From Arcanobacterium sp. (GTDB lineage Bacteria; Actinomycetota; Actinomycetes; Actinomycetales; Actinomycetaceae), in assembly GCA_022778805.1 (NCBI GenBank), contig JALFSN010000005.1, positions 117,029 through 181,028 on the forward strand: a DNA stretch of 64,000 nt, written 5' to 3'. Under the pieces are notes generated by a model that saw nothing but the letters and a program-made list of their open reading frames with translations, was not told where the DNA came from and ran no database searches. Positions 1-64,000 of this stretch are shown piece by piece. A program made the translations under genes and the position numbers. The stretch's first letter is position 1. Each line of letters begins with the position of its first letter.

Positions 1-836
1 GGCTCTTTCCGGCGAGAAACAGGCACGTCCAAGACGTCTTTCACATGCACATATCCGATGAGGTGCCCCTGATCGTCTTGCACGGGGAAACGGGAGAAGC
101 CAGTGCGGCCGGAAAGTTCCTCGAAGTCTTCCACACTTAGCTGCGCACTCACCACCTCAAGCCGGTCGAGCGGAATCATCACCTCGTGGGCTGCATGCTC
201 TGAAAACTCCAGCGCCCCCGATAGTAGCTCCGCATCTGCGTCAAGCACTCCCGCAGCCTCACTCACTTCGACGATAGAAGCCACCTCATCTGCGGTAAAG
301 GCCGCGGACACTTCAGATTTTGGCTCTATACCCAGGAGGCGGACGGCATGATTCGACAGCCAATTCAAGGACGCTACCACCGGATAGAACACTTTCGATA
401 GCACCACCAGCGGCGGCATAAATATCAATGCCAGGGTCTCGGGATTGGTAATCGTCACGTTTTTCGGCACCATCTCCCCGAGCACGACGTGCAAAAACAC
501 CACCAGCAACAGCGCAATAAGGAACGCTATCGTGTGCGTGAGCGCTGCCGGCGCCCCCAGCACATGCATAGGAAACGAGAGCAGTTCAGCAATGGCCGGT
601 TCGCTGACTACCCCCAACCCCACCGAGCATACGGTGACGCCGAGCTGGCACGTGGCGAGCATCAGAGTGAGATTTTCCAGGGCGTATAGCACCGTCTTGG
701 CTCCGCGTCTGCCCTGATCTGCCAATGGCTCAATGCGGGAACGCCGAGACCCCATCACAGCGAATTCAGATCCGACGAAATAGGCATTGCCTACAAGCAA
801 CGCCACTGTGATCGCGAGCGCGGCAGGAATATTCAC
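1..836 (-). CDS. CNNM/CBS-domain membrane protein (hemolysin C/CorC family), 3' end outside window
   Basis: The reading frame runs off the left edge, so the C-terminus is missing. About 278 residues are visible: a DUF21 (CNNM) transmembrane domain of three or four hydrophobic segments, then the start of a CBS pair (TGFSRFPVQDD near the end). The family is linked to magnesium or cobalt efflux, but the substrate here cannot be read from sequence. The start is a GTG whose GTGA overlaps the TGA of the upstream paralogue at 833-2155, so the two are probably translationally coupled and may act as a pair in the cytoplasmic membrane. An ATG seven bases upstream is in another frame. Confidence 0.85.
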   Translation of the reverse strand, partial: MNIPAALAITVALLVGNAYFVGSEFAVMGSRRSRIEPLADQGRRGAKTVLYALENLTLMLATCQLGVTVCSVGLGVVSEPAIAELLSFPMHVLGAPAALTHTIAFLIALLLVVFLHVVLGEMVPKNVTITNPETLALIFMPPLVVLSKVFYPVVASLNWLSNHAVRLLGIEPKSEVSAAFTADEVASIVEVSEAAGVLDADAELLSGALEFSEHAAHEVMIPLDRLEVVSAQLSVEDFEELSGRTGFSRFPVQDDQGHLIGYVHVKDVLDVPVSRRKE

Positions 837-2155
837 TGCTCATCACCACCTATTGTCGTCAAACGAACTCGCACAAGCTCGACGCGGCGGCCATCCATTT
901 TTTCCACCCGCACATGGATGCTTTGATCTGAAAATTCATCTCCCGCAGCAGGAATTTTTCCAAGCTGAGCCATGACCCAGCCCCCTACTGTTTCCCATGG
1001 TCCATCTTCTGGCACTGGCAGGCCGTAATCCCTGTCCACCTCATCCGGACGCATTTGCCCTGGCACAAGCACATCCCCGCTCGGCGTGCGGCGCGCACCT
1101 TGAAGGCGCGGATCGTGTTCGTCCGCCACATCTCCGATGATTTCTTCTACGGCATCTTCAAGCGTGACGACGCCAGCCGTCCCTCCGTATTCATCGACGA
1201 CGACAGCCATTTGCAATCCCTCTTCGCGCAGCTGCACCAGCAGCGGAGCGAGTGCCAGCGTCTCAGGCACTTTCGGAGCCGGCGCCATCAGCGAACTCGA
1301 CGTCACTGGCACTAGTTCACGGCGTTCGTAGGGAACGGCAATAGCGCGGCGCAGGTGCACCAGTCCGCGGACGTCATCCAGATCATCCCCAACTACGGGG
1401 AATCTCGAGTGCCCCGTCTCCCTCGCGAGCGCAATTACATCGGCGGCGCTGGCGCCGGCGCTCACCACGTCTAATCGTCCACGATCCGTCATCACATCAA
1501 CGGCGGTGAGTTCGTTAATCCCAATGGAGCGCACAAGCAGATGGGCGGTATTGACGTCGAGCGTTCCCTCTTTTGCACTGCGGCGCACGAGTGCAGACAG
1601 TTCGGCAGCTGAGCGAGCCCCAGAGAGTTCCTCAGCTGGTTCGATACCAAAGAGACCGAGCACCCAGTTGGCGGAGTCATTGAGCGCTACGATGATCCAT
1701 TTGAACACTATCGAGAAGATATGCACTGGTTGTGCCACAAACGCTGCGGCGCGAAGCGGATCGGCGAGCGAGAGATTTTTGGGCACAAGCTCTCCGAAAA
1801 ACACAGAGAAAGCATTCACGAGGACGAAAGCGACCGTAGCAGCCACCGCTACCACCGCTGCCTGCGCGATGCCCACACTGCCTAAGAGCCGCTCAAAAAG
1901 GTCTTGAAGTGGCATTTGCGCCACGTATCCCAAGAGAATCGTAGTGAGGGTAATACCAACTTGGCACGCAGAGAGGTAGAGCGAGATACGGTGTAAATTC
2001 GGCGCTACTTTGCGAGCGTAGGGATTGCCGTCTTCAGCTTTGGAATCCACCGTGGCCGGATCAAGTGCGACAAAAGAAAACTCGGCCGCCACGAAGATCG
2101 CTGTGCCAACCGTCAGGAGTACGCCAAGTGCGATCATGACGACGTCATATATCAT
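833..2155 (-). CDS. CNNM/CBS/CorC_HlyC transporter-associated membrane protein
   Basis: A 440-residue protein with the full family layout: a DUF21 (CNNM) membrane domain (about residues 1-190), a CBS pair (about 205-335, with GHSRFPVVGDD and the VVDEYGGTAGVVTLED segment), and a C-terminal CorC_HlyC domain (about 350-435). It is an integral cytoplasmic membrane protein; relatives affect divalent cation efflux. It is the first gene of a two-gene unit with the paralogue that overlaps it by four bases downstream. The ATG start lies directly after the divergent intergenic region shared with kgd. The hemolysin name of the family is historical and does not imply lytic activity. Confidence 0.88.
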   Translation of the reverse strand: MIYDVVMIALGVLLTVGTAIFVAAEFSFVALDPATVDSKAEDGNPYARKVAPNLHRISLYLSACQVGITLTTILLGYVAQMPLQDLFERLLGSVGIAQAAVVAVAATVAFVLVNAFSVFFGELVPKNLSLADPLRAAAFVAQPVHIFSIVFKWIIVALNDSANWVLGLFGIEPAEELSGARSAAELSALVRRSAKEGTLDVNTAHLLVRSIGINELTAVDVMTDRGRLDVVSAGASAADVIALARETGHSRFPVVGDDLDDVRGLVHLRRAIAVPYERRELVPVTSSSLMAPAPKVPETLALAPLLVQLREEGLQMAVVVDEYGGTAGVVTLEDAVEEIIGDVADEHDPRLQGARRTPSGDVLVPGQMRPDEVDRDYGLPVPEDGPWETVGGWVMAQLGKIPAAGDEFSDQSIHVRVEKMDGRRVELVRVRLTTIGGDEQ

Positions 2156-2226
2156 TGCGGATCACCAGTCCGCCTGCATAATCGATACATCCCTTGTATC
2201 CTAGCAGTTACTCCGTGCAGGCACAC

Positions 2227-2254
2227 ACTAGCACGGGTTCTAGCGGGTGCTAGT
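2227..2254. promoter_or_regulatory. Inverted repeat, possible operator
   Basis: ACTAGCAC and GTGCTAGT form perfect 8-bp arms with a 12-base spacer, located about 70 bp upstream of the CNNM gene start. A dimeric regulator site or a short hairpin are both possible; no known consensus was recognised. Confidence 0.35.
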
Positions 2255-2340
2255 TTGAAGTGTAACGACGGATGTTTAGTTTATGGTAACTGGCGGTGGC
2301 AGGTTTCGTGCGGAGTGGGACTCTCAATCGGAGCGCACCG

Positions 2341-2396
2341 CTACCTTTCGCTCGCTACCTTTTGCTCGCTACTGCTTGCCCGCCACCTTTTGCTCA
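2341..2396. repeat. Four tandem copies of a 14-bp unit upstream of kgd
   Basis: Four consecutive 14-mers (CTACCTTTCGCTCG, CTACCTTTTGCTCG, CTACTGCTTGCCCG, CCACCTTTTGCTCA) share the pattern CTACCTTTTGCTCG with a few changes each. The array ends about 200 bp upstream of the kgd start. Its function is unknown; slippage-prone repeats and regulator arrays can both look like this. Confidence 0.7.
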
Positions 2397-2592
2397 ATTT
2401 GCGCAATCGCTTGCGCGAAAATTTCCCAAAAGAAAAGCTCTTGAACAAACGCCACGAAAAGCAGAGAATGACCATAGCGAAAAGATAGACCGTTGGGACT
2501 AAAGTCTCTAAAATATCTTGTGATGAGTTCAATGCTGAACTTGAGACTTCAGCGACTCACATTTTAATAGCATCACGGCGGATAGGACGACA

Positions 2593-5500
2593 GTGGCGGC
2601 AAACGATAGAGAAGATTTTGGCCCCAACCAAGGCTTCATTGACGATCTCTACACTTCTTTCTTGAAAGATCATTCCAGCGTAGGCGCCCAGTGGACAGAA
2701 CTCTTCAAACGCTGGGAAAAAGAGGGAAAGCAGGCGAATTCTGCAGCCACAACGGCGGCTGATGACGCCACTTCCGCCGAGCACACTGCCGTCCCTTCCC
2801 AGGACGAATCACATCAGCCCTCTGACGAGGAACTGTATGGCGACGTCACCCGCTCAGATTTACCGCCGCTGCCACGCGTCGCAATTGTGCCTCCTAAAAC
2901 GCCGTACGCTAAAAAATATGACGCCAAACCCAAAGCGGCCTACAGCACCCGCGAAGATGAGTACGTGCCACTCAAGGGTATGGATCGCGGTCTGGCGAAG
3001 AATATGGATGCGTCACTGTCGCTGCCGACGGCCACCACTGTGCGCTCGCTTCCAGCTCGCATTATGTTTGACAACCGCTCAGTTATCAACAAATATCTCG
3101 CATCCACCCGCGGCGGAAAGGTGAGCTTCACCCATATCATTGCCTACGCAATGGTAGAGGCGTTGAGCGAGATGCCGGAGATGAATTATTCCTACAAGCT
3201 AGATGACGCCGGCAAACCCACCCTGGTGAAACCAGCACACGTCAATCTCGGCCTGGCGATCGACGTCACCAAACCAGATGGCTCGCGCACGCTCGTCGTA
3301 CCAAACATTAAAAAAGCAGACACCCTCACGTTCTCGGAATTTTTGACAGCGTATGAAGACGTGGTGGCACGTGGACGCGAGAACAAACTCACCATTGATG
3401 ATTACGCCGGCACGACGGCATCACTGACCAACCCTGGCGGTTTTGGCACCGTGCATTCCATCCCGCGTTTGATGAATGGACAAGCCGTAATCGTCGGCGT
3501 TGGCTCTATGACGTATCCTCCCGAATTCCAAGGCACTGCCGAATCCCAGATCGCCCGCCTGGGCATCAGCAAAGTTGTGCATCTGACAAGCACCTACGAT
3601 CACCGCGTGATCCAAGGGGGGACGTCTGGGCGTTTCCTGCGCCTGATGGAGCAGAAGTTGCTCGGCCAAGATGGCCTCTACGATCGCATTTTTACCTCGT
3701 TGCGCGTCCCCTATAAGCCTTTCAGCTGGGTGCGCGACGTGGAATACAATCTGGAACACGAACTTGGCAAACCCGCTCGCATTTCTGAATTCATCCACGC
3801 ATACCGCTCGCGCGGCCATCTCATTGCTGATATCGACCCGCTCTCTTTCCACATTCGCCGCCATCCAGATTTGGAGCTACGCTCTTACGGATTGAGCATC
3901 TGGGATCTCGACCGATCTTTCCCCGTTGGCGGATTTATGGGCAAAGATCATCTCACCCTGCGCGAGATTTACGATCAACTCCGCGAGACGTACTGCCGCA
4001 GCGTCGGCGTGGAATACATGCACATTCAAGACCCTACCCAGCGCACCTGGATGCAGGAACACATTGAGCGGCCGCTGCCTCCCGTGAGCAAAGAAGAACA
4101 CATTGACATCATGAAGCAGCTCAATGAGGCAGAAGCATTTGAGACGTTCCTGCAGACGAAATACGTCGGGCAGAAGCGCTTTTCCCTTGAGGGAGGAGAA
4201 TCGCTCATTCCCGCTATCGCCGCAGTGCTCACCGAGGCCATCCACGACGGCCTGCGCTCGTCAGCCATCGCCATGGCTCACCGCGGACGGTTGAACGTGC
4301 TGACCAATATCGCCGGCAAGAGTTACAAGCAAATTTTTACCGAGTTTGATGGCATTTACGATCCAGGATCTCTTCAAGGCTCCGGCGACGTCAAATATCA
4401 TCTTGGCACCGGCGGTGTCTATACGACGGGCGACGGCAAAGGGTCTATACCTATCTACATCGGAGCCAACCCCTCCCACCTTGAAGCCGCTGACGGCGTC
4501 ATCGAAGGGGTCGTACGTGCCAAGGAAGATCGACTCGCGGCTCAAGATGAGGCCGATGGCAAAGAGCCACGACCATATGACGTGCTACCAATCATGGTGC
4601 ACGGCGATGCGGCATTTTCTGGACAAGGCGTCGTAGCCGAGGTGCTCAATTACTCAAACCTGCCTGGATACCGCGTAGGCGGCACAATCCATTTCATCGT
4701 CAATAACCAAATCGGATTCACGACGGCTCCCAGCTCATCGCGTTCTTCGCATTACACCACAGATATTGCCAAAGGGCTGCAGATACCAATCTTCCACGTA
4801 AACGGCGACGATCCTGAAGCCGTTGTGCGCGTGAGCAAGCTGGCTTACGCCTATCGCGCCGAATTCCACAAAGACGTCATCGTCGATATCATTTGCTATC
4901 GCAAGCGTGGCCACAACGAGGGGGATGACCCTTCCATGACTCAGCCTATTATGTATTCTCTGGTGAATGCCAAGCAGTCGCCGCGTGAGATCTATAAGCA
5001 ATCACTCATTGGCCGTGGTCTCATCAGCGAAGAGGGGGCAGAGAAGATTGAGCAGGGTTTCCGCCACTTGCTCAACGCCGCTTTTGCAGAAGTGCGCGAG
5101 GCGGAAGCGCAGATGGAGAAAGATCCCAAAGCTGCAAATATGCGCCTCGGCCTGACGAAAGCCCAAGTGCAAGATACCGCCAGCGAACGGCGCTGGCGCT
5201 CAGCTATACCACTGAAAGTGATCCACCGCATCGGAGAGGCACACATTAATCCACCCGAAGGGTTCGCGCTGCACAAAAAGATCAGCCAGCTCTTCAAGCG
5301 CCGCCATAAGATGGCATATGAGGGCGATATCGACTGGGGATTTGGCGAAATACTCGCTCTGGGCTCCCTCTTGATTGAAGGGGTGCCCGTGCGCATGAGT
5401 GGCCAAGATTCACGCCGTGGTACATTCGTGCAGCGCCAAGCCGTGGCTCACTCTATAGAGACAGGCGAAGAGTGGACGCCGCTGGCCAACCTCACCGAAG

Positions 5501-6345
5501 ACCAGGCCTCGCTGGCAATTTATGACTCTCCACTCTCCGAATACTCCGTGCTCGCATTCGAGTACGGATATTCGGTGGAGCGCCCTGATGCACTCGTGCT
5601 CTGGGAAGCACAGTTTGGCGATTTTGCCAATGGCGCGCAGACGGTGATCGACGAATTCATCTCGTCGGCACAGGCTAAATGGAACCAACATTCGTCACTC
5701 GTGATGCTGCTGCCGCACGGCTATGAGGGGCAAGGCCCCGACCATTCCTCGGCGCGCATCGAGCGCTATCTCGGCTTGTGCGCCGGCGACAACATGGTCG
5801 TGGCGCAGCCATCCACACCGGCGAACAATTTCCATCTGCTGCGCCGCCAAGCGTACCAGCGTCCACGCAAACCTCTCATCGCTATCACTCCGAAGCAGCT
5901 GCTGCGCCGTAAAGGCGTGACGAGCGCCGTGGAAGACTTCACGAGTGGAGAGTTCCAGCCCGTGATCGGTGAGGTGAATCCGCAGGTACAAGCAGTCAAA
6001 CGGGTACTGCTGTGCACCGGACGAATCTATTACGATCTGGCGGAGAAGCGCGATGCTGACGGCCGTTTTGATGTGGCAATTGTGCGCCTAGAGCAGCTTT
6101 ACCCACATCCAGTTCAGCAGTTGGCGGCTCAGCTGGCCAAGTATCCGGGGGCGGACATTGTGTGGGTGCAAGATGAGCCGGCTAATATGGGAGCGTGGGG
6201 GCATCTCGCTCTGGAGATGTTCCCACAATTGGGCATCCATGCCCGTCTGGTATCCCGTCCGCCATCTGCCGCTCCATCCACAGGGCTCAGCACACTGCAC
6301 AAACAGCAGGTAGAGCGGCTCATGCAGGAGGCGTTTGCCAGCTAA
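2593..6345 (+). CDS. kgd: Multifunctional 2-oxoglutarate decarboxylase / dehydrogenase E2-E1 fusion
   Basis: At 1250 residues this matches actinobacterial Kgd/OdhA, which fuses an E2-type succinyltransferase core to the thiamine-diphosphate E1 component of 2-oxoglutarate dehydrogenase and works in the TCA cycle. Visible parts are an N-terminal E1-like segment (GFIDDLYTSFLKD, about residues 14-40), an acidic linker, an E2 catalytic domain ending in the DHRVIQGG active-site motif (about residue 336), and the E1 domain with AMAHRGRLNVL, GDAAFSGQG and NNQIGFTT. The start is GTG (GTGGCGGCAAAC), chosen because the N-terminal segment begins there. The next gene follows after eight bases and is likely co-transcribed. 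Family members are regulated by the OdhI/GarA FHA protein; no such gene lies in this window. Confidence 0.96.
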   Translation: MAANDREDFGPNQGFIDDLYTSFLKDHSSVGAQWTELFKRWEKEGKQANSAATTAADDATSAEHTAVPSQDESHQPSDEELYGDVTRSDLPPLPRVAIVPPKTPYAKKYDAKPKAAYSTREDEYVPLKGMDRGLAKNMDASLSLPTATTVRSLPARIMFDNRSVINKYLASTRGGKVSFTHIIAYAMVEALSEMPEMNYSYKLDDAGKPTLVKPAHVNLGLAIDVTKPDGSRTLVVPNIKKADTLTFSEFLTAYEDVVARGRENKLTIDDYAGTTASLTNPGGFGTVHSIPRLMNGQAVIVGVGSMTYPPEFQGTAESQIARLGISKVVHLTSTYDHRVIQGGTSGRFLRLMEQKLLGQDGLYDRIFTSLRVPYKPFSWVRDVEYNLEHELGKPARISEFIHAYRSRGHLIADIDPLSFHIRRHPDLELRSYGLSIWDLDRSFPVGGFMGKDHLTLREIYDQLRETYCRSVGVEYMHIQDPTQRTWMQEHIERPLPPVSKEEHIDIMKQLNEAEAFETFLQTKYVGQKRFSLEGGESLIPAIAAVLTEAIHDGLRSSAIAMAHRGRLNVLTNIAGKSYKQIFTEFDGIYDPGSLQGSGDVKYHLGTGGVYTTGDGKGSIPIYIGANPSHLEAADGVIEGVVRAKEDRLAAQDEADGKEPRPYDVLPIMVHGDAAFSGQGVVAEVLNYSNLPGYRVGGTIHFIVNNQIGFTTAPSSSRSSHYTTDIAKGLQIPIFHVNGDDPEAVVRVSKLAYAYRAEFHKDVIVDIICYRKRGHNEGDDPSMTQPIMYSLVNAKQSPREIYKQSLIGRGLISEEGAEKIEQGFRHLLNAAFAEVREAEAQMEKDPKAANMRLGLTKAQVQDTASERRWRSAIPLKVIHRIGEAHINPPEGFALHKKISQLFKRRHKMAYEGDIDWGFGEILALGSLLIEGVPVRMSGQDSRRGTFVQRQAVAHSIETGEEWTPLANLTEDQASLAIYDSPLSEYSVLAFEYGYSVERPDALVLWEAQFGDFANGAQTVIDEFISSAQAKWNQHSSLVMLLPHGYEGQGPDHSSARIERYLGLCAGDNMVVAQPSTPANNFHLLRRQAYQRPRKPLIAITPKQLLRRKGVTSAVEDFTSGEFQPVIGEVNPQVQAVKRVLLCTGRIYYDLAEKRDADGRFDVAIVRLEQLYPHPVQQLAAQLAKYPGADIVWVQDEPANMGAWGHLALEMFPQLGIHARLVSRPPSAAPSTGLSTLHKQQVERLMQEAFAS

Positions 6346-6353
6346 AATAGGAT

Positions 6354-6998
6354 GTGATGAACGCACATACTTTGAACGGTTTGAACGGTTTGAACGCATA
6401 CAGTTTCCAGATTTTCTTCGTTGGCGACGAGCTCGTGGCAGGCATGGGGGACGCCCGCGGCATGGGGTGGGTTGGCCGCGTGCTGGCACGCACGCCTGTT
6501 CATCCCCCTATTATGCCGTACGTACTCGCTTTTGCCGGCGAATCGTCAGCGCAACTGATGGAGCGTTGGAAGAGCGACGTCTCAGTGCGCCTGTCCAAAG
6601 ACCATACAAATCGGCTGGTGATAGCGCTCGGCTCGCACGATCTTGACGCTGGCCTCTCCTCGGCTCGTTCACGCCTGCATCTGGCCAATATCCTCGACAT
6701 GGCTGAGCGTATGCAGCTCAATCCTTTCGTCGTAGGCCCGCCACCGCGCCCTGACAAGTCTGAACGGGCTGTAGCAGAGCTGTCGCATTCGTTTTCCGAT
6801 GTGTGCACTAGGCGCTCAATCCCCTACGTCGATACGTTTACGCCGCTTATCCAGCACGAACAGTGGAATACTGACATGAGCCTCGCCGGCACCTATACAC
6901 CGCGGCAAGCTGGCTATGGACTGATAGCTTGGCTCGTCCTGCACCGCGGCTGGCATCAGTGGCTGGGTATCAAGGCGACAGATGACGACGCTCGTTAG
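6354..6998 (+). CDS. SGNH/GDSL-hydrolase-like protein with altered catalytic motif
   Basis: A 214-residue protein whose N-terminal strand-turn (FFVGDELVAGMGDARGMGW) matches block I of GDSL/SGNH hydrolases, except that the nucleophile Ser is Glu (GDEL instead of GDSL). At the C-terminus, where the catalytic Asp-x-x-His usually lies, it reads TYTPRQAGYG. The SGNH fold is therefore likely, but a classical esterase mechanism is doubtful. From memory, several actinobacterial relatives also have GDE at this place, so it is probably a subfamily trait. The start is GTG with an ATG as the next codon, eight bases after kgd. A nine-base direct repeat (TTTGAACGG) lies in the first codons. Confidence 0.7.
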   Translation: MMNAHTLNGLNGLNAYSFQIFFVGDELVAGMGDARGMGWVGRVLARTPVHPPIMPYVLAFAGESSAQLMERWKSDVSVRLSKDHTNRLVIALGSHDLDAGLSSARSRLHLANILDMAERMQLNPFVVGPPPRPDKSERAVAELSHSFSDVCTRRSIPYVDTFTPLIQHEQWNTDMSLAGTYTPRQAGYGLIAWLVLHRGWHQWLGIKATDDDAR

Positions 6999-7221
6999 TG
7001 ACGCCGGCTGCTAACTCATTGCTGCACCCAGCCGTAGCGACGCCAATGAGCAGCGCATAACGCCACCTACAGCAGATTGCTGCCACAAATCATGGCGCTG
7101 CGTGAGAGCACGATTCACACGTCCGCTAACCGCGCTCATCCGTATGCCCTGCTAAAGAGCACCCCCGCTGATTAAATTGGCTCATGTGCAGCTATTCCGG
7201 TCAGTTCTGCGCAAAAACCGA

Positions 7222-7227
7222 TATGAT
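7222..7227 (+). promoter_or_regulatory. Candidate -10 element of a leaderless transcript
   Basis: TATGAT ends seven bases before the ATG at 7235, the spacing expected when transcription starts at the start codon. Leaderless mRNAs are common in actinobacteria. No Shine-Dalgarno sequence precedes this ATG or the alternative starts at 7184 and 7223. Confidence 0.4.
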
Positions 7228-7234
7228 AGAAGTT

Positions 7235-8137
7235 ATGGATATTTCTTCTCTCATCTGCGGAATCGACGTCGGTGGCACCAGCATTAAAGCTATTGTGGCG
7301 GATAGCGCTGGCGAGATACACGGCACGTGGAGCGCTCCCACTCCACACGGTGGTGCAGCCGTCGTTCGTGCTATCACTGAGCTCGTGACGACGATACGCA
7401 CCGAGACGTCTATCCCCTTGCATCCGCGCCTGTGCGTGGCAGTGCCTGGAATTGTGGACGAGGCATCTGGCACAGCAGTGCTCTCCGTCAATCTCGGCTG
7501 GGAAGATTATCCCATGCGCGCTCAGCTCGCTGAAGCGTTGCATATGCCGGTATATCTCATGCAAGATGCCCGCGCGGGCGCGTACGGCGAAGCACGTTTT
7601 GGCGCCGCTCCTGCCACCTGTATCTATCTACCGATTGGCACCGGAATAGCCAGCGCTGTCCTCGTCGATGGCGCTATTCTCTCCCCTCATCTGTGGACTG
7701 GTGAAGTAGGGCAAGTGCCAACGCCCGATCCCGATCATCCTGGCCAGCGAGTGGCTTTGGAAAAGATTTGCAGCGCCAAGGCTTTTGCCACACGGTTTGA
7801 GGAGCTCAAACCCCATTTTCTCCCGATCGACGCCGGCGCAAATGAAGTATTTCGACTGCGTGACGCCGGTGGCGAGGGAAGCGCTGAAGCTCACCGCGTG
7901 ATCGAGACGGGATTGGCCACTCTCGCTGACGCAATCGCCGCATGGACTGCTCTGCTCGGCCCTATCCCCGTGGTCATCGGCGGTGGCCTTGGAAAAGAGG
8001 GAGCTCCCTTGGTCACTGAACTCACCGCATTGCTAGCCGAACGCAGCTACATGCCAGCTCCTATCCTCACCGCTTCCCTCGGCTCTTTGAGCCAAGCGCT
8101 GGGCACGGTAGCTATGGCTCTTGATAAGGATTTCTAA
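7235..8137 (+). CDS. ROK-family sugar kinase, candidate N-acetylhexosamine kinase
   Basis: A 300-residue ROK protein with the N-terminal ATP-phosphate motif GIDVGGTSIKA, the VPGIVDE sugar-site strand, LPIGTGIASA and the GEVG motif. After GEVG it lacks the Cys-x-Cys-Gly-x2-Gly-Cys zinc cluster found in many ROK kinases. The locus otherwise has no sugar kinase, and phosphorolysis of galacto-N-biose or lacto-N-biose releases free GalNAc or GlcNAc, so this enzyme is my candidate for making the 6-phosphate used by NagA. Glucokinase remains possible. The start was placed at 7235 from the leaderless -10 element and because GIDVGG normally lies within about ten residues of the N-terminus; 7223 is an in-frame alternative. 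Confidence 0.8.
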   Translation: MDISSLICGIDVGGTSIKAIVADSAGEIHGTWSAPTPHGGAAVVRAITELVTTIRTETSIPLHPRLCVAVPGIVDEASGTAVLSVNLGWEDYPMRAQLAEALHMPVYLMQDARAGAYGEARFGAAPATCIYLPIGTGIASAVLVDGAILSPHLWTGEVGQVPTPDPDHPGQRVALEKICSAKAFATRFEELKPHFLPIDAGANEVFRLRDAGGEGSAEAHRVIETGLATLADAIAAWTALLGPIPVVIGGGLGKEGAPLVTELTALLAERSYMPAPILTASLGSLSQALGTVAMALDKDF

Positions 8138-8218
8138 CCCTATCATCTAGCTCTGCTGCCTCGTTACATTCTTCTTCGCATTATTCTTCCGACTATCACC
8201 TCAGAATCGCAGGCTCTT

Positions 8219-9145
8219 ATGATCGTCACTATCACTCCCAATCCAGCGCTCGACGTCACCTATCACGTCCCCTCGCTCACTCCAGGCTCCGAGCATCGCG
8301 TTCATCACATGTACGTGCGTCCTGGAGGCAAAGGAATCAACACCGCTAAAGTGCTCTCACAACTGGGGCAGCAGACTATTGCCACGGGATTTTTGGGAGG
8401 AGGAAACGGCGAAACTATGATCCGGCTCCTCGATGAGGATCATGTGCCGCACTCTTTTGTGCAAGCTGCGTCATCTACACGCCGCACCGTCTCGATTATT
8501 GACCCCATTAATGGAGCAACGTTGTTCAATGAGCCTGGCGAAGAGCGCACCGAACGCGAGTGGGACGAACTCATTGAACTGCTCAATGGGATGCAGACGC
8601 CTGATCTGTTTACAGTGAATGGCTCATTCCCTCCCAACACTTCAGAAGCCACCGTGCGCCGCCTGTATCGCGGGCTACTCGCCACGGGGGCAATCGTTTT
8701 AGTAGATACCTCTCATGAGCCGCTGCGCTGGGCCATTGAAGAGGGCGTGCACGCCGTCAAACCCAATCAACATGAGTTGGCAGAGTTGGTAAGCTCCGAC
8801 ACCGAAGATGTACGTATATCTCTGGCACGCTTGCTCGAACACGTACAATTTGTGGTAGCCTCTCGCGGAGCCGATGGCATGATCGCTCAAGTACGTGGAG
8901 GGGATGCCGTAGAAGTGCCGGCCGCAAAATTCGTGGTAGGCAACCCCACGGGCGCTGGCGATTCCGTGGTTGCCTCACTGGCGCGTTCCATCGTCCGCGA
9001 CGGACTTGAGGCAGCTCACCAGCCAGACGTGTTGCGCACCTGGGTGGCAGATGCCATTGCCCTCTCGGCAGCCACGGTGGCTGCTCCAGTAGCTGGAGAA
9101 TTCGACGAAGCCACCTATTGGGAGCTGCTCGGCGAACAAGCCTGA
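8219..9145 (+). CDS. 1-phosphofructokinase / tagatose-6-phosphate kinase family (PfkB)
   Basis: A 308-residue PfkB carbohydrate kinase of the FruK/LacC type. It shows the N-terminal TITPNPALDVT, the PGGKGINTAKVL signature and the C-terminal NPTGAGDSVVASLA motif with the catalytic Asp. It lies 81 bp after the ROK kinase and converges with a tagatose/fructose-bisphosphate aldolase gene, so tagatose-6-phosphate to tagatose-1,6-bisphosphate is the favoured reaction. Fructose-1-phosphate kinase cannot be excluded, but no fructose PTS gene is present here. Confidence 0.85.
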   Translation: MIVTITPNPALDVTYHVPSLTPGSEHRVHHMYVRPGGKGINTAKVLSQLGQQTIATGFLGGGNGETMIRLLDEDHVPHSFVQAASSTRRTVSIIDPINGATLFNEPGEERTEREWDELIELLNGMQTPDLFTVNGSFPPNTSEATVRRLYRGLLATGAIVLVDTSHEPLRWAIEEGVHAVKPNQHELAELVSSDTEDVRISLARLLEHVQFVVASRGADGMIAQVRGGDAVEVPAAKFVVGNPTGAGDSVVASLARSIVRDGLEAAHQPDVLRTWVADAIALSAATVAAPVAGEFDEATYWELLGEQA

Positions 9146-9445
9146 GAACGCTTTGCTCCGTCATATGGGCTAGCATATGGGCTGGTCTTTCGCACGATCA
9201 GGTGCGCTAACCCTATGTGGGCATCGTGCGGGAGCCACGTCGAAGCCATCGTGGGGAGCAGTAAGCCGCCGCGGGAGCAAAACAGAGGGGAGATGACGCC
9301 GATTGCGGCGCCATCTCCCCTCTGTGCTTTCTATTCTCTTATGCGTCAATACGGCTTATATGCCGATACGGCCAGCGCCGCTGCCACTGTGCTCACGGGA
9401 GCAGCCAATAGCCTCAGCGTCAGCATCTGATAGTGACGCTCAGCA
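9146..9445. other. Convergent intergenic region (300 bp)
   Basis: Contains a doubled CATATGGGCT motif shortly after the kinase gene, an imperfect GCACGAT/ATCGTGC inverted repeat, and the strong hairpin at 9283-9324. No gene is seen. Confidence 0.6.
9283..9324. terminator. Bidirectional terminator between PfkB kinase and aldolase genes
   Basis: An 18-bp stem with one mismatch (CAGAGGGGAGATGACGCC pairing with GGCGCCATCTCCCCTCTG) and a six-base loop. It is T-rich on the plus side and has TTTTGC on the minus side. It lies between two convergent genes. Confidence 0.8.
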
Positions 9446-10282
9446 TCACTGCAGTGAGTACAACCTGAGCAGTCGTTCCGCCTCAGCTTGTACCACAGCC
9501 GTACCCGGCCCCACGTATTTGCGCGGATCGACGATACGCTCATCACCTGCCAGAATCTCCCTCACCTTGCTGGTGAAGACCACATTCAAATGCGTTGAGA
9601 CGTTGATCTTGGTCATGCCGGCCTTGATGGCAGCCACCATTCCCTCATCTGGCACGCCCGATGAGCCATGCAACACCAGTGGCACTGGTACAGCAGCCTT
9701 AATGCGGGCAATCAAATCATTGTCGAGCACGGCTTCGCGCGTAGCCATGGCATGCGAGGATCCCACAGCCACAGCGAGCAGATCCACGCCAGTATCTGCC
9801 ACGAACTGCGCAGCTTCCTCTGGCTTTGTGCGAGCAGTGGCGCTGTGGACGCCATCTTTACCGCCCACTTCGCCCAATTCCGCTTCCACACTCACGCCGT
9901 GGCTGTGTGCGTAGGCCGCAATATCGGCAGTGCTTGCACGGTTTTCAGCATCGGGCAGATGCGAGCCGTCATACATGATCGACGAGAATCCCATATCCAC
10001 TGCTTCACGGCACAGGTCAATGCTCTCGGCATGGTCCAGATGGACGCATACCGGAGCTGTGGACGCCTTGGCCAGCTCCAGCAGTGCCGAGCCCAACGGG
10101 CGCAGCTGCCCGCCGTGATATGCGACGGCGTTCTGACTGAACTGCAAAATCACTGGCAACCCAGTTTCCTCAGCAGCATGGATAAACGCTTCGCCGTGTT
10201 CGAGCAGTACAACGTTGAAAGCTCCCAACCCGACACCACGGGCAGCGGCGTCACGAGCGAGTTCGGCAGACGTTACGAGCAT
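9446..10282 (-). CDS. Class II fructose/tagatose-bisphosphate aldolase
   Basis: A 278-residue class II aldolase of the KbaY/GatY/FbaA type. It begins MLVTSAELARDA, has the zinc-binding HLDHAES motif, EAELGEVGG, and the phosphate-binding region LVLHGSSGVPDE with GMTKINVSTHL. The likely reaction is cleavage of tagatose-1,6-bisphosphate to glyceraldehyde-3-phosphate and dihydroxyacetone phosphate, given the neighbouring AgaS-type isomerase and PfkB kinase. The start at 10282 has AAGGAG seven bases upstream; a longer frame to 10309 has no such site. No KbaZ/GatZ partner gene is visible. Confidence 0.87.
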   Translation of the reverse strand: MLVTSAELARDAAARGVGLGAFNVVLLEHGEAFIHAAEETGLPVILQFSQNAVAYHGGQLRPLGSALLELAKASTAPVCVHLDHAESIDLCREAVDMGFSSIMYDGSHLPDAENRASTADIAAYAHSHGVSVEAELGEVGGKDGVHSATARTKPEEAAQFVADTGVDLLAVAVGSSHAMATREAVLDNDLIARIKAAVPVPLVLHGSSGVPDEGMVAAIKAGMTKINVSTHLNVVFTSKVREILAGDERIVDPRKYVGPGTAVVQAEAERLLRLYSLQ

Positions 10283-10347
10283 GATGTTTCTCCTTATTTC
10301 AACACACATCTGGCTCCACTAGGTGGGCAGAGCATCCCTTCACATAA

Positions 10348-10372
10348 AGCTAGTTTGTGCACAACACTAGCT
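10348..10372. promoter_or_regulatory. Dyad upstream of the aldolase gene
   Basis: AGCTAGT and ACTAGCT arms flank the palindrome TTGTGCACAA, giving a near-perfect 25-bp dyad with one extra base. It lies 66-90 bp before the aldolase start and looks like a dimeric repressor or activator site. It does not resemble the AT-rich motif found upstream of agaS, nagB and the transporter. Confidence 0.45.
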
Positions 10373-10449
10373 ACTTCGCAGTTGCCACACCGGCTATAAG
10401 CCGCCGGCTACAAGCGTCGGCTTGCAACCAGCGACCAGCCGTCTATCGA

Positions 10450-11352
10450 TCAGTGCTGTCCATCCTCAAGAATCACCGAACGAGTGAGATGCCGCGGCGT
10501 ATCTGGATTTAGACCCCGCGCCAGAGCGCGGGCGAGCGCCACTCGCTGGGCAAGAACCAGATGAGCCATAGGGTCGCCATCGAATGTGCACAGTTCCCCA
10601 CCGAAACTCTCCACTTGAGCAGCCATGCCCTCGGGCACCGCCCCAAAGACCCACACCAGACGACCAGGCTCAGTGATCGACATTGGTCCGTGGCGGTATT
10701 CCATAGCCGGATATGATTCAGTCCAGCTCTGCGAAGCCTCACGGCACTTGAGACCAGCTTCGTTAGCAAGACCAATCGTCCAACCAGTGCCCAGGAATGT
10801 GATTTCGGTGGCGTCAATCCAGCGCTGCGGGATATCAGCTGCGAGGGCTGCGCGGCAATCTTCTACCGCTTGCGTGAGATCCTCCCCTAGAGAAGCGCGG
10901 AAGAACGCCAGCGCACTGGTGGCAAAGCGAGTCTGGACGACGGAGCGCTCATCGGCAAAATCGAGCACAACCTCGTGATCGGCAAACGGGGTCGCCGGCC
11001 CTGGGCTCACCGCCGTCACGAGCACATTGGGCGTGCCTTTGCTGTGCAATTTCTCCAGCACATCCACAATCTCAGTCGTCGTACCCGAACGCGATAGGCA
11101 GATCACGCGGTCATATGGACGGTCAAGAGGAAATTCCGTGGCCGTGAACGCATCAGATATTCCTTTGCCAGCCACTTCACGAGCGCGGCAGTACGCCTGC
11201 GCCATAAACCATGATGTGCCACAGCCGATGACGGCGATTTTCTCGCCATCGCGCGGCATGACGTCGACGGCTTGAGCTCCCATTGCTCCAGCGCGTACCC
11301 AGAGATCCGCCTGCGAGTTGATCTCTTGCTCAGTTAGGCTCACATTAGCCAT
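10450..11352 (-). CDS. AgaS-type SIS-domain sugar-phosphate isomerase/deaminase
   Basis: A 300-residue protein with two SIS domains: VIGCGTSWFMAQAYCRA and CLSRSGTTTEIVDVLEKL in the first (about 35-150), and EITFLGTGWTIGLANEAGLK with YRHGPMSIT in the second (about 180-290). This matches AgaS (galactosamine-6-phosphate deaminase/isomerase), the step to tagatose-6-phosphate in GalNAc use. It is shorter than the E. coli AgaS. AAAGGAG precedes the ATG. The gene lies directly downstream of two DeoR regulator genes and upstream of the aldolase gene on the same strand. Other SIS isomerases, such as FrlB-like deglycases, are the main alternative. Confidence 0.82.
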   Translation of the reverse strand: MANVSLTEQEINSQADLWVRAGAMGAQAVDVMPRDGEKIAVIGCGTSWFMAQAYCRAREVAGKGISDAFTATEFPLDRPYDRVICLSRSGTTTEIVDVLEKLHSKGTPNVLVTAVSPGPATPFADHEVVLDFADERSVVQTRFATSALAFFRASLGEDLTQAVEDCRAALAADIPQRWIDATEITFLGTGWTIGLANEAGLKCREASQSWTESYPAMEYRHGPMSITEPGRLVWVFGAVPEGMAAQVESFGGELCTFDGDPMAHLVLAQRVALARALARGLNPDTPRHLTRSVILEDGQH

Positions 11353-11363
11353 ATCATTACTCC

Positions 11364-11386
11364 TTTGATTATTTTTGATTACTTAG
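11364..11386. promoter_or_regulatory. AT-rich direct repeat before agaS-type gene, candidate DeoR-family operator
   Basis: On the plus strand TTTGATTA occurs twice (TTTGATTATTTTTGATTACT), just upstream of the agaS ribosome binding site. Similar TGATTATTTT or TTGTTATTTT strings occur before nagB (25121-25140) and before the transporter operon (16982-17000). DeoR-family operators are often short AT-rich direct repeats. Confidence 0.45.
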
Positions 11387-11544
11387 TGTCACTATATCTC
11401 AGAAACAATCAGAAAAACTGTCTTTGAGAGTGATCTTTCAAGCTCTTTTCCGCGGCAACCTTTTCCGCAGATTCTTTCGCTTCTTTTCACAGTTCAGACT
11501 CGACTACGTACTCCTCATGCCCACTCTTCAAGCTATGTGCCCTC

Positions 11545-12330
11545 TCAGGCGCGAATCACTTTCACTCGATGCTGTTCAATGGCCGCTGCATCTGCTGGCG
11601 CAATATCGGCATCCGTAATCAATGCCGACACACTCTCCCAGCTGGTGATCTTTGCGAAAGCAGTGGTTCCCACTTTCGATGAGTCAGCCACGACGTACGT
11701 CTCTCGCGCCATATGCACCAACGCTTGGTTTATGGCAGCTTCATCCTCATTGTCTGTGAAAACTCCCGATTCGGTGTCTATTCCGGTGACGCCGAGGAAC
11801 AACTTATCCACGGAGATATGCGGCAAAATCAGCGCGGCGAGCGGCCCTACTAGCTCATAGGAACGCGCTCGCACCACCCCACCGCTCACGACCACCCGCA
11901 CCTGCGGTCTAATAGCCAGATCATTAGCGATATTGACGGCATTCGTCACCACCGTGATGACGTCGTTGGCGAAAGCAAAATCAGAGGCCATCACTGTGCC
12001 AATCTCGGTGCCAATCTCCGTAGTCGTGGTTCCTCCATTGAGCGCCACAACGTCTCCTGGGTTGATGAGACTAACAGCTTTGCGCGCTACTTTATTCTTT
12101 GCATCACTAAAACGCACCATCCGAAATCGCATGGGAATTTCCCCACTTGTCGGATTGGCCATCACCCCGCCGCGAGTGCGGTTAACTAGCTGCTGATTGG
12201 CCAAAAAATCCAGATCTCGCCGAGCAGTGGCCGGCGAAACACCCAGAATCTGTACGATTTCATCAATATGGAGAGTCTTGCGTTTCACCACCAAATCCAA
12301 CAGCGCCGAAAGTCGCTCTTGCCTATTCAT
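11545..12330 (-). CDS. DeoR/GlpR-family sugar regulator, copy 1
   Basis: A 261-residue DeoR-type repressor: N-terminal winged helix (DEIVQILGVSPATARRDLDFL, about residues 18-38) and a DeoR sensor domain with the LNGGTTT, VTNAVNIAN and DNEDEAA motifs that bind a sugar phosphate. The start at 12330 has GGAAGGAAA upstream and gives a protein of the same length as its neighbour at 12353-13138; the frame remains open further upstream into that gene but without support. The two paralogues are about two-thirds identical by eye. It probably controls the surrounding amino-sugar genes. Confidence 0.9.
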   Translation of the reverse strand: MNRQERLSALLDLVVKRKTLHIDEIVQILGVSPATARRDLDFLANQQLVNRTRGGVMANPTSGEIPMRFRMVRFSDAKNKVARKAVSLINPGDVVALNGGTTTTEIGTEIGTVMASDFAFANDVITVVTNAVNIANDLAIRPQVRVVVSGGVVRARSYELVGPLAALILPHISVDKLFLGVTGIDTESGVFTDNEDEAAINQALVHMARETYVVADSSKVGTTAFAKITSWESVSALITDADIAPADAAAIEQHRVKVIRA

Positions 12331-12352
12331 CGCATTTCCTTCCCCAGCAGCG

Positions 12353-13138
12353 TCAGCCAGTGATGACGGCAACACCAGCAGTTTCCAGCGCCTCACGATC
12401 TGAGGCGCTGATATCTGCATCGGTGATGACCCCTGCGATTTGTTCGAGCGCACAAATTTTCGCGAAAGCCCCCACACCGATTTTTGACGAGTCCACTACG
12501 ACGTATGCTTTCCGAGCTACAGTGACCAAAGCTCGATTGGCTGCCGCTTCACTCTCATTATCGGTAAAAATGCCGTCAGATACGGAAATTCCCACCGCCC
12601 CCAGGAAAGCGATATCCACATTAATGTGAGGATATATGAGGGACGCCAATGGCCCAACCAGCTCGTACGAACGCGCCCGTGCTACGCCACCAGTCACGAC
12701 GACCCGCACCTGCGGACGCACAATGAGATCATTCGCGATATTGACGGCGTTCGTCACCACCGTCACCGGATGGCGTCCGAAAGAATAATCCGTCGCCACC
12801 CGCTGCCCCAGCTCCGCCCCAATCGCCATCGTGGTCGTTCCTCCATTGAGCGCCACCACATTGCCAGGACGCACCAGATCCACTGCTTTCCGCGCAATTG
12901 CCGACTTTTGATCGTTGTTGCGCACAGTGCGAAAACGCATCGGCATTTCCCCACTGGTAGGATTCGTCATCACTCCCCCGCGGGTGCGCGTCACGAGTTG
13001 CTGAGTGGCCAAGTAGTCTAGATCACGACGAGCAGTGGCAGGAGATATCTGAAGTTCGCGTACAATATCTTCCACTCGCAGCGTCCGGTGCTCCACCACC
13101 AAATCAAGGAGCTTTGTTAAGCGTTCTTGCCTATTCAT
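12353..13138 (-). CDS. DeoR/GlpR-family sugar regulator, copy 2
   Basis: The tandem paralogue of the downstream regulator, also 261 residues, beginning MNRQERL and sharing the PTSGE, LNGGTTT and VTNAVNIANDL blocks. The helix-turn-helix (EDIVRELQISPATARRDLDY) differs from copy 1 mainly before the recognition helix, which is almost the same, so both may bind related operators but answer to different sugar phosphates. The genes are 22 bp apart and likely co-transcribed. A terminator-like hairpin at 13184-13233 separates this pair from the transporter operon. Confidence 0.9.
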   Translation of the reverse strand: MNRQERLTKLLDLVVEHRTLRVEDIVRELQISPATARRDLDYLATQQLVTRTRGGVMTNPTSGEMPMRFRTVRNNDQKSAIARKAVDLVRPGNVVALNGGTTTMAIGAELGQRVATDYSFGRHPVTVVTNAVNIANDLIVRPQVRVVVTGGVARARSYELVGPLASLIYPHINVDIAFLGAVGISVSDGIFTDNESEAAANRALVTVARKAYVVVDSSKIGVGAFAKICALEQIAGVITDADISASDREALETAGVAVITG

Positions 13139-13183
13139 GCCTGACCTAACTTCGTGTATAAGCTAACGAGCTGCCCTCAAGCT

Positions 13184-13233
13184 CAAGAACGGTGGTTCCC
13201 GCCATCAAAAGTGCCCGGAAGCCACCGTTCTTG
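13184..13233 (-). terminator. Terminator after the sugar ABC transporter operon
   Basis: CAAGAACGGTGG pairs perfectly with CCACCGTTCTTG, extended by TTCC/GGAA inside with one bulge. It lies between the last transporter-operon gene and the regulator pair. Confidence 0.7.
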
Positions 13234-13285
13234 CAAGCGAAATGCCCTCAGGCTCTCGCCTCTATAACCGCTACCACGTCGCCGA

Positions 13286-13501
13286 CTACCGAGACGTCCT
13301 CTTGTGCTTGGGATCTTTATATGCAGCGTTGTAGACAAACAGCGCAGCGAGGAGCAAGACAGTACCGCCCAGCTGGATGAACAAGCCCGTAGCTTTACCA
13401 CTCAAGAACCAGCCACCGATGACCATTGCCAGGCCGAGCACGAAGAACGTCACAATCATCCCAATACGCAGCGGGGTATGGTTTTTCATAAAGTTTTCCA
13501 T
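13286..13501 (-). CDS. Small two-helix membrane protein at the end of a sugar ABC operon
   Basis: A 71-residue protein with two hydrophobic segments (about residues 12-30 and 39-60) and a basic tail (KDPKHKRTSR). I do not recognise a function. AAAGGA precedes the ATG and the start lies three bases after the stop of the permease gene, so it is co-translated with the transporter. Small membrane proteins are seen after sugar ABC permeases in related actinobacteria; a role as an accessory subunit is an inference. Confidence 0.75.
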   Translation of the reverse strand: MENFMKNHTPLRIGMIVTFFVLGLAMVIGGWFLSGKATGLFIQLGGTVLLLAALFVYNAAYKDPKHKRTSR

Positions 13502-13504
13502 CGT

Positions 13505-14374
13505 CTATCCTTTCAACCCGCCCAGAGCCATGCCTTGAGTGAGTTTCTTCTGCACGAGCATGTAGAGCACTAAGGTCGGCAGCATTACGAGCACCAGACC
13601 TGCGTAGAGCCGTCCAAATTCTGCCTTGGCGTTTTGTGCCTGCGTCAGATCTAGCAAGCCCACTGGCAGGGTCTTTGCTCCATTGGGATCGGTGAGCAAC
13701 GTCATGGCAATGATGTACTCATTCCAGAACGAGAGGAAGTTAAAGAGAATAATCGTGATAATCGCCGGCCTGGCCATTGGAAACATAATCTGAACCATCG
13801 TGCGCAGATAGCCAGCGCCGTCAATATAGGCTGCCTCTTCATAAGCATGCGGCAAAGTCTGGAAATATCCGCTGAGCAGATAGATCGTAAACGGCAGTGC
13901 ATTAGCCGCATAAATGAGTGACAAAATAAATGGATTGTTGAGGAAGAATCCATTAAGTCCGAGATTAGCCAGCGAGCGATCAGCTCCCACCAGCATGAGG
14001 AAGATCGGCACCACGATGTAATTGACGTTGATAAACAGCCCCGCCATAAACGCCACATTCAGCACTTTGCGTCCGACGAACTCAAAGCGAGATAGTGCAT
14101 AGGAGGCCGGCAAAGCTATGACGAGCAAGAGCGCCAGCGCCACCGCCGTCACTATAACGGAGGTGAGCAGGTAATCACCCATGCGAGCCGTCGTCCAAGC
14201 ATCAACAAAGTTCTGGAAGTAAAAACCTTTCGGCAGCGACCAAGGGTTACCATAGAACTCGCTATTTTGCTTAATAGAAGCGACGAATACCCAAGCTACA
14301 GGGATAATAATGGAAATCGCAAGCGCGATGAGCGCCACATACACAAAGACTTTATAGAGCTTGTACGTTTTCAT
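13505..14374 (-). CDS. Carbohydrate ABC transporter permease (MalG type)
   Basis: A 289-residue inner-membrane permease with six predicted segments and the EAAYIDGAGYLRTMVQIMFP loop (EAA motif), which contacts the ATPase. It is the second permease of the importer whose binding protein is at 15529-16863. AGGGG precedes the ATG at 14374; a GTG nine bases earlier is the alternative start. No ATP-binding subunit gene lies in this operon, so a shared MsiK/UgpC-type ATPase encoded elsewhere is expected, as is usual for this class. Confidence 0.92.
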   Translation of the reverse strand: MKTYKLYKVFVYVALIALAISIIIPVAWVFVASIKQNSEFYGNPWSLPKGFYFQNFVDAWTTARMGDYLLTSVIVTAVALALLLVIALPASYALSRFEFVGRKVLNVAFMAGLFINVNYIVVPIFLMLVGADRSLANLGLNGFFLNNPFILSLIYAANALPFTIYLLSGYFQTLPHAYEEAAYIDGAGYLRTMVQIMFPMARPAIITIILFNFLSFWNEYIIAMTLLTDPNGAKTLPVGLLDLTQAQNAKAEFGRLYAGLVLVMLPTLVLYMLVQKKLTQGMALGGLKG

Positions 14375-14385
14375 GATGAGCACCC

Positions 14386-15372
14386 CTAGAATTCCAGCAC
14401 TTCGCGTTCGCTCGCTTTATTGACGAGCGCAGCCAACAGGAACGAGAACAAAAATACCAGCACACCAATAGCCATACCGTAGCCATACGCAGCATTGCCG
14501 TATGCCTGGGAGTACATGTAGGTGAGCACCACTTCAGACTTGTGGTTTGGACCTCCAGAGGTCATAGCTGTCACAAAGAGGAAAGCCATGTTAATGGTGG
14601 AAATAATGAAGAATGTGAGCGTAGTACGAATATTCGTCCAGATGAGCGGGATCGTAATCGTGAAGAACTGACGGAACTTTGAGGCGCCATCAAGCGACGA
14701 ACTCTCGTAGAGGCTCTCCGGTACACTGGAAATCGACGCCATATACATCACCATGTAGTACCCGATAGCCTGCCAGACCATCGCAATGATAAGGGAGAGA
14801 ACGACGAGATTTTCGCCCTTCCACAGAATCTGCACGTCATGGCCACTGAGCACGGAGAGCAAAGAGTTCAACAGTCCACTATTAGGCTGGTAGATGGCCG
14901 AGAAAATAGCCGACACTACCACGATAGAGAGGATGTTGGGGATGTAGAAAATGACGCGGAAGAAGCTGTCCCCTTTGACGTGATCACGGGTCAAAATCGA
15001 CGCGAAGATCAGGGCCAGCGCAAACGTGATAATCGTACACACCACGATGAGGAGAATCGTATTCTGGAATGCTTTGATGAACGTCTCATCGCTCATGAGC
15101 TTCGCAAAATTCTTAAATCCCACAAATTTCTGTTCGTCCGTGTAAGCCGACCCCTCAAACAGTGACATCCAAAATACTTGGATGGTGGGATAGACGAGAA
15201 AAATCAAAAATAAGATCGTAGCTGGAGCCACGCACGCCACAATGAATCCATTCCGAGCTGCATTGCGCCGATGCTTCTTTTTCACCGGTGTGCTACTAGG
15301 AGCTTTATGCTTGCCTCCTCCAGTTGCTATGCGCCCAACCTCGGCGCTCACCGTTTCAGTTTTCACTGCCAT
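14386..15372 (-). CDS. Carbohydrate ABC transporter permease (MalF type)
   Basis: A 328-residue permease: basic cytoplasmic N-terminus (KKKHRRNAARN), six membrane segments and the EAA-type loop near ESSSLDGASKFRQFFTITIP. It is the first of two permeases in the sugar importer. The start at 15372 has AAAGGTG upstream; a longer frame from 15459 would cross the intergenic hairpin and has no support. The gene ends 11 bp before the second permease. Confidence 0.92.
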   Translation of the reverse strand: MAVKTETVSAEVGRIATGGGKHKAPSSTPVKKKHRRNAARNGFIVACVAPATILFLIFLVYPTIQVFWMSLFEGSAYTDEQKFVGFKNFAKLMSDETFIKAFQNTILLIVVCTIITFALALIFASILTRDHVKGDSFFRVIFYIPNILSIVVVSAIFSAIYQPNSGLLNSLLSVLSGHDVQILWKGENLVVLSLIIAMVWQAIGYYMVMYMASISSVPESLYESSSLDGASKFRQFFTITIPLIWTNIRTTLTFFIISTINMAFLFVTAMTSGGPNHKSEVVLTYMYSQAYGNAAYGYGMAIGVLVFLFSFLLAALVNKASEREVLEF

Positions 15373-15431
15373 ACATGCACCTTTGCCCCGTCTCCAGTTT
15401 ACCTGACTACATTTGAAATGTTTATCGTGAA

Positions 15432-15470
15432 AGGGAGGGGCTTGGCACCGATCTGCCAATGCCCCTCCCT
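15432..15470 (-). terminator. Strong hairpin between binding-protein and permease genes
   Basis: AGGGAGGGGC-TTGGCA pairs with TGCCAA-TGCCCCTCCCT: a 16-bp stem with a one-base bulge and a six-base loop. It is not followed by a clear T run. In sugar ABC operons such hairpins often stabilise the upstream mRNA or stop part of the transcription, so that the binding protein is made in excess over the permeases. Confidence 0.7.
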
Positions 15471-15528
15471 ACTGTACACTCACTGATCGTTTAGCTTTGC
15501 GTGGCGACCAGTTGCTGCGCGCAGGAAA

Positions 15529-16863
15529 TCACTTGCTCGCCAGCGTGGCGCGAATATCATTGTTCTTTGCTTTCACGCCGTCAATCCACTGCTGCTTCGT
15601 CATGCTACCGCTGACGAGGGAATCGATTGGGAAGAGCAGTGCCTGCTTCCACTCATTCGTGCCGGCGATGCCACCCACCACGGCTTTAGCGCCATTGTCG
15701 TAGATGCCATACACAGCTTTCTTTTCAGCGCTCATGAAATCACCAGCGTTGGTGATAGGCTGGAATGCGGGGCTTGCCGTGCTGGCAAACGCCTTAGCTG
15801 CTGCATCGCTGTACAGGAATGCAATAAACTGCTTAGCGGCATCCACATTCTTGGCTTTCGCCGGAATCCATGCCTGCTCAAAGAATGTCGTGGCATAGCG
15901 ATCGCCGCCAGCTTTCATAGCCGGAAGAGCAATGTTGCCCCATTCAAAGCCATCGGCACGCGGAGCATCTTTCATTTCTCCTACAACCCAGTCGCCATTA
16001 GGCATGAAGATTGCCTTATCGTCGAGAATGAGCTGCTGGTTCTTGGTGAAGTCCTGCTTATTTGCCTGAGCTGGCACCACCTTGTCGGTGTAACTAGCAA
16101 TCTTGGCGAGCACGTCAAACACTTGCTGAGCCTCAGGAGTATCCCACACACCATCTTGGAAAGTGGTAGCTTTCTGGAAGAAGTCTGCACCGCCAGCTTC
16201 GTAAAGCAGGGCGTACAGGATAGCGTCGAAGTAACCAGCCGTCGGATATGCAAAGAGGGAGATGCCCTTCTCTTTGGCCTTATCGCCAAGTGCCCACATC
16301 TCATCCCACGTGGTCGGAGCTTCCCAGCCATTCTTCTTCAGAAGATTGACGTCGTAGTAGAAGCCCGTCGGGGTGTAGAACATCGGGGCGAGATACGTCT
16401 TGTCATCGCCATATGGATTCGTGTTTGTGGATTCCAGGAAGCCAGGGATGAGCTTCTCCTTGACGGTCTTCTCTTCGCCCGGAACCTTCATATCCAAAAC
16501 GTCTGTGATATCGGTGAGAGCCTTGTCTTTCACCATAGTCTCAGTGAGGCCCTTTTCGCGGCCAAGAGCCAGGTGAACAACGTCTGGATAATCGCCAGCT
16601 TTCATCTGAGCGCCGATTGCATCTTCCAGGTTCTTGTTCATCTGCAGCTCAACCTTGATGCCGGTCTGCTTGGTGAACGCCTCCGTCACTGCTTTCCAGC
16701 CATCCTGGCCGTAGGCACTCTCGAGTGCAGCCACCTTGATGCTCTTAGCAGTTTCGGCACCTTTTCCATTGTCACCACCCTTAGGGGATGAACATGCTGC
16801 CAGGCCGAGTGCCGCGACAGAGCAAACTGCTGCAATCTTCATCAGCTTTTTGGGAATTGCCAT
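15529..16863 (-). CDS. Sugar ABC transporter substrate-binding lipoprotein (SBP family 1)
   Basis: A 444-residue extracellular lipoprotein. The signal peptide ends at the lipobox LGLAAC, so Cys near residue 24 is lipidated. The mature part has the family-1 layout (QMNKNLEDAIGAQMKAGDYPDVV, FYYDVNLLKKNGWEAPTTWDEMW). It should bind the oligosaccharide imported by the two permeases encoded downstream. The neighbouring GH112 phosphorylase makes galacto-N-biose or lacto-N-biose the favoured ligand; this is inference. The start at 16863 follows AAAGGAG; the frame is open for eight more codons upstream. Confidence 0.92.
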   Translation of the reverse strand: MAIPKKLMKIAAVCSVAALGLAACSSPKGGDNGKGAETAKSIKVAALESAYGQDGWKAVTEAFTKQTGIKVELQMNKNLEDAIGAQMKAGDYPDVVHLALGREKGLTETMVKDKALTDITDVLDMKVPGEEKTVKEKLIPGFLESTNTNPYGDDKTYLAPMFYTPTGFYYDVNLLKKNGWEAPTTWDEMWALGDKAKEKGISLFAYPTAGYFDAILYALLYEAGGADFFQKATTFQDGVWDTPEAQQVFDVLAKIASYTDKVVPAQANKQDFTKNQQLILDDKAIFMPNGDWVVGEMKDAPRADGFEWGNIALPAMKAGGDRYATTFFEQAWIPAKAKNVDAAKQFIAFLYSDAAAKAFASTASPAFQPITNAGDFMSAEKKAVYGIYDNGAKAVVGGIAGTNEWKQALLFPIDSLVSGSMTKQQWIDGVKAKNNDIRATLASK

Positions 16864-16981
16864 TGATCTCTCCTTTGAGTTGATCAAATCATTTTTTATT
16901 GCGGTAAATATTGTGCGCAGAACGCAAGTGATTTAACCTGTACCTATTTTAGGAAAAGCATGGCTGCGACAACAGTTTATT

Positions 16982-17000
16982 GAGCAAAATAACAAAAATG
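16982..17000. promoter_or_regulatory. AT-rich motif upstream of the transporter, candidate DeoR-family operator
   Basis: On the minus strand this reads CATTTTTGTTATTTTGCTC, similar to the TGATTATTTT strings before the agaS and nagB genes. It lies about 120 bp before the binding-protein start. Confidence 0.4.
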
Positions 17001-17022
17001 CGCAAAAAAAGCGGCGAAAACT

Positions 17023-17058
17023 GATCGGAACTCGTCAAAATTTTGACGAGTTCCGATC
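17023..17058. terminator. Perfect 36-bp palindrome downstream of the GH112 phosphorylase gene
   Basis: GATCGGAACTCGTCAAAA is followed directly by its exact reverse complement. On the minus strand, the direction of the phosphorylase gene, it is followed by a T-rich stretch, so a rho-independent terminator is the simplest reading. Its exact symmetry also fits a protein-binding site for the downstream transporter promoter. Confidence 0.65.
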
Positions 17059-17324
17059 GATTCTGTTTCTTATTGACTAATACACTCAATTTCAAGCGGT
17101 TTAACGAAAATTCAAGCATGCCCAGCCGCTCGTTGCGGAACCGTGCCCTCGCCGCAGCTGCTGCATTCGCTCAGTTGCGCTCAACAGCTACAGCTTCGCC
17201 ACACAAAGTGCCACCCGCACAGTTCGCGCGCAACGCAATTTGCACGCGGCAGCTGAGGCTTCTCGCCACTCTCATCACCGCCTGCGCCAACCACCTCTTT
17301 TACTGGCGCCACCTGCTGCGCCGT

Positions 17325-19520
17325 TTAGTCAATTGCGAACCAGCGGATTTCATTAGCTGCCAGATTGAGATCAAAACTGCTGCCGTCGCCACGATAGACC
17401 GTAGTACTCACTGGCTCATACGTGTTATTGACGACGCAGTATTTGCCGTTGGCCACGTACGCATGCACATCCACATCCACATTCGTGGAGAACCACTCAT
17501 GCAGCATTGGCTCTGAATGGGCAGCCCAGAGCACAGCACGCAGCAGCACCCGCGCATTTTGCGGCGAGTATGGCAATCCAGAGATATAGACGCCTCTCCC
17601 ATCGCCATACTCATTGACGGCCATCTGCACTTCGTGCTCACGCTCCACCAGGATGTCTGCTCCTGGAAGAGCATAGATCCCTTTCTCTCCCTCGCCAAAG
17701 TCCATGGCAGTCACGGCCGCATCGTCGACGCCGGCAAGATCCACATCTGCAAGGATGAAATGCTCTGGATGTGCCTGCCAATTGTATTTGTCGTAGCCGA
17801 GAGTAAAGCCTGTTTCCTTCTCTACCCCCAGAATAGGAGACACCTGCAGATAGCGGCCTTGATACTGATGGCCTGCCGGCTCTCCCACTCCAATGAATCC
17901 GCCTCCGCGAGCCACGAAACGCCGCACGGCTGCCGAGATTTCCGGATCTTCCCACACGGCACCACCCGTGTGCGCAGTATCGCCGTCACCTACATTGATG
18001 ACGACGTCTACCGAATCCAGTGCCCCCTTGCGCACATCCTCAAAGTCGATGAAAGACACATCGAACGGTGCTCCCGAGAGCGCCTCAATCACGCCAGCAT
18101 ACGAGTAATTCTGCTTCTGGTAGAGGGCATGATGCACCATGTGTGCACCCCACGAGCGCATCTTGCCCCACGAGTTCAGCACGGCCACACGCTTCGCACA
18201 CCACGGCGTTGTGCCGCGCACGTTCTCGTATAGCTCACGGAATTCCGCCGTCACGTCTGCCACATAATCCACAAACTCGGGGAAATCGAGAGCGAGCTTC
18301 AAGTAGCCGCCATACCCGATGCGATCAATGGGCTTGCGCAGAATCGCACGCCGCGCCGTCACCCAATTGACTTTTGCTTCCTTGAGCGGGTCTCCCCCTT
18401 CATGGAAAACATCAGGGAAGAAGTACGGCAGCAAACGCCCCTCAGTGTATTTCACGCCAGGAATATCGGAAATGAGACGCAGCGTGGAGCCATTACCCAC
18501 CGATCCCACGACGGCGTCAAGCCCGATGCTGGCAAATTCCGGCATATATGGCTCCGTGCCGATGAAGTGGTCCCCGAGGAACATCATCGCCTCTTTGCCC
18601 ATCTCATGCGTGATATCCACCATCTCTTTCGCGAGCGCAGCCACTTCGCGGCGCTGAAAGGCCATGAAATCGCGGAATTCTTTGGAGGGCACACGGTACT
18701 GATTGTTGTAGTAACCCTGATCGATAATGAATTCTGGGCGGAACTTGTAGCCCACCTCAGCCTCAAATTTTTCCAGGATATACGGTGAGACGGACGCCGA
18801 ATAGCCGTACCAATCCACATACTTTTCCCGCTTGAGTTCGTCAAAAATCAGCGTGAACTGGTGAAAGAACGTCGTGTAGCGAATCACGTCTACATACGGA
18901 TGCTCTTCAATGAACGTGCGCAGACGGCGCATACTCCACTCATGCGTCGCGGGCTGACGCACATCGAACGTAATCTGGTGTTCAAAATCTTTCCAGCCGT
19001 TCGTCACCGCATTGTACATGTGCACCGGATCCCAGATGATATATGCCAGGAACGACACCGTGTACTCATGAAACGGCTGAGGTTCTGCAATGACGACGGC
19101 GCCGCGGCTCTCATCGTAGCTCCACTGCTCGGGTGGGACGACTTCGCCAGTACTGCGGTCGATCACTTCCCACCATCGTTTCATATCGTCACGGGTATTC
19201 ACCTGTAGCAACTCGTCGCTGATGCCCGACATCAGCTCAATTGCCAATGGAGTGCCAGCGTCGCCCGCAGTGTGAAAACCAGTCATGATGTAGCACTGCT
19301 GCACTTCTTCCGGATGAGCTTTTGCCCAAGCGTTGTCCTTACGGGTGGTGTAGTACGTGGAGTAGACTTTCATACCTGCATCGGCAAGTTCAGGAGGAAA
19401 CTCGGTGCCATCGGCATCGCGAACTGCATCCGCACCCCACCGCTTCGCTATCTCAAGGGTTTGCTCAATCACATCGAGATCAGTAGGAATCGTTACTCTA
19501 CCGTAGGTTGTGTCAGCCAT
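17325..19520 (-). CDS. lnpA: 1,3-beta-galactosyl-N-acetylhexosamine phosphorylase (GH112)
   Basis: A 731-residue cytoplasmic enzyme resembling the galacto-N-biose/lacto-N-biose phosphorylase of bifidobacteria, which splits Gal-beta-1,3-GalNAc or Gal-beta-1,3-GlcNAc with phosphate into galactose-1-phosphate and the free N-acetylhexosamine. Family-like segments include the N-terminal RVTIPTDLDVIEQT, WGADAVRDADGTEFP, and the barrel region with VDWYGYSASVSPYILEKF and FIIDQGYYNN. The C-terminal part (AVLNSWGKMRSW onward) is the glutamine-amidotransferase-like domain. The start at 19520 follows GGAAAGGA; an upstream extension to 19559 has no site. It lies 86 bp downstream of a UDP-glucose pyrophosphorylase gene and upstream of the sugar importer, in line with intracellular phosphorolysis. 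Confidence 0.9.
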   Translation of the reverse strand: MADTTYGRVTIPTDLDVIEQTLEIAKRWGADAVRDADGTEFPPELADAGMKVYSTYYTTRKDNAWAKAHPEEVQQCYIMTGFHTAGDAGTPLAIELMSGISDELLQVNTRDDMKRWWEVIDRSTGEVVPPEQWSYDESRGAVVIAEPQPFHEYTVSFLAYIIWDPVHMYNAVTNGWKDFEHQITFDVRQPATHEWSMRRLRTFIEEHPYVDVIRYTTFFHQFTLIFDELKREKYVDWYGYSASVSPYILEKFEAEVGYKFRPEFIIDQGYYNNQYRVPSKEFRDFMAFQRREVAALAKEMVDITHEMGKEAMMFLGDHFIGTEPYMPEFASIGLDAVVGSVGNGSTLRLISDIPGVKYTEGRLLPYFFPDVFHEGGDPLKEAKVNWVTARRAILRKPIDRIGYGGYLKLALDFPEFVDYVADVTAEFRELYENVRGTTPWCAKRVAVLNSWGKMRSWGAHMVHHALYQKQNYSYAGVIEALSGAPFDVSFIDFEDVRKGALDSVDVVINVGDGDTAHTGGAVWEDPEISAAVRRFVARGGGFIGVGEPAGHQYQGRYLQVSPILGVEKETGFTLGYDKYNWQAHPEHFILADVDLAGVDDAAVTAMDFGEGEKGIYALPGADILVEREHEVQMAVNEYGDGRGVYISGLPYSPQNARVLLRAVLWAAHSEPMLHEWFSTNVDVDVHAYVANGKYCVVNNTYEPVSTTVYRGDGSSFDLNLAANEIRWFAID

Positions 19521-19606
19521 GACGTTCCTTTCCAAGGTTTTCCAGGGTTGAGGTTTCATACAAAAATCAAGGGCGAATATGCGGATACTTACGCAGATTC
19601 TCCTAC

Positions 19607-20965
19607 TTACGCGCGATTCTCCACGGCTCGAAGCGCACCCGAACCGCTCAGTTCCACGTCACCGCTAAAGGCCACTCCCGCGGTGAAATGCCAGTCTCCG
19701 CGTACCGTAAACGTACGCGTCTCTTTCAGTGATGGCACCGTGGGGAAACGCTCATCGAAGTCGGCAACAAACTGGAAATACTGCTTATCGAGATCGACCA
19801 CCGGCGCAGCTGGCACGACCAGCTCCAGACGTCCCTGCGGCGTCAATTCATAGGCATCAGAGCGCAGCGTGAGCAGATCGTTCGTCGTCTTCACTGGCAG
19901 GAATCGGCTGCGGGGCACCAGCACTGGCTGTGAGCCATCGAAACTCGCCACGATCGCCCCCATAGCAGACTCCAGCTGGTACACCTCAGGCGAAGTTTTA
20001 TCTGTAGGGTTCACGTGTTTACGATTGCGGATCAGCGGCAAGCCCACTAAGCCATGCGTCTCATGCAACAACGCGGAGAGCGCCTTGAGATTAAACCACA
20101 GATTGTTCGTGTGGAAGAACGGATGGCGGTGCTCATCAGTGAAATATTCCATCTGATCGTCTGGAGTCTGAGCGGTGTCGCGCAAAATCACCCGTCCGTC
20201 GCTCTTACGCCGCGCTAGATGCCCTCCCTTGCGATCAGCGGCCGTGCGCAAACACACTTCCGGAGCATAGGGAGCACCGCTTTGGGCAAACCACGCGGCG
20301 ATCTCCGCGCTCGGGCTCGCCCCCAGATTGTCGGCGTTCGACGTCATCATGTATTCAAACCCCTGCTCTAGGAGCGTATCCACCAATCCGGTATCTGAGA
20401 GAGTAGTGAAGATATCGCCATGCCCTGGGGGGCACCACTCTAAGCTAGGATCGGCAGGCCAGTTCACTGGCTCCAAACTATCGACGAGCAGTTTTGGCTC
20501 TTTGCCCTGCACAAAATCCAGTGGCAACCCATCTACGGCAATATCATCAGGCAAAGCGGCAAGGGTGTCGTCGCGGGTGCGGAAAGAGTTCATGAAAATG
20601 AGAGGCAACCGCACACCATACTCCGCGCGCGCAGCCTGGACTTGGGCACAGATGATGTCTAAAAATGTCTTCCCTGCCCGCACAGGGATGAGAGATTTAG
20701 CATGATCTAACCCCATTGACGTGCCCAGACCGCCATTGAGCTTGAGCATCACGGTTTTGCTTAAAGCATCGCGCGCAGCCTCTGGTGATACTCCGCGGGC
20801 AAAATCTTCAGCGCTCTCCACCTCAGTGATCGGCTCAATCGTCTCTTCTGGAATGAGCCCTGTAGCTCCTTGAGCCACCTGCTGAGCGTAGCGAGTGAAT
20901 ACCTCGATGGCCAGTGGGCTAGCACCAGCCTCTTCCATCTTCTTCTGCGCTGCTTCAAATGCCAT
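19607..20965 (-). CDS. UTP--glucose-1-phosphate uridylyltransferase (UDPGP type 1)
   Basis: A 452-residue enzyme of the eukaryote-like UDPGP family, with the nucleotide-binding motif KLNGGLGTSMGLDHAKSLIP (about residues 76-95), MTSNADNLG and the HTNNLWFNLK segment. It makes UDP-glucose from UTP and glucose-1-phosphate. Beside a galactose-1-phosphate-producing phosphorylase it would supply UDP-glucose for galactose-1-phosphate exchange (Leloir route); some family members also accept Gal-1-P or HexNAc-1-P. AAAGG precedes the ATG. Bifidobacterial LNB loci encode uridylyltransferases in a similar place, though no GalT or GalE is present here. Confidence 0.88.
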   Translation of the reverse strand: MAFEAAQKKMEEAGASPLAIEVFTRYAQQVAQGATGLIPEETIEPITEVESAEDFARGVSPEAARDALSKTVMLKLNGGLGTSMGLDHAKSLIPVRAGKTFLDIICAQVQAARAEYGVRLPLIFMNSFRTRDDTLAALPDDIAVDGLPLDFVQGKEPKLLVDSLEPVNWPADPSLEWCPPGHGDIFTTLSDTGLVDTLLEQGFEYMMTSNADNLGASPSAEIAAWFAQSGAPYAPEVCLRTAADRKGGHLARRKSDGRVILRDTAQTPDDQMEYFTDEHRHPFFHTNNLWFNLKALSALLHETHGLVGLPLIRNRKHVNPTDKTSPEVYQLESAMGAIVASFDGSQPVLVPRSRFLPVKTTNDLLTLRSDAYELTPQGRLELVVPAAPVVDLDKQYFQFVADFDERFPTVPSLKETRTFTVRGDWHFTAGVAFSGDVELSGSGALRAVENRA

Positions 20966-21263
20966 TCGAGTACCTTTCTTTCACTGCCTTCTTTGCATAT
21001 TAGCCCTCGTAGCACGCTTCATAGCGTGACGCCGCGCTGGCAAAAGTAGCTATCACCAGTTTAAGCAAATAATGCCCGCACGTGCGGGAAACGAGTCCCA
21101 CACGCGGAAAGGTAAGATCGCACGTGGAAAAGGACGCGGCGCGCAAATGCAGAGTGCATAACAAGTGCATAATAGAGGGGCACGATAGCGTGGAGGAAGT
21201 ATAGACAGCGTGGAAGAAGCGCAGGCAGCACAGAGCAGACAGCACAGGGGAAACTACAGATAG
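20966..21263. other. Intergenic region with degenerate short repeats
   Basis: About 300 bp without a gene. Words such as AGCGTGGA(G/A)GAAG, CAGCACAGAG/CAGCACAGGG and ATAGCAC recur several times, giving a repetitive but degenerate look. The right end merges into the terminator of the bL37 gene. The left end must hold the promoter of the uridylyltransferase-phosphorylase pair. Confidence 0.5.
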
Positions 21264-21302
21264 CACGGAGGGAGCCGAGCACGCAGCTCAGCTCCCTCCG
21301 TG
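21264..21302 (-). terminator. Terminator after the sigma factor/bL37 unit
   Basis: CACGGAGGGAGCCGAGC pairs with GCTCAGCTCCCTCCGTG, a 17-bp stem with one mismatch and a five-base loop, starting nine bases after the bL37 stop codon. Confidence 0.78.
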
Positions 21303-21310
21303 AAACGTTT

Positions 21311-21385
21311 TCAGGCGTTGGGGCGTTTGCCGTGATTTGCAGCCTTACCCTTGCGGGCGCGGCGCTTATTTCCACGAGTAGACAT
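21311..21385 (-). CDS. 50S ribosomal protein bL37
   Basis: A very short gene of 24 codons plus stop. It encodes a strongly basic peptide that begins MSTRGNKRRARKGK and ends ANHGKRPNA. The ANHGKRPN ending is the signature of the actinobacterial ribosomal protein bL37, found in mycobacterial 50S structures. GGAGG lies six bases before the ATG. As in mycobacteria, it follows a SigH/SigR-type sigma and zinc anti-sigma gene pair, and a hairpin terminator closes the unit. Length and ending fit the family well; it is easily missed by gene finders. Confidence 0.88.
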   Translation of the reverse strand: MSTRGNKRRARKGKAANHGKRPNA

Positions 21386-21616
21386 GCTAACCTCCACAGA
21401 CAATTGAAACTATCGCTCACATTCTAATAGCAACAGGCGATATTGCCGAATCTGGCTCCCAAATCTGGATTCCGACTGTGGGCGAGCCGAGGTACCACCG
21501 TTCTGGCTATCTTTCCTGGCTGTCTTTCTCCCCCGCCCCCTTCACCGCTGCCTCCTCGCAAGCGGCGGCGTAGAGGCGTTGCACAGCCCTGCAGTGAAAT
21601 CTCAGGAGACGTTTCT

Positions 21617-21994
21617 TTAGGAAGCAAACTTTTCCGCAATGCTCGCAATTTTCGCACGCAGCGCATCGGGAGCCTGCTCCGAACAGCTACGTTTCAACAC
21701 TTGCCGGAATTTAATCTCAGCATCTACGGCAGGGCCGCAATGATCGCAGTGCTCCGAATGCTCCAACATCATGCGCTCCAACTCTTCAGGCATCGCATGA
21801 TCGAGAAGTTCAAATAGATTGTCTAGTACTGGCCCACATGCTGAGGGCATATCCTCAACGCTAGCCTCACCATTCGCCACAGCAGCAGCCCCAGCAGGGC
21901 CACATCCACACGCTTCAAGCTGCTCCATTAACTGCGCAAAATACTCACGAGAATTATTTTCTGGAGTGTACGTGTGCTCATCGCGTTCGCTCAT
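21617..21994 (-). CDS. rsrA: Zinc-binding anti-sigma factor (RsrA/RshA type)
   Basis: A 125-residue cytoplasmic anti-sigma factor with the ZAS motif H-x3-C-x2-C (HSEHCDHC, about residues 79-86) that holds zinc and senses thiol oxidation in RsrA relatives. Extra Cys residues in the N-terminal ACGCG segment may matter for redox control. Its ATGA overlaps the stop of the sigma factor gene, ensuring equal synthesis. Oxidative or disulfide stress should release the sigma factor; this is inferred from the family. The N-terminus is longer than in Streptomyces RsrA. Confidence 0.88.
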
Positions 21995-22599
21995 TTCTTC
22001 TCCTTCACCTTATAGCCCAGCTCCTTTGCGTAATCTGCGAGAATCTCTCGCAGCTGCGCACGCCCACGGTGCAGACGGCTCATGACCGTACCAATCGGCG
22101 TCCCCATAATTTCGGCGATCTCCTGATAAGAGAAACCCTCTACATCCGCGAGATACACCGCAGTTCGCCGATCGGCAGGCAATGCTTCGAGAGCATCACG
22201 AATCTCAGAATCGGGTAAATTGTCAAGCGCCTCTGCCTCAGCAGAAGGCATACCAGTGGAATGATGAGAAGCCGCTTTATATTCCTGCCAATCTTCCACT
22301 TCCGCAGCATCCGCTTCTTTCGGGCGGCGTTGAGCTTTGCGATAGTTGGAAATGAAAGTGTTGTTGAGAATCCTATACAGCCACGCTTTCAGATTCGTAC
22401 CTGGCTTGTACTGATGAAAAGCAGCAAAGGCTTTCATGTAGGTCTCTTGCACGAGATCTTCTGCGTCTTGGGGCGAGCGCGTGAGACGCATGGCTGCACC
22501 ATAGAGTTGATCGACATACGGAATCGCCTCATGCTCGAATCGGGCAACGCGTTCCTTTTCACTCTCTTGCGCATCTGCGCGTATCAATTGTTCTACCAT
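21991..22599 (-). CDS. sigR: ECF sigma factor of the SigR/SigH group
   Basis: A 202-residue ECF sigma factor: region 2 (about residues 20-90, with [14 protein letters not shown] and [17 protein letters not shown]), a linker, and region 4 (about 130-190, with [29 protein letters not shown] and [11 protein letters not shown]). This is the SigR/SigH pattern for disulfide and heat stress. It is paired with an overlapping zinc anti-sigma gene. I looked for its own autoregulatory GGAAT-GTT promoter in the 80 bp upstream and did not find a convincing one. Confidence 0.92.
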
Positions 22600-22790
22600 C
22601 GCCTCTAGCTTATCCTGAAAGCTGACAGATCAACGAAATAACCGAACGTCTACGGGCGCCAGTACAGCACAGAGGACCAGAGTGATACGCTCACGCAACT
22701 GACACGCGATAGCTGGCGCGCAATAGTCGGCACGTGATAGCTGGCTCGCTCACGCAATAGTTAGCACAGTGAGTTCGTGAAATAGTCGGC

Positions 22791-22826
22791 ACAACGCTGG
22801 CATAGTGCACAACGCTGGCATAGTGC
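22791..22826. repeat. Exact tandem duplication of an 18-bp unit
   Basis: ACAACGCTGGCATAGTGC occurs twice in direct succession, at the end of a longer zone of degenerate related repeats. Confidence 0.8.
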
Positions 22827-22843
22827 CCAGTGCCAGCACAGCA

Positions 22844-22880
22844 AATGGCAGTCCGACGTCAGCGACCTCGGACTGCCATT
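22844..22880 (-). terminator. Terminator of the nagB-nagA operon
   Basis: AATGGCAGTCCGA pairs perfectly with TCGGACTGCCATT across an 11-base loop, about 160 bp after the nagA stop. Confidence 0.65.
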
Positions 22881-23037
22881 ACCATATGTGAGTACTAGCC
22901 TACTGCTGCCATAGCTACTGCTGCCAACTGCGCTGCAACGCCCAAGAAACAGCGTTCACGATGGCTACGGCGTCCACGACGAGCGGCCACCGCGCTTCCA
23001 CAGCTGGTACGGATGCACGAAGCACCCTCTGCCGACA

Positions 23038-24228
23038 TTAGGCTTTCACAGCAGCGCCCTCGCGCAGCACCGCTTGAACCTCTAGAGATTCACTCAGCAC
23101 AATGAGATTCGCCCGCTCCCCCACGGAGAAGTCAATACTGACACCAGCTGTGCCGTCGCTGACTCCCAAGACACTCGCAGGAGCTGCCACTGCTGCGCGC
23201 ACACCCTGGCTGAGCGTGAGCACACCAGCAAACACCGTACGCTGCAGCTGCTCTACCAAGCGCGATGTACCTCCAGCAATGGAATTGCCTTGGGTCAGCG
23301 TGGCTACTCCGCCTTTCACCGTCACTGGCAATCCGCCCAGCTCGTAGGAGCCGTCTGAGAGACCTGCCGCCGCCATAGCATCGGTAATCAGGGCAACTCC
23401 TAAGCCATCGCCTGCCGCCTGCACGTAATTCACCACGTCACCCACGAGATCAAGATTCACATGCACATTATCGGCAATGAGTTCCACCACAGCCTCTCCG
23501 CGGCGCGCTGCCTGCACAAGCTCCCGCACCGGGCCTGGCTCACGATGAGCCATCAAGGGCATCCCATTGAACAAGTGCGTGGCCGTCTGCGGAACGCGAG
23601 GATACTCAATCTGCTGAGCGTACTGCCATGTGGCCTTCTCACTCTCGCGCGTCTGAGCCATCGTGGCATCGGTGTGCCCCCAGCTGGGGATTGCGCCGTA
23701 GTCAAGCAGTAATTGCGCAACTTCTTTCGCGCCTGGCAGCTCCGGAGCAATGGTCATCGTCTTAATCCAGCCCTTGCCTTCTTCGAGCCATGTACGCAGC
23801 TCATCAAGATCTGGATTGCGCACAGCTGCCGGATTCTGAGCACCCACATGAGCCAACGAGACGTACGGCCCCTCAAGGTGAATGCCGAGCAGTTCGCCGC
23901 GCTCACAGAACGACACCAGCAGTTTAATCTGCGGCAAAGGATCAACCATCGAAACGAGGGAAGCCATCATTGCAGTGGTACCAAGGGTGCGATGAGCTGC
24001 GATGGCAGTACGCACTTCATCGTCAGTGGTCGCATCAGGGAACGACGCTCCACCGCCACCATGACAGTGAATATCGATCAGGCCAGGAATAATCCAACCC
24101 TCTGGCTCGCTCTCGCCCGCAGCATCCACTGGCTTGAGAGCTTGCACCACGCCGTCATCGTCCAGATCTAGCCCCCAGCCGATCAGCTCACCGCGGCCAT
24201 TGAGCACTTTCCCCCGATATGAGTTCAT
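23038..24228 (-). CDS. nagA: N-acetylglucosamine-6-phosphate deacetylase
   Basis: A 396-residue amidohydrolase that removes acetate from GlcNAc-6-phosphate, and in many organisms from GalNAc-6-phosphate as well. Visible motifs are IDIHCHGGGG (metal HxH), HLEGPY (metal Glu), SWGHTDA, THLFNGM and the catalytic Asp in LITDAMAAAG. The ATG at 24228 follows AAGGAG; the frame is open five codons further up but overlaps nagB. It is the second gene of a nagB-nagA operon and feeds both NagB and, for GalNAc, the AgaS-type enzyme. Confidence 0.94.
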   Translation of the reverse strand: MNSYRGKVLNGRGELIGWGLDLDDDGVVQALKPVDAAGESEPEGWIIPGLIDIHCHGGGGASFPDATTDDEVRTAIAAHRTLGTTAMMASLVSMVDPLPQIKLLVSFCERGELLGIHLEGPYVSLAHVGAQNPAAVRNPDLDELRTWLEEGKGWIKTMTIAPELPGAKEVAQLLLDYGAIPSWGHTDATMAQTRESEKATWQYAQQIEYPRVPQTATHLFNGMPLMAHREPGPVRELVQAARRGEAVVELIADNVHVNLDLVGDVVNYVQAAGDGLGVALITDAMAAAGLSDGSYELGGLPVTVKGGVATLTQGNSIAGGTSRLVEQLQRTVFAGVLTLSQGVRAAVAAPASVLGVSDGTAGVSIDFSVGERANLIVLSESLEVQAVLREGAAVKA

Positions 24229-24239
24229 TATATTCTCCT

Positions 24240-25025
24240 TCACGCAGCTCTTGACGCCGCTTCCCAGCGTTCACGATAGAAATCTTGCAGCTTGAGTTCA
24301 GTTGCCGCCGCTTCATCCACGAGCACAATTGCGTGCGGATGCATCTGCAAAATCGTGGCCGGCCAGTGTGCACTCACTGCTCCCTCCACCAGCTCACGCA
24401 CTGCCGCTGCTTTGTTTGCACCCGTGGCGATCAGCAACACTTGCCGCGCCTGCATAATCGTGCCTAAGCCCTGAGTGATGCACTTACTCGGCACTTTAGA
24501 GATATCGTCGTCGAAGAATCGAGCGTTATCGTCGCGCGTCTTCGCCGTCAAAGCATCGACGTGAGTACGCGAAACTAACGAAATTCCTGGCTCATTAAAA
24601 CCGATGTGTCCATCTGCTCCAATCCCAAGAATTTGCAGCTCTACCCCGCCAGCATGTGCGATTGCTTCGTCGTAATCGCGGGCAGCAGCCTCCAGATCAG
24701 CGGCGTTGCCATCAGGCGTGTGCAAATTTTCATCGGTGAGACCAGTGCGCTCTGCTCCCACAAGCTCAGCGCGCAGCACGTTGCGATACCGCTGCTCATG
24801 ATCGGGGTCAATCCCCACGTACTCGTCGAGAGCAAATGCCTGAGCATCAGCCAGCGTGAACTCTCCGGCAGCATGAGCCGCGCGCAAGCGTTCATAGAGC
24901 GGCAACGGCGTGGAACCAGTGGCTACCCCCAGCACCTTACGATCTGCTGCGTTCATCGCCGCGATTACACAACGCGCAGCAACGTCCGCCACTTCTTGCT
25001 CACTTTTGAAAATTCCAATATCCAC
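24240..25025 (-). CDS. nagB: Glucosamine-6-phosphate deaminase
   Basis: A 261-residue aldose-ketose isomerase/deaminase converting glucosamine-6-phosphate to fructose-6-phosphate and ammonia. It has GVATGSTPLPLYERL (phosphate loop), FALDEYVGI (catalytic Asp) and the GIGADGHIGFNEPG motif. The start is GTG, seven bases after AAAGGAG. It is the first gene of the nagBA operon; a TGATTATTTT-type motif lies about 100 bp upstream. Confidence 0.94.
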   Translation of the reverse strand: MDIGIFKSEQEVADVAARCVIAAMNAADRKVLGVATGSTPLPLYERLRAAHAAGEFTLADAQAFALDEYVGIDPDHEQRYRNVLRAELVGAERTGLTDENLHTPDGNAADLEAAARDYDEAIAHAGGVELQILGIGADGHIGFNEPGISLVSRTHVDALTAKTRDDNARFFDDDISKVPSKCITQGLGTIMQARQVLLIATGANKAAAVRELVEGAVSAHWPATILQMHPHAIVLVDEAAATELKLQDFYRERWEAASRAA

Positions 25026-25638
25026 TTATCTGCTCCTTTGCCTCAAGCATTCACCGCAACTCTGTTCACACAGACCAGCCGACGCACGTTGCTACTGCCT
25101 AGCCGCATCCCAGCACAACGGTGATTATTTTGTTGCTTTCATCGATATTTTAAGATGAATAGTGAGCGCAGATGCGCGATACGCGAAACATCCTCAGAAA
25201 TCTGCTCATCAATTAGCTCAATTGTGCAAAATCATGAGCGATATTAGCGCGTCAGAGACTTGGTACCCACGCTGTGCCTTGCTGTGGCGCGTCTGCGGTG
25301 CGCGCGGCGCAGACACCTTTACCTCGCAGCGCATAGATCCTTTACCGTGTGCCGCACATAGACCTGCTTACCCGTGGCTGTACCTTGGCACTGCCCATGG
25401 CACGCTGGCGCTATGTCTACTCCGTGATACCCTTGGTACCTTTACGCTGACGCGTGCCTACCCCTTGGCACTATCCCGCGCCGTCACTGACACACTGGTA
25501 CCGCGCCCTGGTAGCATCCGAGGCATCACTGCCCCGCACTATCACCGCTCAGCATTGTCTCCATATCGCCGCCCGCCTACCGCGCGGCGGCCGCCCTGTC
25601 ATGGCGTTACATCTCCTCGACATCGCTAGCCTCCGACG
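25026..25638. other. Long gene-free region before nagB with degenerate repeats (613 bp)
   Basis: The right half is unusual: words like TACCTTGGCACT, CCCTTGGTACCTTTAC and CCTTGGCACTATC recur at irregular spacing from about 25255 to 25510, giving a degenerate repetitive block. A 155-codon plus-strand frame crosses it but has no ribosome binding site and a composition that follows the repeats. The left end contains the nagBA promoter region. No RNA gene is recognised. Confidence 0.5.
25121..25140. promoter_or_regulatory. AT-rich motif upstream of nagB, candidate DeoR-family operator
   Basis: GTGATTATTTTGTTGCTTTC on the plus strand shares TGATTATTTT with the motif before the agaS-type gene, and lies 96-115 bp before the nagB start. 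Confidence 0.4.
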
Positions 25639-26226
25639 TCACTGAGCGCGCGTGACGTCGATGCGATGGAAGTTGAGGTACGAGCGGCTCGCCGTCGGAC
25701 CACGCTGTCCCTGATAACGTGAGCCGGTAGCGCCAGCACCATATGGCGCATCAGCTGGCGTGGAGAGTTCAAAGAAGCACAGCTGCCCCACTTTCATCCC
25801 TGGATAAAGCTTAATGGGCATCGTGGCAGTGTTGGATAGCTCCAGCGTCACATGCCCTGAAAATCCAGGATCGATGAACCCTGCCGTGGAGTGTGTGAGC
25901 AGGCCAAGCCGCCCCAGCGAGCTTTTACCTTCAAGCCGTGCAGCAACGGCGTCACCAAGCGTCACCTGTTCAAACGTGCTACCGAGCACAAACTCCCCTG
26001 GATGCAAGACAAAACACCCATCCGCAGGAGCTTCCACCATCGAGGTGAGATCTTCTTGCTCGATAGCAGGATCAATCACGTCGTAACGATGATTGTTGAA
26101 GAGCCGGAAAAACCGATCGAGATGGATATCCACGGAACTCGGCTGCACCATCTGCGGGTCCCACGGATCGAGAATGATATGGCCAGCAGCTACGTACTCA
26201 CGGATTGAGTGGTCTGAAAGAAGCAT
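25639..26226 (-). CDS. dcd: dCTP deaminase, dUMP-forming type
   Basis: A 195-residue trimeric enzyme of pyrimidine deoxynucleotide synthesis. It has [12 protein letters not shown] at the N-terminus, the [12 protein letters not shown] strand, and [20 protein letters not shown], which holds the catalytic Ser/Arg/Glu region. Actinobacterial Dcd proteins of this length and pattern are bifunctional dCTP deaminase/dUTPases that release dUMP; that assignment is by family. It is a single gene on the minus strand beyond the nagB promoter region. Confidence 0.92.
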
Positions 26227-26452
26227 AGTTTCAGTATAAACGAGCAGTGAGGTTGCGCAGTAAACCGCGATCTCTACCTATAGATTTACCTACAGTTCTC
26301 TTTTCGGTGAGCTACAACGAGCGCTAGCACTACTAACGCATCATCGCCAATCAGGCGCACGAGTCTGTCATCACTCACACGATAACGCCATAAACCCGCT
26401 ATGTGCTATCCATCCGATGAGCATCGCCCTAGCTTTCACCTCATCCTATGCG

Positions 26453-27622
26453 CTAGTCCTCTGTATCCTTATTCCTACTCTTTGCTTCCTTAGCTAGATG
26501 TGGCTTTTTATCGTTTCCCTTACCCTTCCCCTTCTTATTACCTTTCTTATCTCCCTTCCCCTTCGACTTTTTGTGCGCGGCTTTATTGGCCTTTGCGCTA
26601 CCTTCTGCGCTTTTTGTGCCCGTCCTGGCCTCAGCTCTACCTTTTGCCTCTGCGGCCTCGCGTATGACGTCTGCCGTATGATCGGGCACGTATCGAGACA
26701 CCCCCACAGCTGGACGCACATATCCACTCGGCGCAGGTCGCTCTGGCAGCACGATATGCGCGCCGTGCGGATCGTCCACTTCATACCACGGCAACGAATC
26801 GAGCAGGTGCGAAATCATATTGAGCCGCGCCTGCTTTTTAGAATCTGACAGCACATGAAACCATGGCGCAAATGGCGTATCCGTATGCACCATCATCTCA
26901 TCTTTCGCCCGAGAATAATCTTCCCAACGGGTGATTGACTCCAGATCCATCGGAGAAAGTTTCCACTGCCGCAACGGATCATCCAAGCGCGATTGAAAAC
27001 GTTTATATTGCACGTCGTCACTCACACTAAACCAGTATTTGCGCAAGAGGATGCCGTCATCGACGAGCATCTGCTCAAAAATTGGGCACTGACGCATGAA
27101 CTGCTGCACCTGAGCGGCACTGGCAAAGCCCATCACTTTCTCCACGCCGGCGCGGTTGTACCAGGAGCGGTCAAAGAGCACGATTTCACCAGCAGCCGGC
27201 AGATGCTGAATGTAGCGCTGAAAATACCATTGCGTGCTCTCACGCTCGGTGGGAGTGGGGAGCGCCACCACTCGCGCCACCCGCGGCGAGAGATACTCCG
27301 TAATGCGCTTGATCGTGCCACCCTTGCCTGCGGCGTCACGCCCTTCAAAGATAATCACCACACGGGCGCCCGTGGTCTTCACCCACTTTTGCATCTTCAC
27401 AAGCTCACCTTGCAGGCGATAAAGCTCCGCCTCATAGAGCTCATCAGAAATTTTTGTGACGTGCACCGACGCATCTCGAATGAGATTTTTATCTTCATAC
27501 CGTACATCAGCATGAGGCTCTCGTGACGGCGATGTGCTAGACAGCGCATCAGATGGCGCACAATCGAGAGATGCGCAAGATGCGTTTGTTTGCTGTTCGT
27601 TGGCTATGCTCATATCTATCAT
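26453..27622 (-). CDS. ppk2: Polyphosphate kinase 2 with lysine-rich C-terminal tail
   Basis: About 389 residues. The PPK2 core (about residues 60-305) has the Walker A motif EGRDAAGKGGTIKRI, the Walker B motif FDRSWYNRAGVE and the lid region ESTQWYFQRYIQHLP. It transfers phosphate between polyphosphate and nucleotides. The last 60 residues or so are nearly all Lys, Gly, Asn and Glu (HKKSKGKGDKKGNKKGKGKG), an uncommonly basic extension that could bind polyphosphate or nucleic acid; this is inference. The start is uncertain: ATG at 27622 (GGAG 11 bases upstream), ATG at 27613, or an upstream ATG at 27709. Confidence 0.9.
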   Translation of the reverse strand: MIDMSIANEQQTNASCASLDCAPSDALSSTSPSREPHADVRYEDKNLIRDASVHVTKISDELYEAELYRLQGELVKMQKWVKTTGARVVIIFEGRDAAGKGGTIKRITEYLSPRVARVVALPTPTERESTQWYFQRYIQHLPAAGEIVLFDRSWYNRAGVEKVMGFASAAQVQQFMRQCPIFEQMLVDDGILLRKYWFSVSDDVQYKRFQSRLDDPLRQWKLSPMDLESITRWEDYSRAKDEMMVHTDTPFAPWFHVLSDSKKQARLNMISHLLDSLPWYEVDDPHGAHIVLPERPAPSGYVRPAVGVSRYVPDHTADVIREAAEAKGRAEARTGTKSAEGSAKANKAAHKKSKGKGDKKGNKKGKGKGNDKKPHLAKEAKSRNKDTED

Positions 27623-27870
27623 GCTTATCGGCGCTCCGTTGCACTCAATAAACTTTTCGCTGCTACGTATCACTATAGACGCTGTCAGGTAGATGCTTTC
27701 ATGTTTCATCTATAACTGCATTTAACTGCGCTCTTGAAAGACCGATACTCTCGAAACCCCGTCCTCTTGCAAACGAGCCGCAGCAACCGTGACGCTGAGC
27801 ATGCCGAATCATCCCATGATGCCGATCCGCTTACGATGCCCGCTTTTTCCATGGCTGCTAGGCTGAAACC

Positions 27871-29181
27871 ATGAACGTATCGTCATCACCTACCTCTTTT
27901 GACGGCACATGTGCATCAATCCATGCCGCACCAACCGATTTCGCCCGCGATTATTGCGCCTTTATCGCCGCTTCTCCCACGGCTTATCACGCAGCTGCCG
28001 CTATCACAGCCGTACTCAGCAACGCCGGTTTTCGTCAGCAGAACGAAGGCGACGCTTGGGCAGGAACACGCACCGGATTCACAAGCCGCGATGGCGCCGT
28101 CATCGCATGGCGGATACCTGAACACTGGGAGAGTGACGCCGGAGTGCGCATAGTGGGGGCACACACAGATTCCCCGAGCTTCCACGTCAAACCGATAGCA
28201 GATACGGAAACACTCACATACGGGCAAGTGAATGTGGAAGTCTACGGCGGGCCACTCCTCAATTCGTGGCTCAATCGCGATCTTGGGCTAGCTGGACGAC
28301 TCGTCATGTTCAACGGCGAGGAAAAACTCGTGCACACTGACGCCGTCATGACGATTCCACAAATAGCTCCGCACCTCGATCGCTCTGCCAACAAAGAGCT
28401 GAAGCTCTCAGCTCAGCGCGACTACCATCCGATATGGAATATAAGCGGAAAGAGCATCATCCCTTACGTGGCCGATGTAGCGGGCGTGAAAGCTGCAGAT
28501 ATTGCCGCCATGGACGTTTTCGCTTACGACACTCAGCCACCGCGTTTACTCGGCGAAGCAGAATCAAACTTCATCGCTGCCGGACGCCAAGACAACCTCT
28601 CAAGTGTCTACGCTGCGCTCAGCGCATTCGTGCAAACTCAGCAGTGCCCTGATATCCAAGTTTTTGCCGCATTCAACAATGAAGAGATCGGCTCTCGCAC
28701 GTATTCAGGCGCAGCTGGAACTTTTTTAGAGTCGGTGCTGCGCCGAATTGTCGAGCACGAGCGCGGGGTAGGCAGTGAGGCGTTTGAACGCGCGCTGGCA
28801 CACTCCTCGTGCGTGAGCGCTGACGCCGGCCACGCCGTCAATCCAAATAGACCAGACTTACACGACCCCTCACATCAGGTATTGCTTGGATCAGGGCCAC
28901 TCGTGAAAATTCACTCCAGCGGAGCATACGCTTCCACTGCACTTACTCAAGCTCTGCTGGAACGAGCTGCGCGCACGGCGGGCGTGAAGCTGCAGGCTTT
29001 CGTGTCTCATAACGACGTGCCATGCGGCACGACGATTGGCCCCTTGACGACTACCCGCCTGGGCATTGCCACTGTAGACTGCGGCATTCCGCTACTGTCG
29101 ATGCACTCCGTACGCGAACTCTCATCCCCCATAGATCTGCGAGATTTTGCGCAGTTACTGGCCGCGTATATGGAGGCGTGA
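27871..29181 (+). CDS. M18-family aminopeptidase
   Basis: A 436-residue zinc aminopeptidase of the M18 (aspartyl aminopeptidase) family. Metal and catalytic motifs are VGAHTDSPSFHVKP (His-x-Asp), the AAFNNEEIGS pair of Glu residues, and the late His in LLSMHSVRELS. It probably trims N-terminal acidic or other residues from cytoplasmic peptides. It stands alone on the plus strand and ends about 140 bp before tRNA-Gly. Confidence 0.92.
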   Translation: MNVSSSPTSFDGTCASIHAAPTDFARDYCAFIAASPTAYHAAAAITAVLSNAGFRQQNEGDAWAGTRTGFTSRDGAVIAWRIPEHWESDAGVRIVGAHTDSPSFHVKPIADTETLTYGQVNVEVYGGPLLNSWLNRDLGLAGRLVMFNGEEKLVHTDAVMTIPQIAPHLDRSANKELKLSAQRDYHPIWNISGKSIIPYVADVAGVKAADIAAMDVFAYDTQPPRLLGEAESNFIAAGRQDNLSSVYAALSAFVQTQQCPDIQVFAAFNNEEIGSRTYSGAAGTFLESVLRRIVEHERGVGSEAFERALAHSSCVSADAGHAVNPNRPDLHDPSHQVLLGSGPLVKIHSSGAYASTALTQALLERAARTAGVKLQAFVSHNDVPCGTTIGPLTTTRLGIATVDCGIPLLSMHSVRELSSPIDLRDFAQLLAAYMEA

Positions 29182-29238
29182 CCTGTCGGTGCGCGGTAGC
29201 CTAACAGTGCTTGGTGCGACGTCGATAAATATCCGGAA

Positions 29239-29268
29239 TTGAGGATTGCCAGGAAAACAGGGTACGAT
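29239..29268 (+). promoter_or_regulatory. Candidate promoter of tRNA-Gly
   Basis: TTGAGG and TACGAT are separated by 18 bases and end about 50 bases before the tRNA, a reasonable sigma-70-type promoter. Confidence 0.45.
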
Positions 29269-29317
29269 AGGCAGACGTCAGTTCGTGGCGCGCATATTTC
29301 GGCTCGCTGCGGCACCT

Positions 29318-29391
29318 GCGGGTGTAGTTCATCGGTAGAATGGCAGCTTCCCAAGCTGCAGAGGCGGGTTCGATTCCCGTCACCCGCTCCA
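29318..29391 (+). tRNA. tRNA-Gly (anticodon CCC)
   Basis: A complete cloverleaf is visible. The acceptor stem is GCGGGTG/CACCCGC, the anticodon stem GCAGC/GCTGC encloses TTCCCAA with anticodon CCC, and the T arm is GGCGGGTTCGATTCCCGTC. CCA is encoded. It lies at the left border of the prophage, but the integrases here are serine recombinases, which rarely use tRNA genes. Confidence 0.95.
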
Positions 29392-29420
29392 ATTGGACGT
29401 CGAAAATGATAAGTAGGCGT

Positions 29421-29478
29421 TTGCGTTAGTGAGTACGCCCCAAGGGGGTCAAGAAAACTGCTTGCGTTAGCGAGTGTA
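29421..29478. repeat. Near-identical direct repeats at the prophage left border
   Basis: TTGCGTTAGTGAGTACG (29421) and TTGCGTTAGCGAGTGTA (29462) are separated by about 24 bases, and a third related GCGCGTTAGC follows. They lie between tRNA-Gly and the first recombinase gene and could be recombinase binding sites (attL region); no matching right end was found. Confidence 0.35.
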
Positions 29479-29608
29479 TAGCGCGTTAGCCCTGACCTGC
29501 GTAAACGCTCCCGAGCTCTAAGGCCTCCCCCGCTGTTCCGCTTTCTGGGCATGAGAAAAGCCCGTCCGCGCACTCAAACACGAACGAGCCAGAATCTTCA
29601 TCTCAGAT

Positions 29609-31180
29609 CTAAAGTTGGACGTTCACTTCCTCGCCAACACGGAACACGAACCGGATCGTATCCTCATCCACGATGGCGTGGTCGATGAGTGCGCTCCATT
29701 GTGAGGGGCGAAACTCGCTCACCGGTTCGCCCGCCAGATCGTTAAGTGCAGCAGTCACGGCAGCATGTTTGGCGGTATTCGCTGTAATGTCGGCTTCTAG
29801 GCTCGCTTTGTGTGCGAGCGTCTTACGATAGGTAGCATCGAGCTCGGTATAGCGAGATTGGTAGGCGTCCTGATCGAGCGCATGCCTCTGGTTTTCCGCT
29901 ATCAACGCCTCGATCTGTTCGGTGAGTTCCATGATTTTCGACCGGCACGCGGCGGCTTTCTCTTCTAACCGGCTCGTATCAAACATGCCATCAAGAACCT
30001 GCGGCAGGCAGCTTTGCCGAGGTTGATGGGCGATCAGCTCATTCAAGGCTTGGACGAAAGCACCCTTGATCTGCTCGTCTTTGACAGTCGCAGTACTGCA
30101 AGGCTGATCGCCTGCGTATTTATGGTTGCACTGCCAGACCGTGTGTTTGTATTTCGTGTTCGACGCCCACGTCTTACGCCCATACCATGCCTTACATTGG
30201 GCGCATTTCAGTCGGGTGGAGAACAAGCCGACTTTCGCTGAAGAAGTGTTGGCGTGGCGGGTGGTGAGCTCGTATTGCACCTGATCCCAGATACGCGGAG
30301 CGATAATCGGTTCATGGTTCCCTGACACATAGTATTGGGGTACTTCACCCTCGTTGACCTTCATCTTCTTAGTAAGGAAGTCAGTTGTGAAAGTCTTTTG
30401 CAGTAGGGCGTCGCCCTTGTATTTTTCGTTAGACAGGATTGAGCGCACCGTCGAGGTTGACCATACTTCTTTCCCACGCGGGGTGAGAATCCTGCGGGCA
30501 GCGAGTTCAGATTTGATCTCGCTGATCGCCATACCGTCGAGGAAAAGCTGATAGATCAGCCTGACGGTCGGCGCTTGGGTTTCATCGATGACGAGGCTGC
30601 CATCCTCGCCTTTCTTGTAGCCAAGCAGTGACTTGTAGGGAACCATGATTTTCCCATCTTGAAAACGCTTCCTGTGACCCCACGTGACGTTTTCGGAGAT
30701 CGAGCGGGATTCTTCTTGCGCCAGGCTCGACATGATCGTGATCAAGAGTTCGCCTTTGGCGTCAAAGGTGTAGATATTTTCCTTCTGAAAATAGACCTCC
30801 ACACCTGCGTCTTTGAGTTTGCGCACAGTGGTCAAGGAGTCGACGGTGTTGCGGGCAAACCGGGATACGGACTTGGTGAGGATGAGATCAATCTTGCCAT
30901 TCAAAGCGTCAGTGATCATGGTTTGGAATCCCTCACGGCGTTTCATGGAAGTGCCAGAGATACCCTCATCGGAATACATTCCCGCGAACTGCCAATCACT
31001 ACGGGAACGAATATAGGTGGTGTAGTAGTCGATCTGCGCCTCATAGGAGGAGGCTTGTTCTTCCATATCGGTAGACACTCGCGCGTAGGCGGCGACCTTT
31101 CTGCGTGCTGGTATGCCAGATGAGGCTGTAGCAGATCGAGGTTTCTTTGTTGCTGGTATCGCGGTGACCGTGCGGCTCAT
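29609..31180 (-). CDS. Large serine recombinase, probable prophage integrase
   Basis: A 523-residue large serine recombinase. The N-terminal resolvase domain has AAYARVSTD with the nucleophile Ser (about residue 36), ISGTSMKRREGF and SVSRFARNT. A recombinase domain (about 170-290), a zinc ribbon (CAQCKAWYG and CNHKYAGDQPC, about 340-385) and a C-terminal coiled coil follow. Such enzymes integrate and excise phages between attP and attB. It overlaps the upstream recombinase gene by ATGA, so the two are made together and may act as a pair. Confidence 0.93.
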   Translation of the reverse strand: MSRTVTAIPATKKPRSATASSGIPARRKVAAYARVSTDMEEQASSYEAQIDYYTTYIRSRSDWQFAGMYSDEGISGTSMKRREGFQTMITDALNGKIDLILTKSVSRFARNTVDSLTTVRKLKDAGVEVYFQKENIYTFDAKGELLITIMSSLAQEESRSISENVTWGHRKRFQDGKIMVPYKSLLGYKKGEDGSLVIDETQAPTVRLIYQLFLDGMAISEIKSELAARRILTPRGKEVWSTSTVRSILSNEKYKGDALLQKTFTTDFLTKKMKVNEGEVPQYYVSGNHEPIIAPRIWDQVQYELTTRHANTSSAKVGLFSTRLKCAQCKAWYGRKTWASNTKYKHTVWQCNHKYAGDQPCSTATVKDEQIKGAFVQALNELIAHQPRQSCLPQVLDGMFDTSRLEEKAAACRSKIMELTEQIEALIAENQRHALDQDAYQSRYTELDATYRKTLAHKASLEADITANTAKHAAVTAALNDLAGEPVSEFRPSQWSALIDHAIVDEDTIRFVFRVGEEVNVQL

Positions 31181-32427
31181 GCCAACCTCCCCTCACTGGT
31201 TAAGCCCACCGGCGTCATGGTTCCATCCGTGAGGTGGAAGGTGAGCTGGTGTTCGAAAGCCTCGATCATCACGATTTGTTCGGCAACCACAGCGGGGTCG
31301 AAACTTTGGATGCCAAGCACATCTGCGCAGGCGTGTTCGAGCAGTGTTTCGCGTATGTTGTGCCCGCCGCAAGGGTTTCCATTCCCGGTGCAGGCACTCC
31401 AGCAGCGCCAGAACTTGTAGGAGGTTCCAGACTTGTAGGTGCGGGTTTTGCGTTGATAGTTCTTCCCGCACGCCTGACAGTAGATCCGTCCGGTGAATAC
31501 TCCTGTGTTCTTTGACGGGGTTGCAGCCGGGCCCATCTCGCGCCTGTGCGCGATTTCTGCTTGCACCGCGTCAAACATCTCCTCGTCAATGATGGCTGGT
31601 AGCGCATTGTCGACCCAGTAGCACGGCAGCTCCCCGTCGTTGAAAGCGCGTGTGCGGGCTTGGATTGTGGGGCGGTACATTTTCTGTAACATTTGGCAGC
31701 CCTTGTACCGCTCATTTTCAAGCATGCGACGAAACACTGACCCGTAAAACCGCCCTCCTCCCCGAGAGCGTTTACCTTCAGCGTTGAGCATGGTCGCAGT
31801 TTTCTCCGGGCTAATCCCGTCCAAGAAATTCACAAACAACAAACGCACAATCTCTGCTTCTTCTTCGACGATGGTGAACTCACCGTCTGCCCATTGGTGT
31901 CCATAGACGACGAAGGAGTTCGTGCCACCACTCTTGTACCGGTTACGGATCGCCCATTTCACGTTCTGAGATAGTGAGCGGGACTCTTCTTGAGCAAACG
32001 ACGCCAACAAAGTCAGCAACAGTTCCCCGTCAGCACTCAACGTGTCGATGCGTTCACGCTCAAACCGGACGGCCACACCAAGGTCTTTCAGCTCACGAAC
32101 CGTAGCAAGCAGATCGACCGTGTTGCGAGCAAGGCGCGAGATCGATTTACACAACACAATATCTACACCCCCACCTCTGGCTACTTCCATCAGATCGGCG
32201 AACCCTTGCCGGGATTTCGTTGACGTGCCAGTGACGCCCTCATCAGTGAACACCCCGACGTAAGCCCATCCAGGCGTCGATTGAATCAGGCGCGAATAAT
32301 ACGAAACCTGTGCCGACAATGACGCGAACTGCTCTACGGTGTTGGTTGAGACCCTCGCATATGCTGCCACCTTGACCAGCTTCGGGGCAGGCGGGCGCAC
32401 CGGTGCCACCACGCTAACTTGTGCCAC
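31177..32427 (-). CDS. Second large serine recombinase
   Basis: A 416-residue serine recombinase: AAYARVSTNT with the catalytic Ser, TGTSTKSRQGF, SISRLARNT, a recombinase domain, and a zinc ribbon (CQACGKNYQ with a later Cys pair). It is shorter than its partner and lacks the long C-terminal coiled coil. The GTG start at 32427 follows AAAGGAG; the frame is open ten codons further up. Paired serine recombinases occur in some Firmicutes prophages; whether both are needed is unknown. Confidence 0.9.
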   Translation of the reverse strand: MAQVSVVAPVRPPAPKLVKVAAYARVSTNTVEQFASLSAQVSYYSRLIQSTPGWAYVGVFTDEGVTGTSTKSRQGFADLMEVARGGGVDIVLCKSISRLARNTVDLLATVRELKDLGVAVRFERERIDTLSADGELLLTLLASFAQEESRSLSQNVKWAIRNRYKSGGTNSFVVYGHQWADGEFTIVEEEAEIVRLLFVNFLDGISPEKTATMLNAEGKRSRGGGRFYGSVFRRMLENERYKGCQMLQKMYRPTIQARTRAFNDGELPCYWVDNALPAIIDEEMFDAVQAEIAHRREMGPAATPSKNTGVFTGRIYCQACGKNYQRKTRTYKSGTSYKFWRCWSACTGNGNPCGGHNIRETLLEHACADVLGIQSFDPAVVAEQIVMIEAFEHQLTFHLTDGTMTPVGLTSEGRLA

Positions 32428-32473
32428 GTTTTCTCCTTTCGCGTTAGGTCTATACACGCTCTAAAACCAATAT

Positions 32474-32683
32474 TTATCCAGTCGTTTCGCCCACTACCTG
32501 TGACTGATAGATCGGCGTCCACTCCTGGCACAACAGCCGGTGAGCACGCCGATACTCTGCGGGTGTGAGCACACCCCGACCCGCCAGCATGCTCAGCAGG
32601 TGCGCATCGGCAATGAAGCCCAGTTCTCGAGCGAACACCGCAGGCCTTGTCATCTGATCAACAGGAACAGCCAGAGCGTTCAT
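32474..32683 (-). CDS. Small conserved-looking protein before the recombinases
   Basis: 69 residues with a helical hairpin (FIADAHLLSMLAGRGVLTPAEYRRAHRLLCQ). The short LAGRGVLTPAEYRRA stretch looks like a SHOCT-type motif. Similar small proteins often precede serine recombinases in Gram-positive elements, by recollection. It overlaps the upstream HTH/zinc protein gene by four bases. Function unknown. Confidence 0.6.
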   Translation of the reverse strand: MNALAVPVDQMTRPAVFARELGFIADAHLLSMLAGRGVLTPAEYRRAHRLLCQEWTPIYQSQVVGETTG

Positions 32684-33063
32684 GCTCGTCCGCCCCTGGT
32701 GCCGAATCGGGCACGCACATAACAGGCATGACAGCAGTACTTTTGGCCCGGCTTATCCACGATCACGAAACGGTGCCCACAGTAGGCACACGACCGCCCA
32801 CGCACAGGCTCGGTTTTCTGCCGTTCCCGCCACGCCTTGTGTCTGCAGGAGGGCGAGCAAAACCGAGCCCGAGCCCCACCCCGCATAGGGGTGGCACACC
32901 ACTGGCACACGCGCTCGACCACCACCAACCCAGCCTCAAGATTTCGGCTGGTGCAGTATGAGCGCACCTGGTCACGAGTCAGGACACAAAAATCGGCAAT
33001 CGCTTTATATCCCCAGCCCGCTGCACGCAAGTTACGAATACGTTGTTCATCAAGATCATTCAC
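32680..33063 (-). CDS. HTH plus double zinc-finger protein
   Basis: 127 residues. The N-terminus (RIRNLRAAGWGYKAIADFCV, LTRDQVRSYC) is a helix-turn-helix. Two Cys4 fingers follow: CQWCATP with FCSPSC, and CAYCGHR with YCCHAC. DNA binding is very likely. Its place in front of two recombinase genes suggests a role in transcription or recombination direction of the integration module; that is inference. Not a sigma factor despite a superficial resemblance to region 4. Confidence 0.75.
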   Translation of the reverse strand: MNDLDEQRIRNLRAAGWGYKAIADFCVLTRDQVRSYCTSRNLEAGLVVVERVCQWCATPMRGGARARFCSPSCRHKAWRERQKTEPVRGRSCAYCGHRFVIVDKPGQKYCCHACYVRARFGTRGGRA

Positions 33064-33130
33064 AGTGGGGTCACTCCCTTCACCCCACTGCCGACAAACC
33101 CACGAATGTTAAATCCGCCCACAAAACGAG

Positions 33131-33170
33131 AAAAGCCCCGCCACCACCCATGACGGGCAGCAGCGGGGCC
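33131..33170 (-). terminator. Terminator after the endolysin gene
   Basis: On the minus strand GCCCCGC pairs with GCGGGGC and is followed by TTTTCTCGTTTT. It begins about 28 bp after the endolysin stop. Confidence 0.8.
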
Positions 33171-33197
33171 ATTGAATAATCGATGGAGACGGTGCGT

Positions 33198-34043
33198 TTA
33201 GTAGCCGAGTTTCTGATTCACACGTTTCTGGACGGCGGCATAGTTCGCACCGAGCCTGCGGCGGCGTTCGTCACCGTTGCCGTACTCGCCACGAATCACC
33301 GCATCAGCCAGCGCATCAATATTGACGGAGGGCTTGGCCGTGGTTTTGCCTGCGAGTTTCTCGTTCACCCGCGCCTGGACGGCGGCATAATTCGCCCCGA
33401 GGCGGCGCTTGCGTTCCTCGCCGTTGCCGTACTCGCCACGAATCACCGCATCAGCGAGCGCGTCAATGTTCACGGACGGTGCAGGTTTCGGCGCAGGCGC
33501 GGTAGGTGCCTTTGGCTTGGGTGCGGGAACCTTGCCGGTCATCTCGTCATACCAATACTGGGCGCGTGCCATGTAGCGCGTGTTTTGGGTGCCTGCGATT
33601 TCGCCTGGGCATCCGGTGGCGGCGAAGTTCTTGTGCCCGAACACGTTCTTACCCCATTGCGGTCGTCCCAGCTTGTAATAGCGGCACAAAGCCGCGACTA
33701 GGTGTGCTCCGTTTTCCAAGGTAGCGTCACTGATGGTCCATGGGTTGCCGACCTGGTTGTTGGCGTGCTCGATACCAATGGAGGTGCAGTTGGCTTCCCA
33801 GTTGCCTGCGTGCCATGCAGTGTCACGATCCCAGACGAGTTGGCCGATACGGCCGTTGACATCGACTTGGTAGTGAGCGGAAGCTTGACGGGTTTGCCAC
33901 ACATTCCAGCACTCTTGGATGGAGAGTCGTCCGGCGTTGTGGTGCAGCACGATTGTGTTAATCGAGTGTCCTGCACGCCCTGGCGTGTAGTGCTTGTTCA
34001 TGAGCAGGTTCTGGTCTGCTGTCAGGTTGTTCCAATCCTTCAT
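33198..34043 (-). CDS. Endolysin: N-acetylmuramoyl-L-alanine amidase with two CW_7 repeats
   Basis: 281 residues. An Amidase_2/PGRP-type catalytic domain (about 1-165) has zinc-site motifs TIVLHHNAG and FGHKNFAATGCPGE. A Pro/Ala/Lys linker follows, and then two almost identical repeats (about 191-236 and 240-281; VNIDALADAVIRGEYGNG and RLGANYAAVQ) of the Cpl-7/CW_7 cell-wall-binding type. The DNA of the two repeats is also very similar, pointing to recent duplication. It cuts the host wall at lysis, together with the holin encoded 15 bp upstream. Confidence 0.92.
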   Translation of the reverse strand: MKDWNNLTADQNLLMNKHYTPGRAGHSINTIVLHHNAGRLSIQECWNVWQTRQASAHYQVDVNGRIGQLVWDRDTAWHAGNWEANCTSIGIEHANNQVGNPWTISDATLENGAHLVAALCRYYKLGRPQWGKNVFGHKNFAATGCPGEIAGTQNTRYMARAQYWYDEMTGKVPAPKPKAPTAPAPKPAPSVNIDALADAVIRGEYGNGEERKRRLGANYAAVQARVNEKLAGKTTAKPSVNIDALADAVIRGEYGNGDERRRRLGANYAAVQKRVNQKLGY

Positions 34044-34058
34044 GATTCTTGTCCTTTC

Positions 34059-34562
34059 TTACTTGGTGATGGTGGATTGCTTGGGTTCAGGCAGCGGCAG
34101 CTTCGGCTGACTATCCGGCGCCAAAGTCGCCTCGTTAGCGTTAGGCGCTGGTGCCGCATCGGCTAGGTCATGCTTCGTCAGCGCTGCGAGGGTTTCTCGG
34201 AGCTGGGCTGGTACGGGTAGTCCGAGGCGGGTGGTGTTCTCCAAGAGGGAGATGCCTTCGTTGGAGAGGTAGAAGAAGATCGTCGCGGTACGCAGCACCG
34301 CACCAGCACCGAGCACGTACACGTCGAGCAGGTTGGCGAGACCGACGAGGGTGAAGATGAGGATTTTGCGGGCGATGCCTGTGAACCCGACCGAACTCGA
34401 CAGGCGCTTCTCCGCAATGGCGGCGAGGACGCCAGTCAAATAGTCGGCGGCGACGAAGGCGATGAGGGCGTAGAGGAATCCATCGAGCCCGCCGAGGAAC
34501 CAGCCGAGGAATCCTCCTAGGGCGGTGAATGTGCCTTGAAACAAAAACCAGAGGGTTTTCAT
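34059..34562 (-). CDS. Phage holin (holin-4/TcdE-like family)
   Basis: 167 residues, with membrane segments near residues 5-45 (FTALGGFLGWFLGGLDGFLYALIA region) and 65-105, the DYLTGVLAA motif typical of the holin-4 family, and a charged Pro-rich C-terminal tail. It should form the membrane lesions that release the endolysin. AAAGGA precedes the ATG. A terminator separates it from the structural genes. Confidence 0.85.
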   Translation of the reverse strand: MKTLWFLFQGTFTALGGFLGWFLGGLDGFLYALIAFVAADYLTGVLAAIAEKRLSSSVGFTGIARKILIFTLVGLANLLDVYVLGAGAVLRTATIFFYLSNEGISLLENTTRLGLPVPAQLRETLAALTKHDLADAAPAPNANEATLAPDSQPKLPLPEPKQSTITK

Positions 34563-34598
34563 GAATATGTCCTTTCACGGGGTTTTGGGTATGAAAAA

Positions 34599-34618
34599 GG
34601 CACCCACGATGGGGTGCC
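34599..34618 (-). terminator. Terminator between tail and lysis genes
   Basis: On the minus strand GGCACCC/GGGTGCC with a six-base loop is followed by TTTTT, a classic rho-independent form. Confidence 0.85.
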
Positions 34619-34647
34619 CGATAGTGATTGGTGAAAAAGAGAGTGGG

Positions 34648-34878
34648 TTATGGGATGGGTAGTTCAGTCAGCGTGGATTCGGCTGAGCCTGGGCTGGTTA
34701 GATAGTCCAGGAGTGCCTCGGCAACGGCCGGAGCATCGACGGCTTCGGCGTTTAAGATGAGCGAGCCGGTGTGCATCTGCGGTAGTACTGGCTGCTCGAT
34801 ATCGTCATCAGTCGGTGGCAGGGCTGCGGGGATGTCCTCGATACCAGGTGCGGCGTGGAGGGATTGTTCATTTGTCAT
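34648..34878 (-). CDS. Small acidic phage protein, unknown
   Basis: 76 residues, rich in Pro, Asp and Glu, without a recognisable domain. GAAGGAG precedes the ATG and the start overlaps the end of the upstream gene by 11 bases. It lies at the end of the tail operon just before its terminator. Confidence 0.6.
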   Translation of the reverse strand: MTNEQSLHAAPGIEDIPAALPPTDDDIEQPVLPQMHTGSLILNAEAVDAPAVAEALLDYLTSPGSAESTLTELPIP

Positions 34879-35299
34879 CAGGCTCTCCTTCTTCTAGTGC
34901 AGTGAGTAACGCATCGTAGGCATCAGCGTCGGTGCCAGAAAGCTGCCCGTCATAGTTGGTGAGCAGGTCAATACAAGCCTGGCGGTGCCCTTCATAGGTG
35001 CCACCCTCGATGTGAGCCACTTCGGCGAACAGGGCGTCTCGCTCAGCAAGGTAGGTGGTGGCGTGCTCGGCGTCTTTCAAGGTGAACGAACCATCATCGG
35101 CAATAACCGGTTTACTGTCCTCTCCGCTGATGGCGTGTTCGGTGACGAGCGCGTATTCGGCTTCCTGCAACGCCTCCAAATGCGGAGCGAGTAGGCGGAT
35201 GAGGCGGGTGCGTGCCCTGGAGGCGGCGCCAGCAAGTTTCATCCCATCGAGCAAGTTGGTGGCGGGCTGTAGATAGTGGTTCGCTAGGCATATTCGCAT
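34868..35299 (-). CDS. Phage protein, DUF1617-like
   Basis: 143 residues, mostly helical. The N-terminus (CLANHYLQPATNLLDGMKLAGAASRARTR) resembles the DUF1617 family of small proteins encoded after tail fibre genes in Gram-positive siphophages; the match is from memory. Function unknown, perhaps tail-associated. AGAAAGGA precedes the ATG. Confidence 0.6.
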   Translation of the reverse strand: MRICLANHYLQPATNLLDGMKLAGAASRARTRLIRLLAPHLEALQEAEYALVTEHAISGEDSKPVIADDGSFTLKDAEHATTYLAERDALFAEVAHIEGGTYEGHRQACIDLLTNYDGQLSGTDADAYDALLTALEEGEPDDK

Positions 35300-35313
35300 T
35301 TCGGGTTTCCTTT

Positions 35314-38300
35314 CTAGGTGAGGGTGGTGGACATGGTGGAATAGCCAGTATTTGAGTAGTACTGCCAGCTAATGTTCGAGCCCGAGCCGGAGATGGAGGT
35401 GATCCAACCGTGATTCAAGAGATTAATCAGGGTGTTCACTCTGCCCATGAGGTCTTTGATGCGTGCCATGACGGAGGTCATGTTGTAGAACGTGTTTTGT
35501 GTCACCAGATACAGGTCACTCGAACCGAACACGACCTTGGAGTAGTTGTTCGTGGACGCCCAGGCGGGGAACGTGCCTTTACCGGTGAGTGTAGCGTCTT
35601 GCGGGGTGATACCACGATTCCCATTCGTATAGAACGTCCACCCGTGGGTGCGCAGATCCGTACCCAGGTGGATGCCTTTCACCCCGTAATAGGTGCCTTT
35701 CGGATCGAGGGTGAAAAACGAGCTAAAAGTACCTGTGGTGCCGGTACGGTATGACCAGGTGACGAAGTCTCCTTGCCCGTTGAGCTGCATGGTAATGCCA
35801 CGAACGTTCTCGTTGCCTTCCTTATAGGATTCACCGATTTTTCCGATGTAGCGATCCCCGTCATAAAACTCCATCCCATTCGACGTGATCCGTCCCTGCA
35901 ATGTGGAGCCGGAGTACCACGAGATCATAGTGGGAGTAATCCTGATTGAGCTTGTCCATCCGGCAAGCCCGACCTGGATAGCGTTCGAGGCAAACTTATC
36001 GGCCGTGATAGAGCCTGCTTTGATACGTGCAGCGGCTAAGTATCCAGTGGTGATTTTCCCTGCATCGATGGCTGAGATTTTCGCGTTGGTGATGGCGGCG
36101 TCAGCTATCATCGCCGTTTTAATAAACCCGCTGCTGATGGTGAGCTTATCGGAGGTAATCGAGCCTGCAGCTATACGTGCTGCCGCGAGCGTGCCGGTGG
36201 TGATCTTGCCTGCTGAGAGCGAGCCGATCTTCGCATCCGTAATTGCTGCGTCCTTGATCATGGCGGTGGTGATGAACCCGTTAGCAATCACCAATTTGTC
36301 CGACGTAATCGAGGCGGCCTTCACATTCGAGGCGGTAATGGTTTCCGCCGCGATCTTCTCGCCAGTAATCGCGCCGGCCGCCAACTTGAGCGTGGTTACT
36401 GCTCCGGTAGCTAGCTCGGAGGCGGTGATTGCGCCAGCTTGGATGTGTCCGGCGTTGATCGCATTTGCCGCGATATTTCCAGAGCTTATGGTTCGGGCGG
36501 CGATTTGTGCCGAGGTGATCGTGCCGGCCTTGATCTTGCTCGCATCCACCGCACCGGCAGCGATCTTGTTGGCTTTTACCGCGCCGTCGATGATGAGCCA
36601 CTCGGTCGCTGCTTCGACCACGTAGGGTTCGCACACATCAATATCAGTATTAAGCGGTACGGCAACACCGGTGAGGGTCAACCAGGTGAAGCCTTGATAA
36701 GCGCTGTCGGAGTTGATGGTCGAGCTGGTTTCCCACTCAAACCACGTACCTGCCGGAATCTCAGGCGACAAGGTGGATGTGCCTTGATACATGAACAGTT
36801 TCAATGCACCAGCCGCAAGGGTCTGGGCGCAGCGGATGCGGATTGAGATGTTGTAGGTGCGGCCTTTCGTGGTGGGAATCATCCGTGTGGGCTCGTTGTA
36901 CCCGTTATAAATGTTTGAGCGGTAATCCCCAGTGAGCTGAGCCCATTGATACGAGCAGTAGACATTCCGATACCCGCCAGTGGTGTGAATAGTTTTCTTC
37001 CCACCCGCTGGCCGTCCCCAGCCAAGGCCGTTTTCTCGGAAGCGCGGATTCCATGCCAGATTGCCCGGCTCCAGCATCCCTGCGAGAAGTGCCGCTGCGT
37101 CCGCACGACTCTTCGCGTTTGTAGCGGTCGTGGTTGTGGCAGCTAGGTCTTTCTTGGCTGCCGCTAGTGTGCTCTCCAACCCGGCAAGATCGCCTTTCAA
37201 GGTTGTCACCTCGCTTTGAGCAGCACTCACATCAGCAGCGGTATCAGCCAATTCACTCTGCAAAGAGGCGATAGTGGCTTCGACCTGCTGTCCAGCGGCA
37301 ACAGCCGCCTCCGCATCTTTCTTAGCTGACTCGATCTGAGCACTTGCTTGCTCTAATGCCTGGTAGAAGACGGCTTCGTTGATGGGTGCCATGAGTGGTT
37401 TCCAGCCCGGCTCACCAGTATCGGTGATGCCCCAATACCAGATTGAGGTGCCTGCCTCGCCTTCGTCTTTGAACCAGGTATCGCCTAGGTGGGGATTAGC
37501 AGGCGCGGAGGGTGAGTAATAGTTGGTGTTTTTCCCATCGGCTGACGCCAACGCGATAGCTGCCACCTCGTTAGCCTCAGCCACAGCCGTGCTCATACCC
37601 CGCATGGTTGCTGCTACGGAGGTGAATGATGGCGTGGCGTTGCCTAGCTGGATCGAGATATAGCTGTTGGTGAGCGGATTGAACGTGTAGGCGATGACGC
37701 GGGCGCTCAGGTTGACGCCAAGGTCAGTGTGTTTAACGGTGACGGTATCGCCCAGGTTCACGTGCTCCAACTGAGCCAGATCCGCGTACTCACGCGTAGT
37801 CGACAAGTCCACGAACGAAACATCATAGCTGGCGGTTGGCAGGTCGGCCCCGGTGGCGTATTCGGCTTGTGCGAGCTGGCGTAGCTTGGCGTGGGCTTGT
37901 TCGAGTGGAACCTCGTCGTCTTTGGGTTTATCTGGGTCTTTGACGGCTTTCACCTGGTCATACTTGGCCACCTTGACGAACGGATACGCATAATCACTGA
38001 TCCGGGGTGAATCGACGTAGAGTTCTGGCAGAAGTAGCCCATCATAGCCTACTGGCAGTATCCGGGTTGCTAGCAAGACGGTGTCGATGCTGGATGTGTA
38101 GCCGGTGAGGTTCTTCCGATCCTGTATCACTACACCCGTGAGGGAACCGCGTCTGGGTGCGTGGCGGATCTGCCAGTTATCGAACGTGAACTCCCCACCC
38201 CAACGATTCGCGAAAGAGTTATCTTCATCGGTATTGAGAATTGCGGCCGCAATCGAAGTACGCACAACCCGAGCAGAAGCAATAGCGCCCGTATCGGAGG

Positions 38301-38694
38301 ATACTGCAGTGAAAGGGTGGGGATAGTTTGCTGCGCCCAGTAGTTGGGTGAGCGCGGCAGTGGGGGTATTGTTCACCACGAACGTATCGGCAATCAGGTT
38401 GTGTGAAAGGTCGAAAAACACGTGATTCGCTTCTACGTGCAGCACCTGGTCAATGGATGTGTCGATAGCGGTGATACGAAACGCCTGCTTCTGCTCGGCC
38501 CATGGCACCAGGCAGGCCACAATCTGCCCAACCACCATCTGCTCGGCATACTCGCCCCACGCCGGATAATCAAACGCCAGAGTGAAACTTGCGTTGAGTT
38601 CCTCGGTCACGACCGGGGAGATGATCTGGCCATCGAGCACGCCGAGACCAGTAGCATCAAACCGGGTAGCGGCAGCATCATGCAGGGTAATCAT
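35314..38694 (-). CDS. Tail-associated protein: prophage endopeptidase-tail N-terminus plus repeat stalk
   Basis: 1126 residues. The first 350 or so resemble the N-terminal part of siphophage tail endopeptidase/Gp37-like hub proteins. A Trp-rich linker (YYSPSAPANPHLGDTWFKDEG), a coiled coil (about 430-530), a beta-rich module with Trp and Tyr that may bind carbohydrate, and a repeat stalk follow. The stalk (about 690-930) has ITSDKL, AAITDAKIG and KITTGTLAAARI units repeated many times. The C-terminus is likely receptor-binding. It lies between Dit and the small tail proteins, where the host-recognition device is expected. Confidence 0.82.
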   Translation of the reverse strand: MITLHDAAATRFDATGLGVLDGQIISPVVTEELNASFTLAFDYPAWGEYAEQMVVGQIVACLVPWAEQKQAFRITAIDTSIDQVLHVEANHVFFDLSHNLIADTFVVNNTPTAALTQLLGAANYPHPFTAVSSDTGAIASARVVRTSIAAAILNTDEDNSFANRWGGEFTFDNWQIRHAPRRGSLTGVVIQDRKNLTGYTSSIDTVLLATRILPVGYDGLLLPELYVDSPRISDYAYPFVKVAKYDQVKAVKDPDKPKDDEVPLEQAHAKLRQLAQAEYATGADLPTASYDVSFVDLSTTREYADLAQLEHVNLGDTVTVKHTDLGVNLSARVIAYTFNPLTNSYISIQLGNATPSFTSVAATMRGMSTAVAEANEVAAIALASADGKNTNYYSPSAPANPHLGDTWFKDEGEAGTSIWYWGITDTGEPGWKPLMAPINEAVFYQALEQASAQIESAKKDAEAAVAAGQQVEATIASLQSELADTAADVSAAQSEVTTLKGDLAGLESTLAAAKKDLAATTTTATNAKSRADAAALLAGMLEPGNLAWNPRFRENGLGWGRPAGGKKTIHTTGGYRNVYCSYQWAQLTGDYRSNIYNGYNEPTRMIPTTKGRTYNISIRIRCAQTLAAGALKLFMYQGTSTLSPEIPAGTWFEWETSSTINSDSAYQGFTWLTLTGVAVPLNTDIDVCEPYVVEAATEWLIIDGAVKANKIAAGAVDASKIKAGTITSAQIAARTISSGNIAANAINAGHIQAGAITASELATGAVTTLKLAAGAITGEKIAAETITASNVKAASITSDKLVIANGFITTAMIKDAAITDAKIGSLSAGKITTGTLAAARIAAGSITSDKLTISSGFIKTAMIADAAITNAKISAIDAGKITTGYLAAARIKAGSITADKFASNAIQVGLAGWTSSIRITPTMISWYSGSTLQGRITSNGMEFYDGDRYIGKIGESYKEGNENVRGITMQLNGQGDFVTWSYRTGTTGTFSSFFTLDPKGTYYGVKGIHLGTDLRTHGWTFYTNGNRGITPQDATLTGKGTFPAWASTNNYSKVVFGSSDLYLVTQNTFYNMTSVMARIKDLMGRVNTLINLLNHGWITSISGSGSNISWQYYSNTGYSTMSTTLT

Positions 38695-38711
38695 CAGTAG
38701 TTCGCTTTCTA

Positions 38712-39434
38712 TTAGAGGTTGCGCCAGTTCGGTTCAATCACGACCTTGGAGATACCGGTGCCGAGGGTGATCGGGTTGCTCATCGGCGCAAGGATCGGGA
38801 AGTCACCGATCAGGGCATCGGTTTGGATGTTTCCTGCCACGTGACAGATCTTGCGTGGCGTGTCGATAGTGAGCTGCCCGCCAGGAGACTTCACCGTATG
38901 CGTGACACCGCTGATTGCGAGAGTCAAGGTTCCGCTGCCATAGATAGTGATGACCGGCTCAGCCGCCACCAAGCACGGATTGACCACCTGCCCGGAAGCA
39001 GTGAGCGTAATCGGCTCGGCCTCAATGATGTAGTTGAACGGCTGGCAGGTGAACGTGATAGTGAAGTCCCACCAAAGACCTGTGAGTCTGGTGAGGTGGC
39101 TGAAATCGATATGTTTCACCGTGTAGAACACGCCAGGATTGGTGGACAGTTCCAAGCGCTCTATCCGTCCCACGCTAGCCACCGTGCCTTCACACAAAGC
39201 CCGCAGGCTGCGAAACATCTGCGGCGCGGTATTGCTCTGTGTGGCTGTGATGGCGCAATGGACGGTGATTCTCTGGTCAGCCCAACCCTTCTCGCGCGTG
39301 AGAGTGCCGGCTCGTCCCTCGACCTCAATGTCCTCCACTATTCTTTGCGTGGTGGGGATGGCGGGTGGCTCGAGAATACGAATACCGAAATCGCTGTAAG
39401 AGTCGTATTGGTTGTTTAACGTGAAGCTACGCAT
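38712..39434 (-). CDS. Distal tail protein (siphovirus tail family)
   Basis: 240 residues starting MRSFTLNNQYDSYSDFGIRI, a typical Dit (Sipho_tail) N-terminal belt domain, followed by a beta-sandwich C-terminal part. It joins the tail tube to the host-binding hub. The start at 39434 follows GGGAGG and overlaps the end of the tape measure gene by eight bases; an upstream frame extension has no site. Confidence 0.82.
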   Translation of the reverse strand: MRSFTLNNQYDSYSDFGIRILEPPAIPTTQRIVEDIEVEGRAGTLTREKGWADQRITVHCAITATQSNTAPQMFRSLRALCEGTVASVGRIERLELSTNPGVFYTVKHIDFSHLTRLTGLWWDFTITFTCQPFNYIIEAEPITLTASGQVVNPCLVAAEPVITIYGSGTLTLAISGVTHTVKSPGGQLTIDTPRKICHVAGNIQTDALIGDFPILAPMSNPITLGTGISKVVIEPNWRNL

Positions 39435-42240
39435 ACACACCTCCCAACAGCGCACCACTACGCCGTGAACGCAGGGCTAGTTGTTTATCAATACTTGGGG
39501 TGAGTTTGCCGACCAGCGTGCCATCATCAAGCACCACCCGAATATCCAAACCACCAAGAATCGCCCGAACCGTCTGGTCAATCAACCCAGCAACATCCAA
39601 CCCACCAGTATCTTGGCTGGTGTGATCATCAGCCGTGCCGATAGCGGTGGCTGGTAGCTCAAGTTTCGGTAAGTCGAATGCACCGGGCTCAATATCCACC
39701 GGTACGTGTACGCCGGCAGCTAGCTCATCAAAAGCGGAAAGCGTCCCAGCCGCCATGTCGGTAGCGGCGCTCACTGCCTGTTTGCCAGTGGCAGTGATGC
39801 CTTTAGATAGGCCTTCAGTGAGCATTTGTCCCACCCACGCCATTTCTTTCGAGGGAGAGTGAATACCGAAGAAGCCAAGAATGCCATCCCACAAGTTCGC
39901 ACACCATGAACTCACCCGGTTCCACAACCAGCCCGCTAAGCCTTGGATGCCGTTCCACAAGCCGCGCACGAGATTCGCGCCCACAGAAGCCATCTGGCTG
40001 ACCCCGCCACTAATCGCGTTCACGATGCTGGAGAGAATATTGCGCGCAGCACCGGTGATCGAGGAGATGACCGAGCCGATATTCCTAATCAGGGCTATGA
40101 GCAGGTTGTAGCCTGCCGACACCATGGAACCCACACCGCCAGCAATCGTGGAAAGAATTCCAGCCAGGATCTTGCCCACTGCACTCAAAATCGCGCCGAT
40201 AATCGCAGGAAGGTTCCGCACCAGCGCCACCAGCAGTTGTACACCAGCGGTGATGATTTGCGGGATTGCGCCGAGCACGGCACCGATGATTGCGCTAATA
40301 ATCTGTGGCAGCGCGGCTACTATCGTGGTAATAATCTGTGGTAGGGCACCAATCAACGCGACGAACAACTGCACGCCCGCGTCAATCAACAACGGCAGGT
40401 TGCCCAGCAGTCCGGTGATCACTGCGTCGATGATCTGCGGGAGTGCTTCCACTATGGCGGTAATGATCTCTGGTAGCGCGGTAACGAGCGCGGTGAACAG
40501 TTGGATACCAGCCTCGATGATCAGCGGGATCGACATGATCACAAAGTCGATGATTGCCGTGATCAACCCCGGCAAAGCCTCTACCAGCACAGGGATCGCG
40601 GCGAGCAGGCCTTGCGCTAGCCCCATGACGAGCTGCAAGGCAGCGTCCAATATCAATGGGAGGTTGTCGATGAGCGTGGTGCACATATCGATGACGAGTT
40701 GCACGATTGCCGGAATCAGGCTCGGCAACGCCTGCGCAAGACCAGTCGCCAACGTAGCGATCATTTGTAGGGCGGCCTCGAGGAGCATGGGGAGGTTGGC
40801 GATAATCGCATCCACCAAGGCGAGCACCAACTGGACTGCTCCCTCGGTTAATCCTGGCAACGCAGCAATCAAGGCTTGCACGAGGAACACGATGATCTGG
40901 GTGGCCGACTCCACCAAGAGTGGCAGGTTCGCCATAATCGCAGAACCCAAACCGCCCACGATACCCTCGACCGCTTGAAGCACCGATGGCAAGGTGGAAA
41001 GCAGGCTGGAAGCGAGGCCTTGCACCGTAGTCAACATGACCTCACTGATTTTCTCCCAGTCGCCGTCAGCCTCCACCAGGCCGCGAGTAAACTCACCGAG
41101 CAGATCCACACCGTCGTCAGCCAGTAGTTGTAGTTGTGGCAACAACACTGTGCCGAGGGCGTTTTTCGCTGCTGCGCCACCAGCCTTGAGCCGCTGAATC
41201 GAATCATCAAACTTCCCCAACTGCTTCAACGTCTCATCACTGAGGACTGCGCCCATGCGTTTAGCTTCGCCTGTCAGCTCGGCCATACCAGCGCTGCCTT
41301 GCTCGATCAGCGGGTTCAACTCTTGAGCGGACTTACCGAACAACTGGAAAGCGATAGCGTCCCGTTCGGTTTCGTTCGGGATCTTGCCTAGAGCATCAAT
41401 CGCTTCCCAATACACTGTCTCGCTATCACGCAGCTGACCGCTTGAGTCGGTGACGGAGATACCGAGCTTTTTGTATGCCTCGACCGCGAGTTTGGTGCCG
41501 TTTTGGGCTGCAGCCATGGACTTAATGTTTTTCCCCATGGATTTCGTCATGGTGTCCACCGAGACGTCCACCAGCTCAGCCGCATACGTATACGCCTGCA
41601 GTTTCTCAGCGCTCACGCCCGTCACCGTGGAGGTAGTGAGGATATCGTCTGCATACGCGGCAGAACTGACGGCCATGCTGGACAGGCCTTTAGCGGCAGC
41701 AACGCTGGCTGTACCCACCGCCACGAACGCCGCACCCAAAGCAGCACCCATGGCTTTCGCGCTACCTGAGAGCTTGCTGAACTTGCCCTCACTATCGGCA
41801 GCCTCCACGCCGGCCTGGTCCAGTTGTTGTTCCAGTTCGTTCGCAGCACTAGCTGCCTGACCCATCTCTGTATCGGACTTAGCCAGGGCGGCGTTGTTGT
41901 CCTCAACCTCGCGTTCAAGGTTATTGAGCGTGGCTCTCGCCTGGTTGAGCTGTACCTGCCAATTCTGGGTCCGCCGATCCGACTCCCCAAACGAGTTACT
42001 CGCATTCTCGAGGGCCTCACGCAGGGTCGCAATCTTCGTCTTCTGCGCCTCAATCTCACGACCCAACACCTGGTTACGAGCCGAGAGCTTCTCCGTCGAA
42101 TTATCATTCTTGGCGAACTGGGAATCCACCAACTTCATCTCAGAGCCGAGCACCTTAAAAGAGGCGTTGATATCACGCAGCGCGGCCTTAAACTCCCGCT
42201 CACCCTCCAAAGCAATCTTCAAACCAAAACCCTCAGCCAC
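39427..42240 (-). CDS. Tail tape measure protein
   Basis: 937 residues. The N-terminus is coiled coil (about 15-150), followed by a conserved tape-measure core (about 200-390) and a long hydrophobic region (about 420-760). That region is built of repeats about 35 residues long such as LPLIIEAGIQLFTAL and ALPEIITAIVEALPQII. Near the C-terminus is the LGFFGIHSPSKEM motif common to phage tape measures. It sets tail length and helps DNA entry. The GTG start at 42240 follows GGAGGTG; a TTG five codons earlier is less likely. Confidence 0.93.
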   Translation of the reverse strand: MAEGFGLKIALEGEREFKAALRDINASFKVLGSEMKLVDSQFAKNDNSTEKLSARNQVLGREIEAQKTKIATLREALENASNSFGESDRRTQNWQVQLNQARATLNNLEREVEDNNAALAKSDTEMGQAASAANELEQQLDQAGVEAADSEGKFSKLSGSAKAMGAALGAAFVAVGTASVAAAKGLSSMAVSSAAYADDILTTSTVTGVSAEKLQAYTYAAELVDVSVDTMTKSMGKNIKSMAAAQNGTKLAVEAYKKLGISVTDSSGQLRDSETVYWEAIDALGKIPNETERDAIAFQLFGKSAQELNPLIEQGSAGMAELTGEAKRMGAVLSDETLKQLGKFDDSIQRLKAGGAAAKNALGTVLLPQLQLLADDGVDLLGEFTRGLVEADGDWEKISEVMLTTVQGLASSLLSTLPSVLQAVEGIVGGLGSAIMANLPLLVESATQIIVFLVQALIAALPGLTEGAVQLVLALVDAIIANLPMLLEAALQMIATLATGLAQALPSLIPAIVQLVIDMCTTLIDNLPLILDAALQLVMGLAQGLLAAIPVLVEALPGLITAIIDFVIMSIPLIIEAGIQLFTALVTALPEIITAIVEALPQIIDAVITGLLGNLPLLIDAGVQLFVALIGALPQIITTIVAALPQIISAIIGAVLGAIPQIITAGVQLLVALVRNLPAIIGAILSAVGKILAGILSTIAGGVGSMVSAGYNLLIALIRNIGSVISSITGAARNILSSIVNAISGGVSQMASVGANLVRGLWNGIQGLAGWLWNRVSSWCANLWDGILGFFGIHSPSKEMAWVGQMLTEGLSKGITATGKQAVSAATDMAAGTLSAFDELAAGVHVPVDIEPGAFDLPKLELPATAIGTADDHTSQDTGGLDVAGLIDQTVRAILGGLDIRVVLDDGTLVGKLTPSIDKQLALRSRRSGALLGGVYA

Positions 42241-42302
42241 AAAGATCACCTCCAAGAGAACAAATGAAATAGAACGGGATGGACTAACAGAAAGGAACCG
42301 TT

Positions 42303-42797
42303 ATGTCAGAGACAGAAATTAGAGATGATCTTGATGTCAGAGATTTCGCAGATATGCTTACCGAGCTTCCCGCCCATCTGCCGATTTCCGATGAATTTGA
42401 GGCTAAAGATCCGCAAAAGAGGCGCAGATGGTGGACCTCTCAGAGAGAGCATCTGATCTTCCACTTCTTCGATCAGCTCAACCCAGATCCACTCGGGCGT
42501 CCTTCACGCAAAAAAGCGAATTTTTCCGCGAAAACAACATATGGAAAGATCAAGCACGCAGAAGGAATCGTGTGGCTCGCTGAGGCGCTCAACGTGCTCG
42601 AGCCAGGCCAGCTTAAGGATCTTGCAGACGCAGCTCTGAAAGTAGAGCGGAGTGAGCGAGTGGCTTATGTGAGCGCTTCCATTCCATGGTCAGTAATCTT
42701 CAAAAAGGCGCAAGCCATACAGGTCGGCAAACGGACTTATGCTGAAAAAGCGACTTCAACAGAGTCTTTAAAAGAGATTGCCTCTCCATCTGCCTAA
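42303..42797 (+). CDS. Unknown protein encoded on the opposite strand within the tail module
   Basis: 164 residues, charged, no membrane segment and no motif I recognise (RRRWWTSQREHLIFHFFDQL and KTTYGKIKHAEGIVWLAEAL are the most distinctive parts). AGAAAGGA precedes the ATG. It is one of the few plus-strand genes in the prophage, inserted between tape measure and tail chaperone, and its stop codon overlaps that of gpT on the other strand. This is a moron-like position, and expression in the lysogen, perhaps for phage exclusion, is possible but unproven. Confidence 0.7.
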   Translation: MSETEIRDDLDVRDFADMLTELPAHLPISDEFEAKDPQKRRRWWTSQREHLIFHFFDQLNPDPLGRPSRKKANFSAKTTYGKIKHAEGIVWLAEALNVLEPGQLKDLADAALKVERSERVAYVSASIPWSVIFKKAQAIQVGKRTYAEKATSTESLKEIASPSA

Positions 42798-42994
42798 ATC
42801 CCCACCGGGATCACATCATCGATGGTGACGTGACGGCGTGGCTTGGAGATTCCTTGCTCTTGCCGCCAGCACTCGATGAGGTCGAGGAGGTGGCCGAAGC
42901 GCAATAGACCCACCTCCTCCTGGGTGAGGTGGAGGTGGGCTAGCGCGATGTATTCGAGCCGGGTGAATGCTGCCTCGTCCGACTCTGCGCTCAC
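42794..42994 (-). CDS. Tail assembly chaperone extension (gpT-like)
   Basis: 66 codons if read alone from the GTG that overlaps the stop of the upstream gene (GTGA). It is in the -1 frame relative to that gene, and the frame is open back to a C_CCA_AAA slippery site at 43015-43021, so it is probably translated mainly as the C-terminal part of a fusion, as lambda gpGT. The peptide (LEYIALAHLHLTQEEVGLL) is helical. The fusion protein would chaperone the tape measure during tail assembly. Confidence 0.75.
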   Translation of the reverse strand: MSAESDEAAFTRLEYIALAHLHLTQEEVGLLRFGHLLDLIECWRQEQGISKPRRHVTIDDVIPVGI

Positions 42995-43392
42995 TGTGCT
43001 GGTTTGGTGTCGGCTTTTGGGTCTGGCTCGGAAACAATCGCTCGGCGGGTGCCTTCCTCCAGTGCTGCAGTAATCGCAGACTTATAGCTAGTCAGGTCAG
43101 CGGGGATGGTGAGCAGCTCCACCACTTCGGTCGATAGTTCTTCGCGCTTGTCGTCAGGGTGCTGGAGGTTCCAAATAGCGACGTCTTGGTTAGCGAGCAG
43201 ACATATCAGCCAGATGACTTCTTCAATGGCTTGTTCAAAGTTCTCTGACTTCATCAACTTGTCACCCAAATGATCCAGCCCGCCATACCGGGCAGCAATC
43301 TCCTTTGTGGCGCGGGTCGTCAGTCGCAGACGGTAGTCGGTGCCATTAATCGTGATTACCGATGTAGGCTTATTAGTAGTGCTCTTGCTCAT
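42991..43392 (-). CDS. Tail assembly chaperone (gpG-like)
   Basis: 133 residues encoded between the major tail protein and the tape measure, the fixed place of lambda gpG analogues. The body is helical (LTTRATKEIAARYGGLDHLG and IEEVIWLICLLAN), with a disordered charged end. A perfect -1 slippery heptamer lies nine codons before the stop codon. Confidence 0.8.
   Translation of the reverse strand: MSKSTTNKPTSVITINGTDYRLRLTTRATKEIAARYGGLDHLGDKLMKSENFEQAIEEVIWLICLLANQDVAIWNLQHPDDKREELSTEVVELLTIPADLTSYKSAITAALEEGTRRAIVSEPDPKADTKPAQ
43015..43021 (-). promoter_or_regulatory. Programmed -1 frameshift site C_CCA_AAA
   Basis: On the minus strand CCCAAAA lies in the zero frame as C CCA AAA, the X_XXY_YYZ pattern needed for -1 slippage. 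After slippage the reading frame is CCC AAA AGC CGA and continues without a stop into gpT. Confidence 0.8.
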
Positions 43393-43394
43393 GG

Positions 43395-43982
43395 TTATGC
43401 TCCTCCCTGGGTAAAGCTAGGTTCGTACACGGTCTTGTACCAATTGCCGATGACATCGCCGGTGGCGGTGGTTTCGTCGGCTTCTGCTTTCCACGGATGC
43501 TTGCCTGCCCCGTCTGGTTTGGTGCGGCGCAGGATCGTGCCCTCAATCTCGGGTGTGGAGAATTCAATCGAATCACCCTTAGTCGTCAGCGAGGTGGTGG
43601 GGACAGCGAACTTCACCCGATACAACCAGAAATACCGGTACGTGCCATTCGCCTTGGCGGCACGGAACGCGATTGCTACGCCTGTACCGCCGTCTTCGGT
43701 AGCGGACACGAGTACTTTGTTGCCGTCCACGCGTGCCCCGATCAGGTCTGCTGCCACATCGGCGCCGATATCGTCCACGCCCAAAGTGATGGTGCCGGAC
43801 TTAAACTCCTTCACAATCTCCGATGCGCCGTCATCCGCATAGAGGATTGCCTCTGCGAGTTCTACAGAGAGTTCTGCGCTGATAGCTTTCGCCAATGGTT
43901 TGGGGGTGGCGTATTCTTCTTCGCCTTGCTCGTTTTCGGTGAAGGTGGCGTAGTAGAGCTTGTCTAAACCAATCGTTGCCAT
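43395..43982 (-). CDS. Major tail protein (phi13-type)
   Basis: 195 residues beginning MATIGLDKLYYATFTENEQG. It has the GLDKLYYA start and the EFSTPEIEGTI strand of phi13-type major tail proteins, which form the tail tube. It is encoded two bases upstream of gpG. Confidence 0.85.
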   Translation of the reverse strand: MATIGLDKLYYATFTENEQGEEEYATPKPLAKAISAELSVELAEAILYADDGASEIVKEFKSGTITLGVDDIGADVAADLIGARVDGNKVLVSATEDGGTGVAIAFRAAKANGTYRYFWLYRVKFAVPTTSLTTKGDSIEFSTPEIEGTILRRTKPDGAGKHPWKAEADETTATGDVIGNWYKTVYEPSFTQGGA

Positions 43983-44007
43983 AATCGATTGTTCCTTTCA
44001 AATGTTT

Positions 44008-44352
44008 CTAATGGTTGGTGGTTTCAAAGGCTGCTAGGTCGATTGCCCAGTGGTGGTAGCCGGTATCGTCCTCATGATCCACATACCTGCGCGCCGTCAC
44101 CGTCAATCCCGCATCGATGCAGGCATCGGTGATGCGTTTGGCGAGGGCACGATAGTTGGTTGTGCAGAACAGGGAGAGCCGGACTTCTTCCACGTCGATG
44201 CCGGGCTTGTTATCCCGATAGAGGCGGAATACCTCATCGAGGGGTGTGAGCACGGCGTAGGTATCGGGTGCTGGGCTTTCGGTGTAGAGCACGGTGGCGA
44301 CGGGGAGCTTCAGCTTTTTGCAAATGCTAGTGAGGTCAGCGAGTAGGCTCAT
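44008..44352 (-). CDS. Tail terminator/completion protein
   Basis: 114 residues, with position and size typical of the tail terminator between the HK97 gp10-type protein and the major tail protein. The segment PGIDVEEVRLSLFC is the expected beta-strand core. Assignment rests mainly on gene order. Confidence 0.6.
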   Translation of the reverse strand: MSLLADLTSICKKLKLPVATVLYTESPAPDTYAVLTPLDEVFRLYRDNKPGIDVEEVRLSLFCTTNYRALAKRITDACIDAGLTVTARRYVDHEDDTGYHHWAIDLAAFETTNH

Positions 44353-44780
44353 TGCTTGCCTCCGATTGCTGCTTCGAGCCGGTTCTTCATTGCTTCCACG
44401 ACCGATCCTTTGGTGGTGTTGCGGGTCTTGTTCAAAAACGGGTGTGCCCTGCGGTTGGAGCTGCCGTATTCGAGAATCACCGCAAGCAAAGCATTAGGCC
44501 TGCCATCACTACGGTTCTCGGCGAAGCCGACTTTAATGTTGTGGTTCCCGTTCCCATCGGTTTTCACTGGCGAGATACCAAGCGCACTAACGAGCTGGCC
44601 GGTGGAACGGGACGTGTCTTCGCCACGTCCGATGGATGCTTGCAGGTTGGAGCGCATGACCGGCTCCACAATCTCGGCTCCGGCTTTCAAAACGTCACCG
44701 GCTAGCTCATCGGTTTGGGTGGAGAGCTTCTCGATCTGTTTGAGGGTTTGCTCTGGCATGGTGATCGTTGTTCGAGCCAT
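44349..44780 (-). CDS. HK97 gp10-family morphogenesis protein
   Basis: 143 residues with the gp10 pattern: an N-terminal helix (LKQIEKLSTQTDELAGDVLKAG), GRGEDTSRSTGQLVSALG, and AVILEYGSSNRRAHPFL, the last being the family signature. It takes part in head-tail joining. Overlaps the next gene by four bases. Confidence 0.82.
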   Translation of the reverse strand: MARTTITMPEQTLKQIEKLSTQTDELAGDVLKAGAEIVEPVMRSNLQASIGRGEDTSRSTGQLVSALGISPVKTDGNGNHNIKVGFAENRSDGRPNALLAVILEYGSSNRRAHPFLNKTRNTTKGSVVEAMKNRLEAAIGGKQ

Positions 44781-44783
44781 GGT

Positions 44784-45122
44784 TTAGCTTCCTTCCGGTG
44801 TTACTGTGGTGGCGAGGATTTCGAGATACCTGCCCCGCCCACGCACGTCCTCTACCGAGTCGATCTCGAAGCGTTCACCATCGGCGGTTTCGATCAGCAT
44901 CGCTTCAGTAACGTCAATATCGGGGATGATGCGGATGCGGAATAGGTCGGTGGCCCGCGTGTATGCGGCGCGGTTCGCCCACGCGCTCGAGCCGTGCCGT
45001 CCTTCACGAAACGCCCGCACCGAGGCCACCAGCTTCAGTTCCTTGGATTGGAAGCCCTCGTCATCAGTAGTGACGGTGGGCTTGAGGATTGTGATGGTCT
45101 GGTTCATTTTTCCAAACGACAT
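44784..45122 (-). CDS. Head-tail adaptor (head closure protein)
   Basis: 112 residues, beta-rich, starting MSFGKMNQTITILKP, of the SPP1 gp16/HK97 head-tail joining type. It lies three bases upstream of the gp10-type gene. Confidence 0.8.
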   Translation of the reverse strand: MSFGKMNQTITILKPTVTTDDEGFQSKELKLVASVRAFREGRHGSSAWANRAAYTRATDLFRIRIIPDIDVTEAMLIETADGERFEIDSVEDVRGRGRYLEILATTVTPEGS

Positions 45123-45137
45123 CAGCGCCTCCTGTTC

Positions 45138-45458
45138 CTAGATTTTCCATTCGCGGCCGAGAATGAGCAGCCGGTTGACCGCATCCCACACGGCCCCAGC
45201 GGCTCCGGGGTTGTCGCCCCAGAAGCCTGCGGTAGAACCATCCCTGGATTCATAAAAATGGCTGGCGAGCATGATGATGGCCTGCCTCGTGGCAGGGCTC
45301 ATCTCACTGGTCTGGTAGTGGCTGGGTGGGAGGTGTTGATAGTCCTCGGCATACCCGACCGCGTTGCCAATCAGGGCGAGCAGTAGCTGGTCGTCGTGGT
45401 TGTGCTCGAGTATCAGGTTTGCTTTCACGGCGCTCAAGAGTTCTTGCATGCTAGTCAT
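45138..45458 (-). CDS. Head-tail connector (gp6-like DNA packaging protein)
   Basis: 106 residues, helical (LILEHNHDDQLLLALIGNAVGYAEDY), of the HK97 gp6/connector class that binds beneath the portal. GGAGG precedes the ATG and the capsid gene is immediately upstream. Confidence 0.8.
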   Translation of the reverse strand: MTSMQELLSAVKANLILEHNHDDQLLLALIGNAVGYAEDYQHLPPSHYQTSEMSPATRQAIIMLASHFYESRDGSTAGFWGDNPGAAGAVWDAVNRLLILGREWKI

Positions 45459-45498
45459 CTATCGACACCTCCCATCCATTCCTTCAACTCATCTAGAA

Positions 45499-46710
45499 TC
45501 AGGCACCGGTTGTGGTGGTTTTCTGGGTGATGACTTTCACGGCCTCGGGGATAATCAGTTTGCCGTCTACTCGCTGGCTCGCGAGGAATGCTACCTGCCC
45601 GGTGGTAGCAAACAGCTCGTTGAGCCGCTTAAAGGCTCGGCCTTGACGATCCGCGATCCAGTAGAAGGACAAGTCTCCGAAGGCAATACCGCGTGTTCCG
45701 CCTTTGAGTTCGGGTGCGAACTGGCTGGTGTAGACCGGCCGGTTCAAGATCGTATCCGGAGTGCCAGCCGTGAGTGCTGGTTGCCACAGGTATTGGCCGT
45801 TGTTGTCTTTGAGCTTGCGAATCACCTTCACGGTCGAATCATTCATGATCCACACGGCGTTCTTGCGATACGGGGAACGCAGGCTGTAGTGCAGGTCGAT
45901 GAGTTCATCAGCGGTGACCGTGGTGGCAGCAGAAGCTTTGAGGCCTTCTTCGGCGGTGGTGAAGATCCCGGTGGGCTTATTCGTCCCATCACCAGTCAAG
46001 AACGCTTCTTCCTCAGCAGCACCAATCCTGCGCCCAAACTCACCCGAGAGGTAGCTCTCGATGTCGAACGCAGAGTCGTTCAAGAGTTCCTCAGAGATTT
46101 TGAGGAAGGTGCCGAGCTTGAAAGACCCGAGGGTCATCTGGTCGAACACCTCGTCGGATTCGCTATAGGCCTTGCCTTCCTCCAACCAGGTCGCAATACC
46201 ATGCGTGGCAACGACCGGAATCTTGCGATCACCAGAGCTGGTTTGGATCACTTTGGCCAGGCCGCGCACAAAGTTTTCTTCCTCCAACGCGGCGACGACG
46301 TGGGTTTCGAATTCGTCTGGCACCAGGTAGCCGCCCTCGGTATCGACACCTTCGGACAGGGCGTTGCGGATCTCGTACGGATTCGAGTGCATTCGCATCG
46401 CATCCCAAAACGCCCGGCGGTACTCAGCAGACGCACGCCCCGGCTTCTCGTCAGTAGCGGGTGTGTTCGCGCCGGGCATGACGGTGAGCGGTTTGGACGT
46501 AGCTTTGGCCATTTCCTTATCGATGGCTTCTGCTTTTTCCATGCGGGTGATAGCAGAAGCGAGGGCGTCCATGTCGTCCATCATCGCGCTGTAGGTGGCG
46601 TCGTCCTCGGCAGACAATCGTCCGTCGTCTCCTTGGTGGGTGTCGAGGAAATCCTTGGTTTTCTCCCACAGGTCGGCACGTTTGGTGCGTAGTTCATTCA
46701 TCGTGGTCAT
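45499..46710 (-). CDS. HK97-type major capsid protein
   Basis: 403 residues: an N-terminal helical delta/scaffold region (about 1-95) that is normally removed by the protease, then the HK97 fold with SEGVDTEGGYLVPDEF (start of the mature part), EAFLTGDGTNKPTGIF and GDLSFYWIADRQG near the end. Many copies form the icosahedral shell. The ATG follows GAAGGAG. Confidence 0.93.
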   Translation of the reverse strand: MTTMNELRTKRADLWEKTKDFLDTHQGDDGRLSAEDDATYSAMMDDMDALASAITRMEKAEAIDKEMAKATSKPLTVMPGANTPATDEKPGRASAEYRRAFWDAMRMHSNPYEIRNALSEGVDTEGGYLVPDEFETHVVAALEEENFVRGLAKVIQTSSGDRKIPVVATHGIATWLEEGKAYSESDEVFDQMTLGSFKLGTFLKISEELLNDSAFDIESYLSGEFGRRIGAAEEEAFLTGDGTNKPTGIFTTAEEGLKASAATTVTADELIDLHYSLRSPYRKNAVWIMNDSTVKVIRKLKDNNGQYLWQPALTAGTPDTILNRPVYTSQFAPELKGGTRGIAFGDLSFYWIADRQGRAFKRLNELFATTGQVAFLASQRVDGKLIIPEAVKVITQKTTTTGA

Positions 46711-46740
46711 CAGTTGTTTCTCCTTCTATCTAGATAGTTG

Positions 46741-47547
46741 TTATGACCGGTCAGGGGTGCGCTGCCCAAGGCTCAGATAGGCCTCAGATAGCAACCGGCC
46801 CCGAGCACTCGTTTGCTCAGGGCCAGCACAATCAGATTCAAGATTGGGTTCGGTGATGTCTACGAGGGGTGGCTGCACCACGCGCGGCGGTGGTGCGGTG
46901 GGCTGGTAGTGGTTGACGATGCGTTTTTCCAGAGCGCGGCGGTCGAACACCACCGGCTCCACGTTCGTCTCGCCGCCCTGCAAGGGCGGGTCAATCTCAT
47001 CGGCGAAACCCATGGTGAGCGCGGCTCTGGAGTCCATCCAGGTTTCGGCATCCATGAGCTTGGCCAGCTTCGCCCGGCTCATCCCTGTTTTTGCTTGGTA
47101 GGCGTTGATAATGGATTCCTTCACCGAGCCGAGCATCTCAATCGCCCGACCCAGTTCCTCTGTGTCGCCCATGGCCATAGTGGCCGGGTTGTGAATCATC
47201 AACATCGACACCGGCGACATAATCACCTGCGAACCTGCCATGGCAATAACGCTCGCCGCAGAGGCGGCTAGCCCGTCGATACGGACGGTGACGGTGCCAG
47301 GATAATCAGTGAGCAGGTTATAGATCTGCGCCGCAGCGACCACGTCACCACCAGGGCTATTAATCCACACCGTAATATCGCCACTGCCGCTATTCAGTTC
47401 CTCAGCGAAAAGAGCTGGGGTGATGTCATCATCAAACCAAGTCTCCTCAGCAATCACCCCATCAATATGCAAAACCCTAACATCAGGCGCATCAGGGTTA
47501 CTTACTTGGTCTGTTGGGGGTTTGCTCCAGTTCCAAAAACGCTTCAT
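46741..47547 (-). CDS. Head maturation protease (ClpP-like)
   Basis: 268 residues. The ClpP fold shows WINSPGGDVVAAAQIYN, the nucleophile Ser in GLAASAASVIAMAG, and the catalytic His in LMIHNPATMA. It cleaves the capsid delta domain during head maturation. The C-terminal part is proline-rich. Its ATGA overlaps the portal stop. Confidence 0.9.
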   Translation of the reverse strand: MKRFWNWSKPPTDQVSNPDAPDVRVLHIDGVIAEETWFDDDITPALFAEELNSGSGDITVWINSPGGDVVAAAQIYNLLTDYPGTVTVRIDGLAASAASVIAMAGSQVIMSPVSMLMIHNPATMAMGDTEELGRAIEMLGSVKESIINAYQAKTGMSRAKLAKLMDAETWMDSRAALTMGFADEIDPPLQGGETNVEPVVFDRRALEKRIVNHYQPTAPPPRVVQPPLVDITEPNLESDCAGPEQTSARGRLLSEAYLSLGQRTPDRS

Positions 47548-48899
47548 CTCTTCCTCCTACGATTCATAGATTCATCTGCTTGTTGCTGTTCGTCGGGTGG
47601 CGGCTCCGGCGGTTCCTGCTCTTGTTGCTCTGATGCTGGCTCTGTCTGCTGCTGAGCTTGCTCCTTGTTGGCGTAGGCGCCAGCCAAACCGAGTGGGAGC
47701 ATATTGCCATTCACCAAATACAAATCCCCACCCTGATCCTCAGGAATCAAATCCAGATTCTCGAGTGCTCTAATGTCGTTGGCGCTCATCCACCCGTTCT
47801 GCCGAGCCGTGGCATACCCATTCATCCGAGACACATAATCGCCGCGCAGGAGGCCTTCGAGGTTGAACGTCACGAACACGCGCGGCTTCTCATCAGAGCT
47901 GAGCAGTGTCTTGGTGATGGCTTGTTCCCACCTGATCACCCACGGCTCGAGGGTATATTTCACAAACTCTAAGCTCTGCTGCTCAATATTGCTAAAAGAG
48001 CTTTTCTCTAAATCGCCGACCATGTGCGGCGGAATACGGAAAATCCTCGCGATCTCGTTGATTTGAAACTTCCGGGTTTCCAAGAACTGTGCCTGTTCTG
48101 GGGAGATGCCAATGGGCGTGTATGTCATGCCCTCCTCAAGCACCGCAATCTTATTGCTGTTCCTAGCTCCACCGAAGGTCTGCTGCCAGGATTCACGCAC
48201 CCGTGCGGGGTCTTTGATCGTGCCAGGGTGCTCCAGCACGCCGCCAGGGGCCGCGCCATTAGCGAAGAAGCTCGCACCGTATTCCTCGGTGGCAATCGCC
48301 AATCCGATAGCGTTTTTCGCCATCGCAATCGGGCTATAGCCCACCAACCCATCAAAACCAAGACCTGGAATATGCAACACATCCGCAGACGTCAAGGTGA
48401 CTTTGCGTGGCTGGTCTTGATCTGGCTCATCGCCGGTACGCGTATAGACGTACTCAAGCTCGCCGTGCTTGTTCCTGCCGACCTCAATGTGGTTGGGCAT
48501 CAGCGGGTACAAGCCCAGCACCTCGCCCTTACCATTCCTAATGACTTGGGCGTAGGCGTTACCCCACAGCAGCAGATGCGTCATCAACGTTTCCCGAAAC
48601 ACGAAGCTCGTCATTTCAGGGTTCGGCTCATCATGCAACAACACATACAACGGATGCGAGAGTGCTTTACTCCGTCTGCCGTCGTCCTCGTAGCGGTAGA
48701 CGTGCAACGGTAGCCCGGCGATAGCCTCGGAAAGAATCCGCACGCACGCATACACCGCGGTCATCTGCATCGCCGAGCGTTCCGTCACCGGCTTACCCGC
48801 CGAGGTGGGGCCGAAAAAGAAGCTATAGCCGCTATGCGTGAGAGCCTTATTAGAGGCAGAACGTGCGGTGTCACCGCGAAGCCATGACAATAGACCCAT
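47544..48899 (-). CDS. HK97-type portal protein
   Basis: 451 residues: AVYACVRILSEAIAGLPLHVY near the N-terminus, FEEG-like loops, IFRIPPHMVGD and the NIEQQSLEFVKYTLEPW helix, all typical of HK97-family portals. The C-terminal 45 residues are Gln/Glu/Pro-rich. AGGAG precedes the ATG. The portal ring is the DNA entry channel of the head. Confidence 0.93.
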   Translation of the reverse strand: MGLLSWLRGDTARSASNKALTHSGYSFFFGPTSAGKPVTERSAMQMTAVYACVRILSEAIAGLPLHVYRYEDDGRRSKALSHPLYVLLHDEPNPEMTSFVFRETLMTHLLLWGNAYAQVIRNGKGEVLGLYPLMPNHIEVGRNKHGELEYVYTRTGDEPDQDQPRKVTLTSADVLHIPGLGFDGLVGYSPIAMAKNAIGLAIATEEYGASFFANGAAPGGVLEHPGTIKDPARVRESWQQTFGGARNSNKIAVLEEGMTYTPIGISPEQAQFLETRKFQINEIARIFRIPPHMVGDLEKSSFSNIEQQSLEFVKYTLEPWVIRWEQAITKTLLSSDEKPRVFVTFNLEGLLRGDYVSRMNGYATARQNGWMSANDIRALENLDLIPEDQGGDLYLVNGNMLPLGLAGAYANKEQAQQQTEPASEQQEQEPPEPPPDEQQQADESMNRRRKR

Positions 48900-48926
48900 G
48901 ATCTACTCCTATGTATGCAAACAAAG

Positions 48927-48961
48927 TGACTCCTCACACGTATGGTGCGTGTGAGGAGTCA
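48927..48961 (-). terminator. Terminator of the prophage cargo pair
   Basis: TGACTCCTCACACG pairs perfectly with CGTGTGAGGAGTCA (14 bp, seven-base loop), beginning 25 bases after the lipoprotein stop and ahead of the portal gene. Confidence 0.8.
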
Positions 48962-48985
48962 TAGAAAGACTGGTCTATGGGGGTG

Positions 48986-50245
48986 TTACTTTGTGGGCTT
49001 CTGTGCAATATCTCTGAGAATCATGCTTTCTGGAACCTCATCTTTTAGCCCGTTAATTTGGACGCTCTTCAACATCTCTCCAGTGGTTTTATCGAATGTT
49101 ACAATACGGGGCATGGTCAGAGGGTCTTGATTATCCTCGACAAGAACAGTTGCTGTGTCCGCATCAGAAGTGAAGTGATAGAGCAGATCTGGGACTCCGT
49201 CGTGACTACCTGATCTAAGATCGTCGTTCAGAACGGACGTCTTTCCTGTTGTAACTTCGGTGCGATAAAGTACACCGTTACCACCGAACCATACCACGTT
49301 TCCGCTTCCATCAAGGGAATTGGCATCAAGTGCAGAATACTCGACATCTTCTAGCGATAATTCCAGATTCTCTCCGTTATCGGTGATAAGCGGTAACCAG
49401 TCCAACGATCCGGTGTGTGTATCGACAACGACGAGCGCAAAGGCGTGTTTGTGGCCATCAGTCTCGTGACGCATGTGCGATGACAGGGTTTCGTCCTCTG
49501 GAAGATGTACACCGTCGTAGATAAGAAATTTCCCCAAGAAATAAATGCGATCCCCAGCACACGGAGCGTCATTTGTGTAAAAGCCTACTTCAGAAAAGGG
49601 AAGGCTGTCAGTGGTCACGGTTGTGTGTACTACAGCGCCCTCGTCAACGATTTGATCGAAGATAAAACGTGTATTGCCGTCTTCTGGTGTCATGGCGTAG
49701 GCGCCATAGACATCGTCACCGCAAGCTGAAATCAGTGGGTAAAAACCGGCCGTATTTAACTTGTGATGCTCGCTTGACTCTGGTCGCGCAACAACAACCT
49801 CTTCTCTGTACCCATTCTCTTGGAAGCCGCCATTGTATACTCCTACGCGGGTTACACCGTCACTGAGGGTGACAAGTCCATCCATGAGTCCGACTCGTTC
49901 TTGTTCAATGGCAGAGTTATCTTGTTCTGTAATCCAATGATCGCTTGTGGCGTCGGCGAAGTTTATCCCATGCTTTGTCCAAGAAATTTCTCCTGAATCC
50001 ATGCCCGCATGTTCAACAAGCCCATAGCTACCGTCAGCACGAACTAAGACAACGTATCCATTACTGGCGCGAGGTATAAAACTAGTATCTCTATACTCGC
50101 TCATAAACACAGCCCATTCATAGCTGCCCAAGTCGATTTTCACTTCATCGTTATCGACTGAACACGCGCTCAATAGTGTGGCTACGCCGAAGATAGAAAC
50201 TATCGCCGTAGCCACACTATTGAGTAACCTACGTTTCATACCCAT
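48986..50245 (-). CDS. Phage-encoded lipoprotein, unknown function (cargo)
   Basis: About 419 residues: signal peptide with lipobox LLSAC (MGMKRRLLNS start), then a mature domain rich in beta strands. Short segments such as GSYGLVEHAG, GNTRFIFDQIVDEG and FDKTTGEMLKSVQING recur in propeller-like fashion. It is predicted to be anchored on the outside of the membrane. It follows a secreted cysteine-hydrolase-like gene by four bases, so the two are co-expressed. Start at 50245 or 50239; no clear Shine-Dalgarno, so translational coupling is likely. An 18-bp hairpin lies inside its signal-peptide codons. It is not a phage structural gene. Confidence 0.78.
   Translation of the reverse strand: MGMKRRLLNSVATAIVSIFGVATLLSACSVDNDEVKIDLGSYEWAVFMSEYRDTSFIPRASNGYVVLVRADGSYGLVEHAGMDSGEISWTKHGINFADATSDHWITEQDNSAIEQERVGLMDGLVTLSDGVTRVGVYNGGFQENGYREEVVVARPESSEHHKLNTAGFYPLISACGDDVYGAYAMTPEDGNTRFIFDQIVDEGAVVHTTVTTDSLPFSEVGFYTNDAPCAGDRIYFLGKFLIYDGVHLPEDETLSSHMRHETDGHKHAFALVVVDTHTGSLDWLPLITDNGENLELSLEDVEYSALDANSLDGSGNVVWFGGNGVLYRTEVTTGKTSVLNDDLRSGSHDGVPDLLYHFTSDADTATVLVEDNQDPLTMPRIVTFDKTTGEMLKSVQINGLKDEVPESMILRDIAQKPTK
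50169..50224 (-). other. Large hairpin inside the lipoprotein signal-peptide codons
   Basis: CTCAATAGTGTGGCTACG and CGTAGCCACACTATTGAG are exact reverse complements (18 bp) separated by 20 bases, which contain a second small stem GATAG-TTT-CTATC. The whole structure covers roughly codons 8 to 26. It may control translation or transcription between the two cargo genes. Confidence 0.8.
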
Positions 50246-50249
50246 AACA

Positions 50250-50990
50250 TTAGTAGGTCTGGTAAGTCTTGGTATACCGCGAATTAAGAATATCGGAAGG
50301 ATAGACGCCTGGACCACCATTTGAGTCAAGATCAATTCCCGTAGCATTTTTATATGCAGCCCAAACAGTTTGCGAACAGTTCATTGACCCCCTCTCTGTC
50401 TTATTTAACGCAAAGATGTAGTTGTATCCTCGCCCTAAATATGTCCGAGCTCGGTTAGCGGCTTTATTGCGGTTTGCTTGGCTAGTGGAAACGTACTGCT
50501 TACGTGCTCCTGATGCCACCTTAACTTGAGTATGCGAGCGTTCTGCAACACCAGAACCAGGGTTGGCCTCAATAATCTTGGTTGTATAGGAATATATTCC
50601 AGAGTGACCATGATTCACGCCCGCAGTAGACGCCGGAGTATAAAACACGTCGCCCCGATAACGTGAGGTGCCAATAGCCTTATTAGCTGACGGTTTCGAC
50701 CCTGATCGAGGCTGAATTCGGGCGTTATTAGCTTGACTGTTTAGCTCTGCTAATGCCTCACTCGCTACCTGAGTCTCAGATGTTCCAGTCGAGATTGCCA
50801 CATCTTCGACAGCCTGCATCATCTCCTCGTAAGAGGCACCTGGACTTTGCTCAACCAACTCAGTAACCAAAGAACGAAGATTGCTATCGTCTCCAGTTGG
50901 TGTATAAGGTTCTGCACTGGCAATGCTTGGGAAAGATAGAGCCAAAGCGAGACCAGCTACACTTGAAGCTGAAAATTTGAATATATTCAT
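50250..50990 (-). CDS. Secreted NlpC/P60-superfamily cysteine hydrolase, YiiX-like (cargo)
   Basis: 246 residues with a signal peptide (MNIFKFSASSVAGLALALS, cleavage after ASA), a helical N-terminal part (about 30-95), and a domain with GDVFYTPASTAGVNHGHSGIYS (His and the strand typical of YiiX/NlpC folds) and NCSQTVWAAYKNATGIDLD (probable nucleophile Cys). Such enzymes cut peptidoglycan peptides or acyl bonds; the substrate here is unknown. AAAGGA precedes the ATG and an AT-rich promoter-like region lies upstream. With its lipoprotein partner it forms an own-promoter, own-terminator unit between large terminase and portal. Confidence 0.8.
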   Translation of the reverse strand: MNIFKFSASSVAGLALALSFPSIASAEPYTPTGDDSNLRSLVTELVEQSPGASYEEMMQAVEDVAISTGTSETQVASEALAELNSQANNARIQPRSGSKPSANKAIGTSRYRGDVFYTPASTAGVNHGHSGIYSYTTKIIEANPGSGVAERSHTQVKVASGARKQYVSTSQANRNKAANRARTYLGRGYNYIFALNKTERGSMNCSQTVWAAYKNATGIDLDSNGGPGVYPSDILNSRYTKTYQTY

Positions 50991-51125
50991 GGGATTTCCT
51001 TTCGTCAGGTCAGCATCATCGTTAATGCTGGAGAGAGGGACAGTCGATAATCTCTAAAACTGCGCCATCTTTACATGACAAATTAAGAATATAGTGTGAT
51101 GTAGATAATAGTAATGCAGTATTCA

Positions 51126-52736
51126 TCATATGATAAATAGTCCACGTTCGTCATACACCGACTCTGATGGCTCGTTGTTGCCGTTACGAATTGCCCGATC
51201 GAGCGCCATAATCAGTGCGACGATCCCGTCGATTTTCTCGGTGGATTTTTGTTTGTCGGGTTTGATGTTTCCTGCCGGGTCTTGCCTCACGGTGATGTTG
51301 TCAGCCATCCACGCGAGCACCGGGTGCCCGCCGTGCGCCAGTCGGCCTTCGAGGGCTAGTTTCATGAGTTCTTTGCTGGCGGGGCTCATGTCTTTGAAGC
51401 CTTGCCCGAAGGGCACGACGGTGAAGCCGAGGCCTTCGAGGTTCTGCGACATTTGCACTGCTCCCCAACGGTCGTAGGCGATCTCGCGAATGTTGTATTT
51501 AAGGCCGAGTTGTTCGATTTCGTGTTCGATATGGTCATAATGCACCACGTTGCCCTCAGTGGTTTCGATGAAGCCCTGCTTGTGCCACAAATCGTAGGGC
51601 ACGTGGTCACGGGCGACGCGCAGATCCAACGTGTCTTCGGGGAGCCACAGGCGCGGGAGGATCCAGTACGGCTCGTCGGGCTCGATGGGTGGGAACACGA
51701 GCACGAAGGCGGTGATGTCTGAGGTGCTGGACAGGTCGAGTCCGCCGTAACACGCACGCCCTTCTAAGGCTTTCTCGTCTACGGGTGCGTTGTTTTGGTT
51801 CCACACTTGCATGGGCATCCAGCGCACTTCCTGCTTCACCCACTGGTTCAGCCGCAACTGGCGGAACGTGTTTTCTTCGGCGGGGTTTTGCTTCGCAGAC
51901 TCACACGCGTCACGTACCTTGTCGAGGGTGACGGTGATGCCAAGGCTGGGGTTGGCTTTACGCCACACGTTTTCGTCTGTCCAGTCTTCGTCCATGTCGG
52001 CCCCGTAAATCACGGGATAGAACCTGGGGTCATGCTTCTTGCCGTTAATAATGTCGAGGGCTTTCTCGTGCTGCTCGTAGCAAATACTGTGCGTATCGCT
52101 CCCTGCCGTGGTGATCAAGAAATACAAGGGTTGGGTGCGTGCGTCCCCTGAGCCTTTGGTCATCACGTCAAAGAGTTTGCGGTTTGGTTGGGTGTGGAGT
52201 TCATCGAACACCACGCCGGAAATGTTAAAGCCGTGCTTGGAATAGGCCTCAGCACTTAGGACTTGGTAGAAGGAGTTGGTGGGCGTGTAAATAATACGTT
52301 TTTGGGAGCGCAGGATTTTCACGCGTTTTGCTAATGGTGGGCACATGCGCACCATGTCCGCTGCCACCTCAAACACAATGCTGGCCTGCTGGCGATCCGC
52401 CGCACAACCATATACTTCGGCGCGCTCTTCGCCATCAGCACAGGTGAGCAAGAGTGCGACAGCAGCAGCCAGCTCGGACTTGCCTTGCTTCTTCGGGATC
52501 TCCACATAGGCGGTGGTGAATTGGCGGTATCCGTCGGGTTTGAGGGTACCGAACAGGTCGCGGATGATTTGTTCTTGCCAATCAATCAACTCAAACGGCC
52601 GACCAGCCCAGCGCCCTTTCGTATGCGTGAGCGCCTCAATAAACGCCACCGCATAATCAGCAGCCCGCTTATCGTAACGAGAATCCGGCAGAGCGAACCT
52701 AGTGGGTTCGTAGTGTTCTAGGCGGCGCATCGCCAT
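51126..52736 (-). CDS. Terminase large subunit
   Basis: 536 residues. The ATPase has the Walker A-like EIPKKQGKS (about residue 80) and Walker B VVFDELH, and the nuclease part has YGGLDLSSTSDITAF and the late IAYDRWG and KIDGIVALIMALDRA acidic sites. It packages phage DNA into the head. The ATG at 52736 follows GGAGGTG. Its partner, the small subunit, is separated from it by 5.6 kb of methyltransferase and orphan genes. Confidence 0.94.
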   Translation of the reverse strand: MAMRRLEHYEPTRFALPDSRYDKRAADYAVAFIEALTHTKGRWAGRPFELIDWQEQIIRDLFGTLKPDGYRQFTTAYVEIPKKQGKSELAAAVALLLTCADGEERAEVYGCAADRQQASIVFEVAADMVRMCPPLAKRVKILRSQKRIIYTPTNSFYQVLSAEAYSKHGFNISGVVFDELHTQPNRKLFDVMTKGSGDARTQPLYFLITTAGSDTHSICYEQHEKALDIINGKKHDPRFYPVIYGADMDEDWTDENVWRKANPSLGITVTLDKVRDACESAKQNPAEENTFRQLRLNQWVKQEVRWMPMQVWNQNNAPVDEKALEGRACYGGLDLSSTSDITAFVLVFPPIEPDEPYWILPRLWLPEDTLDLRVARDHVPYDLWHKQGFIETTEGNVVHYDHIEHEIEQLGLKYNIREIAYDRWGAVQMSQNLEGLGFTVVPFGQGFKDMSPASKELMKLALEGRLAHGGHPVLAWMADNITVRQDPAGNIKPDKQKSTEKIDGIVALIMALDRAIRNGNNEPSESVYDERGLFII

Positions 52737-52762
52737 CAAGGCACCTCCAATCGGGAAAGGAA

Positions 52763-52788
52763 AAGCCCAACCCGAGCTGGCTGGGCTT
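52763..52788 (-). terminator. Hairpin before the large terminase gene
   Basis: On the minus strand AAGCCCA and TGGGCTT arms are followed by TTCC. Short but placed between the small orphan genes and the terminase gene. Confidence 0.6.
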
Positions 52789-52805
52789 GAGCGGAGAATC
52801 GGGTT

Positions 52806-53009
52806 TTAGACCATGGCGTCGAGGGCGTCGTATTCGCGTTTGAGCCGGTTGTATTCCTGGGCGAGGCATTCGAGCCGGAAGTGGTTCTTGCAGGCGCGTC
52901 GCTGCCGCTCGATCCGCTCGAGTTCTGCTTTACGCTCGCGCAGGATCATAATGCCCGCATCACTATCGGTTTCCATCAGTTTCATGTCTTTGTCGAATTT
53001 GGTGCTCAT
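52806..53009 (-). CDS. Small coiled-coil phage protein
   Basis: 67 residues, almost entirely charged helix (ILRERKAELERIERQRRACK and LAQEYNRLKREYDAL), no known family recognised. It lies between an orphan gene and the terminator before the large terminase. Confidence 0.6.
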   Translation of the reverse strand: MSTKFDKDMKLMETDSDAGIMILRERKAELERIERQRRACKNHFRLECLAQEYNRLKREYDALDAMV

Positions 53010-53023
53010 CGCTGTTTTCCCTT

Positions 53024-53314
53024 TTATTTAGCAAAGTTGGCCGCTTGGGTGAGTGCCCAGGCGAGGGCGTGCCCGTCGTCAGGGAAAATCTGGTCGGCTT
53101 GCTTAATCAGTTCGAGGCCACATTCGATAAAGGACTTACCCTGCCAGGGGTTGCCGGACGGGGTTTCGGTCAGGCGGTAGATACGGGCGTCATTGCCGTA
53201 GACCCCGCCCTTGTGCCAACCGTAGCTGGTGGCGATCACGAGGTTGCCGTAGCGCACCACCGCACCGTAGCTATCGGTTTGCATTTGCAGGCTTTCCATC
53301 GTTGTCGTTTCCAT
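53024..53314 (-). CDS. Small phage protein, unknown
   Basis: 96 residues, aromatic-rich centre (VIATSYGWHKGGVYGNDARIYRL). The start at 53314 follows AGAAAGGA; an upstream in-frame ATG has no site. No family recognised. Confidence 0.6.
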   Translation of the reverse strand: METTTMESLQMQTDSYGAVVRYGNLVIATSYGWHKGGVYGNDARIYRLTETPSGNPWQGKSFIECGLELIKQADQIFPDDGHALAWALTQAANFAK

Positions 53315-53410
53315 CGCTGTATCCTTTCTGCGTGTACCGTTTTGGTATGTATATACAGCCATAGACCCGCGCGCTTATCCAGTCGTTTTGGGGCTTATTT
53401 TCAAGGAAAA

Positions 53411-53881
53411 CTAGAGATGTTCGCCGCTAGTATCGGGCGGGGTTTTCCATGCGCTGTTACCATCGAGTCGCCCGAGCAGAAGCTGGCGAACCTGCTTGTG
53501 GTCTTTACCGCTAAGCCCGATCCGGTACAAGAGGGAGCGCATGGCGTATTTCTCGTTGACTACCGGCTTTGCCGGTTTGGTGGTCACCCTTTGTACTTTG
53601 GCGGCGTAGCCTACGAGGGCGGCACACAGTTCACTGAGTAGCGGGATGTCGTCGAAGGGTGGGAGTTGGTTCCACCAAGCAAAACCAATCTTGCCGTCCT
53701 CAATGCTCACGTCGAGCTGGTCGGCGCCCGTGGCTTTGATGAACAGGCTGGCTCTGGCATCGAGGAGGTGGCGGAGCCGCTCGAGAGTCTGCTCCTGCGC
53801 GCTAGCGTTCTCGCCGAGTTTGTCGGCGGGCAGTTGGATGACCAGCCCGGTCTCGCCCGCAGTATTCGTTACCTCACTCAT
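53411..53881 (-). CDS. Phage protein, unknown
   Basis: 156 residues. The segment IEDGKIGFAWWNQLPPFDDIPLLSELCAALVGYA is the most distinctive. Start at 53881 (GAGGAGG upstream) overlaps the previous stop by ATGA. Similar proteins are found in prophages of Gram-positive bacteria, by recollection only. Confidence 0.65.
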   Translation of the reverse strand: MSEVTNTAGETGLVIQLPADKLGENASAQEQTLERLRHLLDARASLFIKATGADQLDVSIEDGKIGFAWWNQLPPFDDIPLLSELCAALVGYAAKVQRVTTKPAKPVVNEKYAMRSLLYRIGLSGKDHKQVRQLLLGRLDGNSAWKTPPDTSGEHL

Positions 53882-54120
53882 TGGGTGACCTCCTCGAAGC
53901 CTTCGGATTTGGCTTCCCAAATAATCAGCTCGCGTAAGCCTTTCTTCGCGCCTTTCGCCCAATGAACCGTGCCATCGGTCTCTACCCGGGTGTCTCCGAT
54001 GAGGTAGGAGCCGTCTGGCTGGGCGTAGGGAATGTAGTCGAGCATATCCGCGATCAACGCTGCGAGATTGAGCAGGTCGCCGCTATCTTCGATTTTGAAT
54101 GTGGTGGTTGGCTGTCGCAT
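53878..54120 (-). CDS. Small phage protein, unknown
   Basis: 80 residues, mixed alpha/beta (LLNLAALIADMLDYIPYAQP and GDTRVETDGTVHWAKG). It overlaps both neighbours by one to four bases, so it is part of a tightly coupled set of three small genes. Confidence 0.6.
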   Translation of the reverse strand: MRQPTTTFKIEDSGDLLNLAALIADMLDYIPYAQPDGSYLIGDTRVETDGTVHWAKGAKKGLRELIIWEAKSEGFEEVTQ

Positions 54121-54335
54121 CAGAAATCCTCCTCATCGTCGTCGAACCCGGCGGTGACATCGCCCCACCAGTCGATGGTTTGTGCCAGGTAGCTTTCTGG
54201 ATTGTTCGCGATCCAGGCGGATACATAGCCGTAGTCGAGTTCGTCTGCTTTATCGATCACGGTATCGAGGTCGCTCATATCAACACCGGTTGCGGCGATG
54301 TCGTCGAGCATGGCTGCTAGGTTGCCCATCATCAT
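54120..54335 (-). CDS. Small acidic phage protein, unknown
   Basis: 71 residues, strongly acidic (ending AGFDDDEEDF), starting with three Met codons after ATAGGAG. Small acidic proteins beside phage methyltransferases are sometimes anti-restriction DNA mimics; no motif proves this here. Confidence 0.6.
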   Translation of the reverse strand: MMMGNLAAMLDDIAATGVDMSDLDTVIDKADELDYGYVSAWIANNPESYLAQTIDWWGDVTAGFDDDEEDF

Positions 54336-54442
54336 TTGCTCCTATCACTGTTTTCGTACTCTGACCTGGTTGTTTGGTCATGTATATACAGCCATAGGTG
54401 CGCGGGTATATCCAGTCATTTAGCGGCCTAAAATCAACAAAA

Positions 54443-55864
54443 CTAGAGTTCTGCGCCACGAGCACAAGCAGCAATTCGCTCTAGCACGAACTGGGCGCAT
54501 GGCAGGGCGATACCGTTTCCCCACAACTTGTAGAGCGCTCGATCCGTCACAGGGTCAGCCAGCCATTTCTTGACTTGCAGGCGGGTCTTGGTCTTCTTCA
54601 GATTGTTGATGACTGCCCAGTGGGCCCAGATCCGCCACCAATAATCCACCTGCTCGTCGCCCGGATTGGTGATGGCGAGCCCGTCTGTCCAATCATCTGG
54701 GAAGCCTTGCAGGCGAGCGCACTCAGTCGGGGTCAAGCGCCGCACGCGATATTCAGGCACGCAAGGGTCGGTGACCAGCGGTGGCTCGGTCGCATCGGAG
54801 GCTAACAAGGCGCCAGCAACATTCACATTGCCTCGGCAAAAGAAATCCGCTTTTGAAGCCGAAACAATATCAGGCTGCAAGATAGCGATGCCGCCTTGGT
54901 TACAGGTCGGAGCAATCCCAGACGTATCCAGCGTCTTGGAGACCTTAGTGGGGTAACCATAGCGGCCTACGCCTGCGCCGCGTCCATCATGCAAAGCATT
55001 AAACCCAAACGCGGTCGGTTCAGGAGCAAAGATGGTCTGGTCGTTTCCGCACCCGAGCGTGCCAGAAAGATTCGTCTGCACGAGCGGCCCTTTACCACCA
55101 CCGGGTTTACCTGCACGCATCCGCAAAGCAAACACATCTAGACCATCGCCTGGCGTTTCAATGCTCGTTCGAGGATTGGCGGGAGGATCTTGTTCTTCGC
55201 TGCCGCCCGCCGGAGTATCCCGGCACACGCGTTGGGGCTCAAAGAGTAACTGGCCGGCACGTTGACTTCCAAAATCGCAGACAAGGTAGATTCTTTTGCG
55301 CCGCTGGGCAAGGCCGAAGTATTGCGCGTCCAATACTCGCCACGCGATACTCCATCCGTCGCCCACGAGCACACCAGCTGGTTCCCAGCGTGGTGCTCGA
55401 GGTAGGTCAGCCGCTGCCGCTTCGTCAACAACCGAGACGAGTTCCTGGAGGACGCTATGGAAGTCGGCTCCTTTGTTGGAGGAGAAGGCTCCGGGGACGT
55501 TTTCCCAAACAGCGAACCTTGGATGCACTCCATCACTTGCCTCCCTCATTTCTTTAATCACTCGCACGGCTTGATGAAACAGGCCAGAACGTGCGCCAGC
55601 GAGGCCTGCACGCCGTCCTGCAACCGAGAGGTCTTGGCACGGCGACCCAAACGTGATCACATCTACCGGCTCCACCTCAGCGCCGTTTATTTTCGCTACC
55701 TCACCCAGATGCTTGACGTTCGGGAAACGGGTGCTGGTGACGAGGATCGGAAAAGGCTCAATCTCCGAAGACCACACCGGCTGAATACCAACGTGGGTAG
55801 CGGCTAAGGGGAATCCTCCCGAACCATCAAAGAGCGAGCCGAGTTTAAGTAGTGGTTGGTTCAT
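54443..55864 (-). CDS. DNA (cytosine-5) methyltransferase
   Basis: 473 residues with the C5-MTase motifs in order: LGSLFDGSGGFPLA (I), TFGSPCQDLS with the catalytic Cys (IV), ENVPGAFSS (VI), FGLAQRRKRIYLV (VIII), a 190-residue target-recognition region, RLTPTECARLQGFPDDW (IX) and GNGIALPC (X). No restriction endonuclease gene is adjacent, so it is an orphan, likely protecting phage DNA. It overlaps the upstream adenine/cytosine-N4 methyltransferase gene by 20 bases. Confidence 0.93.
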   Translation of the reverse strand: MNQPLLKLGSLFDGSGGFPLAATHVGIQPVWSSEIEPFPILVTSTRFPNVKHLGEVAKINGAEVEPVDVITFGSPCQDLSVAGRRAGLAGARSGLFHQAVRVIKEMREASDGVHPRFAVWENVPGAFSSNKGADFHSVLQELVSVVDEAAAADLPRAPRWEPAGVLVGDGWSIAWRVLDAQYFGLAQRRKRIYLVCDFGSQRAGQLLFEPQRVCRDTPAGGSEEQDPPANPRTSIETPGDGLDVFALRMRAGKPGGGKGPLVQTNLSGTLGCGNDQTIFAPEPTAFGFNALHDGRGAGVGRYGYPTKVSKTLDTSGIAPTCNQGGIAILQPDIVSASKADFFCRGNVNVAGALLASDATEPPLVTDPCVPEYRVRRLTPTECARLQGFPDDWTDGLAITNPGDEQVDYWWRIWAHWAVINNLKKTKTRLQVKKWLADPVTDRALYKLWGNGIALPCAQFVLERIAACARGAEL

Positions 55865-57098
55865 TGGGGACTTCTTTCACCACGTCCTCGTATTTGATGG
55901 TTTTCTTGCCCCGCTTACAGGTGATGTCCTCAGCGCCGTAAGTCTCGGCGTAGCGGCGCAAGATAACGGACGCGTATTTCGGGTCAAGCTCCATACAGTA
56001 AGCAATCCGATTGAGTTGGGCTGCAGCCATCAGTGTTGACCCGGAGCCAGCGAAGCAATCGAGCACGATCGCGTTCGCTGGGGTGGAGTTTTTGATTGGG
56101 TAGCCCATCAAATCCAGCGGCTTCGATGTCGGATGCTCGCTGTTCTTGGAGGGCTTATCAAAGCGCCAGATGGTTGTCTCGCTCCGTCCTGCGAACCAGC
56201 GGTGCTTGCCGCCGGTTTTCCAGCCGAACAGGATCGGCTCATGCTGCCACTGATACGGCGAGCGACCCAGCACCAGCGAATTCTTCACCCAGATACACGT
56301 GCCAGACAGATAAAAACCTGCTTCTTTGAATGCCTTACGGAAGTTCAAGCCTTCAGTGTCGGCGTGGAATATGTAGGCGGACGCGCCTGGCTCGCAGACC
56401 GCCGCCATATTCGTGAATGAATTAAGCAGAAACTGGTAGAAGGCCTCATCTTCCATCGAGTCATTCTTGATACTCAAACCCGAAGACGATGTAAACGACG
56501 CATTATAAGGAGGGTCAGTGAGAATCAGGTTCGCCTGTTTCCCGTCCATCAGCCGCTCCACATCCACGGCCTTGGTGGCATCCCCGCACAGCAGTCGATG
56601 CTCACCAAGGCTCCACAGGTCACCTTCTTGCACGAATGCGGCTTGTTCCAATGCAGTATCGAGGTCGAAGCCGTCACCGGTGACCTCGCGCTCGTCACCA
56701 AGGGAGAGCAACTGCTCGATTTCCTCAAGGTCGAAACCAGTCAAGGAAACGTCGAAATCACTCGCTTGCAGGTCAGCAATCAACAAGGACAGCTTGGGTT
56801 CGTTCCACTCACCGCTGATCTTGTTGAGCGCAATGTTGAGGGCTTTTTCTTTGGTTTCGTCCAAATCCACGATGACGACATCAGCAGTATCAATGCCGAG
56901 GTCAGCCATCACCTTTAAGCGCTGATGGCCGCCCACGATCCGGCCGGTACGCTCGTTAAAGATAGCGGGTTCAACATAGCCGAACTGCTCGATGCTCGCT
57001 TTGAGTTTCTCGTACTCAGCGTCACCTGGTTTGAGGTCTTTGCGTGGGTTGTAGTCTGCCGGGGCCAGCTCGGCAATAGAGCGTTGTTCGATTCGCAT
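55845..57098 (-). CDS. ParB-domain plus N6/N4 DNA methyltransferase fusion
   Basis: 417 residues. An N-terminal ParB/sulfiredoxin-type domain (about 1-100; LAPADYNPRKDLK and GRIVGGHQRLKV) is followed by an N6-adenine/N4-cytosine methyltransferase (about 165-400) with the catalytic DPPYNASF and the AdoMet-binding DCFAGSGSTLMAA. This fusion is frequent in Gram-positive prophages. Its start overlaps the metK stop (TGATG), so substrate supply and methylation are coupled. Confidence 0.92.
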   Translation of the reverse strand: MRIEQRSIAELAPADYNPRKDLKPGDAEYEKLKASIEQFGYVEPAIFNERTGRIVGGHQRLKVMADLGIDTADVVIVDLDETKEKALNIALNKISGEWNEPKLSLLIADLQASDFDVSLTGFDLEEIEQLLSLGDEREVTGDGFDLDTALEQAAFVQEGDLWSLGEHRLLCGDATKAVDVERLMDGKQANLILTDPPYNASFTSSSGLSIKNDSMEDEAFYQFLLNSFTNMAAVCEPGASAYIFHADTEGLNFRKAFKEAGFYLSGTCIWVKNSLVLGRSPYQWQHEPILFGWKTGGKHRWFAGRSETTIWRFDKPSKNSEHPTSKPLDLMGYPIKNSTPANAIVLDCFAGSGSTLMAAAQLNRIAYCMELDPKYASVILRRYAETYGAEDITCKRGKKTIKYEDVVKEVPNEPTTT

Positions 57099-58258
57099 CA
57101 GTATTGCACCCCCAAAGCCTCGCGGAGTTTATCCACCCACGCCCAGGCACGCTCCCAGGTCGGATAGCCGTGGCCGAAATGCCCATACGCGGCGTAGGCG
57201 CGAAAATTCGTGTGCTTGCCTAAATCGAGGGCTTCAATCATTCCTGCCGGGCGCAAAGGAAACACCTCAACGCACGCAGCCGCAAGCTGCAAGTCATCAA
57301 AACGCCCGGTGCCCAAAGTATCGACGGTGAAAGCGACCGGGTCGGCTTTACCAATCGCATACGAGATGCTCACCTGGGCTTCTTCAGCGAGCTTCGCATC
57401 CACAAGCGTGCGAGCGACCAGGCGTGCCATATAAGCACCCGTGCGATCCACCTTGCTAGCGTCCTTGCCGGAGAAGGCTCCGCCGCCATGAGGCGCGAGC
57501 CCACCATAGGTATCCACCATCAGCTTGCGGCCAGTAAGGCCAGTGTCGGCTTCAGGCCCGCCGGTGATGAACCGGCCGGAAGGGTTAATCAGAATCTCCG
57601 TGCTCTCATCGATGGGGAGTTCTTGACAGGCTGGTGCGATAATCAGCGAGACAATCTTGGAGTGCAGCTCGTCGTTATTACAGCCGGGCTTGTGCTGCAC
57701 CGACACCACCACGCTAGCCACCCGCTTCGCTTGGCCGTCCTCATATTCGATGCTGACCTGAGCTTTACCGTCAATGCCGAGACCGGGCAGCTTGTTATCT
57801 ACGAAGGCTTCATCGAGGCGCTGGCAAATCCGCTGCGCGTAGACGAGTGGGAGCGGCAGGCGTTCTTCGGTCTCGTTGGTGGCATACCCGTAGACCGTGC
57901 CCTGATCCCCGGCACTAATCGCAGCGTACGCATCCTGCTGCCCGCGGCGCGCTTCTAACGACTGGTCAACGCCGCCAGCAATATCAGGTGATTGGCGGTG
58001 TACACGCACGCGAATACGGAAAGCGCGTGGATTATAGCCACGCTGGGTCAACGCCCGTCGTACCACGGCCGGGATCTCGACCTTGACTTTCGAGGTTATC
58101 TCGCCAGCCACATAAATCCTGGCTTTCGTCGCCAACACTTCCACGGCGACTCGAGCAGCCGGGTCACCGTAGAGTGCCTCGTCCAAAATAGTGTCAGCGA
58201 TGAAATCGCACAGCTTGTCCGGGTGACCAGCACGAACTGATTCAGCGGTCTTCAACAT
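57098..58258 (-). CDS. metK: Phage-encoded S-adenosylmethionine synthetase
   Basis: 386 residues, full length for MetK. Motifs are ESVRAGHPDKLCDFIADTIL (ATP/methionine site), GDQGTVYGYATNE (adenine loop), and GGGAFSGKDASKVDRTGAYM (phosphate loop and catalytic Lys/Asp). It differs from housekeeping copies in several normally fixed positions (ESVRAG, GTVYGY). It would raise AdoMet for the two methyltransferases encoded right after it in the same coupled unit. A terminator lies just upstream, so the cassette may have its own promoter. Confidence 0.93.
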   Translation of the reverse strand: MLKTAESVRAGHPDKLCDFIADTILDEALYGDPAARVAVEVLATKARIYVAGEITSKVKVEIPAVVRRALTQRGYNPRAFRIRVRVHRQSPDIAGGVDQSLEARRGQQDAYAAISAGDQGTVYGYATNETEERLPLPLVYAQRICQRLDEAFVDNKLPGLGIDGKAQVSIEYEDGQAKRVASVVVSVQHKPGCNNDELHSKIVSLIIAPACQELPIDESTEILINPSGRFITGGPEADTGLTGRKLMVDTYGGLAPHGGGAFSGKDASKVDRTGAYMARLVARTLVDAKLAEEAQVSISYAIGKADPVAFTVDTLGTGRFDDLQLAAACVEVFPLRPAGMIEALDLGKHTNFRAYAAYGHFGHGYPTWERAWAWVDKLREALGVQY

Positions 58259-58300
58259 GAGCAGATAATCCTTTCCTGCCCATGAGCGGGCATAAGAAAA

Positions 58301-58323
58301 CCCGCCCAGACCATCTGGGCGGG
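58301..58323 (-). terminator. Terminator between small terminase and metK
   Basis: CCCGCCCAGA/TCTGGGCGGG, a 10-bp stem with a three-base loop, followed on the minus strand by TTTTCTT. Classic rho-independent terminator. Confidence 0.88.
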
Positions 58324-58347
58324 AGAATGCATATACAGAATCGAAAG

Positions 58348-58905
58348 CTAAGAGCGTGATTGGAGCAGGCGTTCCATCACGTTATCGCTAGGGGTCGGCC
58401 CGCTGTAATCCACGAGCGAGTTTTGTTTCACGACATCGAAAATCTCATACCACAGCGTGTTCGCCTGCTTGCTAAAGCTCTGGCTCATAGCCACGAACGG
58501 GCTAGCTATTGCCGCCCCGGTGGTCGGATGCTTACCGAGCAGGCCGAAATTAGAAATCGCTTCCTCGCATTGGATGAAGCGGGCGAAATTCTGGGCATAC
58601 GCCTCAATCAGGCGCGGTGCCACAAGCTTCTCACAGCCACGCTCTTTCAACCACCGCCACGTATCCCGATAAATTTGGTCAGCGCCGAGCGGGTTACCGT
58701 CACGCTGCACCGCAGCCAGGTAGTTGCTCGGCTCAGGCATCTCCGAGCCTTCCAAATTCTCATCGACTTCCAAGTTGACTGGGTGGAGCGGGGTGACATC
58801 AATGATGCGTGCATCCTTGCCCTCGGTGATCTTCTCAAACGTCGGGATCGGCTTAGCACCAGCCCCGGCACGCCGCCCACCCCGCAGAGTTCCATCCTTC
58901 GCCAA
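58348..58905 (-). CDS. Terminase small subunit (P27 family)
   Basis: 185 residues beginning AKDGTLRGGRRAGAGAKP, the usual basic N-terminus of P27-type small terminases, followed by helices (IYRDTWRWLKERGCEKL, IEAYAQNFARFIQCEEAI). It recognises phage DNA for packaging. A TTG start at 58905 is preferred because AGGAGGTGA lies eight bases upstream; the ATG at 58926 would place that site inside the gene. An HNH gene usually upstream in this phage type is absent here. Confidence 0.85.
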   Translation of the reverse strand: MAKDGTLRGGRRAGAGAKPIPTFEKITEGKDARIIDVTPLHPVNLEVDENLEGSEMPEPSNYLAAVQRDGNPLGADQIYRDTWRWLKERGCEKLVAPRLIEAYAQNFARFIQCEEAISNFGLLGKHPTTGAAIASPFVAMSQSFSKQANTLWYEIFDVVKQNSLVDYSGPTPSDNVMERLLQSRS

Positions 58906-58926
58906 CGTATCGTCACCTCCTAGCAT

Positions 58927-59132
58927 GATTTTGTGACTTGACTATGTGTCGAAAGCGCATACAACTCTTGCAATGACCGATGGCTGGGAATGATTGCAAA
59001 CCGCATGATAAACTCCCATTGTGGCGAGTGTTATATATTTTTTCTAGGTTTTGTTGCTTTCAGGCTTCATCTTGGAGAGGTATTGACAGCGTCACGGAAG
59101 TATTGCTTATTCAAGAATTAAGGGGGTGCGCA
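58927..59132 (+). promoter_or_regulatory. Intergenic region and candidate promoter of the epipeptide cluster
   Basis: The change from minus-strand phage genes to plus-strand, AT-richer DNA occurs here. TTGACA at 59083-59088 is a perfect -35 element; the -10 is less clear (TTATTC or TATTCA around 59107). No gene is seen before epeX. Confidence 0.45.
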
Positions 59133-59249
59133 ATGGAAAAACTGATGGATACTCTTCTCGTTGAAGACGATGTTGTCGAACTGGATCATAACGACGATTT
59201 GTGGTGGGTTCTTGCTAGCAGTAACTGGGTTCTGGCCGGGCCGAGATGA
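59133..59249 (+). CDS. epeX: Epipeptide precursor (EpeX/YydF-like)
   Basis: A 38-residue peptide with an acidic leader (MEKLMDTLLVEDDVVELDHN) and a Trp-rich C-terminal part, DDLWWVLASSNWVLAGPR. The pattern DLW...(R)W-(I/V)-L-x-G matches, from memory, the end of B. subtilis YydF/EpeX, whose DLWYF...RWILG segment is cut before Trp and epimerised at Val36 and Ile44. By analogy the mature peptide would be the 15 residues from Trp24, with Val26 and Val33 the candidate D-residues. GGGGGTG precedes the ATG; an in-frame extension upstream has no site. It is followed by a radical SAM epimerase, an M50 protease and an ABC transporter. Confidence 0.88.
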   Translation: MEKLMDTLLVEDDVVELDHNDDLWWVLASSNWVLAGPR

Positions 59250-59259
59250 TTATGATATG

Positions 59260-59312
59260 TCGACTAAGCGGCGAACCAGGATAGTATACTGCCGAGTTCG
59301 CCGCTTAGTCGA
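59260..59312 (+). terminator. Hairpin after the precursor gene, partial terminator
   Basis: TCGACTAAGCGGCGAAC pairs perfectly with GTTCGCCGCTTAGTCGA (17 bp) around a 19-base loop and is followed by TGTTTTCGTTATTT. Placed ten bases after epeX, it would let precursor mRNA exceed that of the enzyme genes. Confidence 0.82.
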
Positions 59313-59343
59313 TGTTTTCGTTATTTGCAGGAGAAGATAAAAA

Positions 59344-60312
59344 GTGAAAAGAATTATCATCGCACCTCATATGCGTTGCAATGCTAGATGTGCGCACTGT
59401 TGTGTCTCTTCTAATCCTCGCGATGACCGGAAATTAAGCGACGAGGTAGTGTACCGACTAGTAGATGAGGCTATTGCTGATAGTAGCGTGGAGGTTGTTT
59501 CTTTCACGGGTGGAGAAGCTCTGCTTCGGCGAGATTTTATTCTTGATCTTATTCGAACAGTTGCTGAAGGAGGAAAGCGAACCACTCTTGTCACAAACGG
59601 GTTTTGGGCTGTAAACCCTAGAGCAGCTTTGATGCGACTTGCGGAACTTCGTGATGCTGGCTTGTCTCTGTTGACTCTTAGCGCTGACGATTTCCATCTT
59701 CCGTTCGTCCCCATTGACCGTATAAGAAATGTTCTTCTTGCTGTTCCCCAAGTTCCAGGCATTCAGGTCAATCTGAATATGTGTGAATCGCAATCCCATA
59801 GTGCAGATAGCATCGTTGCTGAATTAGGTGATCTTCTCGAGGGTATTCCTGTTAGCAGATTTCCAATCACGCCTATGGGAGCAGCATCAAACTTGCCCGA
59901 TGAGGAAATTGTGTATCGCGCGATGTCTACAGATGATCTTCATTGTCCTGGTTTTTCGCTACTTTTTTCGAGTGACGATAGAGCATATCCCTGCTGTTCT
60001 ACCGGCATTATGAATAGTGCTTTATCGATAGGGAAAGCTTCGGAACTTACCATCGAAGAGGCGGCTAAACGTGTCGAGAAAAACTTGTTGTTCTACATTA
60101 TTTTACATGAAGGGTTTTCATGGATTGTTCGTCATTTCCAAGACCTTGGTATTGAGAAATTTCAGCAGCCTTTCAAAGTAGTTGACGCGTGTGATTTGTG
60201 CTGTCACATTTTTGAGAACGATGAGAATCTTTTGAAATTACAGCCAGCGTTAGAGTATTACAGAGAAAGCTATTTGAGCGGAGGTATCTCAGCTAAAGGA
60301 GTGCGAAGTTGA
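59344..60312 (+). CDS. epeE: Radical SAM peptide epimerase (EpeE/YydG-like)
   Basis: 322 residues, close to YydG in length. The [4Fe-4S] AdoMet motif is C12-x3-C16-x2-C19 (CNARCAHC). SFTGGEALLRRDF and TNGFWAVN are typical radical SAM strands. The C-terminal part has LHCPGF, YPCCST (Cys217, Cys218) and DACDLCC (Cys283, 286, 287), giving an auxiliary-cluster and hydrogen-donor set comparable with YydG, where a Cys near residue 223 is the donor (from memory). It should turn L-residues of EpeX into D-residues. The GTG start follows AGGAGA. Other radical SAM RiPP enzymes, such as sactisynthases, are less likely because the precursor has no Cys. Confidence 0.9.
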   Translation: MKRIIIAPHMRCNARCAHCCVSSNPRDDRKLSDEVVYRLVDEAIADSSVEVVSFTGGEALLRRDFILDLIRTVAEGGKRTTLVTNGFWAVNPRAALMRLAELRDAGLSLLTLSADDFHLPFVPIDRIRNVLLAVPQVPGIQVNLNMCESQSHSADSIVAELGDLLEGIPVSRFPITPMGAASNLPDEEIVYRAMSTDDLHCPGFSLLFSSDDRAYPCCSTGIMNSALSIGKASELTIEEAAKRVEKNLLFYIILHEGFSWIVRHFQDLGIEKFQQPFKVVDACDLCCHIFENDENLLKLQPALEYYRESYLSGGISAKGVRS

Positions 60313-61073
60313 CTACCGTACTTCAATACTCCGATGATTCTGTAGAAATTCTGTGTTTAAGGGAGCGCGCGGTTGTGCACGACCGCCTTTCTGATAAATA
60401 CTTTGATGTCAGTGCTGATGCCGTACGCTCAAAAATTTCTGGGTGGCATGAATACAAGTCGGCGATTCCCAGGCCGCTCCTAGCGTTGGTTTTCATCTCG
60501 TTTGGGGGTCTTTTAGCTTTTGATTATATTTGGTTTTTTTCAAGCAATAACTTCCGTTTCGTTATGTCTGATACGGTAGTTTTAGTTCTCTTTCTTGCAT
60601 TTAATATTGCAGCTCATGAATTAGCGCATGTGGCTGCGCTACGTCTATGCGGCAGGAAAATCGACAAACTAGGATTCAAATTTAACTACGGAGTACTCCC
60701 AGCGTTTTATGTCCGGATGAATCAAGTACTGTTATTGAGTCGCGGCGAAAGGATTTTCTGCCATCTTGCGGGGCTATGGACTAATCTTTGTGTTGTTTGC
60801 GCAGTGGTCATAGCTGAATATGCCGGATATTCGTCAATGTCACTCGCGTCTGCCGCATACATATTTCTCACAATGTTAATTATGAATCTCCTGCCGATAT
60901 TGAATACTGATGGACAAAAAGTTGTAACAACATTTCTTGGTGTAGAAAAGCCCAAAAACATTAAATCTGCAGGCAGTTTGCTCAAAACAATTCATGTAAT
61001 ATCAATTATTGCTGCTGGGGCAATTGTTCTTCGTTTTTGTCTCAGTCTGCTTTTACTGTTTCGAGTTGGGTGA
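60309..61073 (+). CDS. epeP: M50-family membrane protease (EpeP/YydH-like)
   Basis: 254 residues with several membrane segments. The zinc motif HELAH (residues 103-107) lies in the second segment, and NLLPILNTDG (about 193-202) carries the third ligand Asp, as in site-2-type M50 proteases. In the epipeptide system this enzyme is proposed to cut the leader. The start is TTG with AAAGGAG seven bases upstream, overlapping the epeE stop by four bases. The N-terminal 50 residues form a soluble PqqD/winged-helix-like stretch that may help in precursor binding; this is inference. Confidence 0.88.
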   Translation: MTTVLQYSDDSVEILCLRERAVVHDRLSDKYFDVSADAVRSKISGWHEYKSAIPRPLLALVFISFGGLLAFDYIWFFSSNNFRFVMSDTVVLVLFLAFNIAAHELAHVAALRLCGRKIDKLGFKFNYGVLPAFYVRMNQVLLLSRGERIFCHLAGLWTNLCVVCAVVIAEYAGYSSMSLASAAYIFLTMLIMNLLPILNTDGQKVVTTFLGVEKPKNIKSAGSLLKTIHVISIIAAGAIVLRFCLSLLLLFRVG

Positions 61074-61078
61074 GGTCA

Positions 61079-61774
61079 ATGGATGCTGTGGTTAAAGCGC
61101 AGAACTTGGTTGTGAGCTATGGCAAGCATGTTGCGCTACGTTTGGATGATTTTCGCATTGGCGCTGAGGCAGGAGTGGTGGGGCTTTTTGGTCCGAACGG
61201 AGCCGGTAAAAGCACGTTGCTTCGCACGATTGTGGGGGATATTGCTAGGGTTCAGGGGAGAATCGTGACTCCTCATCGTGTAGCGGTGAGCTATCTTCCC
61301 GATGAACCTTTTTTGTATCCGTGGTTGCGAGTATCGCAATGCGTTGATTTGTTTCGTAGCCGATACGATGATTTCAGAACTGGTGCTTTTGAAGAGTTTC
61401 TTGAGGGGGCTTCTTTCTCGTCATTAGCCAAAGTGAGTGAGCTATCAAAAGGGATGAGTGAACGCCTTCATCTTGCGTTGATTATGTCTAGGGCTCCTAA
61501 GCTTTATGTGTTGGACGAGCCGCTGGCAGGGGTTGATCCGCTCACGAGGGATCATCTTCTTGCTCTGATCAAGAAATATCGTATTCCTAGCGCTCCGCTG
61601 TTGCTTAGCACCCACCTGATCAATGGCGTGGATTCTATTTTCGATGAGATTGTTCTTGTTTCAGATGGGAAACTGCTGACTCATGATACTGCTAGCCATC
61701 TGCGAGATTTCGGCGATGGCGATTTAGAGCTGGCTTACAAGAGGAGTGTATCGGGCCATGTTAAGAATGAGTGA
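61079..61774 (+). CDS. epeA: ABC transporter ATP-binding protein (EpeA/YydI-like)
   Basis: 231 residues: Walker A FGPNGAGKSTLL, the signature LSKGM in VSELSKGMSERLHLAL, Walker B LYVLDEPLAG and switch His in LLSTHLI. It pairs with the permease gene that overlaps its end. In B. subtilis the EpeAB pair exports or confers resistance to the peptide. The start at 61079 has GGGTGAGG upstream and lies six bases after the protease stop; longer frames overlap epeP and are not supported. Confidence 0.92.
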   Translation: MDAVVKAQNLVVSYGKHVALRLDDFRIGAEAGVVGLFGPNGAGKSTLLRTIVGDIARVQGRIVTPHRVAVSYLPDEPFLYPWLRVSQCVDLFRSRYDDFRTGAFEEFLEGASFSSLAKVSELSKGMSERLHLALIMSRAPKLYVLDEPLAGVDPLTRDHLLALIKKYRIPSAPLLLSTHLINGVDSIFDEIVLVSDGKLLTHDTASHLRDFGDGDLELAYKRSVSGHVKNE

Positions 61775-62504
61775 TTTTCGTCTTTTGGCAGCCAAACATG
61801 GGCGGGTCATGATTCCGTTAATCATGGTCATTATCGCTCTAGCAATCGTTCGGGTTGTGTCAGATGAGCTAGTGGTGCAGCAAATATACGGTATTGGCGT
61901 TATGCTTCTCGAAATTGCGATAACACTGTATGCGTTAGATGCTGTGCTTCGGCTCACTGGCGCTTGTGATGATCGTTTACTCTTGCTTTCTCCTTTGTCG
62001 CGCTGGCGTTTAGCTGTTTGCAATATGCTCATACTCTCCTTGTACCTCCTATGCAGTTATGGTGCTACGTTCCTACCATTAGCAAAGTCCTCATCGGTTG
62101 ATGGGATGGTGCAGTTAGCTAATCTTCTCGGATATATCGTCTCGATATTCACTGGCCTTGGTTTGATGCTGCTCGTATCGTACACGTTGAAAAATATTCG
62201 CACCCGTTTTCCTTATCTGTTATCGGCTTGGTTTGTTTTTTCGGTTACCATACTGCTCGCGGTGATTGCTTGTGTGCAGATACTTAAAAAGGTTGCGCCA
62301 GAGGCTCAATGGCTATTAGGAGTGACCTCGAGCGACTCGATAGTCAACCTATATTCAGCTAGTCTCCCCGTCACTGTTATCGGGCTTGGGGATCAAGTGA
62401 ACAATGCTTTCTTCTTCATCGCGGCGAATATGCTCCTGGGAATCATTGTCTGGTTGAGCGCGTTCATGCTCTCCCGACGAAAAAACAACTTCATACGGCT
62501 ATAG
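61758..62504 (+). CDS. epeB: ABC transporter permease (EpeB/YydJ-like)
   Basis: About 248 residues, six predicted membrane segments, of the ABC-2-like permease class found with peptide self-resistance transporters. The start is placed at 61758 (GAGGAG upstream), overlapping the ATPase gene end; in-frame GTG 61746 and ATG 61767 are alternatives. The gene ends 46 bp before the IS left end. Sequence identity to YydJ cannot be judged by eye; the assignment rests on order and topology. Confidence 0.85.
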   Translation: MLRMSDFRLLAAKHGRVMIPLIMVIIALAIVRVVSDELVVQQIYGIGVMLLEIAITLYALDAVLRLTGACDDRLLLLSPLSRWRLAVCNMLILSLYLLCSYGATFLPLAKSSSVDGMVQLANLLGYIVSIFTGLGLMLLVSYTLKNIRTRFPYLLSAWFVFSVTILLAVIACVQILKKVAPEAQWLLGVTSSDSIVNLYSASLPVTVIGLGDQVNNAFFFIAANMLLGIIVWLSAFMLSRRKNNFIRL

Positions 62505-62550
62505 ACAAGCTAGTAGACGGGTAATACTCCGCTCTGCAAGACTTACAGGT

Positions 62551-62562
62551 TGTACTGAACCC
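62551..62562 (+). repeat. IS left inverted repeat
   Basis: TGTACTGAACCC, followed by a second conserved block (TTGGAC) shared with the right end. Confidence 0.85.
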
Positions 62563-62607
62563 TGAAAGTTGGACGGTTATTTGTTCAGTTTTAGGGTAGG
62601 GGGTGTT

Positions 62608-63108
62608 ATGCGTCCTGATAGTTCGTTGTCGGTGGAGCAGCGAGGGGCGGCTGTTGATTCGTTTGAGGCGGGGTATGGCTCTCGAGCCACAGCGAGAAAA
62701 CTTGGGTTGCCGTTTCGGCCGGTGAATCTTCTTTATGACAGGTGGGTTCTGCATGGGAGAATGGCGCTTGTGGCACGTGATACGAAAGCTGTTTACTCGT
62801 GGGAGTTCAAGCGCTCGGTTGTTGCTCGTTTTCTTGCTGGTGAGAGTGCGAGGCAGTTGGCGGCAGAGTTTAATTTTTCTTCGGTTGATATCGTGTATTC
62901 CTGGGTGCGGGTGTGGCGTTTAGCTGGTGATGAGGGCTTACGCCCGAAAAGGCGTGGTAGGAAGCCGAAAACGTTGATTGCTAGCCCTGATCCCGAGAGG
63001 AGCGCGACGGTTCCGGATGCTGCGTTAATTGAGGAGAATACGAGGTTAAAAGCAGAGGTAGCGTATTTGAAAACATTACGAGATCTGAGGGATCAGGGGC
63101 AAGGCTAA
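62608..63108 (+). CDS. IS3 transposase OrfA
   Basis: 166 residues, with two helix-turn-helix repeats (GYGSRATARKLGLPFRPVNLL; FLAGESARQLAAEFNFSS, each followed by a W-containing helix) and a C-terminal leucine-zipper-like coiled coil (ALIEENTRLKAEVAYLKTL). It binds the IS ends. The stop TAA at 63106-63108 is in the same frame as orfB, which begins three codons later. Confidence 0.9.
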   Translation: MRPDSSLSVEQRGAAVDSFEAGYGSRATARKLGLPFRPVNLLYDRWVLHGRMALVARDTKAVYSWEFKRSVVARFLAGESARQLAAEFNFSSVDIVYSWVRVWRLAGDEGLRPKRRGRKPKTLIASPDPERSATVPDAALIEENTRLKAEVAYLKTLRDLRDQGQG

Positions 63109-63117
63109 AAGACCCGT

Positions 63118-63966
63118 GTGGTTGCCACTCTCAGATCTGAATACCCGTTGCCGGTACTGTTACAGGTAGCCAATCTGGCGCGATCGACGTTCTATTATCA
63201 GCTGGGGCAGATGCAGGCTCAGGACCGGCATGTGAAGTTGAAACAGGCGATTCGCAAGATTTTCGATAAAAGCCATCAGCGTTATGGTTATCGCCGTGTT
63301 CGGCTTCAGCTGCTGCGTGATGGGTGGTGTGTGTCGCGCAAGCTTGTTGCTAAGTTGATGAGGCAGCTCGGTTTACGCTCTAAAACGAGGAAGCGTAAGT
63401 GTTACAACTCTTACCGCGGTACAACGTCACGTCGGGCTGATAATCATTTAGATCGGCGGTTTGCCACGGAAAAGCCGAATCAACAATGGGTCTGCGATAT
63501 TACCCAGTTCCAGATCTCGGGGCAGAAGCTGTATTTGTCTGCGGTGATGGATTTGTGTGATCATTCGATTCTTGCTCACACTCTTTCGGTGTCTCCTACA
63601 ACGAAAGTGTCCGCGTTGAGCCTGAAAAAGGCTTTTCGTGTAGCGGGTGATCCTGAAGGTGTTCTTGTTCATACTGATCAGGGTTATCACTATCAGCACC
63701 AGTCATGGATCAGTCAGCTAGTTGAGCATCAGTGCGTTCAATCCATGAGCCGTAAGGGCAATTGTTACGATAACTCCGTGATGGAGAACTTCTTTTCTCA
63801 CTTGAAAGAAGAAATGTTCAACAATGACTCATTCGCTTCCATCAGCGAGCTACGCGCAGCGATTGACGAGTACATACAGTGGTACAACACTGAGCGTATG
63901 CAAGAACGGCTCGGAGGGATGACCCCAAACGAATACCGGCAACACGCACTAACCACCATCGGATAG
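63118..63966 (+). CDS. IS3 transposase OrfB (DDE integrase)
   Basis: 282 residues. An HTH_21-like N-terminus (RYGYRRVRLQLLRDG) precedes the rve DDE domain: CDITQF (first Asp), HTDQGYHYQ (second Asp), and NSVMENFFSHLKEEM (Glu). The MSRKGNCYDN block is typical of the IS150 subgroup. GTG start; in the same frame as orfA, separated by one stop codon, rather than in the -1 frame common for the family. Confidence 0.92.
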   Translation: MVATLRSEYPLPVLLQVANLARSTFYYQLGQMQAQDRHVKLKQAIRKIFDKSHQRYGYRRVRLQLLRDGWCVSRKLVAKLMRQLGLRSKTRKRKCYNSYRGTTSRRADNHLDRRFATEKPNQQWVCDITQFQISGQKLYLSAVMDLCDHSILAHTLSVSPTTKVSALSLKKAFRVAGDPEGVLVHTDQGYHYQHQSWISQLVEHQCVQSMSRKGNCYDNSVMENFFSHLKEEMFNNDSFASISELRAAIDEYIQWYNTERMQERLGGMTPNEYRQHALTTIG

Positions 63967-63987
63967 AATCACACTGTCCAAGAATTG

Positions 63988-63999
63988 GGGTTCAGTACA
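63988..63999 (-). repeat. IS right inverted repeat
   Basis: GGGTTCAGTACA, the reverse complement of the left end. Confidence 0.85.
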
Positions 64000-64000
64000 G

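Follow-up and report, generated by a model that had tools for sequence, protein, structure and literature searches.

Epipeptides are peptide toxins of very simple make-up that contain D-amino acids. The closest described system is the epeXEPAB (yydFGHIJ) operon of Bacillus subtilis, for which the cited passages report that Val36 and Ile44 are epimerised in a 17-mer that follows a 32-residue leader (PMC8326336, PMC7026026), that EpeAB confers immunity and that an epeX terminator is annotated in the gap between epeX and epeE (PMC12871923). The epipeptide hosts named in the literature passages covered here are Firmicutes only. A second point of comparison is sublancin (sunA, sunI), which the cited passage describes as borne together with its immunity gene by the B. 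subtilis prophage SPbeta (PMC6391423). Like the locus presented below, for which this is predicted from the genes, it pairs a modified antimicrobial peptide with immunity on a prophage; unlike the epe peptide, sublancin is a glycocin and is made by other chemistry.

An intact epeXEPAB-type operon in Arcanobacterium

We analysed a 64,000-nt stretch of an Arcanobacterium sp. contig (the window), in which an earlier note had proposed a five-gene epipeptide cluster. The genes, their order and their place were all borne out, together with the motifs that had been listed for the enzyme (CxxxCxxC and later Cys sets) and the protease (HExxH). On homology and gene order, positions 59133-62504 are an intact epeXEPAB-type operon, with five open frames on the + strand and their motifs preserved. 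It comprises epeX (59133-59249; 38-residue precursor), epeE (59344-60312; GTG start, 322 aa, radical SAM peptide epimerase homologue), epeP (60309-61073; 254 aa, M50 intramembrane metalloprotease with a predicted role in leader removal), epeA (61079-61774; 231 aa from ATG, ABC ATPase with a predicted role in self-immunity) and epeB (61746-62504; 252 aa, putative membrane permease). The cluster is AT-rich, as had been noted, with a GC content of 0.45 versus 0.55 for window positions 1-58926. It shares with the B. subtilis operon the gene order, the enzyme family and its predicted fold, the catalytic Cys, an M50 protease, an ABC pair and a terminator-like structure in the gap that separates epeX from epeE, and profile, PDB sequence and fold searches strongly support the proposed homology. 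It differs in being actinobacterial, in apparently occupying a prophage slot, in scoring below NCBI cut-offs, in having a core of 15 rather than 17 residues by alignment and in carrying changed residues near the catalytic Cys.

EpeP matched the YydH/LiaK family (NF058609, 171 bits, E 2.6e-50) and Peptidase_M50 of Pfam, and contains HELAH at residue 103 and NLLPILNTDG at 193; a search against PDB sequences found nothing useful for it. HExxH came after epeE in all 21 loci examined. EpeP and EpeE both scored below the NCBIfam equivalog cut-offs (171 versus 225 bits for NF058609 and 275 versus 300 bits for TIGR04078), which are annotation thresholds and not biological traits. EpeA matched ABC_tran (E 3.3e-18) and carries Walker A, signature and Walker B motifs. 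EpeB had no match in Pfam or NCBIfam; it has hydrophobic segments and shares 37% identity with the protein adjoining epeA in Actinomyces israelii. Its model was helical and of low confidence (pLDDT 63), and a fold search with that model gave an ABC permease as top match (E 0.067), with no match at E <= 0.001. The operon thereby combines a YydH-family M50 protease with a predicted ABC transporter pair, in which EpeB is placed only by its position, its relatives and a weak fold match.

EpeE is a YydG homologue of a divergent clade

EpeE matched TIGR04078 with 275 bits (E 6.8e-82), compared to 50 bits (E 1.6e-13) for the next family, and a sequence search retrieved the B. subtilis EpeE structures 8ai1 and 8ai6 with an E-value of about 1e-60. 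Its AlphaFold2 model (pLDDT 91.8) superposed on B. subtilis EpeE (8ai2) with a TM score of 0.92, the next other protein reaching 0.53. Grouping with sactisynthases or other maturases, which the earlier note had named as evidence against its assignment, is excluded, as the profile, PDB sequence and fold searches all returned YydG/EpeE. By these sequence and model comparisons, EpeE is a homologue of YydG/EpeE, with the CxxxCxxC motif and further conserved cysteines of that family: Cys12, 16, 19, 201, 217 and 218 were invariant in the 42 EpeE rows compared. Cys218 aligns with the catalytic hydrogen-donor Cys223 of B. subtilis, a position marked by the C223A mutant chain of the B. subtilis structure and occupied by Cys in 42 of 42 rows.

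In the tree, EpeE falls within a divergent, Actinomyces-type clade (eight tree rows, support 100/100) that departs from B. subtilis EpeE at D210 and at other positions lying near the catalytic Cys in sequence. The residue equivalent to D210 of B. subtilis EpeE is Ser205 here and S, T or V in all ten clade rows compared, versus E in 24, Q in seven and G in one of the 32 rows outside the clade. H209, F223, V148 and the aromatic residue at 114 are altered as well; the His and the Phe are invariant across the 32 other rows. All ten clade rows keep the hydrogen-donor Cys and CxxxCxxC, while Cys283 is present in eight and Cys286 in nine, the losses falling in rows whose frame stops or shifts close to the C-terminus. 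We considered the firm claim that loss of a catalytic acid leaves the enzyme dead and dropped it, because Gln takes the D210 position in 7 of the 32 other rows and an acid there is thus not universal. D210 is not known to be required in B. subtilis EpeE, and other members carry E or Q.

Precursor and intergenic hairpin

The predicted core of EpeX, delimited by alignment only, is WWVLASSNWVLAGPR (residues 24-38), and the same alignment predicts D-residues at Leu27 and Val33. The gap between the two aligned sites is six residues here compared to eight in eight Firmicutes precursors, as read by eye. We built a profile from 23 other precursors chosen by motif and position, excluding the window's own. 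With it, the ORF containing EpeX ranked first among the 1,004 ORFs of the window (E 2.7e-9), and it was again first when the whole Actinomyces clade was also removed (E 4.6e-4). A profile of the eight Firmicutes precursors alone placed it third (E 0.28), which is not significant. Beside epeE lies a short precursor whose core is of the DDLWYF(V/I) type, a match that reaches significance only with actinobacterial precursors in the profile. Of the 22 named loci that are epe-like, 21 have a precursor with a related core adjoining epeE-epeP. Judged by these rankings, EpeX is more than a chance ORF.

The gap between epeX and epeE contains an inverted repeat (59260-59312, + strand) with perfect 17-nt arms and a 19-nt loop; an imperfect run of T residues comes next (TGTTTTCG). 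This terminator-like hairpin had a folding z-score of -8.0, and z was <= -2 in 8 of the 20 epeX-epeE gaps folded across loci. Promoter and terminator scans gave scores close to the shuffle mean; the terminator scan admitted loops of 3-8 nt only and so could not list a hairpin with a 19-nt loop.

An apparent cargo slot in a prophage

On the left, the operon is preceded by the structural part of a prophage on the - strand (29609-58926), which encodes two serine recombinases, endolysin, tail, tape measure, major head protein, portal, TerL, methyltransferases, MetK and TerS. The terminase small subunit gene terS (58348-58926; phrog_83, E 2.7e-26) forms the left wall of the slot. On the right, behind epeB and outside the operon, lies the flanking IS that had been described, an IS3-family element (62551-63999, + strand) with ORFs at 62569-63108 and 63118-63966 and terminal inverted repeats. 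The earlier note took the cluster to flank a prophage end, which proved wrong, because phage genes continue beyond its other side on contig C3. This contig opens with a 100% identical copy of the window's final 141 bp and then carries HNH, activator, helicase, nuclease, primase/helicase and DNA polymerase genes, in the order that a sister prophage from the same genus shows past terS. Read onto C3, the IS has GGT on either side as a target duplication of 3 bp, and from C3:145 the phage intergenic element AATACCCCGTTTGA continues.

Of 33 related phage loci, 28 have terS and the HNH endonuclease gene no more than 400 bp apart; in the present case the interval holds epeXEPAB and IS3. As expected of a moron, phage genes lie on both sides of a slot that is empty in related phages, with the right side read across the contig junction. 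The operon therefore apparently fills a cargo slot between terS and HNH, a reading that spans the contig end by way of the 141-bp overlap, the target duplication and synteny. Searches for further cases gave none: tblastn of EpeE against phage records found no relative, two pattern scans of IMG/VR found no EpeE, no homologue of 14 proteins from this phage and the IS turned up in 26 further stretches that surround epeE relatives, and megablast of the prophage against phages returned nothing informative. The link to a phage thus rests on one genome. MetK was considered as a dedicated SAM supply and dropped, since it also occurs in related phage loci where no epe gene was found. A third, partial match (79%), to the left part of the IS, lies at C10:114276-114381.

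Proposed function and alternative explanations

We consider it likely that this intact epeXEPAB-type operon, as apparent prophage cargo, specifies a predicted epipeptide of ~15 residues that would kill non-carriers; its D-residues would probably be Leu27 and Val33. In the proposed mechanism, EpeX would be translated and EpeE, with SAM and [4Fe-4S] clusters, would abstract the alpha-carbon hydrogen of certain residues, which would be inverted when Cys218 returned a hydrogen. EpeP would remove the leader within the membrane, and EpeAB would shield the producer cell. Since the phage would carry the operon along, its lysogens would acquire both weapon and immunity and non-lysogens would die, so that prophage retention would be favoured. 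More tentatively, and in a form that may well be wrong, the temperate phage could use the epipeptide as a lysogeny-borne weapon and addiction system, with an EpeE active site remodelled and co-evolved with a new core (WWVL...NWVLAG) to give a D-pattern unlike that of B. subtilis.

The substitutions seen throughout the clade (D210, H209, F223, V148 and the aromatic residue at 114), as well as the six-residue spacing of the sites, would also fit a genuine operon whose EpeE departs from the two B. subtilis epimerisations, acting at a single site, at other sites or by other radical chemistry. Given the retained hydrogen-donor Cys and CxxxCxxC, the confinement of Cys283 and Cys286 losses to disrupted frame ends and the occurrence of Gln at the D210 column elsewhere, this seems unlikely, if worth keeping in mind. 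The location is also open to another account. IS copies often break assemblies, and the contig stops at one; with the partial third match at C10:114276-114381 (79%), this would suit a host cluster beside a prophage, the C10-C3 join being an assembly coincidence at the IS end. Against it, C3 is the only contig other than C10 to share the right end of the IS, early genes of the phage begin less than 0.5 kb away, the 3-bp duplication fits and the phage intergenic element continues immediately afterwards, and we find this very improbable.

Decay or silencing of the cargo since the IS3 insertion would be in line with the split epeE copies of Cutibacterium modestum, A. israelii (near the C-terminus) and G104; with five open frames, intact motifs and an IS that lies outside the operon, it is quite unlikely here. 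Assignment of the locus to the sactipeptides, or to a different RiPP class that has an HExxH protease (daptides, for example), has almost no probability: EpeP scored weakly as a daptide protease (29.5 bits, E 4e-7) compared to 171 bits for YydH/LiaK, the NCBIfam profile scores reject a sactisynthase, daptide or other maturase in favour of YydG, and EpeX has no Cys with which a sulfur-to-carbon bridge could form. There is a slim chance that the peptide is mainly a signal or envelope-stress inducer rather than a weapon, as the cited passages describe the B. subtilis epe locus as a LiaRS inducer known before the peptide was found (PMC8326336, PMC7026026); they also report that added YydF kills B. 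subtilis via membrane permeabilisation (PMC7026026), and the dedicated transporter pair is retained here.

Distribution across Actinomycetota

We found epe loci to be patchy but recurrent in Actinomycetota, where their enzymes fall into three or four separate lineages. This distribution and the GC difference support the horizontal transfer that the earlier note had suggested for the cluster. If confirmed as phage cargo, an epipeptide operon would help to explain the patchy spread and would tie D-peptide toxins to lysogenic conversion, as sublancin and SPbeta do for glycocins. Among nine named actinobacterial EpeE proteins scored, seven fell below the TIGR04078 cut-off of 300 bits, so NCBI's threshold misses most of them. 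The idea that all do was dropped, as Curtobacterium (304) and Microbacteriaceae VKM Ac-2855 (332) pass; a Staphylococcus EpeE scores 467. These loci provide natural EpeE variants for testing which residues set the epimerisation site. Closest to the present locus are those of A. israelii and Actinomyces timonensis (L003 and L004), which share its enzyme clade, the order X-E-P-A-B and the core DDLGW..NWV.AGW and differ in that their stretches lack homologues of the 14 proteins of this phage and the IS. In A. israelii, the match to epeE is split over two frames close to the end of the gene.

Profile matches and predicted structure of the epe proteins

All five genes of the operon epeX-epeE-epeP-epeA-epeB (window positions 59133-62504, + strand) have open reading frames in the same direction, and a ribosome-binding site picked out by eye, AGGGGGTG, precedes the ATG of epeX. 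Genes, motifs and homology are those of an epe operon. Using profile searches, we found that EpeE matched TIGR04078 along its length (275 bits, E 6.8e-82; runner-up family MoaA, E 1.6e-13) and that EpeP matched the YydH/LiaK epipeptide protease model (E 2.6e-50), with scores below the NCBI curated cut-offs of 300 and 225 bits, respectively. These profile matches agree with the YydG and YydH homology proposed in the earlier note. EpeA was matched as an ABC ATPase. No family was matched by EpeB, and its assigned role rests on position, hydrophobic segments and a 37% identical relative beside epeA in Actinomyces israelii.

Among solved structures, the only close sequence matches were B. subtilis EpeE (E about 1e-60). 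An AlphaFold2 model of the window EpeE, built from 21 sequences (pLDDT 91.8), matched 8ai2 with TM 0.92 and rmsd 1.8, and the best other protein in the fold search reached TM 0.53. Grouping with other maturases, which the earlier note had named as the outcome that would count against it, was not seen: TIGR04078 scored far above MoaA and the nearest fold was B. subtilis EpeE.

Residues were compared across 42 of 49 aligned EpeE rows (L025, L026, L032, L033 and P0020-P0022 left out), with the PDB mutant chains D210A and C223A of B. subtilis EpeE marking two positions. In the alignment, Ser205 of the window EpeE corresponds to D210 and Cys218 to C223, which part of a review describes as critical (PMC8326336). 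Cys12, 16, 19, 201, 217 and 218 were invariant in 42/42 rows. Compared with the other 32 rows, the 10 rows of the window's clade carry V/T/S at position 205 (others E 24, Q 7, G 1), S 9 and L 1 at 209 (others H 32), M/I at 223 (others F 32), E/Q at 148 (others V 31, T 1), and A 9 and T 1 at 114 (others Y 20, F 6, W 3, H 2, C 1). Epimerase-type chemistry is therefore likely for the window EpeE, although its clade departs from B. subtilis EpeE in residues around the catalytic Cys.

The EpeX precursor and its relatives

The genome collection held 24 loci with an EpeE relative. No precursor was found at the distant Geosporobacter (L025) and Aminicenantes (L026) loci. Of the remaining 22, 21 have one; the search found none at the exception, Cutibacterium modestum, whose epeE is spread over two frames. 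An HExxH gene lies downstream of epeE in 21/21 loci. In Streptococcus sciuri (L016, 11815) and a Eubacteriaceae (L021, 11787), the precursor sits downstream of epeP, not upstream of epeE. Directly upstream of the C. modestum epeE remnant (L023, 10001-10653) is an ORF that by eye resembles ribosomal protein S17. The A. israelii epeE match (L003, 9748-10692) splits into two frames near the C-terminus, and epeE of genome G104 (L036) was matched as two separated pieces.

In most loci the aligned precursor core is DDLWYF(V/I)...W(I/V)xG; in Actinomyces it is DDLGW...NWVxAGW, and in the window DDLWWVLASSNWVLAGPR. A short type with C-terminal VLHW, ILNW or IIHW, found in Bifidobacterium B4142, a Corynebacterium MAG and an actinobacterial MAG (L008, L010, L013), lacks the second W-I/V site; the enzymes of this type group in one clade (98/92), and the search for EpeA at E 1e-12 found none beside them. 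A precursor profile with the window left out detected the window EpeX at E 2.7e-9, and at E 4.6e-4 with the whole Actinomyces clade also removed; a Firmicutes-only profile ranked it third (E 0.28). Searching its own genome with the 38-aa EpeX revealed no second copy (next match E 0.23). The B. subtilis epipeptide is described, in parts of PMC8326336 and PMC7026026, as a 17-mer behind a 32-aa leader, with D-residues Val36 and Ile44. Mapped from these by alignment, the predicted D-sites of the window EpeX are Leu27 and Val33, and predicted cleavage after Leu23 would yield WWVLASSNWVLAGPR.

The window's epeX-epeE gap contains a perfect inverted repeat of 17 nt with 19-nt spacing (fold z -8.0), followed by an imperfect T run, TGTTTTCG. 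Among the 20 such gaps folded (one 24-nt gap was left unfolded), z was <= -2 in 8 and not in 12. For B. subtilis, part of PMC12871923 places the annotated terminator of epeX, together with binding sites for FsrA, in this gap. The hairpin would likely serve to keep precursor in excess of enzyme.

Distribution and probable transfer of epe loci

At a threshold of E 1e-35, and with the window's genome included, TIGR04078 matched 8/213 genomes of the family, 5/396 drawn from the order and 1/396 drawn from the phylum; none of these matches passed the curated cut-off, and the 9 other listed genomes of the genus gave no match. When nine named actinobacterial EpeE proteins were scored directly, two exceeded the cut-off (Curtobacterium MCPF17_052, 304; Microbacteriaceae VKM Ac-2855, 332) and seven fell below (275-300). 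The JGI protein P0018 is, moreover, annotated as YydG family; on both counts, present annotation can reach some of the actinobacterial branch. A 2021 distribution paper reportedly restricts the epe locus to Firmicutes; if it does, actinobacterial epe loci contradict it.

In a tree of 40 of the 49 EpeE rows (9 duplicates, fragments or outliers left out), in which the backbone is weakly supported and the deep order uncertain owing to long branches, the window EpeE belonged to an 8-row clade (support 100/100) shared with Actinomyces and metagenome proteins, and Boudabousia, of the window's own family, grouped with Nocardiopsis and Microbacteriaceae. The epe genes were lower in GC than their surroundings in 12/12 actinobacterial loci measured (difference 0.02 to 0.17). 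Both the separate placement of Boudabousia and the low GC point to acquisition by transfer, supporting the horizontal transfer that the earlier note had suggested.

Epipeptide hosts named in parts of PMC7026026, PMC8326336, PMC12871923, PMC7614699, PMC9576775, PMC10885120 and PMC7616364 are Firmicutes, and the epipeptide passages of PMC10885120 and PMC9576775 name no actinobacterial epipeptide. In the open-licence literature, epipeptides and Actinobacteria are co-mentioned in at least PMC10373908, PMC9266682, PMC10885120 and PMC9576775, epipeptides and Actinomycetota in part of PMC9576775, and epipeptides and Actinomyces, unconnected, in part of PMC7616364; epipeptides and prophage are co-mentioned as well.

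Prophage setting and proposed role

Left of the operon, the minus strand carries terS, MetK, methyltransferases, terL, portal, head, tail, endolysin and two serine recombinases. Window and contig C10 share their end, which is the right end of an IS3 element. The last 141 bp of the window are also the first bases of a second contig of this genome, C3, at 100% identity; the one further match in the genome was at 79%, to the left part of the IS. Next on C3 come genes for an HNH endonuclease, an activator, a helicase, a nuclease, a primase/helicase and a DNA polymerase, the order found past terS in L048, a sister prophage from a second genome of the genus. The earlier note had placed a prophage end beside the operon, but phage genes resume on C3 beyond operon and IS. 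Across the C10-C3 junction, GGT stands on either side of IS3.

The phage element AATACCC(C/T)GTTTGA, chosen by eye, occurs at C3:145. In the closest relatives (L050, L051, L052) its position is between HNH and terS; in L048 it stands next to HNH, with other cargo separating it from terS; and in 5/31 IMG/VR loci having both genes it is <=450 bp from terS. HNH and terS share a strand in 33 of 40 related loci, some of them near copies of one another, with a gap of <=400 bp in 28/33 and larger gaps in 5 (418, 1065, 1085, 1337 and 4027). The largest are occupied by a glycoside-hydrolase-like protein in L048 and, in L049, by a 344-aa protein that has no Pfam match. Read across the contig junction, the operon lies at this slot position; based on C3 synteny, the GGT duplication, the phage element and the narrow gaps in relatives, operon and IS3 apparently fill the prophage cargo slot in this one genome. 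The L048 slot protein (9208-11697) is an 829-aa, peptidoglycan-binding one.

Neither tblastn of EpeE against phage records nor pattern scans of IMG/VR revealed an EpeE relative. The 26 other stretches around epeE relatives (the 24 loci, two not epe and one a remnant, plus a second Boudabousia copy and genome G033) held no homologue of 14 proteins from the window's phage and IS. An EpeE relative with 31% identity is carried on two Macrococcus/Macrococcoides plasmids.

Overall, we consider it fairly probable that the operon is a phage-cargo epipeptide system. We infer all activities of its products: EpeX would be translated, EpeE would then invert core residues, EpeP would cleave within the membrane and EpeAB would shield the producer. 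Borne by a phage, these genes would give lysogens a weapon and penalise prophage loss, as PMC6391423 suggests for sublancin and SPbeta.

MetK (S-adenosylmethionine synthetase; 57098-58258) adjoins terS; it also occurs in several related phages where no epe gene was found, and the window's genome has two further copies. The AT-richer portal-terL interval (48986-50990) may be a second cargo slot, with ORFs of 453 aa (no Pfam or PHROG match) and 246 aa (C92 papain-like amidase). In L046, a 115-aa ORF (285-632, + strand; no Pfam or PHROG match) between phage element and HNH is possibly additional cargo. At the left prophage end, 29318-32457 holds tRNA-Gly and two adjacent serine recombinases.
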